A stretch of DNA of 64,000 nt from an uncultured Clostridia bacterium (GTDB taxonomy: Bacteria > Bacillota > Clostridia > Christensenellales > Borkfalkiaceae), in contig CANQSR010000002.1 in assembly GCA_947626575.1 (NCBI GenBank), positions 124,001 through 188,000 on the forward strand, read 5' to 3'. Below the pieces are notes generated by a model, which was given only the letters and a program-made list of their open reading frames with translations, was not told the origin of the DNA and did no database searches. The translations under genes were made by a program, and so were the position numbers. Below are positions 1-64,000 of this stretch, piece after piece (within the stretch, counting starts at the first letter, position 1; the number at the start of each line of letters is the position of its first letter).

Positions 1-582
1 CACACGGCCCAGCGGCTCGCCGAGGAGTATGGCGGCAGGGTGCAGGTCGTGGATAACCAGCGCATCTCCATCACGCAGAAACAGAGCGTTTACGATGCGC
101 TCACGCTCGCCAAGCGCGGGATGTCTGCCGCCGAGATCAGGGAAGAATTGCTGAAAACCAAGTTTGACAGCAGTATCTATATTTCCCTCGATACGCTCAA
201 ATACCTCAAAAAAGGCGGGCGTCTCACGCCCGCGGCCGCCCTTGTAGGCACGCTCCTGCGCATTAAACCCGTCTTGCAGATCCAAGGCGAAAAGCTCGAT
301 GCGTTCAAAAAGGTACACACCTTAAAGCAGGCTAAGGAAGTGATGATCGCGGCCGTCCAACACGACCTCGAAACGCGCTTCAAGGCCTATGCGGAAGCGG
401 GCGAGATGACCGTCGCCGTCGCGCACACGCAGAATTACGAGGAAGCGGAGAGCTTTCTCGGCGAACTTGCCGCGGCGTTCCCCCGCTGTAAAACGACCTT
501 CGCCGATCCCCTCTCGCTCTCCGTCTCCTGCCACATCGGCCCCGGCGCGCTCGCCGTCGCCTGCACGCGCGAGATCAAATAA
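1..582 (+). CDS. DegV family fatty-acid-binding protein, C-terminal part (5' truncated by window edge)
   Basis: The frame is open from base 1, so the gene begins outside the window; a GTG at 40 is an internal codon. The visible 193 residues match the second half of DegV proteins, which bind a long-chain fatty acid between two alpha/beta lobes and in Gram-positives feed FakA-type fatty acid kinase. Family landmarks seen are the Y-L-K-K-G-G-R-L segment near residue 69, the L-L-x-I-K-P-V-L segment and the closing H-I-G-P-G-A-L-A-V block. A second, complete DegV gene lies at 46,108. A strong hairpin follows the stop. Confidence 0.88.
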   Translation, partial: HTAQRLAEEYGGRVQVVDNQRISITQKQSVYDALTLAKRGMSAAEIREELLKTKFDSSIYISLDTLKYLKKGGRLTPAAALVGTLLRIKPVLQIQGEKLDAFKKVHTLKQAKEVMIAAVQHDLETRFKAYAEAGEMTVAVAHTQNYEEAESFLGELAAAFPRCKTTFADPLSLSVSCHIGPGALAVACTREIK

Positions 583-599
583 AATTCGAAGCGTTAAAA

Positions 600-627
600 C
601 CGCTCCCCGCATCTTTGCGGGGAGCGG
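600..627 (-). terminator. Hairpin terminator between convergent genes
   Basis: A perfect 11-bp GC-rich stem with a 6-nt loop lies between the plus-strand DegV gene and the end of rarA. On the minus strand the stem is followed by TTTT, so it best serves the rarA transcript. It may act in both directions. Confidence 0.7.
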
Positions 628-655
628 TAAACTTTGCTCAATTTTATCCTGTATT

Positions 656-1963
656 TCACTCTTTCTTGCCTTTCCGCTTGCGGATCTCCCTGACCGTCCG
701 CTCATAGCCCTTATCCGAGGGGGTATAATACACCCTGTCTTTGAGGGAATCGGGCAAATATTGCTGGTCAACATATCCGCCATAGTCGTGCGGATATTTG
801 TATTTCGCATGCGCGGCTTTCATTTCCCTGTCACCGTAAGAGCTATCGCGGAGATATTTCGGAATGTCGTCATCGCGGCTCTCTTTGGCGTCTGCACGCG
901 CGGCGTCCATCGCCATGACGACGGTGTTGCTCTTCTCGGCCTCGCAGACATAGATGATGGCCTCGCTGAGCGGAAGCAGCCCTTCGGGGTAGCCCATATT
1001 CTGAAAGGCCGTGAGCGCCGAGACCGCCACGACGAGCGCATTGGGATCGGACATGCCCACGTCCTCCGCCGCATGCGCGATGAGACGGCGGAATACAAGC
1101 AGAGGATCGCATCCCCCTTCGATGAGCCGCATGGCATAGTAGAGCGCGGCGTTGGCGTCGCTTCCGCGCAACGACTTGCAGAATGCGGAGAGGATATCGT
1201 AATAGAGATCTTGGTTATAGGAGAGCGCCTTGCGCTGGATGGACTGCTCCGCATCCGAAAGCGTGACGCGGATGGTCCCGTCCGCACCGGGCGCCGTGGT
1301 GAGGACGGCCAGCTCCAAGGCGTTATAAGCCGTCCGCAGGTCCCCGCCCGCCGTGACGGCGAGATGCTCCATGGCGTCGCCGTCCACTTGGGCATTGTAC
1401 GTTCCGAGGCCCTTGCGCTTATCGTGCAACGCGCGTTCGAGCGCGCCGCGGATATCCGCCGCCGTCAGCGGCTCGAAGTGAAAGACGCGGCAACGCGAGA
1501 CGATCGCGGGCGTCATGGAAGCATAGGGATTTTCCGTCGTCGAGCCGATAAAGAGGATGGTCCCCTGCTCGATGGCGGGAAGAAGCGAATCGGACTGCGT
1601 CTTGTTGAAGCGGTGGCATTCGTCGAGCATGAGGTAGGTGCGCTTGCCGAACATTTTCAGGTTGTTGCGCGCCTGTTCGACGGCCCTCTTGACGTCGGCC
1701 ACGCCCGCGTTGACGGCGTTGAGCTTGATAAACTCCCCGTTGGTCTGCGCCGCGATGATGTTGGCAAGCGTCGTCTTTCCGCACCCCGGAGGCCCCCAGA
1801 AGATGCAGCTGCCGAGGCGGTCGAGGGATATGGCGCGGCGGAGCAGCGACCCCTCCGCGATGAGATGCCCCTGCCCGACGAATTCCTTTAATGTGGAGGC
1901 ACGCATCCGCTCGGCGAGCGGTTTTGCGCGTTCCTCGTTGTCATTGAAATCGAAGAGATCCAT
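656..1963 (-). CDS. rarA: Replication-associated recombination protein A (RarA/MgsA), AAA+ ATPase
   Basis: This 435-residue protein has the RarA architecture. The clamp-loader-like AAA+ domain carries Walker A G-P-P-G-C-G-K-T-T at about residues 57-65. Walker B reads D-E-C-H, where the family usually has D-E-I-H. The sensor segment G-S-T-T-E-N-P and the C-terminal MgsA tetramerisation region (ending in the Y-K-Y-P-H-D-Y-G-G-Y block) are present. RarA acts at stalled replication forks with SSB. Its ATG shares one base with the stop of the patatin gene upstream, so the two are translationally coupled. The 600-627 hairpin closes the unit. Confidence 0.95.
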   Translation of the reverse strand: MDLFDFNDNEERAKPLAERMRASTLKEFVGQGHLIAEGSLLRRAISLDRLGSCIFWGPPGCGKTTLANIIAAQTNGEFIKLNAVNAGVADVKRAVEQARNNLKMFGKRTYLMLDECHRFNKTQSDSLLPAIEQGTILFIGSTTENPYASMTPAIVSRCRVFHFEPLTAADIRGALERALHDKRKGLGTYNAQVDGDAMEHLAVTAGGDLRTAYNALELAVLTTAPGADGTIRVTLSDAEQSIQRKALSYNQDLYYDILSAFCKSLRGSDANAALYYAMRLIEGGCDPLLVFRRLIAHAAEDVGMSDPNALVVAVSALTAFQNMGYPEGLLPLSEAIIYVCEAEKSNTVVMAMDAARADAKESRDDDIPKYLRDSSYGDREMKAAHAKYKYPHDYGGYVDQQYLPDSLKDRVYYTPSDKGYERTVREIRKRKGKKE

Positions 1964-2745
1964 CAGTCACGAAGCAGGGCGCGAATGGTTTCGGCCTTTG
2001 CCTTCCCAAGTTCATAGCCCTTTTCATAGGCAAATTCGAGGTCCTTGACCGCATATTGGTCCATGGGACCAAGCTCAGGTTCCAGCCACAGGTTTACATA
2101 TTTGCGCATGATGCGCTTTCTCTGGGTGGTGCGGGTATCCATGATGTCGATACAGCGGAGCAAGGTATCGACGAGGTTGCCCTTCACCTCCTTCTCCACC
2201 ATGAGATTGCCGAGGACATCGACGGCCACGATGACTTCCGCGCCCATCCTGCGCAGTTCGCGCGTGGGAACGCGTTCGAGGATGCCCCCGTCTACGAGCA
2301 TCTTGTATTTGCCGACGGAAGCGGGCGTAAAGATGCCCGGAATGGAACTCGAAGCGATGATGCTGTCGATCACGTTCCCCTCACGGAGTACGATCACCCG
2401 CCCCTTGATGATATCCGTCGCAACACATGCGAAGGGGATCTCCAACTCGTCAAAATTCTTCTCGCCCATGAGCGCGGCGATATGTTTCCGCGCCTTGGTC
2501 ATCTTCATGAGGCCGCCCTTGTTCAACGATAGCGAGGCGAGGTCAAAGAGTTTGAGGTCGATGACGGCGTCCTTCATATCCTGCGGCGAGACGCCCGCGC
2601 AGTAACAGGCGCCCACGATCGAACCCATCGAGCAGCCCGTTACAAAATCGGGGCGGAGTCCCGCTTCGCCGATGGCCTGCAAAAAGCCGATGTGCGCGAC
2701 GCCGCGCGAACCGCCTGCGCCGAGCGCAAGCCCGAATGTCTTCAT
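1963..2745 (-). CDS. Patatin-like phospholipase family protein (RssA/YlbK-like)
   Basis: This 260-residue protein is a predicted serine hydrolase of the patatin fold. The oxyanion loop G-A-G-G-S-R-G is at residues 10-16, the nucleophile elbow G-C-S-M-G near residue 38, and the catalytic Asp lies in V-D-G-G-I in the middle of the protein. It has no signal peptide, so it is probably cytoplasmic and acts on lipid esters. A strong AGGAGGAGATT site sits just before the ATG. It is followed directly by rarA. A second patatin paralogue lies at 23,127. The natural substrate is unknown. Confidence 0.88.
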   Translation of the reverse strand: MKTFGLALGAGGSRGVAHIGFLQAIGEAGLRPDFVTGCSMGSIVGACYCAGVSPQDMKDAVIDLKLFDLASLSLNKGGLMKMTKARKHIAALMGEKNFDELEIPFACVATDIIKGRVIVLREGNVIDSIIASSSIPGIFTPASVGKYKMLVDGGILERVPTRELRRMGAEVIVAVDVLGNLMVEKEVKGNLVDTLLRCIDIMDTRTTQRKRIMRKYVNLWLEPELGPMDQYAVKDLEFAYEKGYELGKAKAETIRALLRD

Positions 2746-2776
2746 AATCTCCTCCTGTTACGCATATGTAGTCCAT

Positions 2777-3715
2777 ATGACGCATTTCCGTAAAAAAATA
2801 TCGTCCGCCCTGATCTCGGTCGCATTGACAACCGCGCTCGTTCTCTTTTTGGTATTCCCTGCGCGCTATGCGGCGAGCGTGAAAGAGGGCATCATGTTAT
2901 GGGCCGCGAGCGTGCTTCCCGCAACGCTGCCCTTTCTCTTTTTGATCGCGCTCTTCACGCGGCGGAAGTTCTTTTCCCGCCTCGCGAAATGCTTTTCCCC
3001 CGTCTCCCGTGCGCTCTTCGCCGTCTCAGGGTCGGGGGCGTGCTGTATGTTGCTCTCCGCCGTGTCGGGATATCCCGTGGGCGCGCGGACCGTACTCGAT
3101 CTCACGGCTTCGGGCCGCCTCGCCAAGGAAGAACGGTTCCGCACGGCAATTCTTTCTACGACGACGGGACCCGCCTTTCTCGTGGGCGCCGTCGGTTTCG
3201 GAATGTTTCATAGCGCCGCGGCAGGATGGCTGCTCTTCGGGGCGCACCTCATCGGCGTCTATCTCGTCGGATTTCTCCTGAGGCTCCGCACGAAAAGCAT
3301 GCCCGCGCCTTCACAGATATCCGAAGCGCCGCCGATATCGCTTTCGCAAGCGCTCTCGGATTCCGTTCTTTCCGTCCTCTGCGTAGGCGGCGCCATCGCC
3401 ATCTTCTATGCCTTCGGCGCCATGATCGCGGATATCGGCGCGCTGTGTTCGCTCCCCGAAACCGCAAACACGGTCATCCGCGGACTGCTCGAAATGACGT
3501 CGGGCTGTGCGCTCGTTGCCCAAGCGCCTTCGGCGCTTTCGCTGGCGCTATGCGCATTCTTCGTCACTTTCGGCGGACTCTGTGTCCTCGTCCAGCAGCT
3601 TGCCTTCCTGCTCCCCGCCGGCATTTCCGCGCCCCGCTTTCTCCTTGCAAAACTCGCGCAGGGGCTTATCGCGGGGCTTTTTGCCTTTCTCTTTGCGGTC
3701 GCCGCGGGGTTTTAA
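2777..3715 (+). CDS. ylbJ: YlbJ-like sporulation integral membrane protein (nucleoside-recognition/Gate domain)
   Basis: This 312-residue polytopic membrane protein has about eight hydrophobic segments. The S-G-Y-P-V-G-A-R motif and the following G-P-A-F-L-V-G-A-V-G-F-G-M-F block are typical of YlbJ, a membrane protein needed for spore cortex formation in Bacillus. I chose the ATG at 2,777 because upstream codons give a proline- and serine-rich, non-membrane leader. No clear ribosome site precedes it, so the start is less certain than the gene. It is shorter than Bacillus YlbJ (about 400). It is convergent with pheA, the ends overlapping by 4 bp, and any promoter would lie inside the divergent patatin gene. 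Confidence 0.78.
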   Translation: MTHFRKKISSALISVALTTALVLFLVFPARYAASVKEGIMLWAASVLPATLPFLFLIALFTRRKFFSRLAKCFSPVSRALFAVSGSGACCMLLSAVSGYPVGARTVLDLTASGRLAKEERFRTAILSTTTGPAFLVGAVGFGMFHSAAAGWLLFGAHLIGVYLVGFLLRLRTKSMPAPSQISEAPPISLSQALSDSVLSVLCVGGAIAIFYAFGAMIADIGALCSLPETANTVIRGLLEMTSGCALVAQAPSALSLALCAFFVTFGGLCVLVQQLAFLLPAGISAPRFLLAKLAQGLIAGLFAFLFAVAAGF

Positions 3716-4533
3716 TCATAGGCGCCGAGCAGTTTGAACTGCTCGCAGTAGACCTGCGCCTCCGAGAGCGCCTTCTTCACCCATTCCGCCGAGATGTCCC
3801 CCGCAAATTCAATGAAAAAGCGGTATTGCTGGAAGGCGTTTTTCACGGGGCGGGATTCGATGCGGGTCAGGTTCAGCCCGTGGCGGAGAAAGATCTTCAA
3901 AAGGCCCAACAGCGAACCCGGCTTGTCCGCACAGACGGCCGAGAGGAACACCATCGTACTCGACGCGGGCAGGCGGCCCCGCCGTTCCACGAGCAAGAAG
4001 CGCGTGAGATTTCCCTTGTTATCCGCGATGTTTTCCTTGGACAGGACGATGCCTTCCCGCACCACATGCGCGCCGACGATGCCCGCGGCGTGCATGTCAA
4101 GTTTATCGAGGCTCTCCGCCGTCGAGGCGGTTTGGATGAACTTCACCTTGGGGAAGTGCGCTTCCAAATATTGCGAACATTGCCCGATGGCCTGTTCGTG
4201 GGAATAGATGCGCTCGATCTCCTCTTCGCGGACGCCCGCGAGGGTCGCGAGCCTGTGGTCGATCGAGAGCGGGAACTCCTTGACGGCGAAAATATCCTTT
4301 TCCTCCAAGAGGTCGAGGCATTCGAAGATCCCGCCGTTGAGAGAATTTTCCACGGGCAGGACTGCATGTTCGGCGTCGCCTGCAAGAAGCATCTGGACGG
4401 CCTCGGAGAAGGTATGGCAGAGTATGATCTCCTCCCCTTCGCACATCTTGGCCGCCGCAAGCTCCGAATAGCTCCCTTCGGGTCCCAAACAACTCACGCG
4501 GCGTTTCGCCGCAACATTTGTATTTATCTGCAT
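3712..4533 (-). CDS. pheA: Prephenate dehydratase
   Basis: This 273-residue monofunctional enzyme converts prephenate to phenylpyruvate, the committed step to phenylalanine. The N-terminal half is the periplasmic-binding-like catalytic fold, with C-L-G-P-E-G-S-Y-S near the start, V-E-N-S-L-N-G-G and the catalytic N-L-T-R-F. The C-terminal ACT domain contains L-T-R-I-E-S-R-P, the phenylalanine-binding signature, so feedback inhibition is expected. I chose the ATG at 4,533, ten bases after a GGAG site and beginning right after the DAHP synthase stop. A TTG at 4,551 is an alternative. It follows two DAHP synthases, giving a compact aromatic unit. Confidence 0.95.
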   Translation of the reverse strand: MQINTNVAAKRRVSCLGPEGSYSELAAAKMCEGEEIILCHTFSEAVQMLLAGDAEHAVLPVENSLNGGIFECLDLLEEKDIFAVKEFPLSIDHRLATLAGVREEEIERIYSHEQAIGQCSQYLEAHFPKVKFIQTASTAESLDKLDMHAAGIVGAHVVREGIVLSKENIADNKGNLTRFLLVERRGRLPASSTMVFLSAVCADKPGSLLGLLKIFLRHGLNLTRIESRPVKNAFQQYRFFIEFAGDISAEWVKKALSEAQVYCEQFKLLGAYD

Positions 4534-4534
4534 A

Positions 4535-5560
4535 TCATACGTTCTCCGCAATTTCGAGGATGAGGCGCTCGGTATCCGCCCAACCGAGGCAGGGATCGGT
4601 GATCGACTTCCCGAACACGATATCGTGCGGCTGGCTTCCCTCTTCCAAAAAACTCTCGATCATGACGCCCTTGACGATCCTTTGAAAATCTCCGTCGCAG
4701 GCGCGGTTCTGCAAGACTTCCTTCACGATGCGGATCTGCTGTTTGAAGCGCTTGCCCGAATTGGAATGGTTGGCGTCGATGACGACGGCGGGATTGGTGA
4801 TGCCGTCCATCGAGGCATAGCTCTCGGCGATCTGCATGACCGTCTCATAGTGATAGTTGGCGATGTCGTTTCCGTAATTATCCACGCGGCCGCGCAGGAT
4901 GCAATGCGCGTAGGGATTTCCGTCCGTGGAGACCTGCCAGCGGTGATACTTGAATACCTGCGGACTCTGTGCGGCATACACCGAGTTGATGAGAACGGGA
5001 ATGCTCCCGCTCATGGGATTTTTGATGCCCACGGGCGTATCGATGCCGCTCGCGACCAGCCTGTGCATCTGGTTCTCACTCGAACGCGCCCCCACCGTGT
5101 TATAGGTGATGAGGTCGTCCACATAGGCAAAGTTTTCGGGGTAAAGCATCTCGTCGGCCGCCGTCAGCCCCGATTCCGCGATGGCGCGGATGTGCAGGTC
5201 GCGGATGGTGCGGATGCCTTTCAGGATATCCTCTCCGTGTTCGGGGTCGGGCTGGGAGAACATGCCCTTATAGCCCACGCCCTTGGTGCGCGGTTTGTTG
5301 GTATAGATACGGGGGATGAGAACGAGCTTTTCTTCCACTTTCTCGCTGAGCCTTCCGAGGCGGCGCACGTATTCGAGTACCGCGAGCGGTTCGTGGGCCG
5401 AACACGGCCCCACGATGACCAAAAATTTATCGGACTTTCCCGTGATGACGTCGCGCGCGAGCGCATCCCGCTCCGCTTTGATCTTTTTGCCCTCTGCGGG
5501 CAACGGTTGTTGCTCCTTGATCTCCTCCGAAGAGGGGATCAATTGCCCCTTGTGAAACAT
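4535..5560 (-). CDS. aroF: 3-deoxy-7-phosphoheptulonate (DAHP) synthase, copy 1
   Basis: This 341-residue class I DAHP synthase condenses phosphoenolpyruvate and erythrose-4-phosphate, the first step of the shikimate pathway. Visible signatures are V-G-P-C-S-A-H-E-P (metal Cys), R-I-Y-T-N-K-P-R-T (PEP-binding Lys/Arg), G-A-R-S-S-E-N-Q and D-A-N-H-S-N-S-G-K (metal His). The site AGGAGAAAGAG precedes the ATG. It lies nine bases downstream of a closely related second copy, suggesting tandem duplication. The two may differ in feedback specificity. It is followed at once by pheA. Confidence 0.95.
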   Translation of the reverse strand: MFHKGQLIPSSEEIKEQQPLPAEGKKIKAERDALARDVITGKSDKFLVIVGPCSAHEPLAVLEYVRRLGRLSEKVEEKLVLIPRIYTNKPRTKGVGYKGMFSQPDPEHGEDILKGIRTIRDLHIRAIAESGLTAADEMLYPENFAYVDDLITYNTVGARSSENQMHRLVASGIDTPVGIKNPMSGSIPVLINSVYAAQSPQVFKYHRWQVSTDGNPYAHCILRGRVDNYGNDIANYHYETVMQIAESYASMDGITNPAVVIDANHSNSGKRFKQQIRIVKEVLQNRACDGDFQRIVKGVMIESFLEEGSQPHDIVFGKSITDPCLGWADTERLILEIAENV

Positions 5561-5569
5561 CTCTTTCTC

Positions 5570-6598
5570 CTAAATCTTATCTGCAATGTCGAGGATGAGC
5601 CGCTCGGTTTCCTCCCAGCCGAGGCAGGGATCGGTGATCGACTTCCCGAATACGATATCATGCGGCTGGCATCCGCCGACGAGGAAACTCTCGATCATAA
5701 ACCCCTTGACGGCGTTTTTGAAGTCCCTGTCATAGATACGGTTCTGCAACACTTCCTCCACGATGCGCACCTGCTGTTCGTACCGCTTGCCCGAATTGGA
5801 ATGGTTGGCGTCGATCACGATGGACGGGTTTTTCAATCCCCCTTCCGTGTTCGCATAGCTCTCCATGACCTGCATCACCGTTTCATAGTGATAGTTCGGG
5901 ATGTCGTTTCCGTAATTATCCACGCGCCCGCGCAGAACGGCATGCGCATAGGGATTTCCGCCCGTCTTTACCTGCCAATTGTGGTATTTGAACACTTGCG
6001 GGCTCTGTGCGGCGTAAATGGAGTTGATGAGGACGGGAATGCTCCCGCTCATGGGATTTTTGAAGCCGACGGGAAGCTCGATGCCGCTGGAAACCAAGCG
6101 GTGCATCTGGTTTTCGCTCGAACGCGCGCCGATGGCCACGTATGTCACGAGGTCCTCGACGTACGCGTAATTTTCCGGATACAGCATTTCGTCGGCCGCA
6201 GACAGGCCTGATTCTTCGATGGCGCCGAGCAGTAGCCCGCGGATGGTGCGGATGCCCTTCAACGTATCTTCCTCGTGTTCGGGGTCGGGCCGGGAGAACA
6301 TGCCCATATAGCCCACGCCGCGCGTACGCGGCTTGGCCGTGTAGATGCGCGGGATGAGGACGAGCTTCTCCTTGACGCGTTCGTTGAGCTTGCCGAGCCG
6401 CCGCACGTATTCGAGTACGGGCGCAGGCTCATGCGCCGAACACGGCCCCACGATGACGAGAAATTTATCCGACTGCCCCGTGATGACGTCGATGGCGAGT
6501 TTATCGCGCTCTTTCTTGATGCGGGCAAGCTCTTTGGGTACGGGCCGCTCCGCAATGATCTCTTCGGGCGACGGGATCATGATCTGCTTTTCAAACAT
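5570..6598 (-). CDS. aroF: 3-deoxy-7-phosphoheptulonate (DAHP) synthase, copy 2
   Basis: This 342-residue class I DAHP synthase has the same motifs as its neighbour: V-G-P-C-S-A-H-E-P, R-I-Y-T-A-K-P-R-T, G-A-R-S-S-E-N-Q and D-A-N-H-S-N-S-G-K. I chose the ATG at 6,598 because GAGGAA lies just upstream and the protein then aligns with copy 1 from its first residues. This start lies inside the end of coaD, overlapping by 8 bp. The two copies differ throughout at scattered positions, so the duplication is not recent. Confidence 0.94.
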   Translation of the reverse strand: MFEKQIMIPSPEEIIAERPVPKELARIKKERDKLAIDVITGQSDKFLVIVGPCSAHEPAPVLEYVRRLGKLNERVKEKLVLIPRIYTAKPRTRGVGYMGMFSRPDPEHEEDTLKGIRTIRGLLLGAIEESGLSAADEMLYPENYAYVEDLVTYVAIGARSSENQMHRLVSSGIELPVGFKNPMSGSIPVLINSIYAAQSPQVFKYHNWQVKTGGNPYAHAVLRGRVDNYGNDIPNYHYETVMQVMESYANTEGGLKNPSIVIDANHSNSGKRYEQQVRIVEEVLQNRIYDRDFKNAVKGFMIESFLVGGCQPHDIVFGKSITDPCLGWEETERLILDIADKI

Positions 6599-7073
6599 GG
6601 CTTCCTCTTTTTCCGATGGCTTCCGAGACAGCGGCGGGAACATATTCCGAATAGGGCTTCCCGAACAGGATGCAATTCCTCACGAGCGTGGAACTTACGT
6701 GCAACAGTTCCTGTTCCGCCGGGATGTAGATGGGGACAATTCCGGGATAGAGCTTCTTGGTGGCGTAATAATCGGCGGTCTCATACGTAAAATCCACCGC
6801 GTTCCTTACCCCGCGCACATAGAAGGGCGTTTGCTCTTTTGTAAGCAGGTCGGCGATGACGCCCTCCCATCGCAACACGCGCACCCGCTTTTCATCCCGA
6901 TATACTTCCTTTACCATCTGCGTGCGCTCTTCCGCCGAAAACATGCACTGTTTTTGATGGTTATCCGCAATGGTGACGACGACCTCGTCAAAGAGCGCAA
7001 GGCATTTCGTTACGGTGTCGGCATGCCCCAACGTAAAGGGATCGAACGTCCCCGCAAAAATACATTTTTTCAT
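6591..7073 (-). CDS. coaD: Phosphopantetheine adenylyltransferase
   Basis: This 160-residue enzyme makes dephospho-CoA from 4'-phosphopantetheine and ATP. It is of normal length. The nucleotidyltransferase signatures are T-F-D-P-F-T-L-G-H (the HxGH motif) near residues 9-17 and V-S-S-T-L-V-R (the ISSTxxR equivalent) near residue 127. Its start overlaps the rsmD stop by 4 bp (ATGA), an arrangement common in Firmicutes, and its stop overlaps the start of DAHP synthase copy 2. Confidence 0.97.
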   Translation of the reverse strand: MKKCIFAGTFDPFTLGHADTVTKCLALFDEVVVTIADNHQKQCMFSAEERTQMVKEVYRDEKRVRVLRWEGVIADLLTKEQTPFYVRGVRNAVDFTYETADYYATKKLYPGIVPIYIPAEQELLHVSSTLVRNCILFGKPYSEYVPAAVSEAIGKRGSHV

Positions 7074-7603
7074 GAAGCGCTCCTTCCGATCATATAGATC
7101 TTGGTCCTTCCGTAATTTCTCTTATCGGATATTGCCCAACCGGCGGGGATACATTCTTCCCGCTCGCTCTCCAAGATGACGAGGCCGCCCTCTTCCAAGA
7201 GGCCGCGCACGGCGATCAATTCCAATATTTCTTCCGTAAAACACTCCCGGTAGGGCGGATCGGCAAAGATGAGGCCGAATTTTCCCGTCACGGTTTTGAG
7301 ACAGGCGCGGAAATCCAGCGCATAGACTTTGGCATCTTCCCGCACGGCCGCAAGATTTTTTTTGAGGACGGCAAGGCTTTCGCGGGAAAAATCGTTGAAA
7401 ACAGCCTCTGCCGCACCGCGTGAGAGCGCTTCGATGCCGAGCGCACCGCTTCCCGCGAAGAGGTCGAGGACGCGCGCACCCGTAAGCCGCGCCGATAAAA
7501 TCTGGAAGAGCGATTCCTTTACGCGGTCCGACGTGGGGCGGATGTCGTTGCCGCGGAACTCCGCAAGCGTCCTGCCGCGATATTTTCCGGCAATGATCCT
7601 CAC
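7070..7603 (-). CDS. rsmD: 16S rRNA (guanine(966)-N(2))-methyltransferase
   Basis: This 177-residue Rossmann-fold methyltransferase modifies G966 of 16S rRNA. The N-terminus M-R-I-I-A-G-K-Y-R-G-R, the SAM loop L-D-L-F-A-G-S-G-A-L-G-I-E and the catalytic D-P-P-Y are diagnostic. It overlaps coaD downstream and the membrane gene upstream by 4 bp each, so all three are probably translated in a coupled fashion. Confidence 0.96.
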   Translation of the reverse strand: MRIIAGKYRGRTLAEFRGNDIRPTSDRVKESLFQILSARLTGARVLDLFAGSGALGIEALSRGAAEAVFNDFSRESLAVLKKNLAAVREDAKVYALDFRACLKTVTGKFGLIFADPPYRECFTEEILELIAVRGLLEEGGLVILESEREECIPAGWAISDKRNYGRTKIYMIGRSAS

Positions 7604-8301
7604 CGACGCTTCCCCTTTTCCGTTTTTTTATTCTCCGCGGCGGTCTCCCGCTTTGCGCCGCGCGCCCTGTTTTTTGCCTCGACTTTGGCGCCGACGATAT
7701 AAAAGATGCCGCTGACGATGATGGGCAGAAGCGTCATGAGGAGCGCCCAATACGGGCTGGCCGCGAGGCCGACGCCGCCTTCCCCCGCCCCGAAAAACGT
7801 GATGGGAAGGATGGCCCAACCCGCGAGCAGGACAAAGACAAGCTGCACGGCCTCCCATGCCTGTCCCGCGGGAAGAGAGCCTGAGATCAAACTCAGAATG
7901 ATGGCCGGGAGCGCGAGATAAAACCCGATCAAAAAGCCCTTCCACACCCTGTATTCCCGCTCGGAGCGGTGGCCGCTGCCCGAAACGATGCCGAACGCGA
8001 GATTTTTCCTGTGGATCTCGCCCGCAACGAAAGAGCCATAGTGGTTTTTTCCCACATAGTACAGAAGATGCCCGTTGAAGAATGCGCCGACCGCAATGCA
8101 GAGGATGCACAAAACCATTTCGAGGACAGTGTTTTGGTCGGGCGAAATGGCCTGGCTGGCAAACGCCAGCATGCCCATGAAGAAATACATGATGAAGGGC
8201 GTGATCGTTCTGCGCAGACATTCCCCCTGTATGCGCCAAAAGTATTGCCACTTTGTGGGTTCGGCGTTCTTTTTTTCTTTTTTGGGCGCTTCGTTCAACA
8301 T
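7600..8301 (-). CDS. Uncharacterised multi-pass membrane protein
   Basis: I do not recognise a family. The 233-residue product has a charged N-terminal tail, about four or five hydrophobic segments between residues 30 and 205, and a very basic C-terminus rich in Lys, Arg and Glu. The start at 8,301 is supported by GGAG nine bases upstream; longer starts have no site. It heads the rsmD-coaD-aroF-aroF-pheA run and has its own strong promoter at 8,343-8,371. Confidence 0.8.
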   Translation of the reverse strand: MLNEAPKKEKKNAEPTKWQYFWRIQGECLRRTITPFIMYFFMGMLAFASQAISPDQNTVLEMVLCILCIAVGAFFNGHLLYYVGKNHYGSFVAGEIHRKNLAFGIVSGSGHRSEREYRVWKGFLIGFYLALPAIILSLISGSLPAGQAWEAVQLVFVLLAGWAILPITFFGAGEGGVGLAASPYWALLMTLLPIIVSGIFYIVGAKVEAKNRARGAKRETAAENKKTEKGKRR

Positions 8302-8342
8302 AACACTCTCCGAAGGACGTATAATCCCCCTATTTTCCCGTA

Positions 8343-8371
8343 AGTATAACATAAATGCCCGCCTCTGTCAA
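8343..8371 (-). promoter_or_regulatory. Sigma-70-type promoter for the membrane protein-rsmD-coaD-aro unit
   Basis: TTGACA and TATACT are separated by 17 bp on the minus strand, about 40 bases before the ATG at 8,301. Confidence 0.8.
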
Positions 8372-8434
8372 GAAATTCCGCGGGCGTGCCGCGATTTTCG
8401 CCGCGCGTCCGCCCGTTTCCCGTCCCCAAAGGCG

Positions 8435-9421
8435 TCATCCATGGAAATATTCCCGCTCTACCTCTTTCCCGATGCGCACGAGGACTTCATAGACCGTGGT
8501 GCCGTGCGCGGCGGCATAGGCTTCAAGGTCGGGGATCACGCGCTTGCGCGCGCCTATTTTGGCGTTGCCCTCGGCGATGCAGGCGTCCATGCAGAGTTTG
8601 CCCACGCCGATGCCGCCCGCCCTGAAAAATCCCTGCCCGTAACCCAGACGGAGCGTATAGAGGTCCCCCTTTGCCGCATGTTTTTGGTATCCCGCGCCCC
8701 CGCCGTATTGGCGGCGCACGTCGGCCACCGACGCATACAGCTTCATGGCGGGCCGCAATTTGACCGTTGCCGCCTTGACGGAGGAATACCCATAGAGACC
8801 CAACCCCACGCGGACGGCGTCGCACCGCACGCCGCAAAGCACGCCGTCCGTCGCCGAAAGGTGGCAGACCGCGTGCGGCGCGTATGCCCGCACCGCCGCT
8901 TTCGCCATGGAAAAACGCCGCGCCTGTTCGCTGCGTACGGCTTCATCCGCCGCCAGATAGAGGTGGGAATACATGCCGCGGACGCAGAGGCCCGCATCGA
9001 GCGCGAAGCGGCAGAGCGCCCCCGCATGGTTGGCGCGCACGCCGTAACGGTTCATGCCCGTATTGACGGCGAGGTGGACTTCGGCCCCCGTCCCCGCGAG
9101 CAATTTCACGGCGCGGCGGGACCCCACCGAAGCCGTAAGCCCATAGGCAGTCATCCGCAACGCCTCCTCTCGGTCGAGAGGAGGCGTTAAAACAAGGATA
9201 TTCTTCTGTACGCCCGCCACGCGCAATGCGGCGCCCTCCTCCGCCTTCGCAACGGCAAAGGCGTCTACATCCCCTTCGAGAGCGAGGGCAACAGCTTCGG
9301 CGCCGTGGCCGTAAGCATCGTCCTTTACGACGGCGATGAGCGGCGCGGCGGCATAGCGTTTCAGGGCAAGCGCGTTTCGGCGGATGGCCGCAAGGTCAAT
9401 GACAGCATAGACGGATCGCAT
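8435..9421 (-). CDS. alr: Alanine racemase
   Basis: This PLP enzyme interconverts L- and D-alanine for peptidoglycan. Seen are V-V-K-D-D-A-Y-G-H-G at residues 31-40, whose Lys is the PLP Schiff base (the usual sequence has A in place of the first D). H-L-S-A-T-D-G, the R-V-G-L-G-L-Y-G-Y segment, and G-A-G-Y-Q with the second catalytic Tyr are also seen, followed by L-C-M-D. At 328 residues it is some 40 shorter than typical Alr. AGGATGG lies upstream of the ATG. Confidence 0.9.
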   Translation of the reverse strand: MRSVYAVIDLAAIRRNALALKRYAAAPLIAVVKDDAYGHGAEAVALALEGDVDAFAVAKAEEGAALRVAGVQKNILVLTPPLDREEALRMTAYGLTASVGSRRAVKLLAGTGAEVHLAVNTGMNRYGVRANHAGALCRFALDAGLCVRGMYSHLYLAADEAVRSEQARRFSMAKAAVRAYAPHAVCHLSATDGVLCGVRCDAVRVGLGLYGYSSVKAATVKLRPAMKLYASVADVRRQYGGGAGYQKHAAKGDLYTLRLGYGQGFFRAGGIGVGKLCMDACIAEGNAKIGARKRVIPDLEAYAAAHGTTVYEVLVRIGKEVEREYFHG

Positions 9422-9470
9422 ATCCCCATCCTATGCGGACGGCCGCGGCCGGGGTTACGGCCTATCGAAG

Positions 9471-10169
9471 TTACGGCTTATAGATGAACCGGTGGCAGTT
9501 CTCGCACTCGACGACGTTGCCCCCCGCAAGTTCGCTCTGGTGGTACTTGGGAAATTCAAACCCGCACATGCAGAAATCGCCCGTGAGCGGCACCAAAATG
9601 GGGAAGATGCGCTCCTTCCGCTTCTGCTGATACCTGTCCATGATGGCGGGGTCGATCTTCTTTGCCATCGCTTCGAGTTTGGAAGTGAGATTTTGCACTT
9701 CTTGGGCGCGGGAATTTTTGAGCGCCTTGAACTTCTCGCTGTACTCTTTATATTGCTCCTGCATGGCCGCATACTGTTCGCGGAGCTTTCTGTATTCCTC
9801 CTCCACGCTGTTGGATTCGGCAAGCAATTTGGCGAGTTCGGCCTTGATGGCGCGCACGCGGTCGAGCTGGGCCTGCGCGTTCTTCTTATAGAACGCGATA
9901 TCCCCGCCCCCTTCGATCATCTCGTCGAGTTCGGCATATTCGGAAATGGAAGCCTTGATCTCCTCCACGCGCCTTGCGATATCATCGCGCATGGCTTTGA
10001 GATCGACGGCGCGCTTTTTATAGGCTTCGAGCTTATCGCGCGCGGCCTCTATGAATTTTTTCGCCTGCAAAAACTTCTTGCGCTCCTCGCTTGCGAGAAG
10101 CTCCTGTTCGATGGCGCGCAACGCCCCATCCTCTCTCTGGTATTCCAATAATTCTTTTAATACCGGCAT
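9471..10169 (-). CDS. Coiled-coil protein with C-terminal C4-type zinc ribbon (CdsZ/zf-RING_7-like)
   Basis: This 232-residue protein is almost entirely charged heptad-type helix from residue 5 to about 180, followed by a zinc-binding tail with four cysteines. The second knuckle is a normal C-E-N-C. The first reads C-M-C, one residue tighter than the usual C-x2-C. The family is widespread, often beside nif3 as here, and its role is poorly defined. It starts 18 bases after nif3. Confidence 0.85.
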   Translation of the reverse strand: MPVLKELLEYQREDGALRAIEQELLASEERKKFLQAKKFIEAARDKLEAYKKRAVDLKAMRDDIARRVEEIKASISEYAELDEMIEGGGDIAFYKKNAQAQLDRVRAIKAELAKLLAESNSVEEEYRKLREQYAAMQEQYKEYSEKFKALKNSRAQEVQNLTSKLEAMAKKIDPAIMDRYQQKRKERIFPILVPLTGDFCMCGFEFPKYHQSELAGGNVVECENCHRFIYKP

Positions 10170-10187
10170 AATGAACTCCTTTTTTTG

Positions 10188-10961
10188 TTATAGATACCGC
10201 TCGTCCGTAAAGGTCGAGACGGGAATGTTGACGGCATGGCGGATCGCCTCGGCAAAGCGCATGAACCCGTAATTCTCCGCGGCATAGTGGGTGAGAAGCA
10301 GGAGATTGAGTCCCCTTTCCACCGCTTCGGTCACGAGGTGGTGCTTTCCGTCGGAAGAGACGACCGTATCGGCCCCTTCACGGAGGGCAAATTCGATGGC
10401 GCCGTGATCGAGACCCGCGCCGCAGAAACAAGCGGCGCGCCGCACGGGATGGCTACCGTATGTGATCAGCCGCTTGGTATGAAAGACCTGCGCCGTCCGT
10501 TCGGCAAAAGTTTTCAGCGGGCATTCCCCTATTTCGAACACTCTGCCGTATCCGCCGCCCGTGAGCGGCTGAAAGACGGAGACGGGCTGTTTGCCCCCAA
10601 GGCCGCGCATCAGAGATTCGTCGATCCCCGCGGGCGCCGCATCGAGATTGAGATGGGCGGAGATCACGGAGATGCCCTCTTTGATACAGGCGAAGAGCTT
10701 CTCTTCATGCGCCTCGTCCAAATGCTTGACGGGCGACCAGATGGCGGGATGGTGCGTGACGATGCAGTTCGCGCCCGCCTTTTTTGCCGCTTCAACGGCG
10801 GCGAGAGACAGATCGAGCGAGAACAGCAGGCCGGCGACGTCTCTGCCGCAATCCAGCATGACGCCGCTGTTATCATAGGCACCGTACTTTTCCGTAAACT
10901 CTTCCGAGAGGCGGAAGGGCGCTTGTCCGTCGATGACGTCATAGATCTCCCGTAACTTCAT
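10188..10961 (-). CDS. Nif3-like dinuclear metal-centre protein
   Basis: This 257-residue protein is a member of the Nif3/YqfO/YbgI family, which forms hexameric rings with a two-metal site; the biochemical function is unsettled. T-H-H-P near residue 70, S-A-H-L-N-L-D near residue 101 and the C-terminal L-L-T-H-Y-A-A-E-N block supply the metal ligands. GGAGGAAGCG precedes the ATG. The gene overlaps the end of trmK by 23 bp, the classic trmK-nif3 pair of Firmicutes. Confidence 0.93.
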   Translation of the reverse strand: MKLREIYDVIDGQAPFRLSEEFTEKYGAYDNSGVMLDCGRDVAGLLFSLDLSLAAVEAAKKAGANCIVTHHPAIWSPVKHLDEAHEEKLFACIKEGISVISAHLNLDAAPAGIDESLMRGLGGKQPVSVFQPLTGGGYGRVFEIGECPLKTFAERTAQVFHTKRLITYGSHPVRRAACFCGAGLDHGAIEFALREGADTVVSSDGKHHLVTEAVERGLNLLLLTHYAAENYGFMRFAEAIRHAVNIPVSTFTDERYL

Positions 10962-11612
10962 GGATCGCTTCCTCCAACTGTGTTTTGCGCCTTACAAGCG
11001 CCGCGCGGCTATCTTCCCGCATGGTACGGCCGAGCCTGCTTATCGTCTTTTCGAGTTCTTCTCTCGCCTGAAAGAGGAACGGATAAGGCGAGTTTCCGTT
11101 GAGGTTGTCCCGCCCGAAGCGGAACTCCTGCTCCGAATAGGCGTCCCCGCCTTCGGCCATGCCCAAAATGAGATCGTAATACTTGCGGCGCTCCTTCCCC
11201 TCCGAAAAGGTGAGATCGCGCTCTATCTTCGCGCCGTGCGCCACGAGATAGCGGCGCAGTTTTTCGGCGTTCTTCATGGGCTGGAAGAGAAAACGCGGCG
11301 GAATGTACGCCCGTTCGAGCATCTTGACGATCTCCTCTCCGCCCAATCCCGCAACGAGGACGAGATCGCAACGCTCCGGCAGGCCGTCGAGGCCGTCGGC
11401 GACGACGGGGATACATCTTCCCGCCGCGATCTCATCATGCAGGAGCGTCTCCGCTTTTTTCAGGCTCGCCGCGCTGATATCCGAAATGTAAGCCCGCTTG
11501 CAGAGACGGTTTTGCAGCATGTAGCGGGTCATGTACCCGTGATCGCAACCGACGTCGGCGAACACGTCCGCCCTGCCGAGAAAGGAGCAAATGTGCGCGA
11601 TGCGTTCCGTCA

Positions 11613-11613
<1 letters not shown>
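10939..11613 (-). CDS. trmK: tRNA (adenine(22)-N(1))-methyltransferase
   Basis: This 224-residue SAM-dependent enzyme makes m1A22 in tRNA. The motif F-A-D-V-G-C-D-H-G-Y near residues 18-27 is the family-specific SAM loop, and V-A-G-L-G-G-E-E-I follows near residue 87. Its stop overlaps nif3 and its start shares a base with the rpoD stop. Confidence 0.94.
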
Positions 11614-12667
<1,054 letters not shown>

Positions 12668-12671
<4 letters not shown>

Positions 12672-14464
12672 GATTTTCCTCCGCTCTGTTTCTTCATTTT
12701 TTTTGCGTATTTTTTGGTATATTCATCGATCCGTTTGAGGATCTCCGCCCTCTCTTCGTCCGTTTGGGCAAGCGCATAGCGCTCCAACTCGGCCGCCTTG
12801 CGCTCGGAGAGCGTCTTGCTATCGAGGAGCGCGACGCAATCCGCAAAATATCTCTCCGCCTGCGGCCCTTCGAGATTGTCGCCGTAATCGAGGTTCAGCA
12901 CCTCGGCAAGCTCGCCGTCGGGATCCATGATCTCGAAGAGTCCGCCGGCATGCACGCCGCCTTCCCTTCTGCCTTTCATAATATACGCCGCGATGACGCG
13001 ATGTTCCGGATCGGCAAATTCATAGCGGCCGAGGTCGCAATCTGCGGCATACGGTTTGCCGAGCAGACAGGCGGCCAAAATAAAGCGCGCGGCGCGTTTT
13101 CCGCCGTCGGCCGTCTCCCGCCGTTGCGGCTGTTCGGGGGCGGGCCGTTCGGGCATGGGCTTTTGTTCGAGGTCCCGTTCCAAAGCCTGCCGGCTGAACC
13201 CGCTGATCTGCGCAACGCGCAACAGGAGTTCTTCCCGCTCCGCGGCGCTCTCCGCATCGCGGATGACGGCGAGCGCTTCCCGCACGTAATCCCGCTTTTC
13301 ATAGGGATCGCCCAAATTGTATTTGCGCTGTACGGCAAGCAGACGGAAATCGATGAGCGGCATCGCGGCGTCGAGGCACTTGCGGTAGCCTTCCTGGCCC
13401 TGTTTTTGTACGACGTCATCGGGGTCCATGCCTTCGGGCATGGGAACGACGCGCACTTTGAGGCCCTCCTCTTTGAGGATATCGAGGCCGCGCAGATTGG
13501 CGCTCTGGCCGGCGAAGTCGCCGTCGTAACTGATGAGTACGGTATCCGAATACCGCTTTGCGAGGCGGGCCTGCTCCTTGGTGAGCGACGTACCCATGCT
13601 GGCCACGACGTTATGGAACCCCGCCTGATAGAGCGAGATGGCGTCCATATATCCCTCGACCATGATGAGATACGGGATGGCGCCCGCACGCTTCTCTTTC
13701 TTGACGAGGTTGATGTTGAAGAGGTTTTTGCTCTTGTTGAAGAGCATCGTCTCGCGGGTATTTTTGTATTTCGCGCGGTCGGTGGGCCTCATCACTCTGC
13801 CGCCGAAGGCGACGACTTCATCGAGATGGTTGATGATGGGGATGATGAGCCTCCCCCCCTCGGCATCCACGAGCCGCCCCTCTTCCGTCCGCGAACACGC
13901 CCCGCTCTCCACGCATTCTTCGGCCGTATAGCCGTTTGCGAGCAGATAGGCGGGCAAACCGCCGTAATCGAGCGAAGCGCCGAGGCCGAATTTCTTCATG
14001 ACCGAAGGCTGGATGCCGCGCTTGGTGAGATAGGAGATGTGTTCCTCCGCCCGCCCGGAATAGAGATTTTTGAGATAAAAGCGCGCCGTAAGGCGCATGA
14101 GCGAAGAGAGCCTGTCCCTCTTTTTTTTCTTCTCCGCGGCCTCTTCGGCGGCGCGGTCGTCATAGGCGGGAACTTCGAGGCCGGCGCGGGCGGCCAAGAT
14201 CTGCACCGCCTGCATGAAATCCACGTTCTCATATTCCTTGACGAAGGTGATGACGTCGCCCGAAGCATGGCAACCGAAACAGTGATAGTATTTATCCGCG
14301 GCATTGATGGCAAAGGAGGGCGTCTTTTCGTGGTGAAAGGGACAGCACGCCCAATATTGATATCCTCGCCGCTCCAATTTGATATAGGAACCGATGACTT
14401 CGACGATATCGTTCTTCTCTTTGAGGGCCTGTTTGAATTCCTCAAACGCCGAACTGCGGTTCAT
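12668..14464 (-). CDS. dnaG: DNA primase
   Basis: This 598-residue replicative primase has the N-terminal CHC2 zinc finger (C-C-P-F-H near residue 41 and C-F-G-C near residue 62). The TOPRIM catalytic core follows, with V-E-G-Y-M-D near residue 270 and Y-D-G-D-F-A-G near residue 320. The C-terminal third is the helicase-interaction region and is poorly conserved. It overlaps dgt and rpoD by 4 bp each. Confidence 0.97.
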
Positions 14465-15453
14465 ACGCCCCCCTCCCGCGGCACATACAGACGCTTAAAG
14501 ACATTGATCGCGTACTTATCCGTCATGGAGGAGATGTAATCGGCGACGGCGCGCGGGATATCCGTCTCGGCCGTCTTGCGGTAGAGCGGCGGAAGCTCTT
14601 CGGGACGCTTGCAGAAGTATGTATAGAGGCTTTCGAGCATGCGCTCCGCACTCTCCTGTATGAACTTGTTAGCCTCCTGATAGACGTGTTCGAACATGAA
14701 ATTCCGAAGTTCGTCGAGCGCGGCCTGCCTTTGGGCGGACATGCGCACATAGGGCTGGCCCTCGGATTCGCTGCAAATATCGAGAATGGCCGTGTTGATG
14801 CGTTCAGAAGTACTCTTGCCGAACAGCCCGATAGGTCCCGGAGGAAGTTCCGAGGCCTTCAAGACCCCCGCGCGGATGGCGTCCTCGATGTCGTGGTTGA
14901 TGTATGCGATGCGGTCGGCGAGGGAGACCGCGACGCCTTCGAGCGTCGCAGGATGGCCGCTCTTCGTGTGGTTCAAAATGCCGTCCCGCACCTCATAGGT
15001 GAGGTTGAGGCCCTTCCCGTCCTTTTCATAAATATCCACCACCCTCAGCGACTGCACCGAATGGCGGAAACCCGCGGGACACAGAGCATTGAGTACACGC
15101 TCGCCCACGTGGCCGAACGGCGTATGGCCGAGGTCGTGGCCGAGCGCGATGGCTTCGGCGAGGTCCTCATTCAGGGCAAGATTTCTTGCGAGCGCACGGG
15201 CGATCTGCGCGACGTCCAGCGTGTGCGTAAGGCGGGACATATAGTGATCGCCGTCGGGCGCAAAAAATACTTGCGTCTTGTTTTTGAGGCGAAGAAAGGC
15301 CTTGGAGTAAATGATGCGGTCGCGGTCACGCTGAAAATCCGTGCGCATCTTGCACGGCTCCTCCTCACGAAGCCTACCCTTCGTTTCCTTGGATTTTTTC
15401 GCATAGGGAGAGAGATACAGCTCCTCCAACATATATACCCGTTCTTTCATCAT
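14461..15453 (-). CDS. dgt: dGTPase-like HD-domain triphosphohydrolase
   Basis: This 330-residue member of the dGTPase-like family releases triphosphate from dNTPs. The HD-domain metal ligands lie in R-L-T-H-T-L-D-V, G-H-D-L-G-H-T-P-F-G-H and the later S-L-A-D-R-I-A-Y-I-N-H-D. The start is ambiguous between 15,453, 15,450 and 15,432, as none has a clear ribosome site. It is the first gene of the dgt-dnaG-rpoD cluster, as in many Clostridia. Confidence 0.92.
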   Translation of the reverse strand: MMKERVYMLEELYLSPYAKKSKETKGRLREEEPCKMRTDFQRDRDRIIYSKAFLRLKNKTQVFFAPDGDHYMSRLTHTLDVAQIARALARNLALNEDLAEAIALGHDLGHTPFGHVGERVLNALCPAGFRHSVQSLRVVDIYEKDGKGLNLTYEVRDGILNHTKSGHPATLEGVAVSLADRIAYINHDIEDAIRAGVLKASELPPGPIGLFGKSTSERINTAILDICSESEGQPYVRMSAQRQAALDELRNFMFEHVYQEANKFIQESAERMLESLYTYFCKRPEELPPLYRKTAETDIPRAVADYISSMTDKYAINVFKRLYVPREGGV

Positions 15454-15472
15454 CTTTTATTTCGCCAAAATG

Positions 15473-15505
15473 CAAAAAAACTCCTCTTTTTTGAGGAATT
15501 TTTTT
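15473..15505 (-). terminator. Rho-independent terminator after the GH31 gene
   Basis: On the minus strand a TTCCTC/GAGGAG stem with an A6 loop is followed by seven T. It separates the long aro run from dgt-dnaG-rpoD. Confidence 0.8.
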
Positions 15506-15568
15506 CAAAAATGGGCATTTATGTCTGACATAGTACTCTGCACCGCCCCCAAACGGGCGAGAAAAACC

Positions 15569-17533
15569 CTATCGGAGGCGTCTGAAAACGGGGATCTTTT
15601 CCAGAGGCGCAGAAACTTCATGCGTCCCGCTCCCGTATCTTTCCCCCGTAAAATAATCCTCCCATTCGCCGTCGGGAAGATATACCGAACGGCTTGTTTT
15701 GCCTTCATACAGAACGGGGGCCACGAGAAGGCCGCTTCCGAGCATATATTCATCCCCCGTTTCCCATGCCCTTGTATCCTCCGGAAATTCAAAGAAGAGC
15801 GCGCGCATCACGGGATACCCCTTCTCGCTCGCCTCTCGGAATGCCTGTTTCAAATATTCTTTGAGACCCGCGCGGATCTCAACATACCGTTTTAAGATCG
15901 CCTCCGTCTCTTCGCCGTAACTCCAAACTTCGTTGGGCCTGCCCGTTTCGGAGAATCCCCCGCCGTAATCGAGAGAAGAGAGAGCGGGGATATCGTGCGG
16001 CCCACGGTCGCCATGCAGCCGCAGGACGGGCGAAAAGACGGAAAATTCAAACCAGCGGACGAGCAATTCACGAAAGCCGTCCGACGTGACATCCCCGAAA
16101 AAGCCGCCCGTATCCGTCGTCCACCACGGGATGCCGGCGATCCCGATGTGAAGCCCCGCAGCGAGCTGGTCGCGGAGCGTTTGAAAATTCGAGCGGATAT
16201 CTCCCGACCATACGAGGGCGGCATACTTTTGGCTCCCCACCCACGCGCTCCGCGTGAGGTTGACGATATCCGTGCATCCCGCCGCTTTCAGGCCCTCGTA
16301 AAACCCCTTTACGTGTTCGCGCGGATAGAGATTTCCCGCCTTGACGACGGGGCCTACCGCATAGCGGAAATGGTCGAAATCGTATGCGGCGTACTCAGGT
16401 TCGGCCTCGTCGAGCCAAAAACAATCCACGCCCTTATCAAAGTAATTCTTTTTGACGCACGCCCAAAGATAGGCGCGCGCGGCAGGGTTGGTCGCATCAT
16501 AGATGACCGTATCGCCCTGAAAATCAAAGCATTGCGGCGCACCGCGCTCGGTGCGCACGAGCAGCCCCGCTTCGCGCATGGGCTGATAATTAACGCTCTT
16601 GCGGTCCACGGTCGGCCACACGGAGACCATGCAACGTACGCCCATTGCGTGCAGCTTTGCAGTCATCGACTGCACATCGGGCCAATACGTTTCATCGAAG
16701 GCCCAATCGCCCTGCCGTACCCAATGGAAGAAGTCTATGACGATGACGTCGAGCGGGATCCCCCTCTTTTGATACTCCTGCGCCACGGATAGGACTTCCT
16801 CCTGCGTGCGGTAACGCAGTTTGCTCTGCCACAATCCGAGCGCATTTTCGGGGAACGCGGGGGCGCGCCCGGTGACTTCCGTATAGCGCTCCGCGATCTC
16901 TTTGGGAGAACCTGCGACGACCCAATAGTCGATCTCGTCCGAAGAGTCCTCCCGCCACTGCGTAAAGTTGGCCCCGAACACTGCCTCGCCCACGCCGGGG
17001 TGGTTGAGTAAAAAACCGTAGCCGCGCGAGGAAAGCACGAAGGGAATGCTGATCTGCGAATTGCGCTGGGCAAGTTCGAAAATACAGCCCTTCAAGTCAA
17101 AGTCGGGTTGCTGATACTGCCCCATGCCGAAGAGTTTTTCCTCCTGCGGCTCAAAGCGGAGCGTGATCTCGTAATCGCTCCCGTGCGACCGATATTCGCG
17201 CGCACGCAACTTCATGCTCGGACTATGTTCGTTCGCCCCCGAAAAATCGCGGGAATACTCCTTCAAGAGCAACTTCCCGCCGTCATAAAAGGTGAGATAG
17301 CCGTTGCGGTGTACCTCACAGCGGAGTTTTCCGTTGCGGATATATGCCCCTCTTTCCAAAAGCCCGCATTCGGCGCGGGCCGGGGGCGGGTCGTCCAACC
17401 CCTTCACGGCATGCGAAAAAGCGGGATTCACCGTTGCGCGGACGCGCAACGCATCCCGCCCCCACGGCTCGATGCGAATTGTCTCATACCCCTCGCGTGC
17501 GATGAGAACATCGCCGTCTATCAGAAATTCCAT
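15569..17533 (-). CDS. Glycoside hydrolase family 31, alpha-xylosidase-like
   Basis: This 654-residue retaining alpha-glycosidase has the GH31 nucleophile signature C-F-W-L-D-E-A-E-P near residue 370. Downstream are R-S-A-W-V-G-S-Q-K-Y and I-P-W-W-T-T-D-T-G-G-F, as in YicI-type alpha-xylosidases. There is no signal peptide, so it acts on imported oligosaccharides. GGGGGAGAGAT precedes the ATG. It is last in the aro run, 24 bases after an SDR gene. Its presence behind aromatic genes is not explained by pathway logic, and alpha-glucosidase activity is the alternative. Confidence 0.9.
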   Translation of the reverse strand: MEFLIDGDVLIAREGYETIRIEPWGRDALRVRATVNPAFSHAVKGLDDPPPARAECGLLERGAYIRNGKLRCEVHRNGYLTFYDGGKLLLKEYSRDFSGANEHSPSMKLRAREYRSHGSDYEITLRFEPQEEKLFGMGQYQQPDFDLKGCIFELAQRNSQISIPFVLSSRGYGFLLNHPGVGEAVFGANFTQWREDSSDEIDYWVVAGSPKEIAERYTEVTGRAPAFPENALGLWQSKLRYRTQEEVLSVAQEYQKRGIPLDVIVIDFFHWVRQGDWAFDETYWPDVQSMTAKLHAMGVRCMVSVWPTVDRKSVNYQPMREAGLLVRTERGAPQCFDFQGDTVIYDATNPAARAYLWACVKKNYFDKGVDCFWLDEAEPEYAAYDFDHFRYAVGPVVKAGNLYPREHVKGFYEGLKAAGCTDIVNLTRSAWVGSQKYAALVWSGDIRSNFQTLRDQLAAGLHIGIAGIPWWTTDTGGFFGDVTSDGFRELLVRWFEFSVFSPVLRLHGDRGPHDIPALSSLDYGGGFSETGRPNEVWSYGEETEAILKRYVEIRAGLKEYLKQAFREASEKGYPVMRALFFEFPEDTRAWETGDEYMLGSGLLVAPVLYEGKTSRSVYLPDGEWEDYFTGERYGSGTHEVSAPLEKIPVFRRLR

Positions 17534-17557
17534 ATCTCTCCCCCGGTGCGCCCCTGT

Positions 17558-18256
17558 TCAGATCAAAAATCCGCCATTTACGCCAAGCACCTGCCCCGTG
17601 ATATACGGGTGTTCCGCCAAAAAGAGAACGGCCGAGGCGATCTCCGCGGGGTCGGCAAACCTTCCGAGCGGGATCTCCTCTTCGAGCGCGCGGCGGTCGG
17701 CCTCCGTAAGGCGCCCGTTCATGGCAGTTTCCACGACGCCCGGACTGACGCAGTTGACGGTGATGCGTGACGGCGCAAGTTCCTTTGCGAGCGACTTCGT
17801 GAAGGCGATGACCGCCCCCTTTGCCGCCGCATAGACGCTCTCGCAGCTCGCGCCCGTTTCCCCCCAGACGGAGGCGACGTTGACAATGGCGCCGCCCCGT
17901 CCGAGCATCTTCTTGACGGTATACTTCGCGCACAGGAACACGCCGCCCATATCCGTATCCATGACGCGGCGGTATTCCTCCGCCGTCACGTCCTGCACCT
18001 GTTTGAAGAGCGCAACGCCCGCATTGCAGACGAGAACGTCGAGCGCGGGAAACGCCCCGATCAGCGCCTTGACGGCTTCCTCCGAGGAGACATCCGAGCG
18101 CAGGAAGGAAACTTCCGGGAGGCTTGCTCTCGCGCGCACGGCATCCTCCTCGCCCTGCGAATACGTCGCCGTGACCGCATACCCCCTTTGGGACAAAAGG
18201 CGGCAGACGGCCAGCCCGATGCCGCGCGTTCCGCCCGTGACAAGCGCGCGCTTCAC
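17558..18256 (-). CDS. Short-chain dehydrogenase/reductase (FabG-like)
   Basis: This 232-residue Rossmann oxidoreductase has the cofactor motif T-G-G-T-R-G-I-G at residues 7-14, the structural N-A-G-V, and the catalytic Ser and Y-A-A-A-K. The T-V-N-C-V-S-P-G-V-V-E-T block follows. It resembles 3-oxoacyl-ACP reductases, but no fatty-acid genes lie nearby, so the substrate is uncertain. Its start overlaps the aroK stop by 4 bp. Confidence 0.85.
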   Translation of the reverse strand: MKRALVTGGTRGIGLAVCRLLSQRGYAVTATYSQGEEDAVRARASLPEVSFLRSDVSSEEAVKALIGAFPALDVLVCNAGVALFKQVQDVTAEEYRRVMDTDMGGVFLCAKYTVKKMLGRGGAIVNVASVWGETGASCESVYAAAKGAVIAFTKSLAKELAPSRITVNCVSPGVVETAMNGRLTEADRRALEEEIPLGRFADPAEIASAVLFLAEHPYITGQVLGVNGGFLI

Positions 18257-18762
18257 GCTTGCGCCTCCGCGATCTTCACGATCTCGCGGGCGACTTCGTC
18301 CACCGTCTTATCATCCGTATCCACGATGAGATCGGCCACGGCCTCATAGATGGGGAGCCGCTCGGAGAGAAGCTCCGAAAGGCGCTCCGCCGTCTTTCCC
18401 GTGTCTTTGAGGAGCGGACGCGTTTCGTCGGCGCGTACGCGCGCAAGGAGCGTCTCGAAAGTCGCGCGCAAAAAGACTATCTTCCCGTTTTGTTTCAGAA
18501 GTTCGTTGTTCTCAGGTTTTAAGACGAGGCCGCCGCCCGTTGAGATGACGAGGCCGTCCTTATCGGCGAGTTCGCGCACGATCCCCGTCTCCAACGAGCG
18601 GAAGTGCGCCTCGCCGTAATATTCGAAAATATCCGAGATCCTGCCATAGCGGTCGGTAATGACGATATCCGTATCATACCACCTGCGCCCCGTCAGTTCG
18701 GCGATGCGGATCCCCACGCTGGATTTTCCCACGCCCATCATGCCGCAAAGTACGATATTCAT
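18253..18762 (-). CDS. aroK: Shikimate kinase
   Basis: This 169-residue P-loop kinase phosphorylates shikimate at O3. Walker A is G-M-M-G-V-G-K-S-S near residues 7-15. W-Y-D-T-D and S-T-G-G-G (shikimate contacts) and the lid R-A-D-E-T-R-P-L-L are present. I chose the ATG at 18,762, which overlaps the aroQ stop and has GGAGAG upstream. A longer upstream frame lies inside aroQ. Confidence 0.94.
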   Translation of the reverse strand: MNIVLCGMMGVGKSSVGIRIAELTGRRWYDTDIVITDRYGRISDIFEYYGEAHFRSLETGIVRELADKDGLVISTGGGLVLKPENNELLKQNGKIVFLRATFETLLARVRADETRPLLKDTGKTAERLSELLSERLPIYEAVADLIVDTDDKTVDEVAREIVKIAEAQA

Positions 18763-19181
18763 ATCCAAAAACTCTCCATTGCCAAAAGATAGCTGTTCTT
18801 CCCGAAGCCCAAAATCTCGCCCTTGCAAACGTCGGTCAATACCGATCTCTTGCGGAAATCCTCCCGCGCGCAGACGTTGGACATATGGACCTCCACGACG
18901 GGTACGCGGACCGCCGCGACGGCATCGCGGATGGCATAGGAATAGTGCGTATAGGCGCCGGCGTTGAGTACGATCCCGTCATACACCCCCTCCGCGTTTT
19001 GAATGGCCGTGCAGATCTCCCCCTCGATATTGCTCTGGAAGAAGAACGCCTCGTGGCCGTGCGACCTCGCAAATCCGTCGAGTTCGGATTGGATATCCGC
19101 GAGCGTCTCCGTGCCGTAGACCCCCTGTTCGCGCCTGCCCGTCAGATTGAGATTGACGCCGTTTATCACAAGAATTTTCAT
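18759..19181 (-). CDS. aroQ: Type II 3-dehydroquinate dehydratase
   Basis: This 140-residue protein has typical type II length. N-G-V-N-L-N-L-T-G-R-R near the N-terminus carries the catalytic loop. The usual Tyr is in G-V-Y-G, and N-A-G-A-Y-T-H-Y-S and E-V-H-M-S-N complete the site. GGAGGAAGT precedes the ATG at 19,181, which overlaps the aroE stop by 4 bp. It converts 3-dehydroquinate to 3-dehydroshikimate. Confidence 0.96.
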   Translation of the reverse strand: MKILVINGVNLNLTGRREQGVYGTETLADIQSELDGFARSHGHEAFFFQSNIEGEICTAIQNAEGVYDGIVLNAGAYTHYSYAIRDAVAAVRVPVVEVHMSNVCAREDFRKRSVLTDVCKGEILGFGKNSYLLAMESFWI

Positions 19182-20008
19182 TGGACTTCCTCCGAATAGT
19201 CGATGTAAAATTGTTTGGCTTCGGCGGCAGAAGGTTGCCTGCCGAGAAAGATGCAGTCGGCATAGTATGCCTGATAGAAGAGCATGGCGCCGCCGGATAC
19301 GGCGGGCTTTCCGCATGCGCGGGCAATGCGCAGAAATTCCGACTCCGCGGGGACATAAATGAGGTCCACCGCCGCGCCGGCGAAAGACAGCAGGTCCGCC
19401 CCCACGGGCGCAGTTCCGCCCGCAAAGCGGACGACGGGCGTCTTGCCCACCGTATCGTGCATGCCCACGCCCGTACAGTTGATCACAACGTCGAAGGGTG
19501 CGGCGGGGATCTCATCGAGCGGCGTAAAGCCGCCGAGATCGCGATGTACCGCGGCGAGCCGTTGCGCGTCCCGTTCATAGGCAAAGACGCGCCCCCCGCC
19601 GTCTGCGAGTTTTTTGATACAGCTTCTGCCCGCGCCGCCCGCGCCGAGGACGAGAAAACTCCGCCCCCGCACGGCGATCCCCGCGTTTTCCAACATGAGG
19701 AGAAACCCCGCGCCGTCGGTATTATATCCCGTGCGCGTGCGCGTAACGACGGTGTTCACCGCGCCGAAAACATGCGCATCGCCTTCGAGTTTTGCAAGGC
19801 GGGAGACGATCTCCTCCTTGAACGGGATGGTGACGTTGAAGGCGTCATAGGCCGCAAACAGCGGCTCCGCCCGCGCGGAAAACTCCTGCGGCGGGACGGA
19901 TATCTTATCATAGACGCATTCCGTCCCCATTTTTCTGAGGATGAAGCCGTGCATACGCGGACTATCCGACCGCGAGACGTCTTTCCCCACCACGGCAAGT
20001 TTCAGCAT
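19178..20008 (-). CDS. aroE: Shikimate dehydrogenase
   Basis: This 276-residue enzyme reduces 3-dehydroshikimate. S-R-S-D-S-P (substrate serines) is at residues 12-17, and N-V-T-I-P-F-K carries the catalytic Lys near residue 64. The Asp partner is near residue 100 in Y-N-T-D-G-A-G, and G-A-G-G-A-G-R is the dinucleotide loop. It overlaps aroB upstream by 7 bp and aroQ downstream by 4 bp. Confidence 0.95.
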   Translation of the reverse strand: MLKLAVVGKDVSRSDSPRMHGFILRKMGTECVYDKISVPPQEFSARAEPLFAAYDAFNVTIPFKEEIVSRLAKLEGDAHVFGAVNTVVTRTRTGYNTDGAGFLLMLENAGIAVRGRSFLVLGAGGAGRSCIKKLADGGGRVFAYERDAQRLAAVHRDLGGFTPLDEIPAAPFDVVINCTGVGMHDTVGKTPVVRFAGGTAPVGADLLSFAGAAVDLIYVPAESEFLRIARACGKPAVSGGAMLFYQAYYADCIFLGRQPSAAEAKQFYIDYSEEVQ

Positions 20009-21063
20009 AGGCTCTCCCTGATCTCTCCGAGAGACCGCATATAGTCCTCCGCGGGGAGGCGCAATATTTCATATTTGCCCGCATACGTGGGGACGACGGC
20101 GACCACCGTATCGCGCGTTTCGTTCTTCTTATCGAGCGCGGCGGACTCGGCGGCGCTTGTAAAATTCACCCGCCACGAGCCGGGGAGCAAGATACTGCGG
20201 CAGATTTCTTCGAGACGGCCGAGATACGCCGCATCGCAGGAAGTATAGCGTTTGGCGAGTTCCGCTTCATACATGATGCCGATGAGTACGCACTCCCCGT
20301 GCGAGAGACGGCGCTGGCCGAGTTCGATCGCGTGCGCCGTGGTGTGTCCCAAATTGAGGCACTTTCTGAGACCCTGTTCGAGCGGGTCCCGCTTGACGAT
20401 ATCGGCCTTGACTGCAATATTATCCGGGATGATGCTTGCGATAAACCGAAGATCATAGAGGTCGTCGGCGGTATATAATTTTTCAAAGAGCGCGGGCGAG
20501 AGCGCGCCGTGCTTGACGATCTCGCCCAACCCGCACCTGATCTCGCGGCGGGGAAGCGAGCGGATATAGGCGGGGTCCACAAGGACGCGCGCGGGCTGAT
20601 GGAAGGTGCCGGCGATATTTTTGACGCCGCACAGGTCGATGGCGGTCTTTCCGCCCACCGAGGCGTCCACCTGCGCAAGCAGTGAAGTCGGGATCTGGAT
20701 ACACGAGATCCCGCGCATATAGAGGCTTGCGGCCAGACCGCCGAGATCGCCGATCACGCCGCCGCCGAAGGCGATGAGCGAGGAGTTGCGCCGCAACTTC
20801 TTTCCCGCCATCATTTCAAGTACAGTCAAGAGCATCTGCCCGCTCTTGGTCTCCTCTCCCGCCGGTAACACGTAAATGGGGATCCCGTCGAGATATTCCG
20901 ATAGCTGGTTGCGATAGATATCATAGACGTTGGCGTCGGTCAAAATGAGCGCGCCCTCATCCAGCAGTTGCCCGCGCATGGGGCCGAGTTCCTTGGCGAG
21001 CGCTTCCCTTCTGCATACGACGACGCTCTTTTGCCTGTTCACGCTCAGAATGGTTCTCTTCAT
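20002..21063 (-). CDS. aroB: 3-dehydroquinate synthase
   Basis: This 353-residue NAD- and metal-dependent enzyme closes DAHP to 3-dehydroquinate. The NAD loop G-G-G-V-I-G-D-L-G-G, the P-T-S-L-L-A-Q-V-D-A-S-V-G-G-K-T-A block, and the metal ligands in N-L-G-H-T-T-A-H-A and the later L-S-H-G-E are seen. It overlaps aroC by 4 bp. Confidence 0.96.
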   Translation of the reverse strand: MKRTILSVNRQKSVVVCRREALAKELGPMRGQLLDEGALILTDANVYDIYRNQLSEYLDGIPIYVLPAGEETKSGQMLLTVLEMMAGKKLRRNSSLIAFGGGVIGDLGGLAASLYMRGISCIQIPTSLLAQVDASVGGKTAIDLCGVKNIAGTFHQPARVLVDPAYIRSLPRREIRCGLGEIVKHGALSPALFEKLYTADDLYDLRFIASIIPDNIAVKADIVKRDPLEQGLRKCLNLGHTTAHAIELGQRRLSHGECVLIGIMYEAELAKRYTSCDAAYLGRLEEICRSILLPGSWRVNFTSAAESAALDKKNETRDTVVAVVPTYAGKYEILRLPAEDYMRSLGEIRESLC

Positions 21064-22184
21064 GGAAGCCTCCGATAGCGTTCGGTGAGTTCTGCGACCG
21101 TATCGCCGCCGAGACGCTCTATTACAACGCGCGCAAGTTCGGTGGCCACGGCCGCTTCGAGGATGCTTTCAAAAGCGAGGATGGCGCATACGTCACTGCG
21201 CTCTGCGGCCGCCACGGCGGCCTCGCCCGTCGCGGTGTCTACCGTATGAAGCCCGTGCATGAGCGTCGGGATCGGCTTCATCGCGGCGCGGAGGACGATC
21301 TCCTCCCCGTTGGACATGCCGCCCTCGATGCCGCCCGCTCGGTTGGTTTTGCGCAGGTAGCCCTGCTCCGACGGGTAGATCTCATCGTGTACTTCACTGC
21401 CGCGGTGCACGGCCGCGGCAAATCCCATGCCGAATTCCACGCCCTTCGCCGCCTGTATACCGATGACGGCCGCGGCGAGACGGGCATCCAGCTTTCCCGA
21501 AGGCGTCATACAGCTTCCGAAGCCGCTTTTGAGTCCCTTGACGCGCACTTCCGCAACGCCGCCGAGCGTATCCCCCGCCTGTATGCAGGCGTCGATTTGG
21601 GCGCGCGCCTCCGCGGCGAGCGCGCCATCCATCATGCCGAGCGTCTCCTCGCGCGCCGCAAGTTCTTCAAAGGAATACCGCCGCGTATCCGCGATGCTCC
21701 CGACGGCACAGACATATCCCGCTATTTTGACGCCGAGCGCCGCAAGCAATTGGCGGCAGATCTCCCCCGCCGCAACGCGTACCGCCGTCTCGCGGGCGGA
21801 AGCGCGCTCCAATACGTTGCGCGCGTCGCTCTGGCCGTATTTGCGCATACCCGCAAGGTCGGCATGGCCGGGGCGCACCTTCGTGAGCGTTCTCCGGGAG
21901 ACATCGCACCCCTCAGGCGCCATCACGCCTTCCCATGCCGCGTAATCGCGGTTCCATACTGCCAGCGTCAAGGGGCTTCCGAGCGTGACCGAATCCCGTA
22001 CGCCGGAGAGGATCTCCGCGCGGTCCTGTTCGATCTTTTGCCTCGCGCCGCGCCCATAGCCGCTCTGGCGGCGCCCAAGCGCCGCGTCGATGGCCGCAAG
22101 GTCGAGTTTCAACCCCGCGGGAAGCCCTTCGAGAATGGCGAACAGCCCCTTTCCGTGCGATTCGCCGCCCGTCACGATATCCAT
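21060..22184 (-). CDS. aroC: Chorismate synthase
   Basis: This 374-residue FMN-dependent enzyme makes chorismate from EPSP. The signature G-G-E-S-H-G-K-G lies at residues 6-13, so the protein lacks the first 10-12 residues of enterobacterial AroC, as in many Clostridia. R-P-G-H-A-D and G-Q-S-D-A-R-N-V are present. AAGGAGGAACT precedes the ATG, which overlaps the upstream MBL gene by 13 bp. It is the first aro gene of the unit. aroA is not in the window. Confidence 0.95.
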   Translation of the reverse strand: MDIVTGGESHGKGLFAILEGLPAGLKLDLAAIDAALGRRQSGYGRGARQKIEQDRAEILSGVRDSVTLGSPLTLAVWNRDYAAWEGVMAPEGCDVSRRTLTKVRPGHADLAGMRKYGQSDARNVLERASARETAVRVAAGEICRQLLAALGVKIAGYVCAVGSIADTRRYSFEELAAREETLGMMDGALAAEARAQIDACIQAGDTLGGVAEVRVKGLKSGFGSCMTPSGKLDARLAAAVIGIQAAKGVEFGMGFAAAVHRGSEVHDEIYPSEQGYLRKTNRAGGIEGGMSNGEEIVLRAAMKPIPTLMHGLHTVDTATGEAAVAAAERSDVCAILAFESILEAAVATELARVVIERLGGDTVAELTERYRRLP

Positions 22185-23179
22185 AGTTCCTCCTTTGCCA
22201 TGACGGAATACCCCTCCGCCGTGACGGAAATTACAATATCTCCGAGTTCATCGGTGCGGTAGATATCCGCATGGCGGCCAAGCCGCGCCACGGCCTCCGA
22301 AGCGGGATGGCCGTAAGCATTATCCGCGCCGCACGAGATCACCGCGATTTCGGGAGAGAGCAACGAAAGCCATTCCTCCGCGGAAGAATACGAAGAGCCG
22401 TGATGGGACGCCTTCAAGATATCCACGCCGCCGAGGCGGACGGTGTATTCCCCGCTGTCAAACAGCGTCTCATCGAGGGCATACTCCCGCAGCAGGAGGC
22501 GTTCGCGCACGGAGGAGATATCCCCGCCCAAGAAAAAGGACGTATTTTGATAGCGCAGGTAGAGGGCCACGGAGACGTCGTTATCCGTTTTCTCTTCCGT
22601 TGAATAGGGCGAGAGGCAGACGGCGTAGGCGCCGCCCGAACCCGTGAGGACATCGTAACGCGACAGGTAGTCCACGGGAATATCCGCCGTTTGATAGCAA
22701 GTGAAATCGCCGACGGCGGGGAAATAGATCGCATCGGGCGGGTAATATTCGAGCAGATGGGAAAGCCCGCCGCTGTGGTCGTAATCGGTATGCGTGAGAA
22801 CGACGGAGAGCGACTTCGGCGCAACGCCTTTCAGGTATCTGAGAAGATGGTCCTCGTTTTCAAAGGAACCGTCGCCCGTATCTATGAGGATGCTGTCCCC
22901 TTCGGGAAACTCGAAGAGCGTCGCATCGCCCTGCCCGACGTCGATAAAATGCACACGGAGTTCATCGGCCCCGCGCGCAGAAAAGCGGTATGCGGGTACC
23001 CACGTGCGGAAGGGCGCAATATAGTTGCACATCCAGACCGCAAACACGGCGGCCGCGGAGACGGACACCGTGACGATGCGGCGGACAAAGGCCTTGTGGT
23101 CCGGGTCCTTCTTCCTGCGGATGGCGTCATTCCGCTTTTTTTGTGCCTCCTCTGCGGTGAGAGGCTTTTTTATGCGCAT
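22172..23179 (-). CDS. Membrane-anchored ComEC/Rec2-type metallo-beta-lactamase-fold protein
   Basis: This 335-residue protein has a basic, Lys/Arg-rich N-terminus, one hydrophobic segment at about residues 33-50, and then an MBL domain like the C-terminal part of ComEC. The opening D-V-G-Q-G-D-A, metal motif L-T-H-T-D-Y-D-H-S-G-G and later K-A-S-H-H-G-S are seen. It lacks the ComEC competence channel helices, so it is a stand-alone hydrolase, probably outside the membrane. GAGGAGGCC supports the ATG at 23,179, inside the end of the patatin gene, an overlap of 53 bp. Confidence 0.85.
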   Translation of the reverse strand: MRIKKPLTAEEAQKKRNDAIRRKKDPDHKAFVRRIVTVSVSAAAVFAVWMCNYIAPFRTWVPAYRFSARGADELRVHFIDVGQGDATLFEFPEGDSILIDTGDGSFENEDHLLRYLKGVAPKSLSVVLTHTDYDHSGGLSHLLEYYPPDAIYFPAVGDFTCYQTADIPVDYLSRYDVLTGSGGAYAVCLSPYSTEEKTDNDVSVALYLRYQNTSFFLGGDISSVRERLLLREYALDETLFDSGEYTVRLGGVDILKASHHGSSYSSAEEWLSLLSPEIAVISCGADNAYGHPASEAVARLGRHADIYRTDELGDIVISVTAEGYSVMAKEELWIS

Positions 23180-24005
23180 GCTTGGCCTCCTCAATGGTTT
23201 TTTGGATGGCGGGGATCTGCTTTTTCGCCTCTTCGTAACCCGCCTCGAACATGGCGTCCATCGAAGCGCGGGAAATATCCGTGGAACTGAACCCTTTGAG
23301 CGCGGGACGCAGCATGATATCCGCGGCGGCATAGCCGCGGGAACGGCAATCCTCGGTGTATTTTACGGGCGTGAGCCTTTCGATCGCGATGCCCAAAAGC
23401 CGCGCGATCCGCCCCTTTTCCTCCTCTTCGAGAAAGGCCGCAAGGTCGATCCCGACCACAAAATCCGCGCCGAGTTCACGGCAGGCGTCGGCGGGAACGG
23501 CATTGGTAAACGCGCCGTCATAGTACTTTTTTCCGTCTGCCTCCACGCCGCGGAAGAAGGGCGGAATGGCCGCGGACGCCGTGAGCGCGCGGGAGAGTTT
23601 TCCCTCTCTCAGCATGAGGCCTTCGTTGGTTTTGCCGTCCGTGACCCACGCCGCGAACGGTTTCGGAAGCGACGAGAAATCCCCGTCGAGGTACTGTTCC
23701 AAAAAGGTCTCCGCAAAACCGAGATCGGCAAACGGCCGCAGGTTTTTCGCAAATTCCTTGCGGTTGAGTCCCTCGACGACGGCCACCATGTCCGAGGAAG
23801 AATAGCCCTTGGCATAGAGCGCGCCCACGATGGCGCCGATGCTCGCCCCCGTCACGACGGAAAAAGAGAACCCCGCTTCCTCAAAGGCTTTGAGGGCGCC
23901 GAGGTGCGCCATCCCCTTGGCGCCGCCGCTTCCGAGCGCAAGCCCCAACACGGGCTGCCACTGTCTGCGCGCAAAAAATTCACGAATACGGGCAAAGAAA
24001 CCCAT
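23127..24005 (-). CDS. Patatin-like phospholipase family protein, second paralogue
   Basis: This 292-residue predicted serine hydrolase has the oxyanion loop G-S-G-G-A-K-G near residue 26, nucleophile elbow G-A-S-I-G near residue 58 and catalytic Asp in Y-D-G-A-F. The C-terminal 40 residues are a Lys/Arg/Glu-rich tail absent from the paralogue at 1,963. It has no signal peptide. Confidence 0.87.
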   Translation of the reverse strand: MGFFARIREFFARRQWQPVLGLALGSGGAKGMAHLGALKAFEEAGFSFSVVTGASIGAIVGALYAKGYSSSDMVAVVEGLNRKEFAKNLRPFADLGFAETFLEQYLDGDFSSLPKPFAAWVTDGKTNEGLMLREGKLSRALTASAAIPPFFRGVEADGKKYYDGAFTNAVPADACRELGADFVVGIDLAAFLEEEEKGRIARLLGIAIERLTPVKYTEDCRSRGYAAADIMLRPALKGFSSTDISRASMDAMFEAGYEEAKKQIPAIQKTIEEAKHAHKKASHRRGGTKKAE

Positions 24006-24016
24006 GAAACACTCCT

Positions 24017-24850
24017 TTATAGTTCAAGCGTCATGCCGTCGTAAGCGGCGATGACGCCGTATTCCCGTTCCGCACGCCTAAGCAATGCCTCTTCGGGCGC
24101 ACAATTGTGCGAAAAGTGCGTGATGACCCGCTTGGTATGTCCGTCCGCAAGGCCGATGCGCGCGAGCTTTTCCAGCGTGCGCGCGTTCTCATCCAGCCCC
24201 ATGTGGCGGGCGCCTTTCTCCGTTTTGCCATAGAGAAACGTGCAGTCCAGCGTGATGAGGTCGCAGGCGTTCCCGCCGACGGTCTCCAAATAGCCCGCCG
24301 CCTCGTCCGTGAGCGCGCCCGTATCGGCGAGGTGCAACACGCGCCTTTCCCCTTTCTCGGCCAAAAACAGGAGCGGCTCCTTGGAAGAATGCTGTGCGGG
24401 GACCGTCCACACCCGCCATTCGCCAAAGGTAATTTCCTCGAACGCGCCGATTTTATGCAGGCGGATGGAGGGCGCGACCTCCGGGCGCATCTCCCGCGCC
24501 GTACCTTCGCGGAACACCTCTATCACTTCGGCATTTCCGTAAATATCCAGCGTGGGCGACGTGATCCCGCGGGCATATTTATAGCCCCGCAAGATGAAGT
24601 CCTGCGCATAGAAATGGTCCATGTGCGCATGGGTAACGAGAAGATAGCGGACGGCCGAGAAATCGATGCCTGCGCGCGCCGCATGGGAAAAGGCATCGGG
24701 CGGGAAGTCAATGGAGAGTTCCCCATCGAGCAGGACCTGCGAACGCGTGCGGATCTCGCCGCGCCGCCTTGCCTCCGTGCAGTATGCGCAGTTGCAAAAC
24801 AATGCGGGAATGCCTTCCGCGGCGCCCGTTCCGAGATATTCAACGCGCAT
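24017..24850 (-). CDS. MBL-fold hydrolase, PhnP-like
   Basis: This 277-residue protein has the metal motif T-H-A-H-M-D-H near residues 75-81, a further ligand in V-P-A-Q-H-S-S, and L-A-D-T-G. It carries the cysteine knuckle C-N-C-A-Y-C near residue 19 that PhnP-type phosphodiesterases use for a structural zinc. A cyclic nucleotide or ribose phosphodiester is a plausible substrate, but no phosphonate genes are near. Confidence 0.83.
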   Translation of the reverse strand: MRVEYLGTGAAEGIPALFCNCAYCTEARRRGEIRTRSQVLLDGELSIDFPPDAFSHAARAGIDFSAVRYLLVTHAHMDHFYAQDFILRGYKYARGITSPTLDIYGNAEVIEVFREGTAREMRPEVAPSIRLHKIGAFEEITFGEWRVWTVPAQHSSKEPLLFLAEKGERRVLHLADTGALTDEAAGYLETVGGNACDLITLDCTFLYGKTEKGARHMGLDENARTLEKLARIGLADGHTKRVITHFSHNCAPEEALLRRAEREYGVIAAYDGMTLEL

Positions 24851-24858
24851 ATCCCCTC

Positions 24859-25296
24859 CTAAATCTCATAGATGACGGTGACGGGTCCGTCGTTCACCTG
24901 CTCGATGCGCATATCCGCGCCGAAAACGCCCTTCTTGACGGACAGGCCGTAAGACGCGAGACGGACGGCGGCAAAGTCATAGAGCGCCTTGGCACGGGAA
25001 GGCTCCTCCGCCGAAGTGAAACTCGGACGGTTCCCCCTCGTGCAGTCGCCATACAGCGTAAATTGCGAAACAAAGAGGATCTCCCCGCCCACATCGAGGA
25101 CGGAGCGGTTCATCTTGCCCGCGCCGTCCCCGAAGATACGGAGATTTGCGAGCTTTGCGGCGCATTTTTCGGCCTTCTCTTCCGTGTCCCCCGCCCCGAC
25201 GCCAAAATAAACGACAAGCCCGTATCCGATCTCGGAGACGGGCGCATCGCCTGTGGAAAGCGCCGCACGCAGGACGCGCTGTGCGACAAACTTCAT
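24859..25296 (-). CDS. dtd: D-aminoacyl-tRNA deacylase
   Basis: This 145-residue enzyme hydrolyses D-aminoacyl-tRNAs. The two cross-subunit motifs are visible: S-Q-F-T-L-Y-G near residue 79 and N-D-G-P-V-T near the C-terminus, the latter in place of the usual N-x-G-P-V-T. I chose the ATG at 25,296, which has GAGAG upstream and gives the family N-terminus. It starts four bases after efp ends. Confidence 0.94.
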   Translation of the reverse strand: MKFVAQRVLRAALSTGDAPVSEIGYGLVVYFGVGAGDTEEKAEKCAAKLANLRIFGDGAGKMNRSVLDVGGEILFVSQFTLYGDCTRGNRPSFTSAEEPSRAKALYDFAAVRLASYGLSVKKGVFGADMRIEQVNDGPVTVIYEI

Positions 25297-25300
25297 GATG

Positions 25301-25864
25301 TCAGACTCTCGACATGTACTCGCCCGTGCGGGTATCAATACGGATGGTATCGCCCTCTTCGACGAACATGGGTACCTGGAACACTGCCCCCGTCTCCACT
25401 TTGGCCGCCTTGGTGACGTTGGTCGCCGTGTTGCCCTTCACGCCGGGTTCGGCTTCGATGACTTTGAGTTCGACGAAGTTTTCGGGTTCGACGGAGAACG
25501 CTTTGTCATAGAGGAAACGGACGGTGACGATATCGTTCTCGCGGATATAGCGGAGCGCATCTTCCACCTGATCGTGGTTGAGCGGCGTCATGTTGAACTC
25601 GTCGTCCATGAAATAGTAGAACTCGCCGTCGTTATAGGAATAGGTCATCTTTTTGGTCTCGACCTGCGCCGTCTCCAACTTGGTCGTGGGGTTAAAGGTC
25701 TCATCGGAAAGGACTTGTCCCGTGACGACGTTTTTCAGCGTCGTGCGCACGAATGCCGCGCCCTTGCCGGGTTTCACGTGCTGAAATTCCGTGACGGTGT
25801 AAACGCCGCTCTTGTATTCGAACGTCGTGCCCTTGCGAATATCGCCTGCCATGATCTGTGCCAT
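25301..25864 (-). CDS. efp: Translation elongation factor P
   Basis: This 187-residue three-domain factor relieves ribosome stalling at polyproline. The loop K-P-G-K-G-A-A-F holds the conserved Lys near residue 34. The C-terminal domain ends with the conserved [13 protein letters not shown] block. The neighbour upstream is pepQ, the usual pairing. Confidence 0.97.
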
Positions 25865-25891
25865 ATTTTCAAATCTCCTTATTGATTGCGG

Positions 25892-26947
25892 TTATAAAAT
25901 GATCGCATGGCGGCTCGTCTTTTTCATAAAGGAAACCGCTCTGCCGTTTTTCATATAGAGGCTATCCTCGATGCGGATGCCGAGTTCGCCCGCGATATAG
26001 ATGCCGGGTTCATCGGAAAATACCATGCCGTCCTCCAAGATCTCTTCCCCTTTCGGAGAAAGCACGGGATATTCGTGGATTTGAAGCCCGATGCCGTGGC
26101 CCAAAGAGTGCGTGAAGTACTCCGCAAGCCCCTTTCCGCGCAAATAGCTTCTGGCGATCGCATCGGCCGCCCGCCCGGACATCCCGGCGGTGAGGCGCTC
26201 CTTGACGAGTTCATGCGCCGTAAGGACGATGCCGTGGAGTTTTTTGAACTCCTCGTGATTTTTATCGTCGCCGAAGAGGAAGGTGCGGGTGATATCCGAA
26301 CAATAGCCCTCGAATTTGCATCCGAAGTCGATGAGAACGGGATCGCCGAATTGAAGTTTGCGCGTCCCCGTTTCATAGTGCGGCACACTGCCGTTTTCCC
26401 CGAATGCGCAGATGGTATCGAAAGAGACGCCGCTCGCGCCGAGTTTTCTCATGTTATATTCGAGAAGCGCCGCGACCTCGGATTCCGTCATGCCTTCTTT
26501 CAGGTCGGGAAGAAGCAGTTCGAAGCCATCCTCGGCGATCTCGCACGCCCGTTGGATCCTGAAAAGCTCCTCTTCCGTCTTGATGAGCATGGCGCGTTTG
26601 AAAGCGGGCATGCAATCCACCGCCTCGTGGCCTTCCTTCTCATAGAGACGGAGCGCGGAGACGCTCACGAAGGGATAGGGAACGCCGAGCGTATGATAGG
26701 GCTTCGCCGCTTCGAGCGCTTCGCGGTATCCGCCGCGCACGACCTCGACCGCGCTATCCTTCAACGCCTTCTCTGCCGCTTCGAAGTAACGAAGATCGGC
26801 GAAGAACGTGCATTTATCCGCGGTGAGCAGGACATAGCCGTCCGTGGAATAGAAATCCGTCAGATATCTGCGGAGGAAATCGCATTCCACAAAAACGGCG
26901 TCGACGCCCGCGTCGGCATAGAGTTTGCGTAATTTTTCGGGAAACAT
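25892..26947 (-). CDS. pepQ: Xaa-Pro peptidase (M24 family)
   Basis: This 351-residue metallopeptidase cleaves peptide bonds before proline. The creatinase N-terminal domain spans residues 1-125. The pita-bread catalytic domain has metal ligands in I-D-F-G-C, S-D-I-T-R-T, H-S-L-G-H-G-I-G, D-E-P-G-I-Y and R-I-E-D. I chose the ATG at 26,947, where the family alignment begins. No ribosome site precedes it, and the -10 box is so close that the mRNA probably starts at this codon. An ATG at 26,953 adds two residues. It leads the pepQ-efp-dtd-aro run. Confidence 0.93.
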   Translation of the reverse strand: MFPEKLRKLYADAGVDAVFVECDFLRRYLTDFYSTDGYVLLTADKCTFFADLRYFEAAEKALKDSAVEVVRGGYREALEAAKPYHTLGVPYPFVSVSALRLYEKEGHEAVDCMPAFKRAMLIKTEEELFRIQRACEIAEDGFELLLPDLKEGMTESEVAALLEYNMRKLGASGVSFDTICAFGENGSVPHYETGTRKLQFGDPVLIDFGCKFEGYCSDITRTFLFGDDKNHEEFKKLHGIVLTAHELVKERLTAGMSGRAADAIARSYLRGKGLAEYFTHSLGHGIGLQIHEYPVLSPKGEEILEDGMVFSDEPGIYIAGELGIRIEDSLYMKNGRAVSFMKKTSRHAIIL

Positions 26948-26953
26948 AGGCAT

Positions 26954-26982
26954 ATTATACCAAATCCGCACACGTAAGTCAA
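26954..26982 (-). promoter_or_regulatory. Promoter of pepQ, predicted to give a leaderless mRNA
   Basis: TTGACT and TATAAT lie 17 bp apart on the minus strand. Transcription is expected about seven bases beyond the -10 box, at 26,947, the first base of the pepQ start codon. Confidence 0.8.
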
Positions 26983-27102
26983 CGGTTTTTTCAAAAAAGA
27001 CGCATTTTGAAACAAAAAAGCCGAGAAATCTCTCCCGCCCGCAAAAAATGCTGTGATTTTTTTGGTTACGTACGGAAACCTTGCTGTCCCCTTGGGGGAA
27101 AG

Positions 27103-27134
27103 TGGCATGCCGCAACTTTTGTTGCGGCATGCCA
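27103..27134. repeat. Perfect 14-bp inverted repeat (hairpin)
   Basis: Arms beginning TGGCATGCCGC are perfectly complementary around a TTTT loop. Partial C/G tracts extend the match outward. It lies between pepQ and the rnpB region and has no clear T tract on either strand after the stem, so it is not a typical terminator. Confidence 0.75.
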
Positions 27135-27217
27135 AAAGGGGTATTTTGCTTTCAACCCGTACGCCGTATTTGCGATGCAAAGTTGCAGTTCGCTTTACGA
27201 AGTCCGAAGAGCGAGGA

Positions 27218-27295
27218 TTACAAGGGCGCCACGCTCCTGCGTGGCGCCCTTGTAATCCGAGCGGACCTGTAAGCCGGGTTCTGTCGAGCGCGGCC
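27218..27295. repeat. 78-bp direct repeat, distal copy of the rnpB 3' end plus hairpin
   Basis: This stretch is identical over 78 bp to 27,461-27,538. It contains a perfect 16-bp hairpin (arm TTACAAGGGCGCCACG) and about 41 bp of the RNase P RNA 3' end, including the second strand of helix P1. It is detached from the rest of rnpB. Confidence 0.85.
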
Positions 27296-27460
27296 TCGTC
27301 GCCGCAAGTTCCGCGTCATAAGCCTTTGCGCCAAAAGTCCCGCGCAAAGGCTCCCTTGCTCCACTGCGTCTCCTCTTCCCAAAAAATGCTTCGCGTTTTT
27401 TGGGATCCCTCTTCTTTTTAGATAAATGGCCTGCGCACGTCAAACCGCTTATTGCCTCTA
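27296..27460. other. 165-bp spacer between the two rnpB 3'-end copies
   Basis: No gene is seen. It holds a 10-bp inverted repeat (GCCTTTGCGC arms), a hairpin with CCCAAAAAA/TTTTTTGGG arms, and at 27,419-27,431 a 13-bp inverted copy of rnpB sequence at 27,535-27,547. It looks like debris of a rearrangement or small insertion. Confidence 0.6.
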
Positions 27461-27538
27461 TTACAAGGGCGCCACGCTCCTGCGTGGCGCCCTTGTAATC
27501 CGAGCGGACCTGTAAGCCGGGTTCTGTCGAGCGCGGCC
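27461..27538. repeat. 78-bp direct repeat, copy joined to rnpB
   Basis: This copy is contiguous with the RNase P RNA body. It supplies the 3' strand of P1 and the conserved GACAGAACCCGGCTTA segment, followed by the perfect 16-bp hairpin. Confidence 0.85.
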
Positions 27539-27876
27539 ATTTATCTAGGCCCTGCGTTGCCGCAGGGCTCAAGCGTTATTCACGGATCCCCGCGGACGGG
27601 CAGCCCACATGCGGAGATCCCAAACTTGCATCGGACGGAGTTTACATGGCACGGCGTGTTACCACACCGTCGGTGAGCTCTTACCTCGCCTTTCCACCCT
27701 TGCCCCTGCTACAAGTTACTTGTAGCTCCAAAAAAATGGAATTGGGGCGGTTTATTTCTGTTGCACTTGTCTTGAAGTCACCTTCACCTGACGTTATCAG
27801 GCGTCCTGCCCTGTGATGCCCGGACTTTCCTCATCGCAAACTACTTTGCGCCGCGACCGCGCAGTCCGCTCGGATC
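27495..27876 (-). ncRNA. rnpB: RNase P RNA
   Basis: The catalytic RNA of RNase P, which matures tRNA 5' ends. On the minus strand the 5' part has the conserved GAGGAAAGTCCGGGC followed by a helix built on CGTCAGGTG. The 3' part has GACAGAACCCGGCTTA. The ends pair perfectly over 12 bp (27,864-27,875 with 27,498-27,509), forming helix P1. About 380 nt, normal for the family. A promoter precedes the 5' end, and the 3' end is duplicated downstream. Confidence 0.95.
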
Positions 27877-27882
27877 TTGTTC

Positions 27883-27911
27883 ATTATACCATGTCTTGCC
27901 CCCCTTTGCAA
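27883..27911 (-). promoter_or_regulatory. Promoter of rnpB
   Basis: TTGCAA and TATAAT are 17 bp apart on the minus strand. The expected start is G at 27,876, the first base before helix P1. Confidence 0.8.
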
Positions 27912-27974
27912 CCTTTTTTCCGTCCGCCGTGCAATTCCCGCGGAAATATTCGTGGAAGAAATTTCCCGAAACTC

Positions 27975-28003
27975 TTGTTTTTTGCGGCCGACGATGTTAA
28001 AAT
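27975..28003 (+). promoter_or_regulatory. Promoter of pyruvate kinase
   Basis: TTGTTT and TAAAAT are 17 bp apart on the plus strand, divergent from rnpB. The predicted leader is about 27 nt and contains the AGGGGGGA ribosome site. Confidence 0.65.
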
Positions 28004-28036
28004 AGGGGTGAAATTTTTTCATAGGGGGGAATGAAC

Positions 28037-29449
28037 ATGAAAAAAACCAAAATCGTCTGCACGCTCGGACCCGCATCGGATACCGAAGCCGTGATCGCCG
28101 CCATGGCGGATGCGGGGATGAACGTCGCGCGGATCAACTTTTCGCACGGCACGCACGAGGAACACGCCCAAAAGATCGCGCTCATCAAAAAAGTCCGTGC
28201 GGAGAAAAATATCCCACTCCCCATCCTGCTCGATACGAAGGGGCCGGAATTCCGCATCAAGACTTTCAAAAACGGAAAAATTTTCTTGAATGAAGGGGAC
28301 CGCTTCACCTTCACTTCCGAAGAGGTGGAGGGCGACGAGACACGGGTCTCCGTCTCTTATAAAAATATCTGCGCCGATATGAAGCCCGGCGATAAAATTT
28401 TACTCAACAACGGCCTCATGGTCTTTGAAGTCACCGAGGTAAGAAAGCCCGACGTCATCTGCAAAGTCGTCATCGGGGGCGAACTTTCCAACCGCAAGTC
28501 GATGTTTTTCCCCGAAAAGCAACTCGACCTCATCTATCTCTCGGAGCAGGATAAATCTGATCTTCTGTTCGGCATCGAGCATGAAGTGGACTTCGTCGCC
28601 TGTTCCTTCGTCTCCAAGGCGCAGGATATCCTCGACGTGCGCAACTTCTTAAAGGAACACGGCAGCACGGATATCGATCTCATTGCAAAGATCGAAAACC
28701 GCGCGGGCGTAAACAATCTCGATGAAATTTTGCAAGTATCCGACGGCATCATGATCGGACGCGGCGATATGGGCGTGGAGATCCCCTATGAAGAACTCCC
28801 CGATATCCAAAAACACATCATCACGGCCTGCCGCAAGGCGGGGAAGCGTTGCATCACGGCGACCGAAATGTTGGAAAGCATGATCCATCAGCCCCGCCCC
28901 ACCCGTGCCGAGATCTCGGACGTTGCAAACGCCGTCTATGACGGTTCGAGCGCGATCATGCTTTCGGGCGAGACGGCGGCGGGCGAATACCCCGTACAGG
29001 CGGTCGCCGCCATGGCGCGCATCGCCGAGCAAGCCGAGACCAAGACGGAATATATCCAATACGTCGAGGACGGCGAATATCTCATCCGCGGACTTTCGGA
29101 TGCCCTTTCGCACTCCGCGTGTCTGCTCGCGCACGACGTACACGCAAAGGCCATCGTCGTATGCACAAGGACGGGCGGCACGGCGAAGATGGTCTCGCGG
29201 TTCCGCCCCAACATCGATATCATCGGCATGACGACGGATGAAAAAAGCTATCGTAAGCTCGCCCTCTCGTGGGGGGTCCTCCCCATGCGGAGCGAGGAAT
29301 ATTTTTCGGTGGACGTTCTCTTCCACTTTGCCAAGCGCGCGGCGATGGAGAGCGGACTTGTGAAGAAGGGCGACGTCATCGTCATCACGGGCGGCACGCC
29401 CAACGGCAAGAGCGGAAATTCCTCCCTCATCAACCTTGAAAGCATTTAA
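28037..29449 (+). CDS. pyk: Pyruvate kinase
   Basis: This 470-residue glycolytic enzyme transfers phosphate from PEP to ADP. The start K-T-K-I-V-C-T-L-G-P-A, the barrel motifs R-I-N-F-S-H-G and I-A-K-I-E-N (catalytic Lys), and M-I-G-R-G-D-M-G-V-E are seen. The C-terminal regulatory domain ends without the extra PEP-utiliser domain found in Bacillus. The ATG at 28,037 is preferred over 28,031 because the AGGGGGGA site is then seven bases away. Confidence 0.97.
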   Translation: MKKTKIVCTLGPASDTEAVIAAMADAGMNVARINFSHGTHEEHAQKIALIKKVRAEKNIPLPILLDTKGPEFRIKTFKNGKIFLNEGDRFTFTSEEVEGDETRVSVSYKNICADMKPGDKILLNNGLMVFEVTEVRKPDVICKVVIGGELSNRKSMFFPEKQLDLIYLSEQDKSDLLFGIEHEVDFVACSFVSKAQDILDVRNFLKEHGSTDIDLIAKIENRAGVNNLDEILQVSDGIMIGRGDMGVEIPYEELPDIQKHIITACRKAGKRCITATEMLESMIHQPRPTRAEISDVANAVYDGSSAIMLSGETAAGEYPVQAVAAMARIAEQAETKTEYIQYVEDGEYLIRGLSDALSHSACLLAHDVHAKAIVVCTRTGGTAKMVSRFRPNIDIIGMTTDEKSYRKLALSWGVLPMRSEEYFSVDVLFHFAKRAAMESGLVKKGDVIVITGGTPNGKSGNSSLINLESI

Positions 29450-29460
29450 GCGGCTTTCCC

Positions 29461-29488
29461 AAGCCCTCGGCTCATCCGAGGGCTTTTT
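29461..29488 (+). terminator. Rho-independent terminator of pyk
   Basis: A 10-bp stem AAGCCCTCGG / CCGAGGGCTT with a 5-nt loop is followed by a T tract on the plus strand. Confidence 0.9.
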
Positions 29489-29544
29489 CGTTAAACAAGG
29501 TACTTCTATTACAAACGGGGCATCTCTGTTGGGATGTTTCTATT

Positions 29545-29586
29545 ACAAACAGGACGGGATGCGGCTTCGCATCCCGTCCTGTTTGT
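29545..29586. repeat. Perfect 19-bp intergenic hairpin preceded by CTATTACAA boxes
   Basis: Arms of 19 bp (inner part CAGGACGGGATGCG) surround a 4-nt loop. The left arm is preceded by CTATT, and the CTATTACAAAC string also occurs 33 bp earlier at 29,506. The rnpB hairpin at 27,461 begins with almost the same string. Confidence 0.75.
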
Positions 29587-29598
29587 TGATCAAGGGTT

Positions 29599-29620
29599 GC
29601 GCGGGGCCTTCGCCCCGCGC
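29599..29620. terminator. GC-rich hairpin between the pyk and giant-gene ends
   Basis: The 9-bp stem GCGCGGGGC / GCCCCGCGC has a CTTC loop. A T-rich run follows on the plus strand only. It may be a weak terminator between the convergent pyk and giant gene. Confidence 0.5.
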
Positions 29621-29637
29621 CTTCTTTGTTGTGGCCG

Positions 29638-32600
29638 TTAGTTCGCCGTAATATTTATGGTGATGTTTTCGCTTCCGGCTTTCCCCTTCACTTCACCCTT
29701 CGTACCGACCTGTTGTACATTATCAACTTTTACAGTGGCATTGGTGCTTGCCTCATAGGTGATCGTGTACTCTTGTTCGGGTTTGAGATAGACAGTGAAT
29801 GACTTAGAATCGGATTTTCCCGATGTATCATTAAATACATTCCACTTATCATGTGTACCTCCGCTCCCTGTAGAGGTAATCATCTTTGTTGTGTCACTCA
29901 AAGAGGCTTTCAAAGTAACATCCGCTCCATTTTCACCACCTCTACCAAAGGCCCCATTTTTCCCGGCTTTGCCCGTTGCGGTAACATTCACTGTCAAAGT
30001 CACTTTTTCCTTCCAGACGGCTGTGATCGTTACTGTGTCGTCGGAGCTGCCTAAAACATGGTCGGCGGTAATCGGAACCTCTTCACCGAACGAATATATC
30101 TTATCGTCGTTCGGGAGCTGCCAACCCGCGAAATACCACTGCTTTTCGATATTGGAATCGTACTTATTCAAGCCGCTTGCGTCATAGGCGGGAAGCGTGA
30201 TGGTTTCGCCGACCCGCGCGCTGTCCGTGGTTGAATAAGTCACATCGCTATAATACTGTGTAGTATTATATTGGAAAGTGTACACGGTATCTTTGTGGAA
30301 TTTGGCATAGAGAACGATTTGCTGATTTGCCTCGTCGATATACGATTTCGCATTCGTCCCATCGATTATCTTGACTTCCGTTCCGTCCTCGATAAACCAA
30401 CCGTCGAAGGCGTATCCGCTATAACTTGCATCCTGCAATTCGATCGTTACGCCGTCTTGCCAAACCACTTGGTTGTTGGGATTGGTAAATTCTGCACCGT
30501 CGGGAAGAGTGTGCGAGGTGTAGACGATTGTGTACTCGATTGCTTCCCAGCCCGCATATACTTCAAGCACGGCATCCGGCGTCGCCGTCCATGTGGTGAA
30601 CGGTTTCTCGCCCGCGTCGTCTAATAAATACCAACCCGTAAACTCATAGAAATCGCGGGTGATATCGTGTTCGAGCGCGGTCACTTCATATTGCGTATCG
30701 GTAAGGTGTGCGATCTCGTGTACTTCATCTACGGTCTCCGTTCCGTCGTTATGATGGTATTTTATCGTATAGTTGAACGTCTTTTCCGTAAAGGTCACTT
30801 CCACCGTGATGACATTGCCACTACTGACGGCAGAATAGCTTACCGTGTAACCCTCCCGCACGGGAAGTTCGATCGTATTCGTTCCATCCGTAATTTTATA
30901 CGATTTGAGAACCGTATCTCCCTCCATAAATTGGATAACGGTATCGTAAGCAAGTTCTTTCGGCAGAAGATCTTGGTACTTTTCGCTTCCCTCGCCCGTG
31001 ATCTCTAAGGGATAAAGACGTGCCGTATAAACCGCCGTAACGACGACGCGCCGGTCGGTCTGTTCGGTGATTCTCCAAAGGCCGTCGTAACCCGTCTTTT
31101 CGGGAACTGCGGGCAATTCGAAGCTGTTGTCCGATGTGCCTACCGTAAATTTCTTATGCTCAGCTCCATCCGACATAAAGACGAACTCTGTTCCATAGGG
31201 AAGTTGGCCCGGAAGATTTCGGAAGGTCTCGGCGCTCTCATTTTCCCAATCGGAATAATCCGAGATGAACGTCACGTCGTAATCGATCGGGGTATAGTGA
31301 GTATAAATGTTCAGATTTCCCTCTATCTTAGCCGTCCTATCAACTTGCGAACCGTTTTCATAGCCCCAATAACTTGAATATCCTTCCTTCGTCGGCAAGG
31401 TCGCCTTATCGAGTACATCACCGACGTAAGTGAAGTTATCGCAATCGCCATCCGCCCAGCTCTTGAAAGCGGATTGCGTATAGAGAATGTTTGCATCCGA
31501 ATTTGGACCGTCATAGACATTCACCGTGAAGGCTCCATCTGCGACGCAGGAAGTAAGTGACTTTGTAAAGATTTGCTTATCGTCTTTTCTAATTGTGAAC
31601 GTTACTTGTGCGCCAAGATAGACATCGCGCCAACGCGATGCTCCAAATGCTGAGATACTATTATTTTCGAAAGATGTACCGTTAAACACAATCGCATCTT
31701 TCAAACTTGCAGAATTCGAATGACGCAAATAATAGTTTCCGGAATAGGAAGTTTCCGCACCCGATAAAATATCCGCACTCTTGGGCTCGCTCGGCATGCC
31801 TCCCGTAATATGCCCTTTTATTGACACGGTCGATCCAAACTTTGTATCAAGCCGTGCATCATCGATCCGCACATTGAAATTACTGATCAAAGCAGCATAG
31901 AGTTCAACGGTGTTTTGGGCGTTGGGTGCAGGCGAGAAGAATTCGGCCAAATCTGTCGTCTGTTTCCAAACGCCATTTTCTTGGTACCACCAACCGCCAA
32001 CCATGGTATATCCGCTTGCATTGATTGTCACGTTGATTGCATAATCGGAATTATTACGCGAAATCTCCTGATAGAATGTACCAATCCCTTCCGTACTACC
32101 TTCAAATTCCACATCACTATAAAGCCTTGCGGTGACGGTAGAATCTTTCCAATATACATAGACCGCGTTACCGCTCTCACGGGAATTAAAAGTATTTTCG
32201 ATCAAATCTGTCGTAATCTCAGTAACGGGCAATGTTCCTGCCTTATCGAGATAATAACCGCCGAATACAAATGTTGACGAAGTTGCATCCTTCAAATCGT
32301 CAAATGCCTTCGGCTGTTTCATATCATAGGTGAAAGTATAGTCCTTCTTATACCCCTCGCCATCCTCTACAAAGTCAGAAATTGCATACTTACTATAAAC
32401 AGTCACTATATACTCAATGGCTGTATACGTCGGCCTAATTTCTTTATCTTCCTTGATTTGATATCCATCCGGAACATCCCACACCCCTTTATAACCTTGC
32501 TTAAAAGGTACATCGGGCATATTATCTGCCGTCAATTCGGTATTTTCAGGATAATTGCGTGTTTCAAAAAGACCGCCATTTTCATATTCGAAAGTTATAT

Positions 32601-35600
32601 CATACCCCTTTTTCTGCCACACTGCATAGATGGTAACATTGTTTTCATCATCTGCGTTTTCGGCAATCGCATTGGGAAGTTGCGTGAAGTAGGAAGTTTG
32701 ATTGCTTTCAGAGAACGACCATCCGTTGAGGACATAAGGATAATCTCCAATTTGGAGCGTATTACCGCTTGGCAGAGAATCAACTTCGCTACCATAGACA
32801 TATGCCATTGTCCGGATATATTGTCCATTCTTCGCCTCAAATCCTTCAAGAACATATTGGCTGATCAATGTAATGGTATAAGTGTTCGGCGTGAAGGTTG
32901 CCGTAAAGGTTGCCGTCTCTTTTTCGGGGTCGACCTTCTTTTGCCAATCCGAGAACGTATAGCCTTGCTTTGTCGGCACAGCATAGGTAAACTCTTGACC
33001 ATATTCCCAATCGGAAATCCCGTCGCCGTATGGATTGCCTTCCACGATAAATTCCACTTGATACTTGATCTTTTCCCACTTTGCGGTGAAGATAATAGGC
33101 CCTTCAAAAATTGTCCATGTATCGAGTATACTTGTGAACAAATTGCCGTTTTCATCCGTGAAGGCGACGATTTTTTCAATATTGTTTCTCGCCAAAGGCA
33201 ATGCAAGATCAGAACCATAGGCATATTCTTCCACAAGGTACTCATAATAGCCGCTCTCTGCATTGAATGAGTATCCTGCGGCCTCTTTGTCGCTACGGAA
33301 AATAAGCTGATAGATAATCGGATCATAGCTGAGCGGGATCTCCATCTCTGCGCTAAATGTATTGGAGATACGCCATACAGGCGTCTGTCCGGGCCGATTA
33401 TCGTAAGATTCAAGCGAAGGCGTGTAGAAGTCGCTGTATAATTCTTTTCCGTCTAATGACATAACGACTTGCTGTGTATTAACTCGTTTGCCTTCAACGG
33501 TGTAGTATATATTCGTGTATTGTCCTTCCAAATAGGGGTTGAGCCATTTTGCTTCCCGCGCTTCGCGAAAGCCCTTTGACATATCGGTCTCAAGAATGCT
33601 ATAAAGGTCTATCGTCGTATCTTTCCCTTCCGCAGTATCCCACTGCATCTCAGGATTACGGAGTTGCAAATCAGCTGATAAGGTGATGATGCTTGCGATG
33701 CTGAGGTTCAGCCCAATGTCATGCAAGTGGTTGTTTGTATCAATACCGAGTTTTACCGGGATTTCACTGAAAGCATTTCCGGCAAGTCCCTTGCCGTTGA
33801 TATTCAACGTGAAGAGTTTGCTTCCGTCCTTATTTTCCACATAGGTACAACTATTGACATATTGTTTGAAGATGCCGCCAATATCTGCCTTTGCGGAAGT
33901 GTCCGTCGAGGAGCCGGTGTCACCTACCTGACCCATGATCCAATTCATGAGATCTTCGCTTAAATTAAACATGAAACAGATTTGGTTCATGTAATCTTTC
34001 ATGAAGTTTTCAAGCGGAAGAGCGCGATAAATCACGATCGGCGAAATAGGTTTTGAAGTCGCGCCGAAAAGTTTTTTATCAAATTCGGTATCCTGCGTCC
34101 GACGCATATAAATCATACCATTTTTAATGGTAATATCCAACGTCGTATGCCCTTTAATGATATCCGAATCCCCGCCGCCTGTAAGCCAACCTGCGGCATC
34201 AATATGCAACCCGTCATATTCCAATTTAGCATTCAAGCTGATGTCACCCTTCTCATCAAAGTTGACTGTTAAACCGTGAACAGTAATATCTACATTCTTA
34301 CCGACGATCGAAATTGACAGATTGATCGTGCCGTCGACGAAGAAGAGGTTGCTACGGACGAAGTCGCCGTCTTTCAACGCGCCCTCGCTCGCTTCGATCT
34401 CTTCCGCCGTCGCGCGGTGCGTCGCCGTCTTGCCGAGCGCCATGACGAGGTCCTTGACCCCTTCCACGCTGAAATACCCGTCGGGCGACGTATCGGCCGT
34501 CTCTTCGGAGCCGTATTTCTTCGGCGTGGTCCAATCCGCGGCCGAAACGGTGGGTGTGTTCGCGACCGTAAGCTCCAAGCATGCCGTATCAGACTTGGAG
34601 ATGATATTTTCGACGGACAGCCCGCTCAGACGCGTGCGCCCGTCCTCCTGCGTCTTTTTCAGCGTGACAGTAAGGTCGGTCCCCTCCCTGCCGTTCAACG
34701 CCATGCCGTCGAGAACCAATGTGAGCGACGACTCGGCGTTTTCCTCAGTCGCAGGTTCATGCGTCAGGGATTTGATATAGTAGCGCGGGGACGGCGCCGT
34801 TTCTTCGGGCGCGCCTCCCTCTTCCTCCTCAGGGATGAGGCCGAGAGAATAGATCAGGCTCCCGCCGAGTACGCGCAGACGCGCGAACATCTCTTCCGAT
34901 GTGGCGATGCCGCTCTCATCCGAGCCGAACAACGTTTGAAGCCACGGCCTGACGAAATACTCATTGACGACGGGAACATCCACGCCGAATTCTTCGCCGA
35001 ACATATCCACGACGCCTGCAAGCACGGGGAGCATCTCTTCCGCCGCAACATACACTCTGAGCGGCGCGTACCCGCTCCGCGGCGCGCCCGTTTCGTCCAC
35101 GCCGACCGTGGAGACGGTGATATAGAAATCGAGGTTTTGCCCGTCTTTGTTGCCGTCCAAATCGCAATCGACGGCCACGATCTCTATCGAAAGGCCCGTA
35201 TCCGCCTCAGGCACGCGGGGGATGAGGTCGAAGGTGAATTTCAGGAAGATATCCGCATCCACCCAGAAATTCTTGCCCGTACGGTCGAGGTGATAAGGTA
35301 GTCCCCCCTCCCCTGCGTTGAACTGCATGGAACCCTTGTAGGTATAGCGGACGCCCTTCTGCGCGGCTTCATCCGCCGCGGACGCATCCTTATACGGCTT
35401 TTGCACCGTCGAGCCGTCCTCATTGGTCAAGGTATAGTTGCCGTCGGAGAGGACGGTCCCGCCGAAGCGGATATCGAGATCTTTTTGCTCGAAGAGGCCG
35501 ACCGTTGCGCCGAGGTAGTCGATGAGGTCGGTGAACGTCTCGACGCCGGCATAGCCGATTTCGGGCATCGAAGGCGCATTCTCCGCAGAAAATTCTTCCA

Positions 35601-38600
35601 CGTTGAGGTCGCCTTTGAGGATGAGCGCGCCATCTTCGCTCTTGTAGGAGAGTTCCAGCCCGATAAAGCCATCGGCAACGAGTTTATCGAGGATATCGAC
35701 GACGAACCCCTGATATTCGACGGCGGCAATGCCATAGCCGCGGCCGGAATCCGTATATTCCGAATTCCCGATGGAGAGCGCTTGCACAAGCTCCGTCCAA
35801 TCGAAGCCCGCGGCGACTTCGGAAGTCTTTGCGGCCGCAAGGAGGGCGTCCGTCAGTTCCTTGAACGTCCCCGCTTCGGGAAGCGGATTTTCCGCATTCC
35901 CCGCTTCGTCGGGAACGAGCATCTGCGCGACGAACGCATAGAGACGGTGATAGACGTCCATCAGCGCATCGCCGAGCTTTGCAAAGTCGCCGAATGCGAG
36001 CTTTGCGCCGAAATTGCCGTAAGCAAGCGAGACATCGCCCTCCGAACCCTCCTCAGGACGAATATTCAGTTCCAAAGAGAGCGGCAGGATGGTATCGCCG
36101 AGTTTGAGTTGCAGATCGAGGTAGAGGCGAAGCTGCCGCACGCCGTCCTGCTGCTTCCAGCTGAAATAGCCGTTTTCGATGCGGATGGCCAATTCGGTAT
36201 AGGCCGTCTCTTCGTCCTGCGCCCCGCCTGCGATCTTCACCGAGACGCCGCCCTCGAAGGCGATCTCCTCCGCGCCGAGGATGCCAATGAGCTTTTCGAG
36301 TACGGGCGAGAGATCATAGTAATCTTCGGCAGAGAAGCGGAATTCCCCGCCCTTTTCGATCGCGGCTTCTACGCCGATCTTCGGGGCTTTGAGGGTGATG
36401 ACGCCGTCTTTGAGCGTCATTGCAACATCGCCGAGGTCCAAACTTTCCGAGCCGAGGAAGGCGCGCAGAAGCTCGGTGCCGCCCACGGTCACCATGAGCG
36501 TGTTGCCCTCTTCCACGGCGGAAGAAAGCTCTTCCGTGACCGAGACGAGCGACGCGATGTCAAGCGAGAGCAATTTTTCTACGGTCGCGAGCGTGCCGCT
36601 CTCGTCCTCCGCTTTGGCGGGAAGCAACGAAAGGATGAGCGCAAACGCGCTCTCCCGCGTCGCTTTGACGCGCAGGCCGTCGACCGTGAGATAGATATAG
36701 AAGGCGTCCTCTTCCCCGATGTGTTCGGCGTCATAGGCGATGCCGATCGTGCGGTCTATCGACTCATATTGCAGACGGACGTTCCCCGCGATGCGCAGGG
36801 GAGACAGGGCGAGCGTCAGCGTACCCGTCACCGTCAATTTTCCGCTGTAAGAGATATCCGCTTTGAGATAGTTGTGCTTGACGAGGTCTGCGATCTGCCG
36901 TGCGTAAGGTATGACGTCCACATACTTTTCAAGCGGCGCATGCAAGCGGCTCTGCGCGGTCTCTGCATCGGCCGCCCGCACTGCGGCGGTCAGCTCGCCG
37001 CCGAGAAGTTCCGCCAGAATTGTATCGCCTTCCTTGGGCAGGGTGAGCGTGACGTCGCCCACGCTCAAACCGATATCATCGAGGCCGAGTTCTTTGAGGA
37101 GCGCATCGACGGCGATCGCCATGCGGAGTACATCCTCCTCCCCCGCCTTTTCTTCTTCAAATTTGGGGATGACGGCATTGAGGTCGAGGCCGAACAGGGA
37201 ATCGACCAGCCCGCCGAGCGCGGGATCGCCGGCGGAGAGGAACTCCTGCACGAGCTTGACCGCATCTTCGACGCCGGCAAAGAGACGGATGGGTTCCCCG
37301 CTCCCTTCCGGAAGAAGGGCGAGATAGAGCTTTCCCTCCGAGAAGTTCACCCGGACGTTCTTGGCGGAATCGCCGAGCTTCACTTGGATTTCGGCCATGA
37401 CCGCGAGGTTTTTAAGGTCCACCGTGACCGTTGCAACCGCCGTGAGCGGCGTAGCATGTTCGGCCTCTTCGATCTCCGTGCGATAATTCAGAAGGACTTC
37501 CAGATAGCCGCCCGAAAATACGTTTTTGAGCGTGACCGCATAGGCATCGAAGGGAAGATATGCGCTCTCCACGGGTCCGCCGAAGGCGCTTCCGCGCGTT
37601 GCATTGAGCGTCAAGCCGTTCCCCATGACCTCTGCAAAGAGGCGGATATCCCCCTGTTTGGAGAGGGTGAGCGTGAGCTTATCGAGTACGGGCGCCGTTT
37701 GCCCCTCTTCCCCGCCTTCCTGCGGGAAGAGCGCGGAGAGAAGTTTTGCGCCCTCCACGGCGAACGTGACCGCATCGCCCTGCTCGGAGACCGCCAAAAT
37801 CTCGCGGAAGTCGAGGCCGAAAAGGCTATCGAGAAGTTCGCCGAGCCGCTCCTTTGTTTCGCCGTCCTCTTCGGGGACCGTCTCGCCCGTGATGAGCGAA
37901 ATGATGGTATCCGTATCCGCGGAGACTTTGAGCGCGCCGCCGAGGTCGGCATAGAGCTTGCCGTCTCGATAGAAGATGACGAAGTCATAGCCTTCCGCCC
38001 GATCGCCGTATCCGATGTGCAAAGCGATCTTGGCCATGAGGCTTTGGAAATCGAAATCAACGGATGCGCCGACCGCAAGTTTTTCATAGGTGTACGACGC
38101 TTCCGCGTGCAAGTACCCGCCGTTGACGAGGTCCAAAATGCTCTTTACATACGGGATGATGTCAATATAGCCGTCCGTCTCTGCGGGCGCAAACGGCGCA
38201 ATGCCGTTGACGCAGATCTCGGCTCCCGCCGCACGGAGCGTGATCGCTCCCCCGTCGGTGAGCGTCACTTCCGCGCCGCCGAGGTCGAGTTCCACGCCGA
38301 ACGCCGCCAAAAGCTCCGTCGCCCTGACGGCAAGGTGCAACGTCCTTCCGTCCGCGCTCACGCTTTCGGAGAGGCGCAGAAGCGCGGAATAATCCACGGA
38401 AAGGGCGCGTTCGAGGAGATCCTGCGTCTCACCGTCGCCGCCAAGCCCGCCCGCGATGAGCGTTGCCGCCTCCTGCACGGCGGCCTTGAATTTCAGACCT
38501 TCGAGGTCCACATAGACCGCATCGTCGCCATAGATGATGTGAAGAGCCTTGGAGGCTTCGCCATAGCCCACAAGAAGCGTCCCCTGCAACGCCACGGGCG

Positions 38601-41600
38601 AGAGAGAGACCGAGAAGTTGCCCGTAAAGGTAAATCCGCCTGCGGCGTAATGCACCTCCACGCCGAGGCCGCCGCCCTTGACGAGCTTGGAAACCGCCTC
38701 CGCATAGGGCATGAGGTCGATATAGGTATCGGGGTCGGCGCGGCAAGGCGCATCGCCCGCCGTGATGACGATCTCCGCATCCAAGACGTTTGCCGTCAGT
38801 TTGCCCGTCTCCACGGTCACCGTGGCGTCGCCGAGTGCAAAGTCGATGCCGAATGCGTTGAGCAATTTGGTACCCGCGACCGTGAGGACGAGCGTCTCGT
38901 CGTCGGACTTCGTATCCAGCACGTCGCCGAAGTTCAGCGAGAACACGGCGGCGATGAGATCGACGCTTTCCCCCTCTTCCGCGCCGAGCGCGGACGCAAC
39001 GAGCGCGGCGGCAGACGCAAGGTCTGCGGAGACCTTTATGTCGGCGACCGTGAGATACAGCGCACCGTCGCCGTAAATGACCGAGACATGCTGTTCGGCG
39101 TCCTTATATGTAAATTGCAACTCGCCCGAAACGGCAAGTGCGGAGAGATCCAAATCGAGCCGCCCGCGCACGGCGAAGTCGCCCTTCTTGTAGCTGATTT
39201 CCGCCGCAAGATACTCGTTTTGAAGCAGTTCGATGACGCGTTGCACGTGCGGAAGGATATCGGTGTATCCGTCAAGGTCGCCGATCGCCGTCTCCCCGCC
39301 CGCCGTGACTTCTATGGTGGCGCCCGCCGCTTCGACGGTCACTTTGCCGCCGCCCAATACGATCACGGCGTCGCCGAGGTCCACGCCGAGGCCGAGCGCG
39401 GAGAGCAGTTTGGAGGCCTTGACGGCCAGAACGAGCGTATCCTCTTCTTCATGCAGGGAGAGGTACTCGGAGAAGTTCAGTTTGAAGAGATTTTCGAGGA
39501 TATCGCTCTCTCCCGAAGGCGCGCCGAGGAGCGCGGAGACCAGCGAGACCGCCTCTTTTGTATCCGCGCGCAGTTTGACGCCGTCCACATCGAGATAGAG
39601 CGCGCCGTCCGTGTAGATGACCGAGAGCTGTTTTTCCCGTCCCTGGTAGCCGACGGCAACATCCGCCACCGCGGCGGGAGAAGCAAGGTCGGCCGAGATA
39701 TCCGCCCCGACGGTAAAATCGCCTTCCGCATATGCAGCGTGCGCGTGCAACTTGCCGCCCTTCAACATCTCCGCAACTTCCTTGGCATACGGGATGAGAT
39801 CGGTATATTCGGCGGGATCTGCCGCCTGCGGGCGTTCGCCTTTGGTGACGGCGGCCTTCACGCCGAGCGCTTCCGCCGAAATACGGCCCGCCTCCACGTT
39901 GACCGTCACCCTGCCGAGGTCGAACCCGACGCCGAGCGCATCTAAGAGTTTCCCGCCTTCGAGAACGAGCGAGAGCGCATTGCCCTGCGCGTGGAGCGCA
40001 ATGACTTCGCCGAAATCCAGCGAAAGAAGTTTTTCGACGGCATCCGACTGCTGTCCGCCGCCCGCAACGAACGACGCGACGAAGTCCGCCGCCTCTAAGG
40101 CGTCCGCAGAGACCTTGATCCCGTCCAGATCGAGACAGACGGCCCCGTCCGTGTAGGCGATGCCCACCGTCTTTGCAATGTCTTTGTATGTAATGACCGC
40201 CGTGCCTGCGGCAAGGAAGGGCGCAAGGCCGAGATCGAGATGCGCCCCGACGCTCCAATCCCCTTCGGAATATTCGAGGCTGAGCGCGAGATATTCTTCG
40301 GAGAGCAGGGAGATGACGTGCTTCGCATGCGGCAGGATGTTGACATATTCCCCCGTGGGCGCAACCGTGAAGGGTTCGCCGCGCGTGACAGACGCGGCGA
40401 TGCCCGCCCCGCGCAGGGCGAGGATGCCTTCGGAGACGGTCACGGTGATGTCTCCGGGGGCGAGGTCGACGCCGAACGCGGCGCACAGTTCACTGCCTTT
40501 CAGAATGAGCGTGAGCGTATCTTCTGCCGCGCCGAGCGAGAGCAGGCCGCCGAAATCCAGCGAAAGGAGCGTTTCGATGAGGTCGCCGCCGTCGCTCTCC
40601 GTCCCGATGTAGGCCGAGACGAGTTCCACTGCATCCGTGACGGGCGCCTTGACGCGGATCCCGTCGAGATCGAGATACAGCATGTCATTGCCATAGATGA
40701 CGCCGATCTCCTTCGTCACGCCCTTGTATGTAATGCGGAGCAGGCCGCTGATGCTAAGCGCGTTGAGATCGAGTTTGAGGTCTGCGGCCGCCGAGAGCGT
40801 ATCCGAAGCATAGGCGACTTCGGCGTTCACAAAGCCGCCGCCGAAGATCTCGGCAAGGTAATTCGCATAGGGAATGATATCGGTATAGCCCGTACGGTCG
40901 AAGGCAAAGCCCTCGCCCGCGCGGACGGCAAGGCGGATGCCGAGCGCCGAAGCGGAAAGTTCGCCCTCCGTGACGCCGATCTCCGCTTCCCCAAGGCCGA
41001 AACGGATGCCGAAGGCCTCCAAGAGTTCCGTTCCCTTGACGGCGACGAGCAATTTATTCTCGGTTTCTTCCGTGCGGATGAGTTCGCCGAATGCGGGATC
41101 GAGAAGCGTCTCCACGAGATGCCCCACGCTGAACCCGTTTCCGCCCTCTGCCGAAGGCAGGGAGAGATATTTCTCAGCGAGCGCAACAATTTCGGAGAGC
41201 GAAGCGCACACCTTCACGCCGTCGAGGTCCGCATAGAAACAGCCATCCGCATAGGCAATGCCCACCGTCTTGGAAGCGTTGCCCTTCGCGGCGGTGAGAC
41301 TGCCTCGGACGGCATAGCTGCCGAGATCGAGGTCTAACCCGCCGCTCAAAACGATTTCGTCCGCCGTATAGGATATATCCGCATGGAGAACGGGCGAGGA
41401 GAGGAGCGCGATGAGGTCGTTGGCATACGGGATGAGGTCGATATACTGCGCCTTCTCCGCCTCTTGAAGCGCGGGCGGGACGTCCCCGCCGAAGGTGATG
41501 CGCACCGAGACGGGTATGCCGCCGAGTTCTGCCGAAAGCTCCGCCCTATCCAGCGAAGCCACGCCCTTTTCATTCAAAAGGAAGTAGAAGTCAACGGGAA

Positions 41601-43203
41601 GCGAAACGCCTCCGAGCGGCAGAACGGAATGCAGCTCCGCCGCCTCTTCGGTGCGGGTAAACGCGCCGTTTGCAAGCGCGCCGAGGATATCGCTTTCCGC
41701 CGCTTTTTCCTCTCCGCCCGCATTTTCCGTATTTCCGTTTTCCTCCGCTCCGGAAGCGGGATCCTCCATGAGCGAGGAGACAAGTTCCATGAGGTCATTC
41801 AGGCCGAGTTTGCCCTTGACGCCGCCATAGGAGAGCCATGCGTCGCCGTCCTCCACCCACAGGCCGACGGCGTTCCTTTCGCCGCTCTTGCCGAGCGCGA
41901 GCCGCGCCTCGGCCGTCGCCAGAATTTTGCCGATATCGGGGTCGGAGAGATCGAGGCCGCCGAGATCGAGATAGAGCGCGCCGCGCAAAGGCGCACCGTC
42001 CACGGCCGCCTCAATGCTCAGGCAGGCGGGTTCGTTGAGGATGCTTCCGAAGGCATCGGCGAGGCAGTTGAGCGCAGTGATCTCCCGCTCGCCCGCGCCG
42101 TTATTCACGGGGCCGTCGGCATAGGCTTCGAAGTACTTCTCATAGTATTCGTCTATGAAGGCCGATTCGTCTGTCTCGCTCCCAAGCCAATCATAGAGGA
42201 TGTCGTCGTAATAAAATTCGGTGCGGGATTGCGACGTGCAGGGCGCGGCCACGGGGCCGTATTGCGCAAAGTAGGATTCGTCGATGGACGTGGAAAGCAC
42301 CTGCCAATCTTCGTTGAACGTGAAGTCCACCGTGATCGCATCAAAGACGGGCGCCTCCGGCAGCCCGCCCGTAAAGATCATCTGGTTCTCATAATATGCC
42401 GTCGCCCCCATCGCGACGCCGTTCACTTCGCGCTTTTCGGGGTCGAGCCTGTAAGTCACGGTGAAGGTGCCGTCGCCGTTGTCGGTGACGCTTTCCGAAG
42501 AATTTTTGGCCGCGGCCACAGGGCCGCTCGCTTGAAGGAGGGTATCGGCGCGGATGACATAGACGCTGAGTTCGTAAGCGGGAAGGCCGTTTTGCGCCTT
42601 GAACCCGTCCTCGCCGCTGATCGTCATACTGCGGTAAGGCGTACCCGTCGTCCATTCCATGCCAAGCCAATGGTCGGGGTCGATGCTGACGCCCGCCGCG
42701 GGCTTTTGCCACATGACGCGGTCGGCATCCTTCATATAGCAGAACAGGCTCGCGCCGCTCACCAAACTGCTCGTGGTGAGGTCTGCCGAGATGAGCATCC
42801 CCTCGCGGAATGCCTTATAGGTGCGCACCTGCTGGGTGACGACCGTGTTGACCGTACCCTGCATCCTCGCCGTCCACGCGGACTGCTGCGAAAACTTCCA
42901 ATTGAGGCGCGCGAAGATTTCGATGGGGTCGTAACCATCCTCGCTCCCGTTATCCACCGAGAAGTCGGCGTTGTCGCCGTTATAGAGGTCCATGGAGAAT
43001 TTCTCCCCTGCCGCAAGCGGCGAGGAGACGGAACCGTATTCGAGGTCCACGCTGTTGCGCTGTGCCTCGCCGAAGAGTATGGAAAACACCATATAGGCGC
43101 CCGCGGCCAAGACCACCAATGCGGAAAGGACCGCGACGAGCTTCATAAAGACGCTCCACCGCTGTGATGCAAAACCCGTTTTGAATTTATTCTTCGATGA
43201 CAT
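29638..43203 (-). CDS. Giant membrane-anchored repeat protein (4,521 residues)
   Basis: I do not recognise a named family. Residues 1-16 are basic and residues 17-46 form one hydrophobic segment, so the protein is anchored by its N-terminus with the rest probably outside. Residues 47-585 are unique. About ten related units follow (residues 585-2300), each opening with Y-[TI]-D-[LI]-[IL]-P-Y-A and containing G-[AV]-L-Y-L-D-L-D-G-[IV]-K-V. A more divergent stretch runs to about 3,370. About 1,050 residues of InlB-type B-repeats (G-W or G-Y turns, T-I-T-A-V-W ends) then lead to a Gly-rich patch near the C-terminus. No LPxTG, SLH or other wall anchor is seen. ACGGAGAAAAA precedes the ATG. Adhesion or envelope-spanning roles are guesses. 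Confidence 0.9.
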   Translation of the reverse strand: MSSKNKFKTGFASQRWSVFMKLVAVLSALVVLAAGAYMVFSILFGEAQRNSVDLEYGSVSSPLAAGEKFSMDLYNGDNADFSVDNGSEDGYDPIEIFARLNWKFSQQSAWTARMQGTVNTVVTQQVRTYKAFREGMLISADLTTSSLVSGASLFCYMKDADRVMWQKPAAGVSIDPDHWLGMEWTTGTPYRSMTISGEDGFKAQNGLPAYELSVYVIRADTLLQASGPVAAAKNSSESVTDNGDGTFTVTYRLDPEKREVNGVAMGATAYYENQMIFTGGLPEAPVFDAITVDFTFNEDWQVLSTSIDESYFAQYGPVAAPCTSQSRTEFYYDDILYDWLGSETDESAFIDEYYEKYFEAYADGPVNNGAGEREITALNCLADAFGSILNEPACLSIEAAVDGAPLRGALYLDLGGLDLSDPDIGKILATAEARLALGKSGERNAVGLWVEDGDAWLSYGGVKGKLGLNDLMELVSSLMEDPASGAEENGNTENAGGEEKAAESDILGALANGAFTRTEEAAELHSVLPLGGVSLPVDFYFLLNEKGVASLDRAELSAELGGIPVSVRITFGGDVPPALQEAEKAQYIDLIPYANDLIALLSSPVLHADISYTADEIVLSGGLDLDLGSYAVRGSLTAAKGNASKTVGIAYADGCFYADLDGVKVCASLSEIVALAEKYLSLPSAEGGNGFSVGHLVETLLDPAFGELIRTEETENKLLVAVKGTELLEAFGIRFGLGEAEIGVTEGELSASALGIRLAVRAGEGFAFDRTGYTDIIPYANYLAEIFGGGFVNAEVAYASDTLSAAADLKLDLNALSISGLLRITYKGVTKEIGVIYGNDMLYLDLDGIRVKAPVTDAVELVSAYIGTESDGGDLIETLLSLDFGGLLSLGAAEDTLTLILKGSELCAAFGVDLAPGDITVTVSEGILALRGAGIAASVTRGEPFTVAPTGEYVNILPHAKHVISLLSEEYLALSLEYSEGDWSVGAHLDLGLAPFLAAGTAVITYKDIAKTVGIAYTDGAVCLDLDGIKVSADALEAADFVASFVAGGGQQSDAVEKLLSLDFGEVIALHAQGNALSLVLEGGKLLDALGVGFDLGRVTVNVEAGRISAEALGVKAAVTKGERPQAADPAEYTDLIPYAKEVAEMLKGGKLHAHAAYAEGDFTVGADISADLASPAAVADVAVGYQGREKQLSVIYTDGALYLDVDGVKLRADTKEAVSLVSALLGAPSGESDILENLFKLNFSEYLSLHEEEDTLVLAVKASKLLSALGLGVDLGDAVIVLGGGKVTVEAAGATIEVTAGGETAIGDLDGYTDILPHVQRVIELLQNEYLAAEISYKKGDFAVRGRLDLDLSALAVSGELQFTYKDAEQHVSVIYGDGALYLTVADIKVSADLASAAALVASALGAEEGESVDLIAAVFSLNFGDVLDTKSDDETLVLTVAGTKLLNAFGIDFALGDATVTVETGKLTANVLDAEIVITAGDAPCRADPDTYIDLMPYAEAVSKLVKGGGLGVEVHYAAGGFTFTGNFSVSLSPVALQGTLLVGYGEASKALHIIYGDDAVYVDLEGLKFKAAVQEAATLIAGGLGGDGETQDLLERALSVDYSALLRLSESVSADGRTLHLAVRATELLAAFGVELDLGGAEVTLTDGGAITLRAAGAEICVNGIAPFAPAETDGYIDIIPYVKSILDLVNGGYLHAEASYTYEKLAVGASVDFDFQSLMAKIALHIGYGDRAEGYDFVIFYRDGKLYADLGGALKVSADTDTIISLITGETVPEEDGETKERLGELLDSLFGLDFREILAVSEQGDAVTFAVEGAKLLSALFPQEGGEEGQTAPVLDKLTLTLSKQGDIRLFAEVMGNGLTLNATRGSAFGGPVESAYLPFDAYAVTLKNVFSGGYLEVLLNYRTEIEEAEHATPLTAVATVTVDLKNLAVMAEIQVKLGDSAKNVRVNFSEGKLYLALLPEGSGEPIRLFAGVEDAVKLVQEFLSAGDPALGGLVDSLFGLDLNAVIPKFEEEKAGEEDVLRMAIAVDALLKELGLDDIGLSVGDVTLTLPKEGDTILAELLGGELTAAVRAADAETAQSRLHAPLEKYVDVIPYARQIADLVKHNYLKADISYSGKLTVTGTLTLALSPLRIAGNVRLQYESIDRTIGIAYDAEHIGEEDAFYIYLTVDGLRVKATRESAFALILSLLPAKAEDESGTLATVEKLLSLDIASLVSVTEELSSAVEEGNTLMVTVGGTELLRAFLGSESLDLGDVAMTLKDGVITLKAPKIGVEAAIEKGGEFRFSAEDYYDLSPVLEKLIGILGAEEIAFEGGVSVKIAGGAQDEETAYTELAIRIENGYFSWKQQDGVRQLRLYLDLQLKLGDTILPLSLELNIRPEEGSEGDVSLAYGNFGAKLAFGDFAKLGDALMDVYHRLYAFVAQMLVPDEAGNAENPLPEAGTFKELTDALLAAAKTSEVAAGFDWTELVQALSIGNSEYTDSGRGYGIAAVEYQGFVVDILDKLVADGFIGLELSYKSEDGALILKGDLNVEEFSAENAPSMPEIGYAGVETFTDLIDYLGATVGLFEQKDLDIRFGGTVLSDGNYTLTNEDGSTVQKPYKDASAADEAAQKGVRYTYKGSMQFNAGEGGLPYHLDRTGKNFWVDADIFLKFTFDLIPRVPEADTGLSIEIVAVDCDLDGNKDGQNLDFYITVSTVGVDETGAPRSGYAPLRVYVAAEEMLPVLAGVVDMFGEEFGVDVPVVNEYFVRPWLQTLFGSDESGIATSEEMFARLRVLGGSLIYSLGLIPEEEEGGAPEETAPSPRYYIKSLTHEPATEENAESSLTLVLDGMALNGREGTDLTVTLKKTQEDGRTRLSGLSVENIISKSDTACLELTVANTPTVSAADWTTPKKYGSEETADTSPDGYFSVEGVKDLVMALGKTATHRATAEEIEASEGALKDGDFVRSNLFFVDGTINLSISIVGKNVDITVHGLTVNFDEKGDISLNAKLEYDGLHIDAAGWLTGGGDSDIIKGHTTLDITIKNGMIYMRRTQDTEFDKKLFGATSKPISPIVIYRALPLENFMKDYMNQICFMFNLSEDLMNWIMGQVGDTGSSTDTSAKADIGGIFKQYVNSCTYVENKDGSKLFTLNINGKGLAGNAFSEIPVKLGIDTNNHLHDIGLNLSIASIITLSADLQLRNPEMQWDTAEGKDTTIDLYSILETDMSKGFREAREAKWLNPYLEGQYTNIYYTVEGKRVNTQQVVMSLDGKELYSDFYTPSLESYDNRPGQTPVWRISNTFSAEMEIPLSYDPIIYQLIFRSDKEAAGYSFNAESGYYEYLVEEYAYGSDLALPLARNNIEKIVAFTDENGNLFTSILDTWTIFEGPIIFTAKWEKIKYQVEFIVEGNPYGDGISDWEYGQEFTYAVPTKQGYTFSDWQKKVDPEKETATFTATFTPNTYTITLISQYVLEGFEAKNGQYIRTMAYVYGSEVDSLPSGNTLQIGDYPYVLNGWSFSESNQTSYFTQLPNAIAENADDENNVTIYAVWQKKGYDITFEYENGGLFETRNYPENTELTADNMPDVPFKQGYKGVWDVPDGYQIKEDKEIRPTYTAIEYIVTVYSKYAISDFVEDGEGYKKDYTFTYDMKQPKAFDDLKDATSSTFVFGGYYLDKAGTLPVTEITTDLIENTFNSRESGNAVYVYWKDSTVTARLYSDVEFEGSTEGIGTFYQEISRNNSDYAINVTINASGYTMVGGWWYQENGVWKQTTDLAEFFSPAPNAQNTVELYAALISNFNVRIDDARLDTKFGSTVSIKGHITGGMPSEPKSADILSGAETSYSGNYYLRHSNSASLKDAIVFNGTSFENNSISAFGASRWRDVYLGAQVTFTIRKDDKQIFTKSLTSCVADGAFTVNVYDGPNSDANILYTQSAFKSWADGDCDNFTYVGDVLDKATLPTKEGYSSYWGYENGSQVDRTAKIEGNLNIYTHYTPIDYDVTFISDYSDWENESAETFRNLPGQLPYGTEFVFMSDGAEHKKFTVGTSDNSFELPAVPEKTGYDGLWRITEQTDRRVVVTAVYTARLYPLEITGEGSEKYQDLLPKELAYDTVIQFMEGDTVLKSYKITDGTNTIELPVREGYTVSYSAVSSGNVITVEVTFTEKTFNYTIKYHHNDGTETVDEVHEIAHLTDTQYEVTALEHDITRDFYEFTGWYLLDDAGEKPFTTWTATPDAVLEVYAGWEAIEYTIVYTSHTLPDGAEFTNPNNQVVWQDGVTIELQDASYSGYAFDGWFIEDGTEVKIIDGTNAKSYIDEANQQIVLYAKFHKDTVYTFQYNTTQYYSDVTYSTTDSARVGETITLPAYDASGLNKYDSNIEKQWYFAGWQLPNDDKIYSFGEEVPITADHVLGSSDDTVTITAVWKEKVTLTVNVTATGKAGKNGAFGRGGENGADVTLKASLSDTTKMITSTGSGGTHDKWNVFNDTSGKSDSKSFTVYLKPEQEYTITYEASTNATVKVDNVQQVGTKGEVKGKAGSENITINITAN
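30000..33100 (-). repeat. InlB-type B-repeat region of the giant protein (coding)
   Basis: Successive segments of 60-90 codons have the pattern Y-x-[IV]-x-[FY] … G-Y-x-F-x-G-W … [VI]-x-A-x-[WY]. This is the Listeria-Bacteroides beta-grasp repeat found in surface proteins. The DNA here is visibly more AT-rich than the upstream part of the gene. Confidence 0.75.
36315..41455 (-). repeat. About ten tandem 180-210-codon repeat units in the giant gene
   Basis: Unit starts, judged from the Y-x-D-x-x-P-Y motif, lie near 41,440, 40,890, 40,350, 39,810, 39,260, 38,725, 38,165, 37,545, 36,915 and 36,315. The first seven are about 545 bp apart, the later ones about 600-630. Each unit reads as alternating-hydrophobic beta strands, then two helices (L-L-S-L-D-F-G and K-L-L-x-A-F-G), then two more strands. 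Confidence 0.8.
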
Positions 43204-43246
43204 TTTTTCTCCGTTGGACGCCCTTCGCGCCTCGGCGCGGGCGTTT

Positions 43247-43262
43247 CGTGACAGCTGTCACG
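43247..43262. promoter_or_regulatory. Perfect 16-bp palindrome in the giant gene leader (operator candidate)
   Basis: CGTGACAGCTGTCACG is fully self-complementary and lies about 10-25 bases after the predicted transcription start. It shares TGACA/TGTCA half-sites with a second dyad at 43,293-43,305. Confidence 0.65.
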
Positions 43263-43277
43263 TGTTCCTATGACATC

Positions 43278-43306
43278 ATTCTACCATATTTGTGACAACT
43301 TGTCAA
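43278..43306 (-). promoter_or_regulatory. Promoter of the giant gene, with a dyad over the -35 box
   Basis: TTGACA and TAGAAT are 17 bp apart on the minus strand. The -35 box is part of TGACA-ACT-TGTCA (43,293-43,305), so a dimeric regulator could block it. The leader is about 68 nt. Confidence 0.75.
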
Positions 43307-43390
43307 AGATTCCGGGAAAAAATTTTTTGTTTTTTGTCAATTTTTTTGCTTTACTTTGCTAAGTTTTTTTCTATCACCCCTTTGGGGTGA

Positions 43391-43419
43391 AAAAATGCCC
43401 GCAGAATTTCTCTGCGGGC
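43391..43419 (-). terminator. Terminator of the RpiR-family gene
   Basis: A 9-bp stem GCCCGCAGA/TCTGCGGGC with a 5-nt loop is followed by six T on the minus strand. Confidence 0.85.
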
Positions 43420-43459
43420 GGAGGCGGACAGGGCCGCGTTATGACATTTTTTCAGCCGC

Positions 43460-44170
43460 TCATGCGCGGCCCGTGTGTTCGAGCGCGAGGGCGAGCGCCT
43501 CGACGGCGAAGAGCATGCGTGCATAGTCCTCTTCCCCCGCGCGGATGAGCGTGAGATCGCAGCGGGCGGAAGGTTCGCCCGCGACCATGACGGAGCGCAT
43601 CCCTCGGGCGCGGGCAAGCGCGAGACTGCGCGCGGCGCGGGGATCGGAGCCGAATACGAGCAACAGATCCGAAGGGCCGCGCGAGGCGATAAAGAGTTCC
43701 GAGAGCGCGGCGTCCCGCTCGCAAAAGGAGGCGACGCCGAGGCCCAACAAACGCTCGTGCATGGCCGTTGCGACGAAAAACGAGGCACCCATGCCCAAAC
43801 AGCACACCGTGCGCGCATCCCTTATCGCGGCCGCGGCCGTCTCCGTAAGCCGCTCGTCGATATGCTCGCCGCAGGCGCGCAGTTCCCCGCCGAAGCTCTG
43901 CGCAAGTTCGGATAAATACCCTTCGGAAGCCGCGGCACACTCCGCGGCAAGCGCCATGCGGAAATCGCGATATCCCGCAAATCCGAGCGCGCGGCAAAAG
44001 CGGAGCACCGTTGCATCGGCGATATCCAGCTCCTCCGCGACTTCGGATATCGAGCGGTGCGCCGCCCTGCGCGCATCCTCCCGCCCGAAATATTCGAGCA
44101 ACTTTTTTTGGCTCTTCGTCGGCTTTTCCTTGCACATCTGCTCCATCCGTTGCCGCAAATTTTCTTCCAT
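43460..44170 (-). CDS. MurR/RpiR family transcriptional regulator
   Basis: This 236-residue regulator has an N-terminal HTH_6 domain (residues 1-75, with I-S-E-V-A-E-E-L-D-I-A-D-A-T-V-L-R-F-C-R) and a C-terminal SIS sugar-phosphate-binding domain (V-C-C-L-G-M-G-A-S near residue 122). Members sense phosphosugars. The start at 44,170 has a strong GGAGGGGGAAG site; a start 10 codons earlier has none. It stands alone, divergent from a small XRE gene, with repeated GTACG boxes between them suggesting autoregulation. No sugar operon is adjacent. Confidence 0.88.
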   Translation of the reverse strand: MEENLRQRMEQMCKEKPTKSQKKLLEYFGREDARRAAHRSISEVAEELDIADATVLRFCRALGFAGYRDFRMALAAECAAASEGYLSELAQSFGGELRACGEHIDERLTETAAAAIRDARTVCCLGMGASFFVATAMHERLLGLGVASFCERDAALSELFIASRGPSDLLLVFGSDPRAARSLALARARGMRSVMVAGEPSARCDLTLIRAGEEDYARMLFAVEALALALEHTGRA

Positions 44171-44198
44171 TCTTCCCCCTCCGCGCCTTTGTTGCTTC

Positions 44199-44228
44199 AT
44201 TATAGTACGTTTTTAGCGTACTTGTCAA
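44199..44228 (-). promoter_or_regulatory. Promoter of the RpiR-family gene
   Basis: TTGACA and TATAAT are 18 bp apart on the minus strand, a near-perfect promoter. The spacer contains an AGTACG/CGTACT inverted repeat. Confidence 0.85.
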
Positions 44229-44242
44229 GTATTAACGTACTT
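44204..44242. promoter_or_regulatory. Three GTAC-type boxes between the divergent regulators
   Basis: AGTACG at 44,204-44,209 and CGTACT at 44,217-44,222 form a perfect inverted repeat. A third CGTACT is at 44,236-44,241, 19 bp from the second. They cover the RpiR promoter and the region upstream of the XRE -10 box. Confidence 0.6.
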
Positions 44243-44248
44243 TTTGCA

Positions 44249-44254
44249 TATAAT
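44249..44254 (+). promoter_or_regulatory. -10 box of the small XRE gene, leaderless arrangement
   Basis: TATAAT ends seven bases before the GTG at 44,261. No good -35 box lies 16-18 bp upstream, so the promoter may need an activator. Transcription from it would start at the GTG. Confidence 0.55.
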
Positions 44255-44260
44255 TTTTAT

Positions 44261-44473
44261 GTGGAAACGATCACGGAATTTCAAAAACGGTTCAACGACT
44301 GTCTGAGATATGCCGACGTCAAGCAGACCGAGCTTGCCAAAGCCGTCGGCGTATCCAAGCAATGTATTTCCGACTACAAAGCGGGAAAGAGTATGCCGAG
44401 CCTCGATACCCTCTTTTTGATTTGCAAGGCGCTCGACGTCTCTGCGGATTATCTGCTTGGGCTTACGGATTGA
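44261..44473 (+). CDS. Small XRE-family HTH regulator
   Basis: This 70-residue protein is almost all helix-turn-helix: K-Q-T-E-L-A-K-A-V-G-V-S-K-Q-C-I-S-D-Y-K near residues 20-40, then M-P-S-L-D-T-L. It resembles Cro/SinR-type DNA-binding domains. The GTG start at 44,261 is chosen because upstream codons lie across the promoter. No ribosome site is present, consistent with a leaderless transcript. It is divergent from the RpiR gene. Confidence 0.82.
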   Translation: METITEFQKRFNDCLRYADVKQTELAKAVGVSKQCISDYKAGKSMPSLDTLFLICKALDVSADYLLGLTD

Positions 44474-44494
44474 ATTTTCGGAACGGGATAAAAC

Positions 44495-44524
44495 GGCGCG
44501 GGGCGAAAATTTTCGCCCCGCGCC
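44495..44524 (-). terminator. 15-bp palindromic terminator between XRE and gdhA
   Basis: The arms GGCGCGGGGCGAAAA / TTTTCGCCCCGCGCC abut with no extra loop. TTTTAT follows on the minus strand, so it mainly ends gdhA. It probably also stops the convergent XRE transcript. Confidence 0.75.
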
Positions 44525-44543
44525 GCAATACTTTCGGATAGAT

Positions 44544-45957
<1,414 letters not shown>

Positions 45958-46107
45958 ATTTGCGGGGGAACATTTTCCCGTTCCTAAAATTCGAAATACT
46001 TATAGGACCCATAAGCTGAGGTTATCCCTCAAATAGCGGCGGCCGTAAGCGGCCGTATGTTGGTCGTACGCGGCTGTACGCCGCAGAAGGCGCCCCCGCG
46101 CGGCCCG

Positions 46108-46977
46108 TTATCTATGCTTGCCGAGGAAGAACACCGCGAGCGTACCCGCCCCGGAGTGCGTTCCGATGACGGGGCCGATGGGCGCGGCGAAAATTTCGTG
46201 TCCGCCGAACTGCTTGGAAAGCAGCTTTTTCAGAAATTCCACGTCCTCTTCGCAATCGCCATGGCTGATAAAGACGGGGTCCTCCGGCTCCATCACGGAG
46301 AGCGTTTCCATCTTTTCGACGAGCGCGGAAATGGACTTCTTACGCCCCATCGCCTTGCCCACGGGGATGAGATGGCCCTCGCCGTCCACGTGCAAAACGG
46401 GCTTGATTTTGAGCATGGTACCCACGAACGCGGTCGTTGCGGAGACGCGCCCGCCGCGCTTCAAGTGGTAGAGATCCTCCACCGTGAAGTAATGGCAAAG
46501 TTTGGGTACGAGGCTTTCTATATACGCTTGGGTCTCCTCGATGCTTGCGCCGCTATCCGCCTTCTTCACGGCGTAATCGACGAGCAAGCCCTGTCCGAAG
46601 GAGGCGCAAAGCGAATCCACGACGCAAATTTTCCGCGCAGGATACTCCTCTTGAAGTTCCTTTGCCGCCGCCACGTAACTATTGTACGTCCCCGAAAGGC
46701 CTGAGGAAAAGGCGATCACGAGGACGTCCTCGCCCGCCCTGACGTGCGGCTCGAAGTGTGCGCGCGCCTGTGCGGGCGTTGCCTGAAAGGTCTTTGGCAT
46801 CGCCCCGCCGCGCAGACGCGCATAAAATTCTTTGACTTCCATCATCGGGTTCTCGTCGCCGCCGTAAGTTGCGCCGTCCAACGTGAAACCGAGCGGGATC
46901 TTTTCCACCCCATGCTCTTCATAGTAGGATTCGGGAAGGTCGCTCCCCGTATCCGTCATCAAGATAAACTGTCTCAT
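46108..46977 (-). CDS. DegV family fatty-acid-binding protein
   Basis: This complete 289-residue DegV protein opens M-T-D-T-G-S-D-L-P. F-S-S-G-L-S-G-T-Y-N-S near residue 90 lines the fatty-acid site. The second lobe has L-K-R-G-G-R-V and L-K-I-K-P-V-L and ends with H-S-G-A-G-T-L-A-V. The ATG at 46,977 follows AGGGGTGG. It is a paralogue of the truncated gene at the left edge and has its own promoter inside the end of minE. Confidence 0.93.
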   Translation of the reverse strand: MRQFILMTDTGSDLPESYYEEHGVEKIPLGFTLDGATYGGDENPMMEVKEFYARLRGGAMPKTFQATPAQARAHFEPHVRAGEDVLVIAFSSGLSGTYNSYVAAAKELQEEYPARKICVVDSLCASFGQGLLVDYAVKKADSGASIEETQAYIESLVPKLCHYFTVEDLYHLKRGGRVSATTAFVGTMLKIKPVLHVDGEGHLIPVGKAMGRKKSISALVEKMETLSVMEPEDPVFISHGDCEEDVEFLKKLLSKQFGGHEIFAAPIGPVIGTHSGAGTLAVFFLGKHR

Positions 46978-47001
46978 AGAACCACCCCTTGAAATATCCG
47001 T

Positions 47002-47031
47002 ATTATACCATAAAGGAGAGCAATTTGTCAA
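47002..47031 (-). promoter_or_regulatory. Promoter of degV
   Basis: TTGACA and TATAAT are 18 bp apart on the minus strand, beginning three bases after the minE stop. Confidence 0.82.
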
Positions 47032-47033
47032 CA

Positions 47034-47255
47034 TTATTTCAAAGTGCGGAAATTTTTTACGCGCACGATCCTGCATACAAAGACGACTTCCATCCCCCGC
47101 TTGCCTTCGCGCACCGCCAGCTCATAGCCGCCGTCCGTCTCGAAATATTCCTCCGCAACCCGCTTAAAATCGGCGAGGGCGGCGCGGTGCGGCGCTTCGC
47201 CGATGAGTTCCTTATCCCGTTCGAGGATGGTTTTGAGCCGCTCTTTTGCCTTCAT
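47034..47255 (-). CDS. minE: MinE-like cell division topological specificity factor
   Basis: This 73-residue protein directly follows minD, whose stop it overlaps by 4 bp (ATGA), with GGGGGCGG as ribosome site. A-K-E-R-L-K-T-I-L-E-R-D at its start matches the MinD-binding helix of MinE, and the C-terminal strands (E-L-A-V … E-V-V-F-V-C-R-I) match its dimer domain. It is at the short end for MinE. The call rests on pattern and position; minC is not adjacent. Confidence 0.72.
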   Translation of the reverse strand: MKAKERLKTILERDKELIGEAPHRAALADFKRVAEEYFETDGGYELAVREGKRGMEVVFVCRIVRVKNFRTLK

Positions 47256-47983
47256 TTCCGCCCCCATGCCGCAAAAATGCCGCGGCGCTCCTCTTTCTTG
47301 GGCGCAAGAAGCGCATCCGCAAGCAAACGGAACGCGCGCGACCGCTCGGAGACGTTTCCCGTAAGCAGCCGCTCCTCCTCATAGATGACGGCGGAAAGCG
47401 GAAGGCGGAGCGTGCGCGCGATCTCCTGCGGCGAGAGGACGTCCTCCCTGCGGGAAAAATCGCGGCGGACGCGGTTGACCACCAGCGACGTCTGCAAGCG
47501 GTAACTCTGCAAGATGCCGTTCAGGCGGTCGGCATCGCGCATGGCGGAGATCCCCGGCGTTGTGACGAGCAGAGCCTCCTCTGCGCACGAGAGCGCGCGG
47601 TGGACCCCCTCGCCGATGCCCGCGGGGCAATCGATGAGCAGAAAATCAAACTGCGGCGCGATGAGTTCGAGGATGAGCTTGACGCTCTGCGCCGAAATGT
47701 GACTATCGGGGATACGGTTGCTCGGCAGGCAATACAGCGTGGGATAGCGCGGATGCTTGACGAGCGCCTGCCGCGCGCGGCATTTGCCTTCCACGGCGTC
47801 GATGAGATCGTAAGAGGCAAGCTCCTCGATGCCCAACGCGACGTCGGCATTGTTGAGTCCGAAATCAAAATCGCACACTACCGTCCGATACCCCCGCCGC
47901 GCGAGCTGGACGGCCAGACTGCAACAGACCGTCGTCTTTCCGACGCCGCCCTTGCCCGACGTTATCACGATTTTTCTTGCCAT
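47252..47983 (-). CDS. minD: Septum site-determining protein MinD
   Basis: This 243-residue ParA/MinD ATPase has the deviant Walker A G-K-G-G-V-G-K-T-T at residues 10-18, switch D-F-D-F-G-L-N-N, and L-L-I-D-C-P-A-G-I. The C-terminal K-K-E-E-R-R-G-I-F-A-A-W looks like the amphipathic membrane-targeting helix. It positions the division site by membrane cycling with MinE. GGGAGGGCTT precedes the ATG. Confidence 0.93.
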   Translation of the reverse strand: MARKIVITSGKGGVGKTTVCCSLAVQLARRGYRTVVCDFDFGLNNADVALGIEELASYDLIDAVEGKCRARQALVKHPRYPTLYCLPSNRIPDSHISAQSVKLILELIAPQFDFLLIDCPAGIGEGVHRALSCAEEALLVTTPGISAMRDADRLNGILQSYRLQTSLVVNRVRRDFSRREDVLSPQEIARTLRLPLSAVIYEEERLLTGNVSERSRAFRLLADALLAPKKEERRGIFAAWGRK

Positions 47984-48091
47984 AAGCCCTCCCGCGCGCG
48001 CGTTTTTCCTCTATCTTAACGCGGCGCAGACGGAGGAATGCGGGAAACTTTGTCGAACGGATATGATTTATGACAACTATGCGGACGGCAT

Positions 48092-48122
48092 AAAAAAACC
48101 GGGGCCGAAGCCCCGATTTTTT
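48092..48122 (-). terminator. Terminator of the MarR-ABC-microORF unit
   Basis: CGGGGC/GCCCCG with a 4-nt loop is followed by seven T on the minus strand, beginning right at the stop of the 24-codon ORF. Confidence 0.9.
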
Positions 48123-48196
48123 TACTTGTTCATGAGGTCTTTGAGGTATTGTTCGTACTCTTCCTCGGTGAGTTTTTTGACTTTCTTCTTTGCCAT
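48122..48196 (-). CDS. 24-residue charged microprotein downstream of the ABC exporter
   Basis: Between the ABC gene (ending 48,251) and the terminator lies a 24-codon frame with a good GAGGTGA site six bases before the ATG. The peptide starts with a basic cluster (M-A-K-K-K-V-K-K), continues with L-T-E-E-E-Y-E-Q-Y-L and ends in M-N-K, an amphipathic helix pattern. I know no family for it. Its fit between the exporter and the terminator argues that it is translated. Confidence 0.65.
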   Translation of the reverse strand: MAKKKVKKLTEEEYEQYLKDLMNK

Positions 48197-48250
48197 ACGT
48201 CACCTCGCAGTGTTTGAGGGTAGTATGGCCCAACCGCATGCGGTTTATTC

Positions 48251-51200
48251 TCACTCGGTGCGAAGCGCGATGACGGGGTCCTTCTTGGCCGCCGCCTGCG
48301 CGGGGATGAGGCCGGATATGAGCGTGAGGACCACGCTGACGATGACCATGATGAACGCCGTGAGCGGAGGAAGCGATGCGATGCCCGCGATGCCGGAGAG
48401 CGAGAAGATGATCCAGCTGATGATCCAAGATAACAGATACGTCACGGCAATGCCGATGAGGCCCGCCGCAAGCCCGATGATGAAGGTCTCCGCGTTGAAG
48501 AGGTTGCGGATATCCTTCTTGCGGGCGCCGAGGCTCCTCAAAACGCCGATCTCCTTGACGCGCTCCACGACGGAGACATAGGTGATGATGCCGATCATGA
48601 CCGAGGAGACCACGAGGGAAATGGCCGTGAAGGCGACCAGCACATAGGTGATGACGTTGAGCATGGTCTGCACCATGCCCATGAGCAGGCCGACGCGGTC
48701 GGTATAGGTGATGGTCTCGGATTCGTCGTGGTCATCGTTCCACGCATCGAGGTAGGCCAGCACGTTTTCCTTGGCATCGAAATCGGCGGCATAGATCTTG
48801 ATATCGTTGGGCGCGCTGTTGCCGCCCAGATCCTGTATGACGCCCTCCGGCATCATCGTGTAATAGATCACGCCCTCGAAATTGTAGCCGAAGTCACCCG
48901 CATAGGGCGCAAGCTCCTTGCCGAGCGCGGCCGTAAGTTTTGCGCGGGGAACGTTGCCGTCGGCGTCCGCTTCGAGCGAGCGGCAGCTTTCAAGGATACT
49001 GTTCATAAGCAACGTTGCCTTTGCATTGTCGCCGCCGAACGCGTACGATGCGAACACGAGCGTCAGGATGCCGCTGTTGGTCTCGAAATAGGAGATGATC
49101 CCCTCCTTGCTTTCGGGGACGGGACCGACCATGGAGGACTCCAAAATATCCAGAAAAGCAGACCCCATCAGCGGCTCCTTATACTCCGCGAGGTTGAGCG
49201 CGTTATAGCTGTCATTCAGATGCTCCGCGGGAGAACGGTATGCCTTCATGCCGCCGATTTCAAGCGGGATCTCCGCCTCCTCGCTCGTGATCCATTTGAG
49301 GAGTTTGGAGTGTTCGGAGTTATACTTGATGTACTCCCCGACGGTCGCCTCGGTGAGATTGAGGCCCTCTTCGAGACAACCGTATGTAAAGTTGTCTTTG
49401 AGGCGCAGAATGCCTGAGATCTTGAACGGGATACCCTGCTCTTCGGTCGCGTCCATCTCGGTGCGCGTGCCGTGATATTCGAAGGGATACTCCGCCATCC
49501 CCGTCTTGCCCGTCTCCGCATAGAGCGCGTCGGAATAATAGAGAACATAGTTCTGCTCGAAGATACGGTCAAAGGGAAGCAGATTGACGGAATCCTCATC
49601 GCTCTCCGTCTCCCCGTCAACAAGTTCGACGGAGGTGGGCGCGGGAAGATCGCCGTCCGCATCTTCCAGACCTGCATTGAAGAGTTCGAGGAAGCGTTCT
49701 TCGGTGAGGAATCCGAGCTGGACGAGCGTCAGGTCCAGAACGGCGTTGTTCTCCCCCACCACGAGTACGGCTTCCTTCTCGTTTTCGGGGAAGCGGCCCG
49801 CCACGACGTCGTATTGCGAAAGCACATAGTCCCCGTAATCCTCGGATGCGAAATCCGAAGTGCCGGGCATCTTGTTGATGACGTCCGTAAAGAAATTCAC
49901 GAAGCGGAGAAGGCTCGTATATTGCGGGGCCTCTTCGATGAGTTCGTTGATCAGAAAGTTTTTGAGTTCTGTGACGGAATTATAGCGCACGGATACGGGA
50001 TCGCCCGTGACGCCGCCGCCCACCGTCATGGAGGTGAAGAGCGCATCGGCAAGTTCGAAGCCGTACGCATACTGCACCGCCGAGAACCATTCGGGATGAT
50101 CCTTCATCCCCGCCTCAACATAGGAGATATACTCGTCCGTGATGTTGTTCTGCACCGCAACGCCCTGCGCAAGCCCCGTCAGGAAGGAGTTGACGTACAC
50201 CTTATCGGAGACCTCGTCCATGGACGGCAGCTGTTGGGGTGAAGTGATGGCGGACATGACGGAAGTGACGTCGAGCGCCGTCTCGGAGACTTCGATGGGA
50301 TAATAGGAGAGCATATCCTCCTCGGTGTGGCGGATGTAGGTATTGAATCCGCTGGAAAGCGCGAGGACGAGGCAGACGCTGATGATGCCGATACTGCCCG
50401 CGACGGACGTGATGATCGTGCGCCCTTTCTTGGTGAGAAGGTTGCGCAAAGAGAGCGCGAGCGACGTCATATACCCCATCTTTGCCTGCGGCGCTCTCTG
50501 CTTCTTTTTCTTGGAAGAGACCGCGCCGGTGGGTACCATGTCCCCGATATAGGGGTTGGAATCGGCCTCGACGGCCCCGTCTTTGAGCCGCACGATGCGG
50601 GAGGCATACTCTTCGGCGAGGTCGGCATTGTGCGTGACCATGATGACCAGCCGCTCCCCTGCGATCTCCTTGATGAGTTCCATGACTTCCACGCTCGTCT
50701 TGGAATCCAGCGCGCCCGTGGGTTCATCCGCAAGCAGGATATCGGGGTCGTTGACGAGGGCGCGCGCGATGGCGACGCGCTGCATCTGGCCGCCCGAAAG
50801 CTGGTTGGGGCGCTTTTTGAGTTCGTTCGCGAGGCCGACGCGTTCGAGCGCCTTCTTGGCGCGCTCCCTGCGTTCGCCCTTCCCCACGCCCGCGATGGTG
50901 AGCGCAAGTTCGACGTTTTCGAGAACGGTCTGGTGCGGGATGAGGTTATAGGTCTGGAAAATGAAGCCGATGCGGTGGTTGCGGTAGACGTCCCAATCGC
51001 GGTCGCGGTATTTCTTCGTGGACTTGCCCTGAATGACGAGGTCGCCCGACGTATAGTGGTCGAGGCCGCCGATGATGTTGAGGAGGGTCGTCTTGCCGCA
51101 TCCGCTCTGGCCGAGGATGCAGACAAATTCGTTCTTTCTGAATTCAAGGCTGACGCCCTTCAAGGCGTGTACAACGCCCGAAGCGACCTTGTAGTCCTTT

Positions 51201-51523
51201 TTGATATCGGTGAGTTTGAGCATGGCGGGTGCGCCGTGTTCGGGCGTACCGTTTCTGGGATGTTTGGAGGGACGGGGCGCCGACGCCGCCTTGGAAGGTT
51301 GCGGCTGTTGCGGCTGTGCGGGCGCGGCCCCGCCGTTTTGCGGGGCGGACACGGTGCGCGCGGGCAGTCCGCAGGGCTGCTGCGGATATGCGCCGTAAGC
51401 GACGGGCGGTATCACATAGATCCCGCTGTGCTGCGCGTTGCCGTAAAGCACGGGCGAACCGCAATAGGGGCAAAAATTGCTCCCGTCTGCAAAATACCTG
51501 CCGCATTTCATACATTGTGCCAT
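48251..51523 (-). CDS. MacB/FtsX-type ABC exporter, ATPase and permease fused, with N-terminal zinc ribbon
   Basis: This 1,090-residue protein begins with a zinc ribbon (two C-x2-C knuckles in the first 21 residues) and a Pro/Gln/Ala linker to residue 98. The ATPase domain has Walker [10 protein letters not shown], signature L-S-G-G-Q and Walker [13 protein letters not shown]. The permease has one membrane helix near residue 370, a large extracytoplasmic region of about 500 residues, and three C-terminal helices (FtsX domain). This order is that of lipoprotein or peptide mechano-exporters. GAGGAG precedes the ATG. It is regulated by the adjacent MarR gene by inference. Confidence 0.92.
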
Positions 51524-51582
51524 ATAATATATTTACTCCTCTTTGATGAAAGCCGTCTTACTCAATCTGCAAACCGTCTTGC

Positions 51583-52032
51583 TCAATTCTGCACCGCCGT
51601 GCGCGCACGGGAGAGCGCATCCGCAAATTCATCGTACACGGAAATGAGCAGTTTCATCTTTTCCGTTCCGAGTTCTTCCACCACCCGCTCCATGATGGCG
51701 TTCGCCTGTTTGCATTGCTCCTCGAAGATCCCGTAGCAACGGTCCGAAAGTTGGATATAGGCGATCTTGCGGTCGTTCGGCGCGGCGACGCGCTTGACGA
51801 TATCCTGTTTTTCGAGCTTGGTGACGATCTGCGAGACGGCAGACCGCGTGACGCCGAGACGGCGCGAAAGCTCGGAGGAAATGATCCCGTTCCCCTTTTC
51901 ATGCTCCATGACAATCTCACGGACGAGACGGAATTCTGTTTTGGAGAGCTTCGCCGCATCCGAAAAAAGATTGAGATCCTCCATATCTTTCAGCGTTTGA
52001 AATAGTTTCAGAAGATATTCATTGATTTCCAT
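51583..52032 (-). CDS. MarR family transcriptional regulator
   Basis: This 149-residue winged-helix regulator has a recognition helix in S-R-R-L-G-V-T-R-S-A-V-S-Q-I-V and the wing A-A-P-N-D-R-K, both typical of MarR. AAGGAGGGGATCT precedes the ATG at 52,032. It lies 59 bases upstream of the ABC exporter on the same strand with its own promoter. It probably represses this unit and responds to an exported compound. Confidence 0.9.
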   Translation of the reverse strand: MEINEYLLKLFQTLKDMEDLNLFSDAAKLSKTEFRLVREIVMEHEKGNGIISSELSRRLGVTRSAVSQIVTKLEKQDIVKRVAAPNDRKIAYIQLSDRCYGIFEEQCKQANAIMERVVEELGTEKMKLLISVYDEFADALSRARTAVQN

Positions 52033-52103
52033 AGATCCCCTCCTTTTCGGATATTTTACAGGATGCACGCAGAATGCGGGCCTGCCGCATTTTGAATATC
52101 CAA

Positions 52104-52132
52104 ATTATACCCAAATCGCTTAGCAAAGTCAA
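52104..52132 (-). promoter_or_regulatory. Promoter of the MarR-ABC unit
   Basis: TTGACT and TATAAT are 17 bp apart on the minus strand. GGATATT just after the start and AATATCC near the ribosome site could pair in the leader. Confidence 0.8.
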
Positions 52133-52166
52133 CAAAATGACCGTACAAAAGCGTAATATTCACAAT

Positions 52167-53330
52167 TTATTCACATGCGTCATCCGTATGCGGGCGCGGA
52201 GCGTCCTCCGCCGGCGAAGGTTTCTTGCCGAAATAGGCCAAAAGCGAGCATTTGAGGTCGGCATTGTAGAGGATGCGCTTTTTATCGGGCCGCCCGAAGG
52301 CGCGGTCCATGCCCCCGTAAGCCGTGAGGATATAGGCGCTCCAATCGGGGAGCGCGCGGAACATTTGATGAAAATCACGGTAGAGCGGGAAGAGGTCCTC
52401 CCCTCTCTGCATGCGTTCCCCGTAGGGCGGGTTGGAAATGAGAACGCCGCAACGCTCCTGCGCCGTGAAGCGGCGCGCATCCCCCACCGAAAAGGAGATA
52501 TCCTGCACAACGCCCGCCCGCCGCGCGTGTTCTCTTGCGATGTCCACCGCGCGGGCCGAGATATCCGCGGCATAGACGGGCGCAACGGGTCCGCGGTATT
52601 CCAAGCTCTCCGCCTCCGAACGGGCCGCATCCAATACGCCCTTGGGCGTGCATTTCCAATGGGCGAAGTCGAAATCCCGCGCCTTGCCGGGGGCGATGTT
52701 TCTCGCATACATGGCCGCCTCGACGGCAATGGTCCCGCTTCCGCAGAAGGGGTCGGCAAACGCCTTGCCGCGGTGGTAAAACGAATCCTCGACGATGGCG
52801 GCCGCCGTCGTCTCGCGGAGGGGCGCATCATAGGTCAGCACGCGGTATCCGCGCTTATGCAGTCCGTCGCCCGAAGTATCCAGCGTGAGCGTTGCGATGT
52901 CGCCGAAGACGGAAAATCCCACGACGGCGCGCTCCCCCCTCTCATCCAACGTATGCACGAAAAGGCGCTCTTTGAGACGGTCCACGATTGCTTTTTTCAC
53001 GACGCCGCCCGCCGCCTTCACCGCGCCGAGCTTGCTTTGAAAACTCTTGCCGTCGATCAGAATGCGGGCATGCGCGGTGAGATACTCCTCCCACGGAAGC
53101 GCGCGCACGCCCTCATAGAGCGCATCGAACGTCTCCGCGGGGAAGCGGCCGATTTCGATCAGAACGCGCTCGCCGCCGCGCAAAAATACATTGAGACGGG
53201 CGACTGTATCCCAGCCGCCCGAAAGTTCTATCCGACCGCGTATCGCGGGGGCATGTCCGAGATCCATGCGCAAGATCTCGCGTTTGACCGCGGCTTCGAT
53301 GCCCGTTGCCACGGCAATTTGCAGCTTCAT
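52167..53330 (-). CDS. THUMP-domain RNA methyltransferase (YpsC/RlmL-like)
   Basis: This 387-residue protein has an N-terminal THUMP RNA-binding domain (residues 1-165), then a Rossmann methyltransferase. G-D-G-L-H-K-R-G-Y-R marks the junction, D-P-F-C-G-S-G-T-I the SAM loop and S-N-P-P-Y-G-E-R-M the base-methylation motif. It most resembles 23S rRNA m2G methyltransferases. I chose the ATG at 53,330 with CGGAGGAAAAA. It follows the CNNM gene. Confidence 0.9.
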   Translation of the reverse strand: MKLQIAVATGIEAAVKREILRMDLGHAPAIRGRIELSGGWDTVARLNVFLRGGERVLIEIGRFPAETFDALYEGVRALPWEEYLTAHARILIDGKSFQSKLGAVKAAGGVVKKAIVDRLKERLFVHTLDERGERAVVGFSVFGDIATLTLDTSGDGLHKRGYRVLTYDAPLRETTAAAIVEDSFYHRGKAFADPFCGSGTIAVEAAMYARNIAPGKARDFDFAHWKCTPKGVLDAARSEAESLEYRGPVAPVYAADISARAVDIAREHARRAGVVQDISFSVGDARRFTAQERCGVLISNPPYGERMQRGEDLFPLYRDFHQMFRALPDWSAYILTAYGGMDRAFGRPDKKRILYNADLKCSLLAYFGKKPSPAEDAPRPHTDDACE

Positions 53331-53347
53331 TTTTTCCTCCGTTGCGG

Positions 53348-54412
53348 TCATTCCTCCGTTTCGTCCACCGACTCCGCATCCACGGGTTCGGGAACAAACG
53401 GATGGATGGGTTCGGTATCCGGCGTAAGGTCGTATTTGTCGTCGATGTCGCCGCCCAAAAGTTCCTCGATCATATCCTCGCGGGTGATGAGGCCGAGTGC
53501 GTTGCCCTCGGAGCCGACGATCACCATGTGTTCGCGCATCGTCTGCATCCGTTTCATGAGATCGGAGACCTTCTCGTCCGTCGTCGTATAGGACATGGGA
53601 CGGATGATGTTCCCGAAATCCCTGCGGCCCGCGAGCAGGTTTTCATAGAAGTCGGCGCGGTACAATACGCCGATGATGTTTTGCTTGGTGCCTTTATAGA
53701 TGGGCAGGCGCGAAAAGTTGGTCTCGCGGAAGATCTTATAGATGAGGCGGGAACTATCGCGCACCTCGGCGAGGACTACCCTATCGAGCGGGATCATGCA
53801 GGAACCGACGTGCAATTCGTCGTAGCGCAGGGTGCGCTTGATGAGTTCATGCTCGGTGTCGTTCAAAACGCCCTCCTCGCGGACGTCGGAGACCAGCATC
53901 TTGAACTCTTCCTCGGTGTATTTCTTTTTCTTCTTATCCAGCCCGAAGATGAGGAACAGGAGCTTCTTCCACCAGCCGAACAGATAGGAAAGCGGCCAGA
54001 AGAGGATGGTGAACACGAACAGCGGATAGGCCATGAAACAGGCGAAATTTTCAGGCTCCTCTTTCGCGAGCGTCTTGGGCGTGATCTCGCCGAAGATGAG
54101 AACGACGACGGTGAGGGCCACCGTCGAGACCGTGGGGCCGAGGTCCCCGCCGATCAATTTTGTAAACAATACGGTGGCGATAGTCGCCGCCGCAATGTTT
54201 ACGATATTATTCCCGATGAGAAGCGTTGTGAGGACTTTATTATAGTCCTCGCTCATGGAGAGCGCGAGGCGCGCCGTCGGACGCTTTTGGGCATAACGGC
54301 GCATCCGCACCGTGCTGAACCCCGTATAGGCCGTCTCCGTAGCCGAAAAACAGCCTGAGAGAAAGATGAGTATGATGAGTGCGACCAACAATCCTATGTC
54401 GCTACTGTCCAT
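53348..54412 (-). CDS. CNNM/CBS-domain membrane protein (HlyC/CorC family), lacking the C-terminal CorC domain
   Basis: This 354-residue protein has four hydrophobic segments in an N-terminal CNNM domain (G-C-F-S-A-T-E-T-A and I-F-G-E-I-T-P-K-T), then two CBS domains (residues 200-325) and a Pro/Glu-rich acidic tail. Relatives of about 430 residues carry a further CorC/HlyC domain that is absent here. A role in magnesium or cobalt efflux is known for the family and inferred here. Confidence 0.88.
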   Translation of the reverse strand: MDSSDIGLLVALIILIFLSGCFSATETAYTGFSTVRMRRYAQKRPTARLALSMSEDYNKVLTTLLIGNNIVNIAAATIATVLFTKLIGGDLGPTVSTVALTVVVLIFGEITPKTLAKEEPENFACFMAYPLFVFTILFWPLSYLFGWWKKLLFLIFGLDKKKKKYTEEEFKMLVSDVREEGVLNDTEHELIKRTLRYDELHVGSCMIPLDRVVLAEVRDSSRLIYKIFRETNFSRLPIYKGTKQNIIGVLYRADFYENLLAGRRDFGNIIRPMSYTTTDEKVSDLMKRMQTMREHMVIVGSEGNALGLITREDMIEELLGGDIDDKYDLTPDTEPIHPFVPEPVDAESVDETEE

Positions 54413-54452
54413 GGAAAAACAGATCCTCCAAAGCGGCTTCCGCCGTTATTTT

Positions 54453-55958
54453 TTATTTACTGAGAAACACTGCGCGCAGAAACACTTCAAGGCCGTAATT
54501 CCACACGGCGAAATCGTGTTTGCCGCCGGGGACGGATGCAAGCGTCAAGTGCTTGATGACGTCCTCTCCCGCGGAAGCGAGGGCCTCCGAGAGCGCAGTG
54601 TAACAGGGATAGGAGAGCACATCGTCCTCGCCGCAGATGAGGCAAAGCTCATCGAGCGGCACGCCGCCCGCGCGGATGGCGCCGATGACCTCTTCGCCCG
54701 TCTTGGTCGTGGGGCCGCAAGAGAACGCGCCGACGCTTGTAAACAGCTCCGCCATCGAAGAGCCGAAGTTGACGGCCTGCATGCCGCCCATCGAAAGCCC
54801 CGCCAGCGCACGGCCCGCGCGGCCTTCCACCACGGAGTAGGCGCCCTCGACGGCGGGAATGAGGTCTTTTCTCAATTCCTTATCGAACTTATAGAACCCG
54901 CGCACGTTGTCGGTCATGACGATCTGGCCGCCGAGAACGGTACTCGTGCGGTTGCGGAAATCCGTACACGCCCTGCCGTTAGGCATGACAACGATGACGT
55001 CGCAGATTTGGCCCTCCGAAATCAGGCGGTCGAGTACGGCCGCACAGCCGCCGTTCGTCCACTCGGTCTCGTCGCCGCCGATGCCGTGCAACAGATATAA
55101 CACGGGATACCGCTTTTCAGCCGTGTATCCGTAAGGGAGATAGACGAGCGCGCGCTTTTCGGGAGAACCCTCGATGGCCGTCGCCCTGTAATAAAGTTCC
55201 TTAATTTCGCCGTGACGGTCCTCCGCGGGAACTTCTTCGGCCTCCTCGGCAGGAGCAGTCTCCTCAACAGGAGCGGCCTCCTCAGCGGGAGCGGTCTCCT
55301 CGGCAGGAGCGGTCTCCTCGGCAGGAGCGGCTTCCTCGGCGGGAGCGGCTTCCTCGGCGGAGGCCTCCTCAACGGGAGCAGTCTCCTCGGCAGGAGCGGC
55401 CTCCTCGGCGGGGGCGGTCTCCTCGGCGGGAATCTCCTCAACGGGAGCGGCCTTCTCGGCGGGAGCGGTCTCCTCAACGGGAGCAGTCTCCTCGGCGGGG
55501 GCGGTCTCCTCGGCGGGGGCAGTCTTCTCGGCGGGAGTCTCCTCAACGGGAGCGGCCTCCTCGGCGGGAGCGGTCTCCTCGGCGGGAGCGGTCTCCTCTG
55601 CGGGAGCGGCCTCCTCGGCAGGAGCAGTCTCCTCAACGGGAGCGGTCTCCTCAACGGGAGCAGTCTCCTCGGCGTCTGCTTGCTTTTGCGCAAACGCGCG
55701 GCGGCATTGCAACTTCACGCGAAGCGGGATGCCCTCTTCCGGGTCCGCGCCGCGCCACGATAATCCGAAGAGAGGGATCGCCTGCGTCTTTTCAGAAGGC
55801 GTATCCTCGGACATGGTAGCCTCATTTTCGGCCGCGGGTTGCTTCGGCGAAGCATCTTCGCCTGCCGACGGAGCGTCTTTACGGGTAAACGCAACGCTCA
55901 AATATGCCGTGTACTCTTCCTCGCCGCCCGCTTCCGGGGTCCGGATCTCCTCTTCCAT
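54453..55958 (-). CDS. Putative esterase with N-terminal Glu/Ala/Pro hexapeptide repeats
   Basis: In this 501-residue protein, residues 1-95 are acidic and residues 95-238 are about 24 units of the pattern E-[TA]-A-P-[AV]-E. The alpha/beta-hydrolase domain begins near residue 250 and resembles CE1/esterase D enzymes: Y-L-L-H-G-I-G-G (oxyanion), G-L-S-M-G-G (nucleophile Ser), C-G-E-D-D (acid) and G-K-H-D-F (His). There is no signal peptide, so it should be cytoplasmic despite the surface-protein-like spacer. GGGAGGAAGAA precedes the ATG. Confidence 0.88.
   Translation of the reverse strand: MEEEIRTPEAGGEEEYTAYLSVAFTRKDAPSAGEDASPKQPAAENEATMSEDTPSEKTQAIPLFGLSWRGADPEEGIPLRVKLQCRRAFAQKQADAEETAPVEETAPVEETAPAEEAAPAEETAPAEETAPAEEAAPVEETPAEKTAPAEETAPAEETAPVEETAPAEKAAPVEEIPAEETAPAEEAAPAEETAPVEEASAEEAAPAEEAAPAEETAPAEETAPAEEAAPVEETAPAEEAEEVPAEDRHGEIKELYYRATAIEGSPEKRALVYLPYGYTAEKRYPVLYLLHGIGGDETEWTNGGCAAVLDRLISEGQICDVIVVMPNGRACTDFRNRTSTVLGGQIVMTDNVRGFYKFDKELRKDLIPAVEGAYSVVEGRAGRALAGLSMGGMQAVNFGSSMAELFTSVGAFSCGPTTKTGEEVIGAIRAGGVPLDELCLICGEDDVLSYPCYTALSEALASAGEDVIKHLTLASVPGGKHDFAVWNYGLEVFLRAVFLSK
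55243..55674 (-). repeat. In-frame tandem repeat of 18-bp units (about 24 copies)
   Basis: About 21 units are 18 bp and three are 15 bp, all encoding variants of E-T-A-P-A-E, so the frame is always kept. Units differ at Thr/Ala, Ala/Val and Glu/Lys positions. Confidence 0.9.
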
Positions 55959-55993
55959 TGGTTCTTCCTCCCTGTACTTACTATGATATTTCT

Positions 55994-56022
55994 ATTATAC
56001 AATGGTTTTGCGAATTTTACAA
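55994..56022 (-). promoter_or_regulatory. Promoter of the esterase gene
   Basis: TTGTAA and TATAAT are 17 bp apart on the minus strand, giving a leader of about 29 nt. Confidence 0.75.
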
Positions 56023-56042
56023 GGTTATTTCATAAAAAATTT

Positions 56043-56903
56043 CTATTTTCTCAAAAATTCCCGCAGGTAGGCGCGGACACTGTGCGCGGCAACGCATCCC
56101 TCGCCCGCCGCTTTTGCATATTGGTAAGGCCGCCCCGTGACGTCGCCAGCCGCAAACAGGCCCGCAAGATTTGTCTTTAATGCGCGGTCCACCTTCACGT
56201 GTCCCTCCTCCGTCTCCAATCCGAAGGCGAGCGCGGCGGGGGGAACGGAATTTTTGAGGAAAAAGACGCCGTCGGTTTTCAGTACCCCATCCTCCAAAAC
56301 CAACCGCTCCACGCGGCTTTCTCCCTCGACCGCAACGGGCCGCTTTTCGACGGCGGCAATGTTTCCGCCGCTCAGCGCGCTTCCCCTGTACAGCGGGATG
56401 AAAAAGACGTTTTTTGCAAACTGTGCGAGGTATTGCACCTCGGCCTCGAATTTGGGCGACGAGACCACGGCCGCCACCGTCTTGCCGCGGTACAGTGCGC
56501 CGTCGCAGACGGCGCAGTAGCTCACGCCCTTGCCGAGAAATTCCTTTTCGCCGCGGATGCGGCCGCCCGCCTCCACGCCCGTCGCCAAGATGACGGTGCG
56601 CGCGAGATACAGTTCGCCCCCGTGCGAGAGCGTGAAATTGTCGCCCGTGCGGTAGATCCCGTCGATGCGTTTGGGGGTCAAGGCGATTTTTTCCGACCCC
56701 ATCTGCGCATTCAGACGTTTTGCAAAGTCTGCGCCGTCTCCCGTGACCGTCGGGAAATTGGTAATTTTTTCGGCGAGGCGCAACTTGTCGCCGAAGCCCT
56801 CTTCGCCGAACCAAATGTAATCGAGGAGTAAATTTTTGGAGGTCAGCGCGGCGGTATAGCCTGCGATCCCGCCGCCAACAATGGCGGTATCATAGAGTTT
56901 CAT
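56043..56903 (-). CDS. Thioredoxin-reductase-like flavoprotein without the NADPH-binding motif
   Basis: This 286-residue protein has the FAD motif V-G-G-G-I-A-G at residues 9-15, the redox pair C-A-V-C near residue 132, and the FAD closing motif F-A-A-G-D-V-T near residue 250. In the central domain, where NADPH-dependent enzymes have G-G-G-x-S-A and H-R-R-D-x-F-R, this one has V-S-S-P-K-F and no arginine cluster. It may take electrons from another donor, as ferredoxin-dependent clostridial homologues do. The protein is about 25 residues short. No thioredoxin gene is adjacent. Confidence 0.88.
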   Translation of the reverse strand: MKLYDTAIVGGGIAGYTAALTSKNLLLDYIWFGEEGFGDKLRLAEKITNFPTVTGDGADFAKRLNAQMGSEKIALTPKRIDGIYRTGDNFTLSHGGELYLARTVILATGVEAGGRIRGEKEFLGKGVSYCAVCDGALYRGKTVAAVVSSPKFEAEVQYLAQFAKNVFFIPLYRGSALSGGNIAAVEKRPVAVEGESRVERLVLEDGVLKTDGVFFLKNSVPPAALAFGLETEEGHVKVDRALKTNLAGLFAAGDVTGRPYQYAKAAGEGCVAAHSVRAYLREFLRK

Positions 56904-56954
56904 ATGATCGATTTTGCCCCTTTTGCGGCATTTTCACACCGCTTTGCCGTTTTA

Positions 56955-56983
56955 AGTATACTCTTTCCGATGCGGACTGTCAA
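56955..56983 (-). promoter_or_regulatory. Promoter of the thioredoxin-reductase-like gene
   Basis: TTGACA and TATACT are 17 bp apart on the minus strand. The -35 box sits inside GGACT-GTCA-AGTCC (56,974-56,987), a possible operator. Confidence 0.82.
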
Positions 56984-57105
56984 GTCCCGCAAGCTCTTTC
57001 GGGCGGTGCGGCGCGAAAAATACGCGCCCAAAGCCCCGCGGCGGAAGCCGACCTTCCGCGCGCAAAAGATTTTTACGGAAAAATGCGAAAAGCGTTGGAA
57101 AACGG

Positions 57106-57134
57106 TTGCATTTTTGCTTCAATTCGTGTAAAAT
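57106..57134 (+). promoter_or_regulatory. Promoter of tRNA-Ser
   Basis: TTGCAT and TAAAAT are 17 bp apart on the plus strand, about 38 bases before the tRNA. Confidence 0.7.
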
Positions 57135-57171
57135 AAAGAGGCTTTCGATAGAATCATGGAAACCTAAGCAT

Positions 57172-57262
57172 GCAGAGATGTCTGAGAGGCTTAAGGAGCG
57201 CGATTGGAAATCGCGTGACGGTGGTGAATCGTCCGGAGGTTCGAATCCTCTTCTCTGCGCCA
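57172..57262 (+). tRNA. tRNA-Ser (GGA)
   Basis: This 91-nt class II tRNA has the acceptor GCAGAGA/TCTCTGC, anticodon loop TTGGAAA (anticodon GGA), long variable arm, T-loop TTCGAAT, discriminator G and an encoded CCA. Its 3' end borders the accessory region, the usual place for integrative elements. Confidence 0.97.
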
Positions 57263-57272
57263 ATATTTAGTG

Positions 57273-57310
57273 GTTAGGTGGGAGTATTACCACAATATAT
57301 CCCACCTAAC
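57273..57310. repeat. 11-bp inverted repeat just after tRNA-Ser
   Basis: GTTAGGTGGGA and TCCCACCTAAC flank a 16-nt AT-rich loop. Two direct TGTACCAA boxes follow, 11 bp apart, near 57,353-57,372. This fits an element end with recombinase or regulator sites, but no attachment repeat partner is visible. Confidence 0.55.
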
Positions 57311-57415
57311 AGCTAAATTTACACAACAAACATTCAAAGCGATTTCTTGAATGTACCAAGTTTGTACCAAAACCCATTGCACTGAGCCGCTTCACTTTTG
57401 TGGGGCGGTTTTCGT

Positions 57416-57622
57416 TTACTTTGCGAGGAGCTTTTTAATGCGACGCATCTCACGCCAAGTGGGAGTTGCTTTGTCAAGCTCAAACAATCCGATCCGCAAA
57501 GTGCTGACTTTTACTTTCTTCCCAAGGTCGCTGTAAGATAAGTTATGCTCAATCCTGTATTTTCGGAGCTTCAACGCAAACTCCGAATGCTGAATGTTTG
57601 TGGTTACTTTCTCTGCTCCCAT
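57416..57622 (-). CDS. Small XRE-type HTH protein
   Basis: This 68-residue protein has the helix-turn-helix L-S-Y-S-D-L-G-K-K-V-K-V-S-T-L-R-I near residues 28-44, followed by E-M-R-R-I-K-K. The second helix is less canonical than in the XRE gene at 44,261. AAGGGGGCCG precedes the ATG. It is last in a run of small minus-strand genes and is probably the element's own regulator. Confidence 0.72.
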   Translation of the reverse strand: MGAEKVTTNIQHSEFALKLRKYRIEHNLSYSDLGKKVKVSTLRIGLFELDKATPTWREMRRIKKLLAK

Positions 57623-57643
57623 TTTCGGCCCCCTTGGAGTTCG

Positions 57644-58042
57644 TTATACGATGTAGTCGAGTTGTAACTTTATGTCCGACGGGACATTGTCACTCCAAAC
57701 ATACCTGTTTTTCAAAACATAATTATTATAGGTGGAAGCGGTTTGGTTGGCGCGGATCTTGGCACTGTTTGCCCAGCTCCGCTCCTCCTCAACTTCGCTT
57801 TCCTTATACTGCTCATAGATGAGTTTATCGGAGTTGAAGCTGGCGATCATGGCGCGGCAGGTATCTTCGACTTTCCTCCGCGTCTCATATGCGCTTTCAT
57901 CAACCGTTTTCAAGCTGTTCTTCCAATCGACGATGATCTGCTTCCCTGCGGGTGTTGCCCCGAAGAAGATGCCGATGCTGACTGCTACTACGCCAAGTAG
58001 TACACCGATAGTAATCAACACGGTGGCGACCGTCTTTTTCAT
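57644..58042 (-). CDS. Hypothetical single-pass membrane protein
   Basis: I do not recognise a family. It has 132 residues, with one hydrophobic segment at residues 5-29 next to a K-K start, then a mostly helical charged domain of about 100 residues. The segment is either an uncleaved anchor or a signal peptide. It sits six bases after the lipoprotein gene and 21 before the XRE gene. Confidence 0.7.
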   Translation of the reverse strand: MKKTVATVLITIGVLLGVVAVSIGIFFGATPAGKQIIVDWKNSLKTVDESAYETRRKVEDTCRAMIASFNSDKLIYEQYKESEVEEERSWANSAKIRANQTASTYNNYVLKNRYVWSDNVPSDIKLQLDYIV

Positions 58043-58048
58043 AGTTCG

Positions 58049-58624
58049 TTACCCCTCCGTTTTGAGAATTGGATCATCAACCGTAAACGGAATATCGGAG
58101 TAAAGGAAATCGCCTGTCCATTCGATATATTTCCCATCGGTCGTAAAGAAGAAGATTCCGCTTGTATTCTCGCCATAGCAACCGTCAATGCCGGCGACTT
58201 CTACCAAATCGTAATAGCAATTCCCGCTGCCATCTTCATCGTGTACATGCTGAGGATATTCTGCGGGGAAGAGATAGCTGTTGAGACTTGACACCTTGCC
58301 GTCCACGATAAAGCGCCCCATAACGGCGCCGCTTGCCGAAAAAAGAACGATGTAGCCCAACGGCTTTTCAACGGGGCAAGGAAGCGATATTGCCTTCTCC
58401 CTTTGCCCGTTGACCCAATAAGCACGCTTGATGACGTTGTAACGTTCCAAACTATAATCAAGGTCTGTGGGTGCGGGTTGGTTCTCGATGATATGCGAGC
58501 TTCCTTCCATTGCGGTCTGCGTATTCGCCCGTTCAGGTGAAACATCGCCGCACGCCACGAAAGAGAAGAGGGCGACCAGACCGATGCAAAGTGTTAGAAT
58601 CACTGCAAAAATTTTCTTTTTCAT
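58049..58624 (-). CDS. Hypothetical lipoprotein
   Basis: This 191-residue protein has a clear type II signal: K-K-K at the start, a hydrophobic stretch, and the lipobox F-V-A-C with Cys at residue 25. The mature part has no known domain. AAGGAGAAAT precedes the ATG and directly abuts the CCA end of a tRNA-Thr gene. It is probably exposed outside the membrane. Confidence 0.8.
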   Translation of the reverse strand: MKKKIFAVILTLCIGLVALFSFVACGDVSPERANTQTAMEGSSHIIENQPAPTDLDYSLERYNVIKRAYWVNGQREKAISLPCPVEKPLGYIVLFSASGAVMGRFIVDGKVSSLNSYLFPAEYPQHVHDEDGSGNCYYDLVEVAGIDGCYGENTSGIFFFTTDGKYIEWTGDFLYSDIPFTVDDPILKTEG

Positions 58625-58636
58625 CTTATTTCTCCT

Positions 58637-58712
58637 TGGAGCTTCAAGCGGGACTTGGACCCGCAGCCTATCGCTTACAAAGCGATTGCTCTGCCGCTTG
58701 AGCTATTGAAGC
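58637..58712 (-). tRNA. tRNA-Thr (TGT)
   Basis: This 76-nt cloverleaf has the acceptor GCTTCAA/TTGAAGC, anticodon stem ATCGC/GCGAT with loop TTTGTAA (anticodon TGT), T arm GCGGG-TCCAAGT-CCCGC and an encoded CCA. It lies inside the accessory region, 13 bp before the lipoprotein start codon. Confidence 0.93.
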
Positions 58713-58830
58713 GAAAGGCAACGAGGCTCCCCATCTCGTTCTTACAGCAAAGCAGTGTTGCCATCCACCCGGCGTCTTTCCGCCTGCCACTTTGATTTAC
58801 CGATTACTCGGAAGGACAAGATGACCCATG

Positions 58831-58903
58831 TAGGGAAGAAAGGATTCGAACCTTTGGAATGACGGGCGATACACCCGCTGCCTTACCGCTTGGCGACTCC
58901 CCA
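58831..58903 (-). tRNA. tRNA-like gene, tRNA-Gln-type body, apparent anticodon TAT
   Basis: The D arm (GCC-AAGCGGTAA-GGC) and T arm (AAAGG-TTCGAAT-CCTTT) are normal, and the 5' half resembles tRNA-Gln. The anticodon stem GCGGG/CCCGT encloses TGTATCG, so position 33 is G, not U, and the anticodon would be TAT. The acceptor has wobble and one mismatch, and no CCA is encoded. It may be a decayed or unusual mobile-element tRNA. Confidence 0.6.
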
Positions 58904-58925
58904 ATGATTTTTACGTTTCATGCAG

Positions 58926-59279
58926 TTAGGCGGACTTTTTCTTTTTCTCGGCGGGAGAAGCGCTTGCCTTTTCTGCGGCTTCCTTTTCTTGACGCGCCTT
59001 GATGTTTTCATTGAACTTCGCTTGGCACGCGTTGACCGCCTCAAAATACGCCGAGATATATTCATCTGCCATAAAAGGTATCGATGCCTGAATAGTGTTG
59101 AGGATGTTCTCATGGCGAATTTGATTGAGGAAGAGCCACCCCTCTTGACCGTTGAGTTCTTCCTGCGCGGCATTTGAAACCCGCGCGACTTCCTCGATGG
59201 CTTCGATGTGTTCCCTCGCGAGTGCGGGGATCCCGCTCTCCAACACCTTGATAATGAACTGCTTCTGTTCCTGTGTCAT
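58926..59279 (-). CDS. Hypothetical helical protein
   Basis: I do not recognise a family. It has 117 residues, largely helical, with a C-terminal tail of Lys, Ala and Glu (A-E-K-K-K-K-S-A). The start at 59,279 has AAGGAGATC upstream; codons further upstream lie in a region without coding character. Its stop is 22 bases before the tRNA-like gene, so it may be co-transcribed with both tRNAs. Confidence 0.7.
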   Translation of the reverse strand: MTQEQKQFIIKVLESGIPALAREHIEAIEEVARVSNAAQEELNGQEGWLFLNQIRHENILNTIQASIPFMADEYISAYFEAVNACQAKFNENIKARQEKEAAEKASASPAEKKKKSA

Positions 59280-59809
59280 TGTTTTGATCTCCTTATATTT
59301 TTTATTTTTTGGATTCAAAGTTATCCCACTATCGCAGGGTTCTCGTCGGATTTGTACCGAGTGTGTGATTTGCACCCAAAGGGAGATGTCCGGCTTTGCT
59401 CGGCGGCGACACCCGCCATAGGATGAGCGTTGCCGGTGGTGAAGAACGCGGGTTGTGGCCCCGCCCACGCAACGGTTTTCCCCGCTGTGCTTCGTTCAGT
59501 ATTGTTCTCCATGGAGCGAGGCTTAACGTACCCCGCGCGCATCCACGGATTTGTGCAGGTAAGCCGCCCGCGCGGGAGATGCGGGCGCTGCTTTGGACGG
59601 TTTACTCCGCCCTTCTCGTCTATTCTACTGACACGTTTTACCGACGGAAAGGTATCGTGCGGATCTCCGTGAATACTTTCCTTCACCGTATCGTGGGATG
59701 ATTTCATCACGGAGGAATACAGCGGCGGGCTTATCCGCGCCGCTCGTCATAGATTTTATCAAAAAGAAAAACAGCTCGCCGAAACGAACTGCCACAAATT
59801 GAAAAAAAT
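59280..59809. other. 530-bp stretch without a convincing gene
   Basis: Frames here have proline- and arginine-rich translations without ribosome sites. One minus-strand segment near 59,330-59,360 resembles a tRNA T arm (loop TACAAAT), but I could not fold a cloverleaf. A 7-bp AGCGGCG/CGCCGCT hairpin is near 59,730. Confidence 0.5.
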
Positions 59810-59974
59810 CTAAAAAATTTTTTTAGACGGTTTTGTGATTTCATCGTAATCGTATCCGAGGGCGACTTTAAGGATAGCATCAAAGAGTTCATCCAAACTC
59901 ATCGACGCTTCCCCCATCTTTGCCCACCGACCGCATTGCTTTCTCTTTTTGCATGTCATCGAACAACAGATCAT
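59810..59974 (-). CDS. Small cysteine-rich protein
   Basis: I do not recognise a family. This 54-residue protein has M-I-C-C-S-M-T-C followed by K-K-R-K-Q-C, giving four cysteines in the first 14 residues, then a helical M-S-L-D-E-L-F-D-A-I-L-K. The start at 59,974 has an excellent GGGAGGAAAAG site. The cysteines could bind a metal. Confidence 0.6.
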   Translation of the reverse strand: MICCSMTCKKRKQCGRWAKMGEASMSLDELFDAILKVALGYDYDEITKPSKKIF

Positions 59975-60207
59975 TTGACTTTTCCTCCCGTATTTTTGAA
60001 ATTTCGCCTTCGATTTTTGGAATACTTCACATTCGCATTTCAGTTTTAAGTTTCTGTAGGTTTCCAATCGCCCGCGTCCGACGCCGAAATTGACCGTTTT
60101 CGGCGCAGAAAGGGCGGCGGCAGGACGGTTTTGGGTGAAATGCGGCTAAATTTAAGTTGCTGGTAAGTTGCACCCATGCCGCGCGGCACCCGCAACCGAG
60201 CAGAAGC

Positions 60208-60510
60208 CTACTCGCTCGCTTTGTCCCCCGTTACCTTCGCGAACCGCTCCATTACCTCATTCGCAGATTTCAATTTTACCGAGAGCGTGAGTTGCGTTTT
60301 GTTTATCACGTCAATGATCTCTTTGATCCTGTTGAGTTGATATTCTGCGCTTTCCCAAATACACTTGAAGTCCCGCCCGTCAAAGCGGTAGACGGCGATG
60401 ACGTCATTGATGTTGACTTTCGGGACGCAGTCTAACCATTCATCCCACTTTTTATCGCTAAGAACGAATTGGCAGGTGGTTGATTGCTTGTCATCCGTTT
60501 CCACGCGCAC
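60208..60510 (-). CDS. Hypothetical protein, possible -1 frame continuation of the 60,563 ORF
   Basis: Read alone it starts at a GTG with a modest AAGGG site and encodes 100 residues, with no family I know. The frame stays open upstream past 60,563. The overlapping ORF that starts at 60,563 has a much better ribosome site and contains A-AAG-GGC at 60,519-60,525, where a -1 slip would continue into this frame to give a 118-residue protein. Confidence 0.55.
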   Translation of the reverse strand: MRVETDDKQSTTCQFVLSDKKWDEWLDCVPKVNINDVIAVYRFDGRDFKCIWESAEYQLNRIKEIIDVINKTQLTLSVKLKSANEVMERFAKVTGDKASE

Positions 60511-60563
60511 AAAATATCGCCCTTTTGAATTTGCGGTCTGCCCGCGAACTTCTCTTCCGCCAT
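60432..60563 (-). CDS. 43-codon ORF, frame 0 of a possible -1 frameshift gene
   Basis: It has a strong GGGAGGAATTG site before the ATG at 60,563. The first 15 residues end in Q-I-Q-K-G at the slippery heptamer; after that the frame-0 tail has no recognisable character. It is either the start of a frameshifted 118-residue protein or a broken gene. Confidence 0.5.
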   Translation of the reverse strand: MAEEKFAGRPQIQKGDILCAWKRMTSNQPPANSFLAIKSGMNG

Positions 60564-60648
60564 TTTCAATTCCTCCCGCTGAACTTGCGCCACTCTTATG
60601 CAGCGCCTTACAAAGTCATGCTTGGGGAAAGTGTCAAAAATTTTCCGA

Positions 60649-60683
60649 AAAAAGAAAAAAGTCGGAAGGTTCAATCTCCCGAC
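60649..60683 (-). terminator. Terminator-like hairpin upstream of the 43-codon ORF
   Basis: GTCGGGAG/CTTCCGAC (one G-U pair) with a 7-nt loop is followed by six T on the minus strand. Confidence 0.7.
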
Positions 60684-60842
60684 CACTTTTCAACCGTATC
60701 TAATTCGACACGGTTAGATTGGATGGGTCATAATGAAAGGTCACGAATTCGTGCCTTTTGAAATCGGGGTTATGCAATGTCTCCCACTGCCAGAGATAAT
60801 TTCAATCAAAGAGTATTTTGATGAAATATCAAGAAACAAAAA

Positions 60843-60876
60843 AGGCGACCTGTGGAACTCAATCCGTGAATCGCCT
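60843..60876. terminator. Bidirectional terminator after toxN
   Basis: AGGCGA and TCGCCT enclose a 22-nt loop with further partial pairing. T tracts lie on both sides. It begins 25 bases after the toxN stop. Confidence 0.7.
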
Positions 60877-60900
60877 ATTTTTTTATTCTCATTTTGCCGT

Positions 60901-61422
60901 CTATATCTCCCATCCACGCTCGCTACAATAGAAGCGCAAATTTTGCTCATCAAGGGTAAAATTACAGCACCGCGCAATAAGCTGCGGATATCCTCTTCCC
61001 GTCGTAATTCTCGTATAAAGTTTCTGCGCTTTATCCAGAATTTCCGTTCGATGAGCATTGCACCAAGTTAACTGATTGGCAAGCAATGTTTTGTACGTTA
61101 CATCCGCCGCACTGTCGCCGGGCTGGACAACAGGGTTAACGGCTGTAACAGAGTTCTTATGTACCGGTATCATGTTGTTCAGGTTGATAACCCCATAATT
61201 CCCATTGTCAATCTTGATGAAGTCAACTTGGTTCTTCATAGATTGATGCTTGGGTTTCGGAGAACTCAGCGGTGCATAGTACTCCGCCCCATTGACTTCC
61301 AGCAAAATCCCCACAAACGGGCGGTTCGCCTTCCTGTCCATGGTATATGGAACACACGGATCCCACTTGCGCAAAAAATCACAGTAGACGGTATCAATTA
61401 CATAAAACGAAAGCCTTGCCAT
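60901..61422 (-). CDS. toxN: Type III toxin-antitoxin system endoribonuclease, ToxN/AbiQ family
   Basis: This 173-residue protein matches ToxN (171 residues) along its length. F-V-G-I-L-L-E-V-N-G at residues 36-45 is followed by Y-Y-A-P-L-S-S-P-K, which holds the family catalytic Ser/Lys region. G-V-I-N-L-N-N-M-I-P-V near residue 77 and the late C-N-F-T-L-D-E segment are also typical. ToxN cuts RNA at A-rich sites and is held inactive by a repeat RNA. Here three repeats and a terminator lie just upstream, as in known toxIN loci. TTGAGGTAG precedes the ATG. An abortive-infection role is known for the family and inferred here. Confidence 0.9.
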   Translation of the reverse strand: MARLSFYVIDTVYCDFLRKWDPCVPYTMDRKANRPFVGILLEVNGAEYYAPLSSPKPKHQSMKNQVDFIKIDNGNYGVINLNNMIPVHKNSVTAVNPVVQPGDSAADVTYKTLLANQLTWCNAHRTEILDKAQKLYTRITTGRGYPQLIARCCNFTLDEQNLRFYCSERGWEI

Positions 61423-61438
61423 ATTCTACCTCAAAAAA

Positions 61439-61466
61439 TATGAGGTCGAGTTGCCCCGACCTCACC
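61439..61466 (-). terminator. Attenuating terminator between antitoxin RNA and toxN
   Basis: The stem TGAGGTCG/CGACCTCA with an 8-nt loop is followed by TATTTTTTG on the minus strand. In known type III systems such a terminator sets the antitoxin:toxin ratio. Confidence 0.88.
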
Positions 61467-61569
61467 TTTTTTCGCTCCCACTCATGGTAGGGTACACCGC
61501 TTTTTTAATTCCCACTCTACGGTAGGGTACACCGCTTTTTTCGCTCCCACTCATGGTAGGGTACACCGC
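61467..61569 (-). repeat. Three tandem 34-35 nt antitoxin repeats
   Basis: The units are 61,467-61,500 (34), 61,501-61,535 (35) and 61,536-61,569 (34). The outer two are identical. The middle one differs in the loop and in the GCG before the A run. Confidence 0.95.
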
Positions 61570-61574
61570 TTTTT

Positions 61575-61648
61575 GACGCTCACATTATAACACGAATCCT
61601 ACTCGCTGTCAAGTGGTTTGTGCCAACTTTTTTCGAAATGTGAGCGTC
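61575..61648. promoter_or_regulatory. 12-bp inverted repeat flanking the toxI promoter
   Basis: GACGCTCACATT (61,575-61,586) and AATGTGAGCGTC (61,637-61,648) are perfect complements. One arm covers the -10 box and transcription start, the other lies upstream of the -35 box. Confidence 0.7.
61584..61612 (-). promoter_or_regulatory. Consensus promoter of the toxI-toxN locus
   Basis: TTGACA and TATAAT, both perfect, are 17 bp apart on the minus strand. Confidence 0.92.
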
Positions 61649-61792
61649 ACTATATAATATGCCGATTTCCCTCAACAATTATACCGCGCCTTCCAAATCT
61701 CTGCTTGCAGGAAGTGACAAACTTTTTCGAAAAAGAAAATCGGGAAATCATCCCCGACTTCGATGCAGTTGTTATCGCCGCCAAGCGTTATT

Positions 61793-62227
61793 TCATTCCG
61801 TTAGCGGAGTATCATCTCCTCCCCCAGCAGCCGTGTTCTGTGCAGAAGCGGAAAACTCTTTCTTCTCCGCTTCTACCTTGCCGCCAACTTCCAAACGTTC
61901 TGTCCTTGATTTCAGATCTTCGACGTCCTTGCTGATCTTCTCCAAATATAGAACCATAAGAACCTGCGAGGAGATGAGAATCCGCAAAATGGCATAGGTC
62001 AATATTCCGCCTACCGCTCCACCTAACGCGTAAGCGAAAAACGTTCCGACCTCTTTTGTTTGTACTGCGATTGCTATCCCGGCAATCAAGCAGAGTACGA
62101 AGATAATAACCCCTATCACAAGCGGCAATAGCGAGAAATTCTTGAAATGCTCCTTCTGCTCCTCAATTGTCGGGTACTTATTGAATTTACCCTCGCCTTG
62201 CGCCTTTGGTGTCATTGGATTTTGCAT
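61793..62227 (-). CDS. Hypothetical two-helix membrane protein
   Basis: I do not recognise a family. This 144-residue protein has a soluble start, two hydrophobic segments at about residues 33-53 and 62-88, then a coiled-coil-like stretch (I-S-K-D-V-E-D-L-K-S-R-T-E-R-L) and a Gly/Asp tail. AAGGAGAAAGAG precedes the ATG. It lies upstream of the toxIN locus on the same strand with its own promoter. Confidence 0.75.
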   Translation of the reverse strand: MQNPMTPKAQGEGKFNKYPTIEEQKEHFKNFSLLPLVIGVIIFVLCLIAGIAIAVQTKEVGTFFAYALGGAVGGILTYAILRILISSQVLMVLYLEKISKDVEDLKSRTERLEVGGKVEAEKKEFSASAQNTAAGGGDDTPLTE

Positions 62228-62263
62228 AACTCTTTCTCCTTTGAATTTGAATCTGTTACATTC

Positions 62264-62292
62264 ATTGTACCACGCAATTCCTCAACAAGCAA
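62264..62292 (-). promoter_or_regulatory. Promoter of the two-helix membrane protein gene
   Basis: TTGCTT and TACAAT are 17 bp apart on the minus strand. Confidence 0.65.
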
Positions 62293-63217
62293 TAACTTTT
62301 GTAAAGAAAAAAACGAACAAGACCAAAGCAATGGGAAACCGAGAGACCGCAAAAGCGAAAAGGCGAACAATGGGAAAGTGAGAGGCGCTATGTGGTTTAT
62401 ACGATTCGTTTTTACTTTCCCTCGTCAAAAAAGTACCCCCTGCCCCTTTCGCCCGTCAACTCATTTACATAATATATCATTATGTAAACACCTTCCCCGC
62501 TTTCCCCGCGTCCCCTCCCTGCTTCACTGTCACCCCGATAGCAGAGGAGAGCGGAGGCGGGCGGGGCGGGGCTTGGCTCTGAACTCGGCCGCGCTGCCCT
62601 GCTCCATGAACACGCCGCCGCCGTGATGCCCTTCCTCCCCTTCTTTTATCCGTTCTCCGTCTCTTCTTGGCTCTTTGGCTTAGGTGGTTCCCGTGCTTGC
62701 CTTTCTTCTTTCGCTTGGCTTTGGTCTCGGTGCTTTCCTTGCTTATCTTTTATATATATCTTCTAACTCTCTTATATTACTTATATACATAGCTTACGTA
62801 TATATATAAACGTATATATAAACTATGGTATTATTATAGGCTTGTTTCACCACTCTTTGTAATTTTCATCAAAAAAAGAAAAAAGAATAAAGAGAAAAAA
62901 GAAAACGCGCGGGCTTTGGCTCTTGCTCTCTCCCTCTCTCTCAGGGGGCGGGGCGGTGCTATGGCTCGCGCCGTTTCTCTTGCGTCTTAGGTTGTCTTTC
63001 GTGCGGGGCTGTGGCTTTGACTCGGTCGCGGGGCTTGCGCTCCACGCTGGCGGCGGCTGTCCTTGCTCCCGTTTTTCGGGGCGCGCTTCGTCGCCTGCGT
63101 CCCTTGGCGGCTTCTCGGCTCGGCTGTACGGATCCACGGGGGGCGCGCGCTCTTACGCTCTCCCGCATCGGCTTGGGCCTTTGGGCGTCTGGTCCGATGG
63201 GCTGGGGGTGCGCCGCA
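62293..63217. other. Non-coding or uncertain region with palindrome, pyrimidine-rich and AT-rich tracts
   Basis: No convincing gene is seen. TTTACATAAT/ATTATGTAAA is an inverted repeat at 62,464-62,488. Then 62,490-62,745 is strongly C/T-rich on the plus strand. About 62,745-62,838 is an AT-rich tract with TATATA runs. From 62,900 to 63,217 the DNA is very GC-rich with several overlapping low-complexity frames. The mix resembles an origin or transfer region. Confidence 0.5.
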
Positions 63218-63511
63218 TTACTCCCCGCCGCCCCCGGCGGCTTCGGGAATTGGTAGCGGCTCGCGCTCCGTCCGTATCGGTTCACCGTCAAGCAGGGCGG
63301 CCGCCGCCCCCCGTAATACCTCCGACGGCTTCACGCCGTGCGCGCGGAAAATCTCCGCGATCCGCTCCGCTTCGTCTCGGCGGAATGTCGCCGCGATGTT
63401 TTTGAAATTTTCGCGCTGGTTCGCCTTATTTTTTTCCTTGTATGCCTCATCCGCTCGGCGTTGCGCTTCGCTCCTTTTGGGCTTCTGCGGCTCCTGCTTC
63501 GGCTCTCTCAT
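63218..63511 (-). CDS. Ribbon-helix-helix DNA-binding protein
   Basis: In this 97-residue protein, residues 1-40 are basic and Gln/Lys/Arg-rich. Then comes a strand (I-A-A-T-F-R), helix (D-E-A-E-R-I-A-E-I-F-R-A-H-G) and second helix (K-P-S-E-V-L-R-G-A-A-A-A-L-L), the ribbon-helix-helix pattern of MobC, CopG or ParG-type proteins. The tail is Pro/Glu/Gly-rich. The start at 63,511 has GGAG nine bases upstream. Iteron-like repeats lie upstream of its promoter. A role in relaxosome, partition or autoregulation is inferred. Confidence 0.75.
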   Translation of the reverse strand: MREPKQEPQKPKRSEAQRRADEAYKEKNKANQRENFKNIAATFRRDEAERIAEIFRAHGVKPSEVLRGAAAALLDGEPIRTEREPLPIPEAAGGGGE

Positions 63512-63537
63512 TGTGGGAAACTCCTTTTTTGCTTTCC

Positions 63538-63567
63538 ATTCTACCACGGCGGGCGGCGGCTTGTCAA
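63538..63567 (-). promoter_or_regulatory. Promoter of the ribbon-helix-helix gene
   Basis: TTGACA and TAGAAT are 18 bp apart on the minus strand. Confidence 0.78.
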
Positions 63568-63584
63568 GCGGCTTTCGCAGATTT

Positions 63585-63653
63585 ACTTAATTTGATAGAA
63601 AGTAACTTAATTTGATAGCTTCAATCACTTTTTGCCTTTTCTTAATTTGATAG
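63585..63653. repeat. Three iteron-like CTTAATTTGATAG repeats
   Basis: Exact 13-bp copies start at 63,586, 63,606 and 63,641, spaced 20 and 35 bp, all in the same orientation. They lie 18 bp upstream of the -35 box of the ribbon-helix-helix gene. Confidence 0.8.
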
Positions 63654-63994
63654 AATGATAATGTAAACAGGTTCTTCACTTGCCCCCCTTCGGGGCGCCC
63701 CCGCTGCTTGCGGGTTCCCTGGAAATTGACAACTTCACAGCCCCGCGCCGTTGGGAAGGGCGCGACGGTTTAAGGATTCCCCCCTGCCGCGCGGGGGTTA
63801 GGATTTGCGCGCGGGTATGTCCGGCGGGCGGTTACGGCTTGGCCCGTCGGGAGATTCAAGGGTTATAAGCCGCCGCGCCTCGCTTCGTTCGAGGGCGCGT
63901 GTGTCGGTCTGATGATGGCGCGGGTCGTTCCCCGCCGAAACGCTCACCCGTTCGGGAGAGCGTCACCGAAAACGAAAAACGGAGGTAAAACCAC
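63654..63994. other. GC-rich intergenic region, no gene seen
   Basis: It contains several short inverted repeats, for example around GGCGCCCCC and near 63,950 (GCTC … GAGC), but no supported reading frame. It may hold the promoter and leader of the gene that starts at 63,995. Confidence 0.5.
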
Positions 63995-64000
63995 ATGAAA
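63995..64000 (+). CDS. Start of a gene cut by the window edge
   Basis: GGAGGT at 63,981-63,986 lies eight bases before ATG-AAA, the last six bases of the window. Nothing about the product can be read. Confidence 0.5.

Follow-up and report, generated by a model that had tools for sequence, protein, structure and literature searches.

Three short tandem repeats lying between a consensus promoter and a small open reading frame (ORF) raise the question of whether they form, together with that ORF, a complete type III toxin-antitoxin module and, if so, whether the antitoxin is of a new kind. Systems of this sort were reportedly first classified in a paper of 2012. The locus was analysed within a 64,000-nucleotide stretch of DNA (hereafter the window), in terms of its parts, its toxin and repeat RNA, its relatives in other genomes and its surroundings.

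Architecture of the locus

Read along the minus strand from 61612 down to 60901 (the limits set by a preliminary description of this DNA, which were right), the locus presents, in this order, a promoter, three repeats, a terminator, a ribosome binding site and an ORF of 173 aa (Table 1). The perfect TTGACA-17-TATAAT promoter of that description was recovered by a consensus scan (12/12, 61612-61584, minus strand) as the single predicted promoter ahead of the repeats, and its three 34-35 nt repeats were found again as three copies (34, 35 and 34 nt), with start-to-start spacings of 35 and 34 nt. The terminator that it had placed between the repeats and the toxin gene was likewise present (61465-61440), with a stem of 11 bp, a folding energy of -18.7 kcal/mol and a z of -5.8 (equalled by 0/200 shuffles). 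Considering that the kilobase scanned holds three promoter-like sites (against 2.1 in shuffles), only one of which scores 12/12, and three terminator-like sites (against 1.1 in shuffles), we stress that it is the quality and the order of the parts that count, and not their number. The high scores of the window repeats against the unit model (Table 1) follow by construction, since their own units are part of the model; the next best place in the 64 kb reached 16.1 bits. Past toxN (at about 60837-60884) a possible further terminator was seen by eye (AGGCGA/TCGCCT, a T run being present whichever way it is read), at a place where the scan made no call.

Table 1. Features of the putative toxIN locus and the stretches that it shares with two related loci (positions are those of the window).
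Feature	Position	Strand	Basis
toxI promoter	61584..61612	-	consensus scan 12/12
Promoter elements: TTGACA 61612-61607, 17-nt spacer, TATAAT 61589-61584, extended TG		-	
toxI repeat 1, 34 nt	61536..61569	-	repeat finding; unit model 56.8 bits
toxI repeat 2, 35 nt; loop and tail variant (GUAGAGU, AAUU)	61501..61535	-	unit model 53.2 bits
toxI repeat 3, 34 nt, same sequence as repeat 1	61467..61500	-	unit model 56.8 bits
Intrinsic terminator between toxI and toxN	61440..61465	-	scan and folding
Likely ribosome binding site GAGGTAG	61426..61432	-	read from the sequence
toxN, 173 aa, ToxN/AbiQ-family endoribonuclease toxin (predicted)	60901..61422	-	PF13958, PADLOC AbiQ, PDB 4ato
Stretch common to window and L002	60834..61668	-	blastn, 837 aligned columns, 91% identity
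Stretch common to window and L003	60902-61662	-	blastn, 764 columns, 76%
13-nt perfect inverted repeat flanking the promoter, arms 61637-61649 and 61574-61586	61574..61649	-	

The toxin

The search with a ToxN profile that the preliminary description had proposed as a check gave a match of the toxin ORF to PF13958 (ToxN_toxin) over residues 4-163, at E 8.2e-47 and 159.8 bits (cut-off 25). The PADLOC AbiQ model matched as well (111.5 bits, E 1.1e-32), as did the PDB chains 4ato (6.9e-21), 2xd0 (5.2e-16), 7d8o (2.3e-15) and 4glk (1.8e-5), and no NCBIfam match was obtained at E 0.1. A toxin closer to CptN than to ToxN, as would mark a CptIN system, was not what we found: the four PDB matches at E 0.001 were all ToxN or AbiQ, and PF13958 was the only Pfam family at E 0.01. 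The assignment to a type III locus with a ToxN/AbiQ-family gene, made at first from the letters of the DNA, is thus borne out by Pfam, PADLOC and the PDB, by the order of the parts and by the covariation of the repeats, NCBIfam alone being unmatched.

The residues given as catalytic for ToxN in excerpts of PMC8860590 (Lys33, Thr52, Ser53 and Lys55) align, in the PDB matches, with Arg34, Ser53, Ser54 and Lys56, so that two are identical and two conservatively replaced; for Tyr29 of the Pectobacterium protein the same alignments offer no clear equivalent in the window ToxN. Arg in place of Lys33 is reported for some ToxN clusters in the same excerpts. As R34, S54 and K56 are invariant across 38 aligned sequences (the query and 37 of the 120 listed matches, all near relatives), this Arg appears to be typical of the subfamily, and not a mark of decay. 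Given these replacements of Thr52 and Lys33 (by Ser and Arg) and the missing clear match for Tyr29, we infer the activity of ToxN from its family.

The repeat RNA and its predicted pseudoknot

Each unit has the layout GCGGUGUACCCUACC-loop-GGGA-tail-AAAAAA, the G after it belonging to the next unit, and could fold into an H-type pseudoknot made of GGUG/UACC (with one G-U pair) and CCC/GGG. Both stems are identical in all three window units, and the middle repeat differs in its loop, in one extra possible C-G closing pair and in its tail, and in nothing else, so that the compensated changes formerly ascribed to it have to be given up. Pairs changed on both sides do occur between loci, as well as inside the array of locus L009 (CUC/GAG in unit 2 vs CCC/GGG in units 1 and 3), and not inside the window array.

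Covariation was assessed in 16 units from eight arrays. In these, 99.1% of 112 cells were paired, against 42-57% with the partner slid by 1-3 columns, a comparison in which the structure, derived from the same sequences, is favoured over its slid versions. Three pairs were changed on both sides (attained in 1/500 shuffles), in four cells (0/500), by a test whose shuffles leave the relatedness of the sequences in; these changes were U-A to C-G in L004, and C-G to U-A in L007 and L009. As for further pair types, their number was unremarkable (204/500 shuffles). The 16 units were drawn from the 28 of the alignment, leaving out L007_1, L007_3 and those with second stems of at least four pairs (units of L008, L010, L012 and L030, and G340_3). 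In a wider, hand-anchored set (42 hand-picked units with 28 distinct cores, from 19 arrays), 187/224 cells were paired, with a shuffle mean of 166.8 (sd 3.0) and 0/2000 shuffles reaching this count. Here the anchors of L006_1, L007_3, L011_3, L028_1 and L028_2 were set by hand, and five visibly mis-anchored units (L004_1, L007_3, L028_1, L028_2 and L030_3) were kept and count against pairing; not included were unsplit arrays (e.g. L014-L018, L024, L025, L027, L029) and the first unit of L011, which is partial. With the said relatedness in mind, both tests point to a pseudoknot-capable unit that is kept by covariation, as in ToxIN systems; they lend support to the pseudoknot in repeats of this group, and the locus adds a clean ToxIN example.

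Upstream of the ToxN relatives, 15/32 loci showed a self-match of 0.82 or more at a single period (the own locus included; its second copy, L001, and L026, which had no tblastn hit, are excluded from the count). Among the 17 loci below this mark, several have by eye mutually unlike units, and others no discernible array. As a separate observation, also made by eye, the units of L012, L014-L018, L093 and L095 differ in their stems and seem to keep the pseudoknot; the L095 array, with its stem-divergent ToxI units, sits in a Clostridioides phage record.

Relation to known ToxIN systems

The preliminary description had surmised that the repeats may define a new antitoxin sequence type. The Rfam ToxI model (RF02519), whose consensus we take to be of the Bt type, aligns from its first to its last position with each of the three units, at 22.9, 17.7 and 17.7 bits, where gathering requires 50 (searching 1 kb, E values ranged from 0.17 to 2.7); across the whole 64-kb window no match was found at the gathering score. 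When the loci of 13 relatives (60 kb), pECA1039 among them, were searched, the model gave nothing at E 1 (a threshold that is harsher in more sequence), meaning that a reference ToxIN also misses the Rfam gathering score. Named and annotated systems serve as the better yardstick here. As the alignment runs end to end and the repeats of ToxIN plasmids annotated in Lactococcus and Fusobacterium have the same layout, the surmise of a new sequence type is rejected, and the antitoxin is not of a new kind. Judged by its sequence, the window module is a well-formed new member of the known ToxIN family and an ordinary system.

The best PDB match of the window toxin is the ToxIN of Bacillus thuringiensis pAW63 (PDB 4ato), and Lactococcus lactis AbiQ (PDB 4glk), whose family is the one matched by the PADLOC model, comes behind the three ToxN chains among the PDB matches. 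Pectobacterium atrosepticum pECA1039 (PDB 2xd0) shares the gene order, the GGTG..UACC layout and the toxin family with the window (31.2% identity to the window ToxN), but its repeats are of a different sequence and number five full copies and a partial sixth. The array DNA is matched by four Lactococcus plasmid records (L. lactis pCV56A, NC_017483.1, and three further ones; 74.0% over 71% of the 161-base query), the repeats of which (GCGGTGAATCTCCACCATCAAGTGAGAATCAAAAAA) are laid out as in the window. The pCV56A toxin is annotated as ToxN/AbiQ-family and is 43.6% identical over 77% of the query; unlike those of the window, the Lactococcus units have UCUC/GAGA as their second stem (vs CCC/GGG), and the Lactococcus copies are plasmid-borne. 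In Fusobacterium polymorphum pKKCOM1330A (NZ_CP084160.1) the toxin is 46.9% identical over 91%, and three repeats like GTCGGTGTACTCTACCGTATAAGTGAGAACTAAAAAA score 33.0-38.4 bits against the unit model; it differs from the window by a CUC/GAG stem, a fourth unit of other sequence and a longer annotated toxin ORF.

Distribution and probable movement between genomes

Relatives of the window ToxN were recovered from 30 of the 391 class genomes, the own one included (protein search, E 1e-5), and PF13958 occurred in 1/201 family genomes, which is the own genome. Arrays matching the unit model were found in 5/391 class genomes (E 0.001) and in 3/398 phylum genomes (E 0.01; one match set aside as chance), the own genome and G035 being present in both samples. 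The match set aside (G973, E 0.0077) falls within an ORF of 692 aa that has the look of a redox protein. Units of the window type are carried by seven genomes (G634 among them), and a ToxN gene adjoins them in six, G340 being without; in G023 toxN is cut by the contig end, and in G035 the toxN match has one TGA inside. In a large protein collection 776/787 candidates matched the window ToxN at E 0.001 (best 96% identity), and distant toxin relatives turned up in 3 phage records and 160 plasmid records, none of them reaching 60% identity. Carriage by a recognised phage was considered and rejected, as no close toxin relatives were found in viral contigs and the array was unmatched in phage records; two exact repeat patterns also had no match among the viral contigs.

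The closest counterpart, L002 (a MAG contig of an uncultured Clostridia, 'Lapin'), encodes a ToxN with 96% protein identity to that of the window. The two share about 835 bp, that is, the module alone, at 91% DNA identity and in otherwise unrelated surroundings: within 3 kb on either side of toxN in L002 and L003, nothing else matched window positions 50001-64000 or the stretch from 55001 to the contig end (blastn). A gene about 2 kb from the L002 toxN has its counterpart (79% identity) in the window's genome on another contig; for a second L002 neighbour the search came back empty, an outcome that carries no weight. Considering that the module alone matches L002 in unrelated surroundings and that the toxin family occurs in 1/201 genomes, horizontal acquisition of the module is likely. 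It may have moved alone, or the sequence around it may have been replaced later; we read the match as pointing to a module that travels between genomes by itself. The unit order, B-B-A in L002 vs A-B-A-like in the window, suggests a shuffling of two unit alleles.

One arm of the 13-nt perfect inverted repeat (61574-61586) overlaps the promoter -10. Its length was reached in 0/500 shuffles of a 150-nt stretch, by a test made post hoc, with the repeat already seen; two positions are altered on both arms in L002, and in L003 the inverted repeat is not kept. By eye, a 5' hairpin stands at the same place in several other toxI leaders.

Genomic neighbourhood

The module had been described earlier as one 'of the element'. 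Among the neighbouring ORFs tested we recognised no integrase, relaxase or convincing phage structural gene, and no replicon or transfer gene, and no mobile element was recognised beside the module, though the module appears to have moved between genomes. Weak matches to phage families were given by a repressor-like HTH ORF (57416-57622, E 4.7e-6), the ORF at 63995 (a family of unknown function, E 1.2e-7), 61793-62227 (another family of unknown function, E 0.0028) and 58926-59468 (a head-protease family, E 0.0014).

The GC content dips to 0.46-0.50 at 57-63 kb, flanked by 0.57-0.64 and 0.61, and genes for tRNA-Ser, tRNA-Thr and tRNA-Ile lie at the start of this low-GC stretch (57172-58903), which is a possible insertion hotspot. 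The low GC and the tRNA genes fit a variable island. In an empty-site comparison with eight genus relatives, the aligned parts were the TrxR end and tRNA-Ser with a short flank, along with short stretches at 64.4-66.0 kb, beyond the window (L081 and L082 in both cases). At 63585-63653, ahead of the small ORF at 63995, three direct copies of ACTTAATTTGATAG (one mismatched; 0.03 expected) form an iteron-like series.

Proposed mechanism and its alternatives

We hold with great confidence, on sequence grounds, that the locus is best explained as a complete ToxIN type III toxin-antitoxin module with a mechanism of the family type. The computed basis of this reading is the order of the parts, the membership in the ToxN family, the pseudoknot kept by covariation and the compact shared module; the read-through, the cleavage and its site, the ring complex, the toxicity and the phage defence or module maintenance would follow by analogy with the family. 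One promoter would drive the repeat RNA, with most transcripts ending at the terminator and a minority reading through into toxN. The ToxN endoribonuclease would process its own precursor, the A-rich junctions (AAAAAAG) being the most probable cleavage sites, and the single pseudoknotted ToxI units so released would keep ToxN in an inactive ring. Should the RNA be lost or its synthesis be disturbed (by phage infection or loss of the module), ToxN would be set free, as happens in the family when RNA synthesis is disturbed, and would cut cellular and phage RNA. The published ToxIN scheme, as given in excerpts of PMC5086642 and PMC8860590, has the same outline: one promoter, a terminator that yields less toxin than antitoxin, a precursor RNA cut by ToxN into units and an inactive ring of units and ToxN.

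The same molecular mechanism might serve not to fend off phages but to keep the module, or its island, selfishly in place, a role that we regard as a serious contender which falls somewhat short of persuading us. It would suit a module that is, by itself, common to otherwise unrelated surroundings and that lies in the low-GC stretch at 57-63 kb, and certain type III systems do both, aborting phage infection as well as stabilising plasmids (according to excerpts of PMC5086642); yet the neighbouring ORFs tested held no recognised replicon or transfer gene, and phage defence by ToxIN has precedent (in excerpts of PMC3475682). That the module is instead a decayed, non-functional remnant, with its parts present and either unexpressed or bearing an inactive ToxN, strikes us as very improbable: the Ser for Thr52, the Arg for Lys33 and the sole copy among 201 family genomes could be taken that way, but the 173-aa frame is intact, the promoter is of consensus type, the terminator is strong, the pairs are unchanged in all three units, and R34, S54 and K56 are invariant in the 38 near relatives. 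Tandem repeats are by themselves common, but an unrelated repeat that precedes toxN by chance is barely credible when other genomes have this unit core ahead of ToxN as well, the pairs covary and the Rfam ToxI model aligns end to end.

Toxin-less and mixed arrays in relatives

Beyond the complete ToxIN module of the window, units of its type are also found in an array without a toxin gene. In G340 (a 99% complete genome), the array (L044:8652-8787, G340:C32) combines two units of the window type with a third that belongs to another ToxI type (GAGGUGUUUCGCUACC-GUUAAAU-GCGA). A search with the window protein (E 1e-5) detected no ToxN in this genome, and PF13958 gave no match in it at E 10, in a search where the controls were silent too, yet the same query matches the own genome. 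The genus of G340 comprises 14 genomes (G340 included), and the second one with window-type units is G634 (L097, G634:C406), in which one window-type unit is followed by three units of the other type and then by ToxN. The latter is 29% identical to that of the window, and a resolvase-family ORF lies beyond it.

Phage pseudo-ToxI repeats have been published that let phage escape ToxIN (excerpts of PMC3475682), which makes a chromosomal, toxin-less array of two unit types interesting. Window-type repeats might also exist without a toxin as portable antidotes, in multi-specific ToxI arrays directed against incoming ToxIN modules; such arrays would be, by analogy, the chromosomal counterpart of the phage pseudo-ToxI decoy. 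We put this forward as a speculative and rather unlikely reading, and in G340, a single genome, the loss of toxN from an old module explains the array as simply. A search of the literature for orphan type III ToxI antitoxins found nothing, which does not prove that toxin-less arrays are unreported. If functional, toxin-less and mixed arrays would open a way to test whether bacteria gather ToxI units to become immune to foreign ToxIN modules.

The G340 array is preceded by a promoter-like site (10/12; the scan gave 2 sites vs 1.7 in shuffles) and followed by a terminator-like one (1 found vs 0.3 in shuffles). The ORFs nearest to it encode a response regulator, a histidine kinase and a D-Ala-D-Ala carboxypeptidase-like protein, the array being placed between the two-component pair and the carboxypeptidase-like gene.
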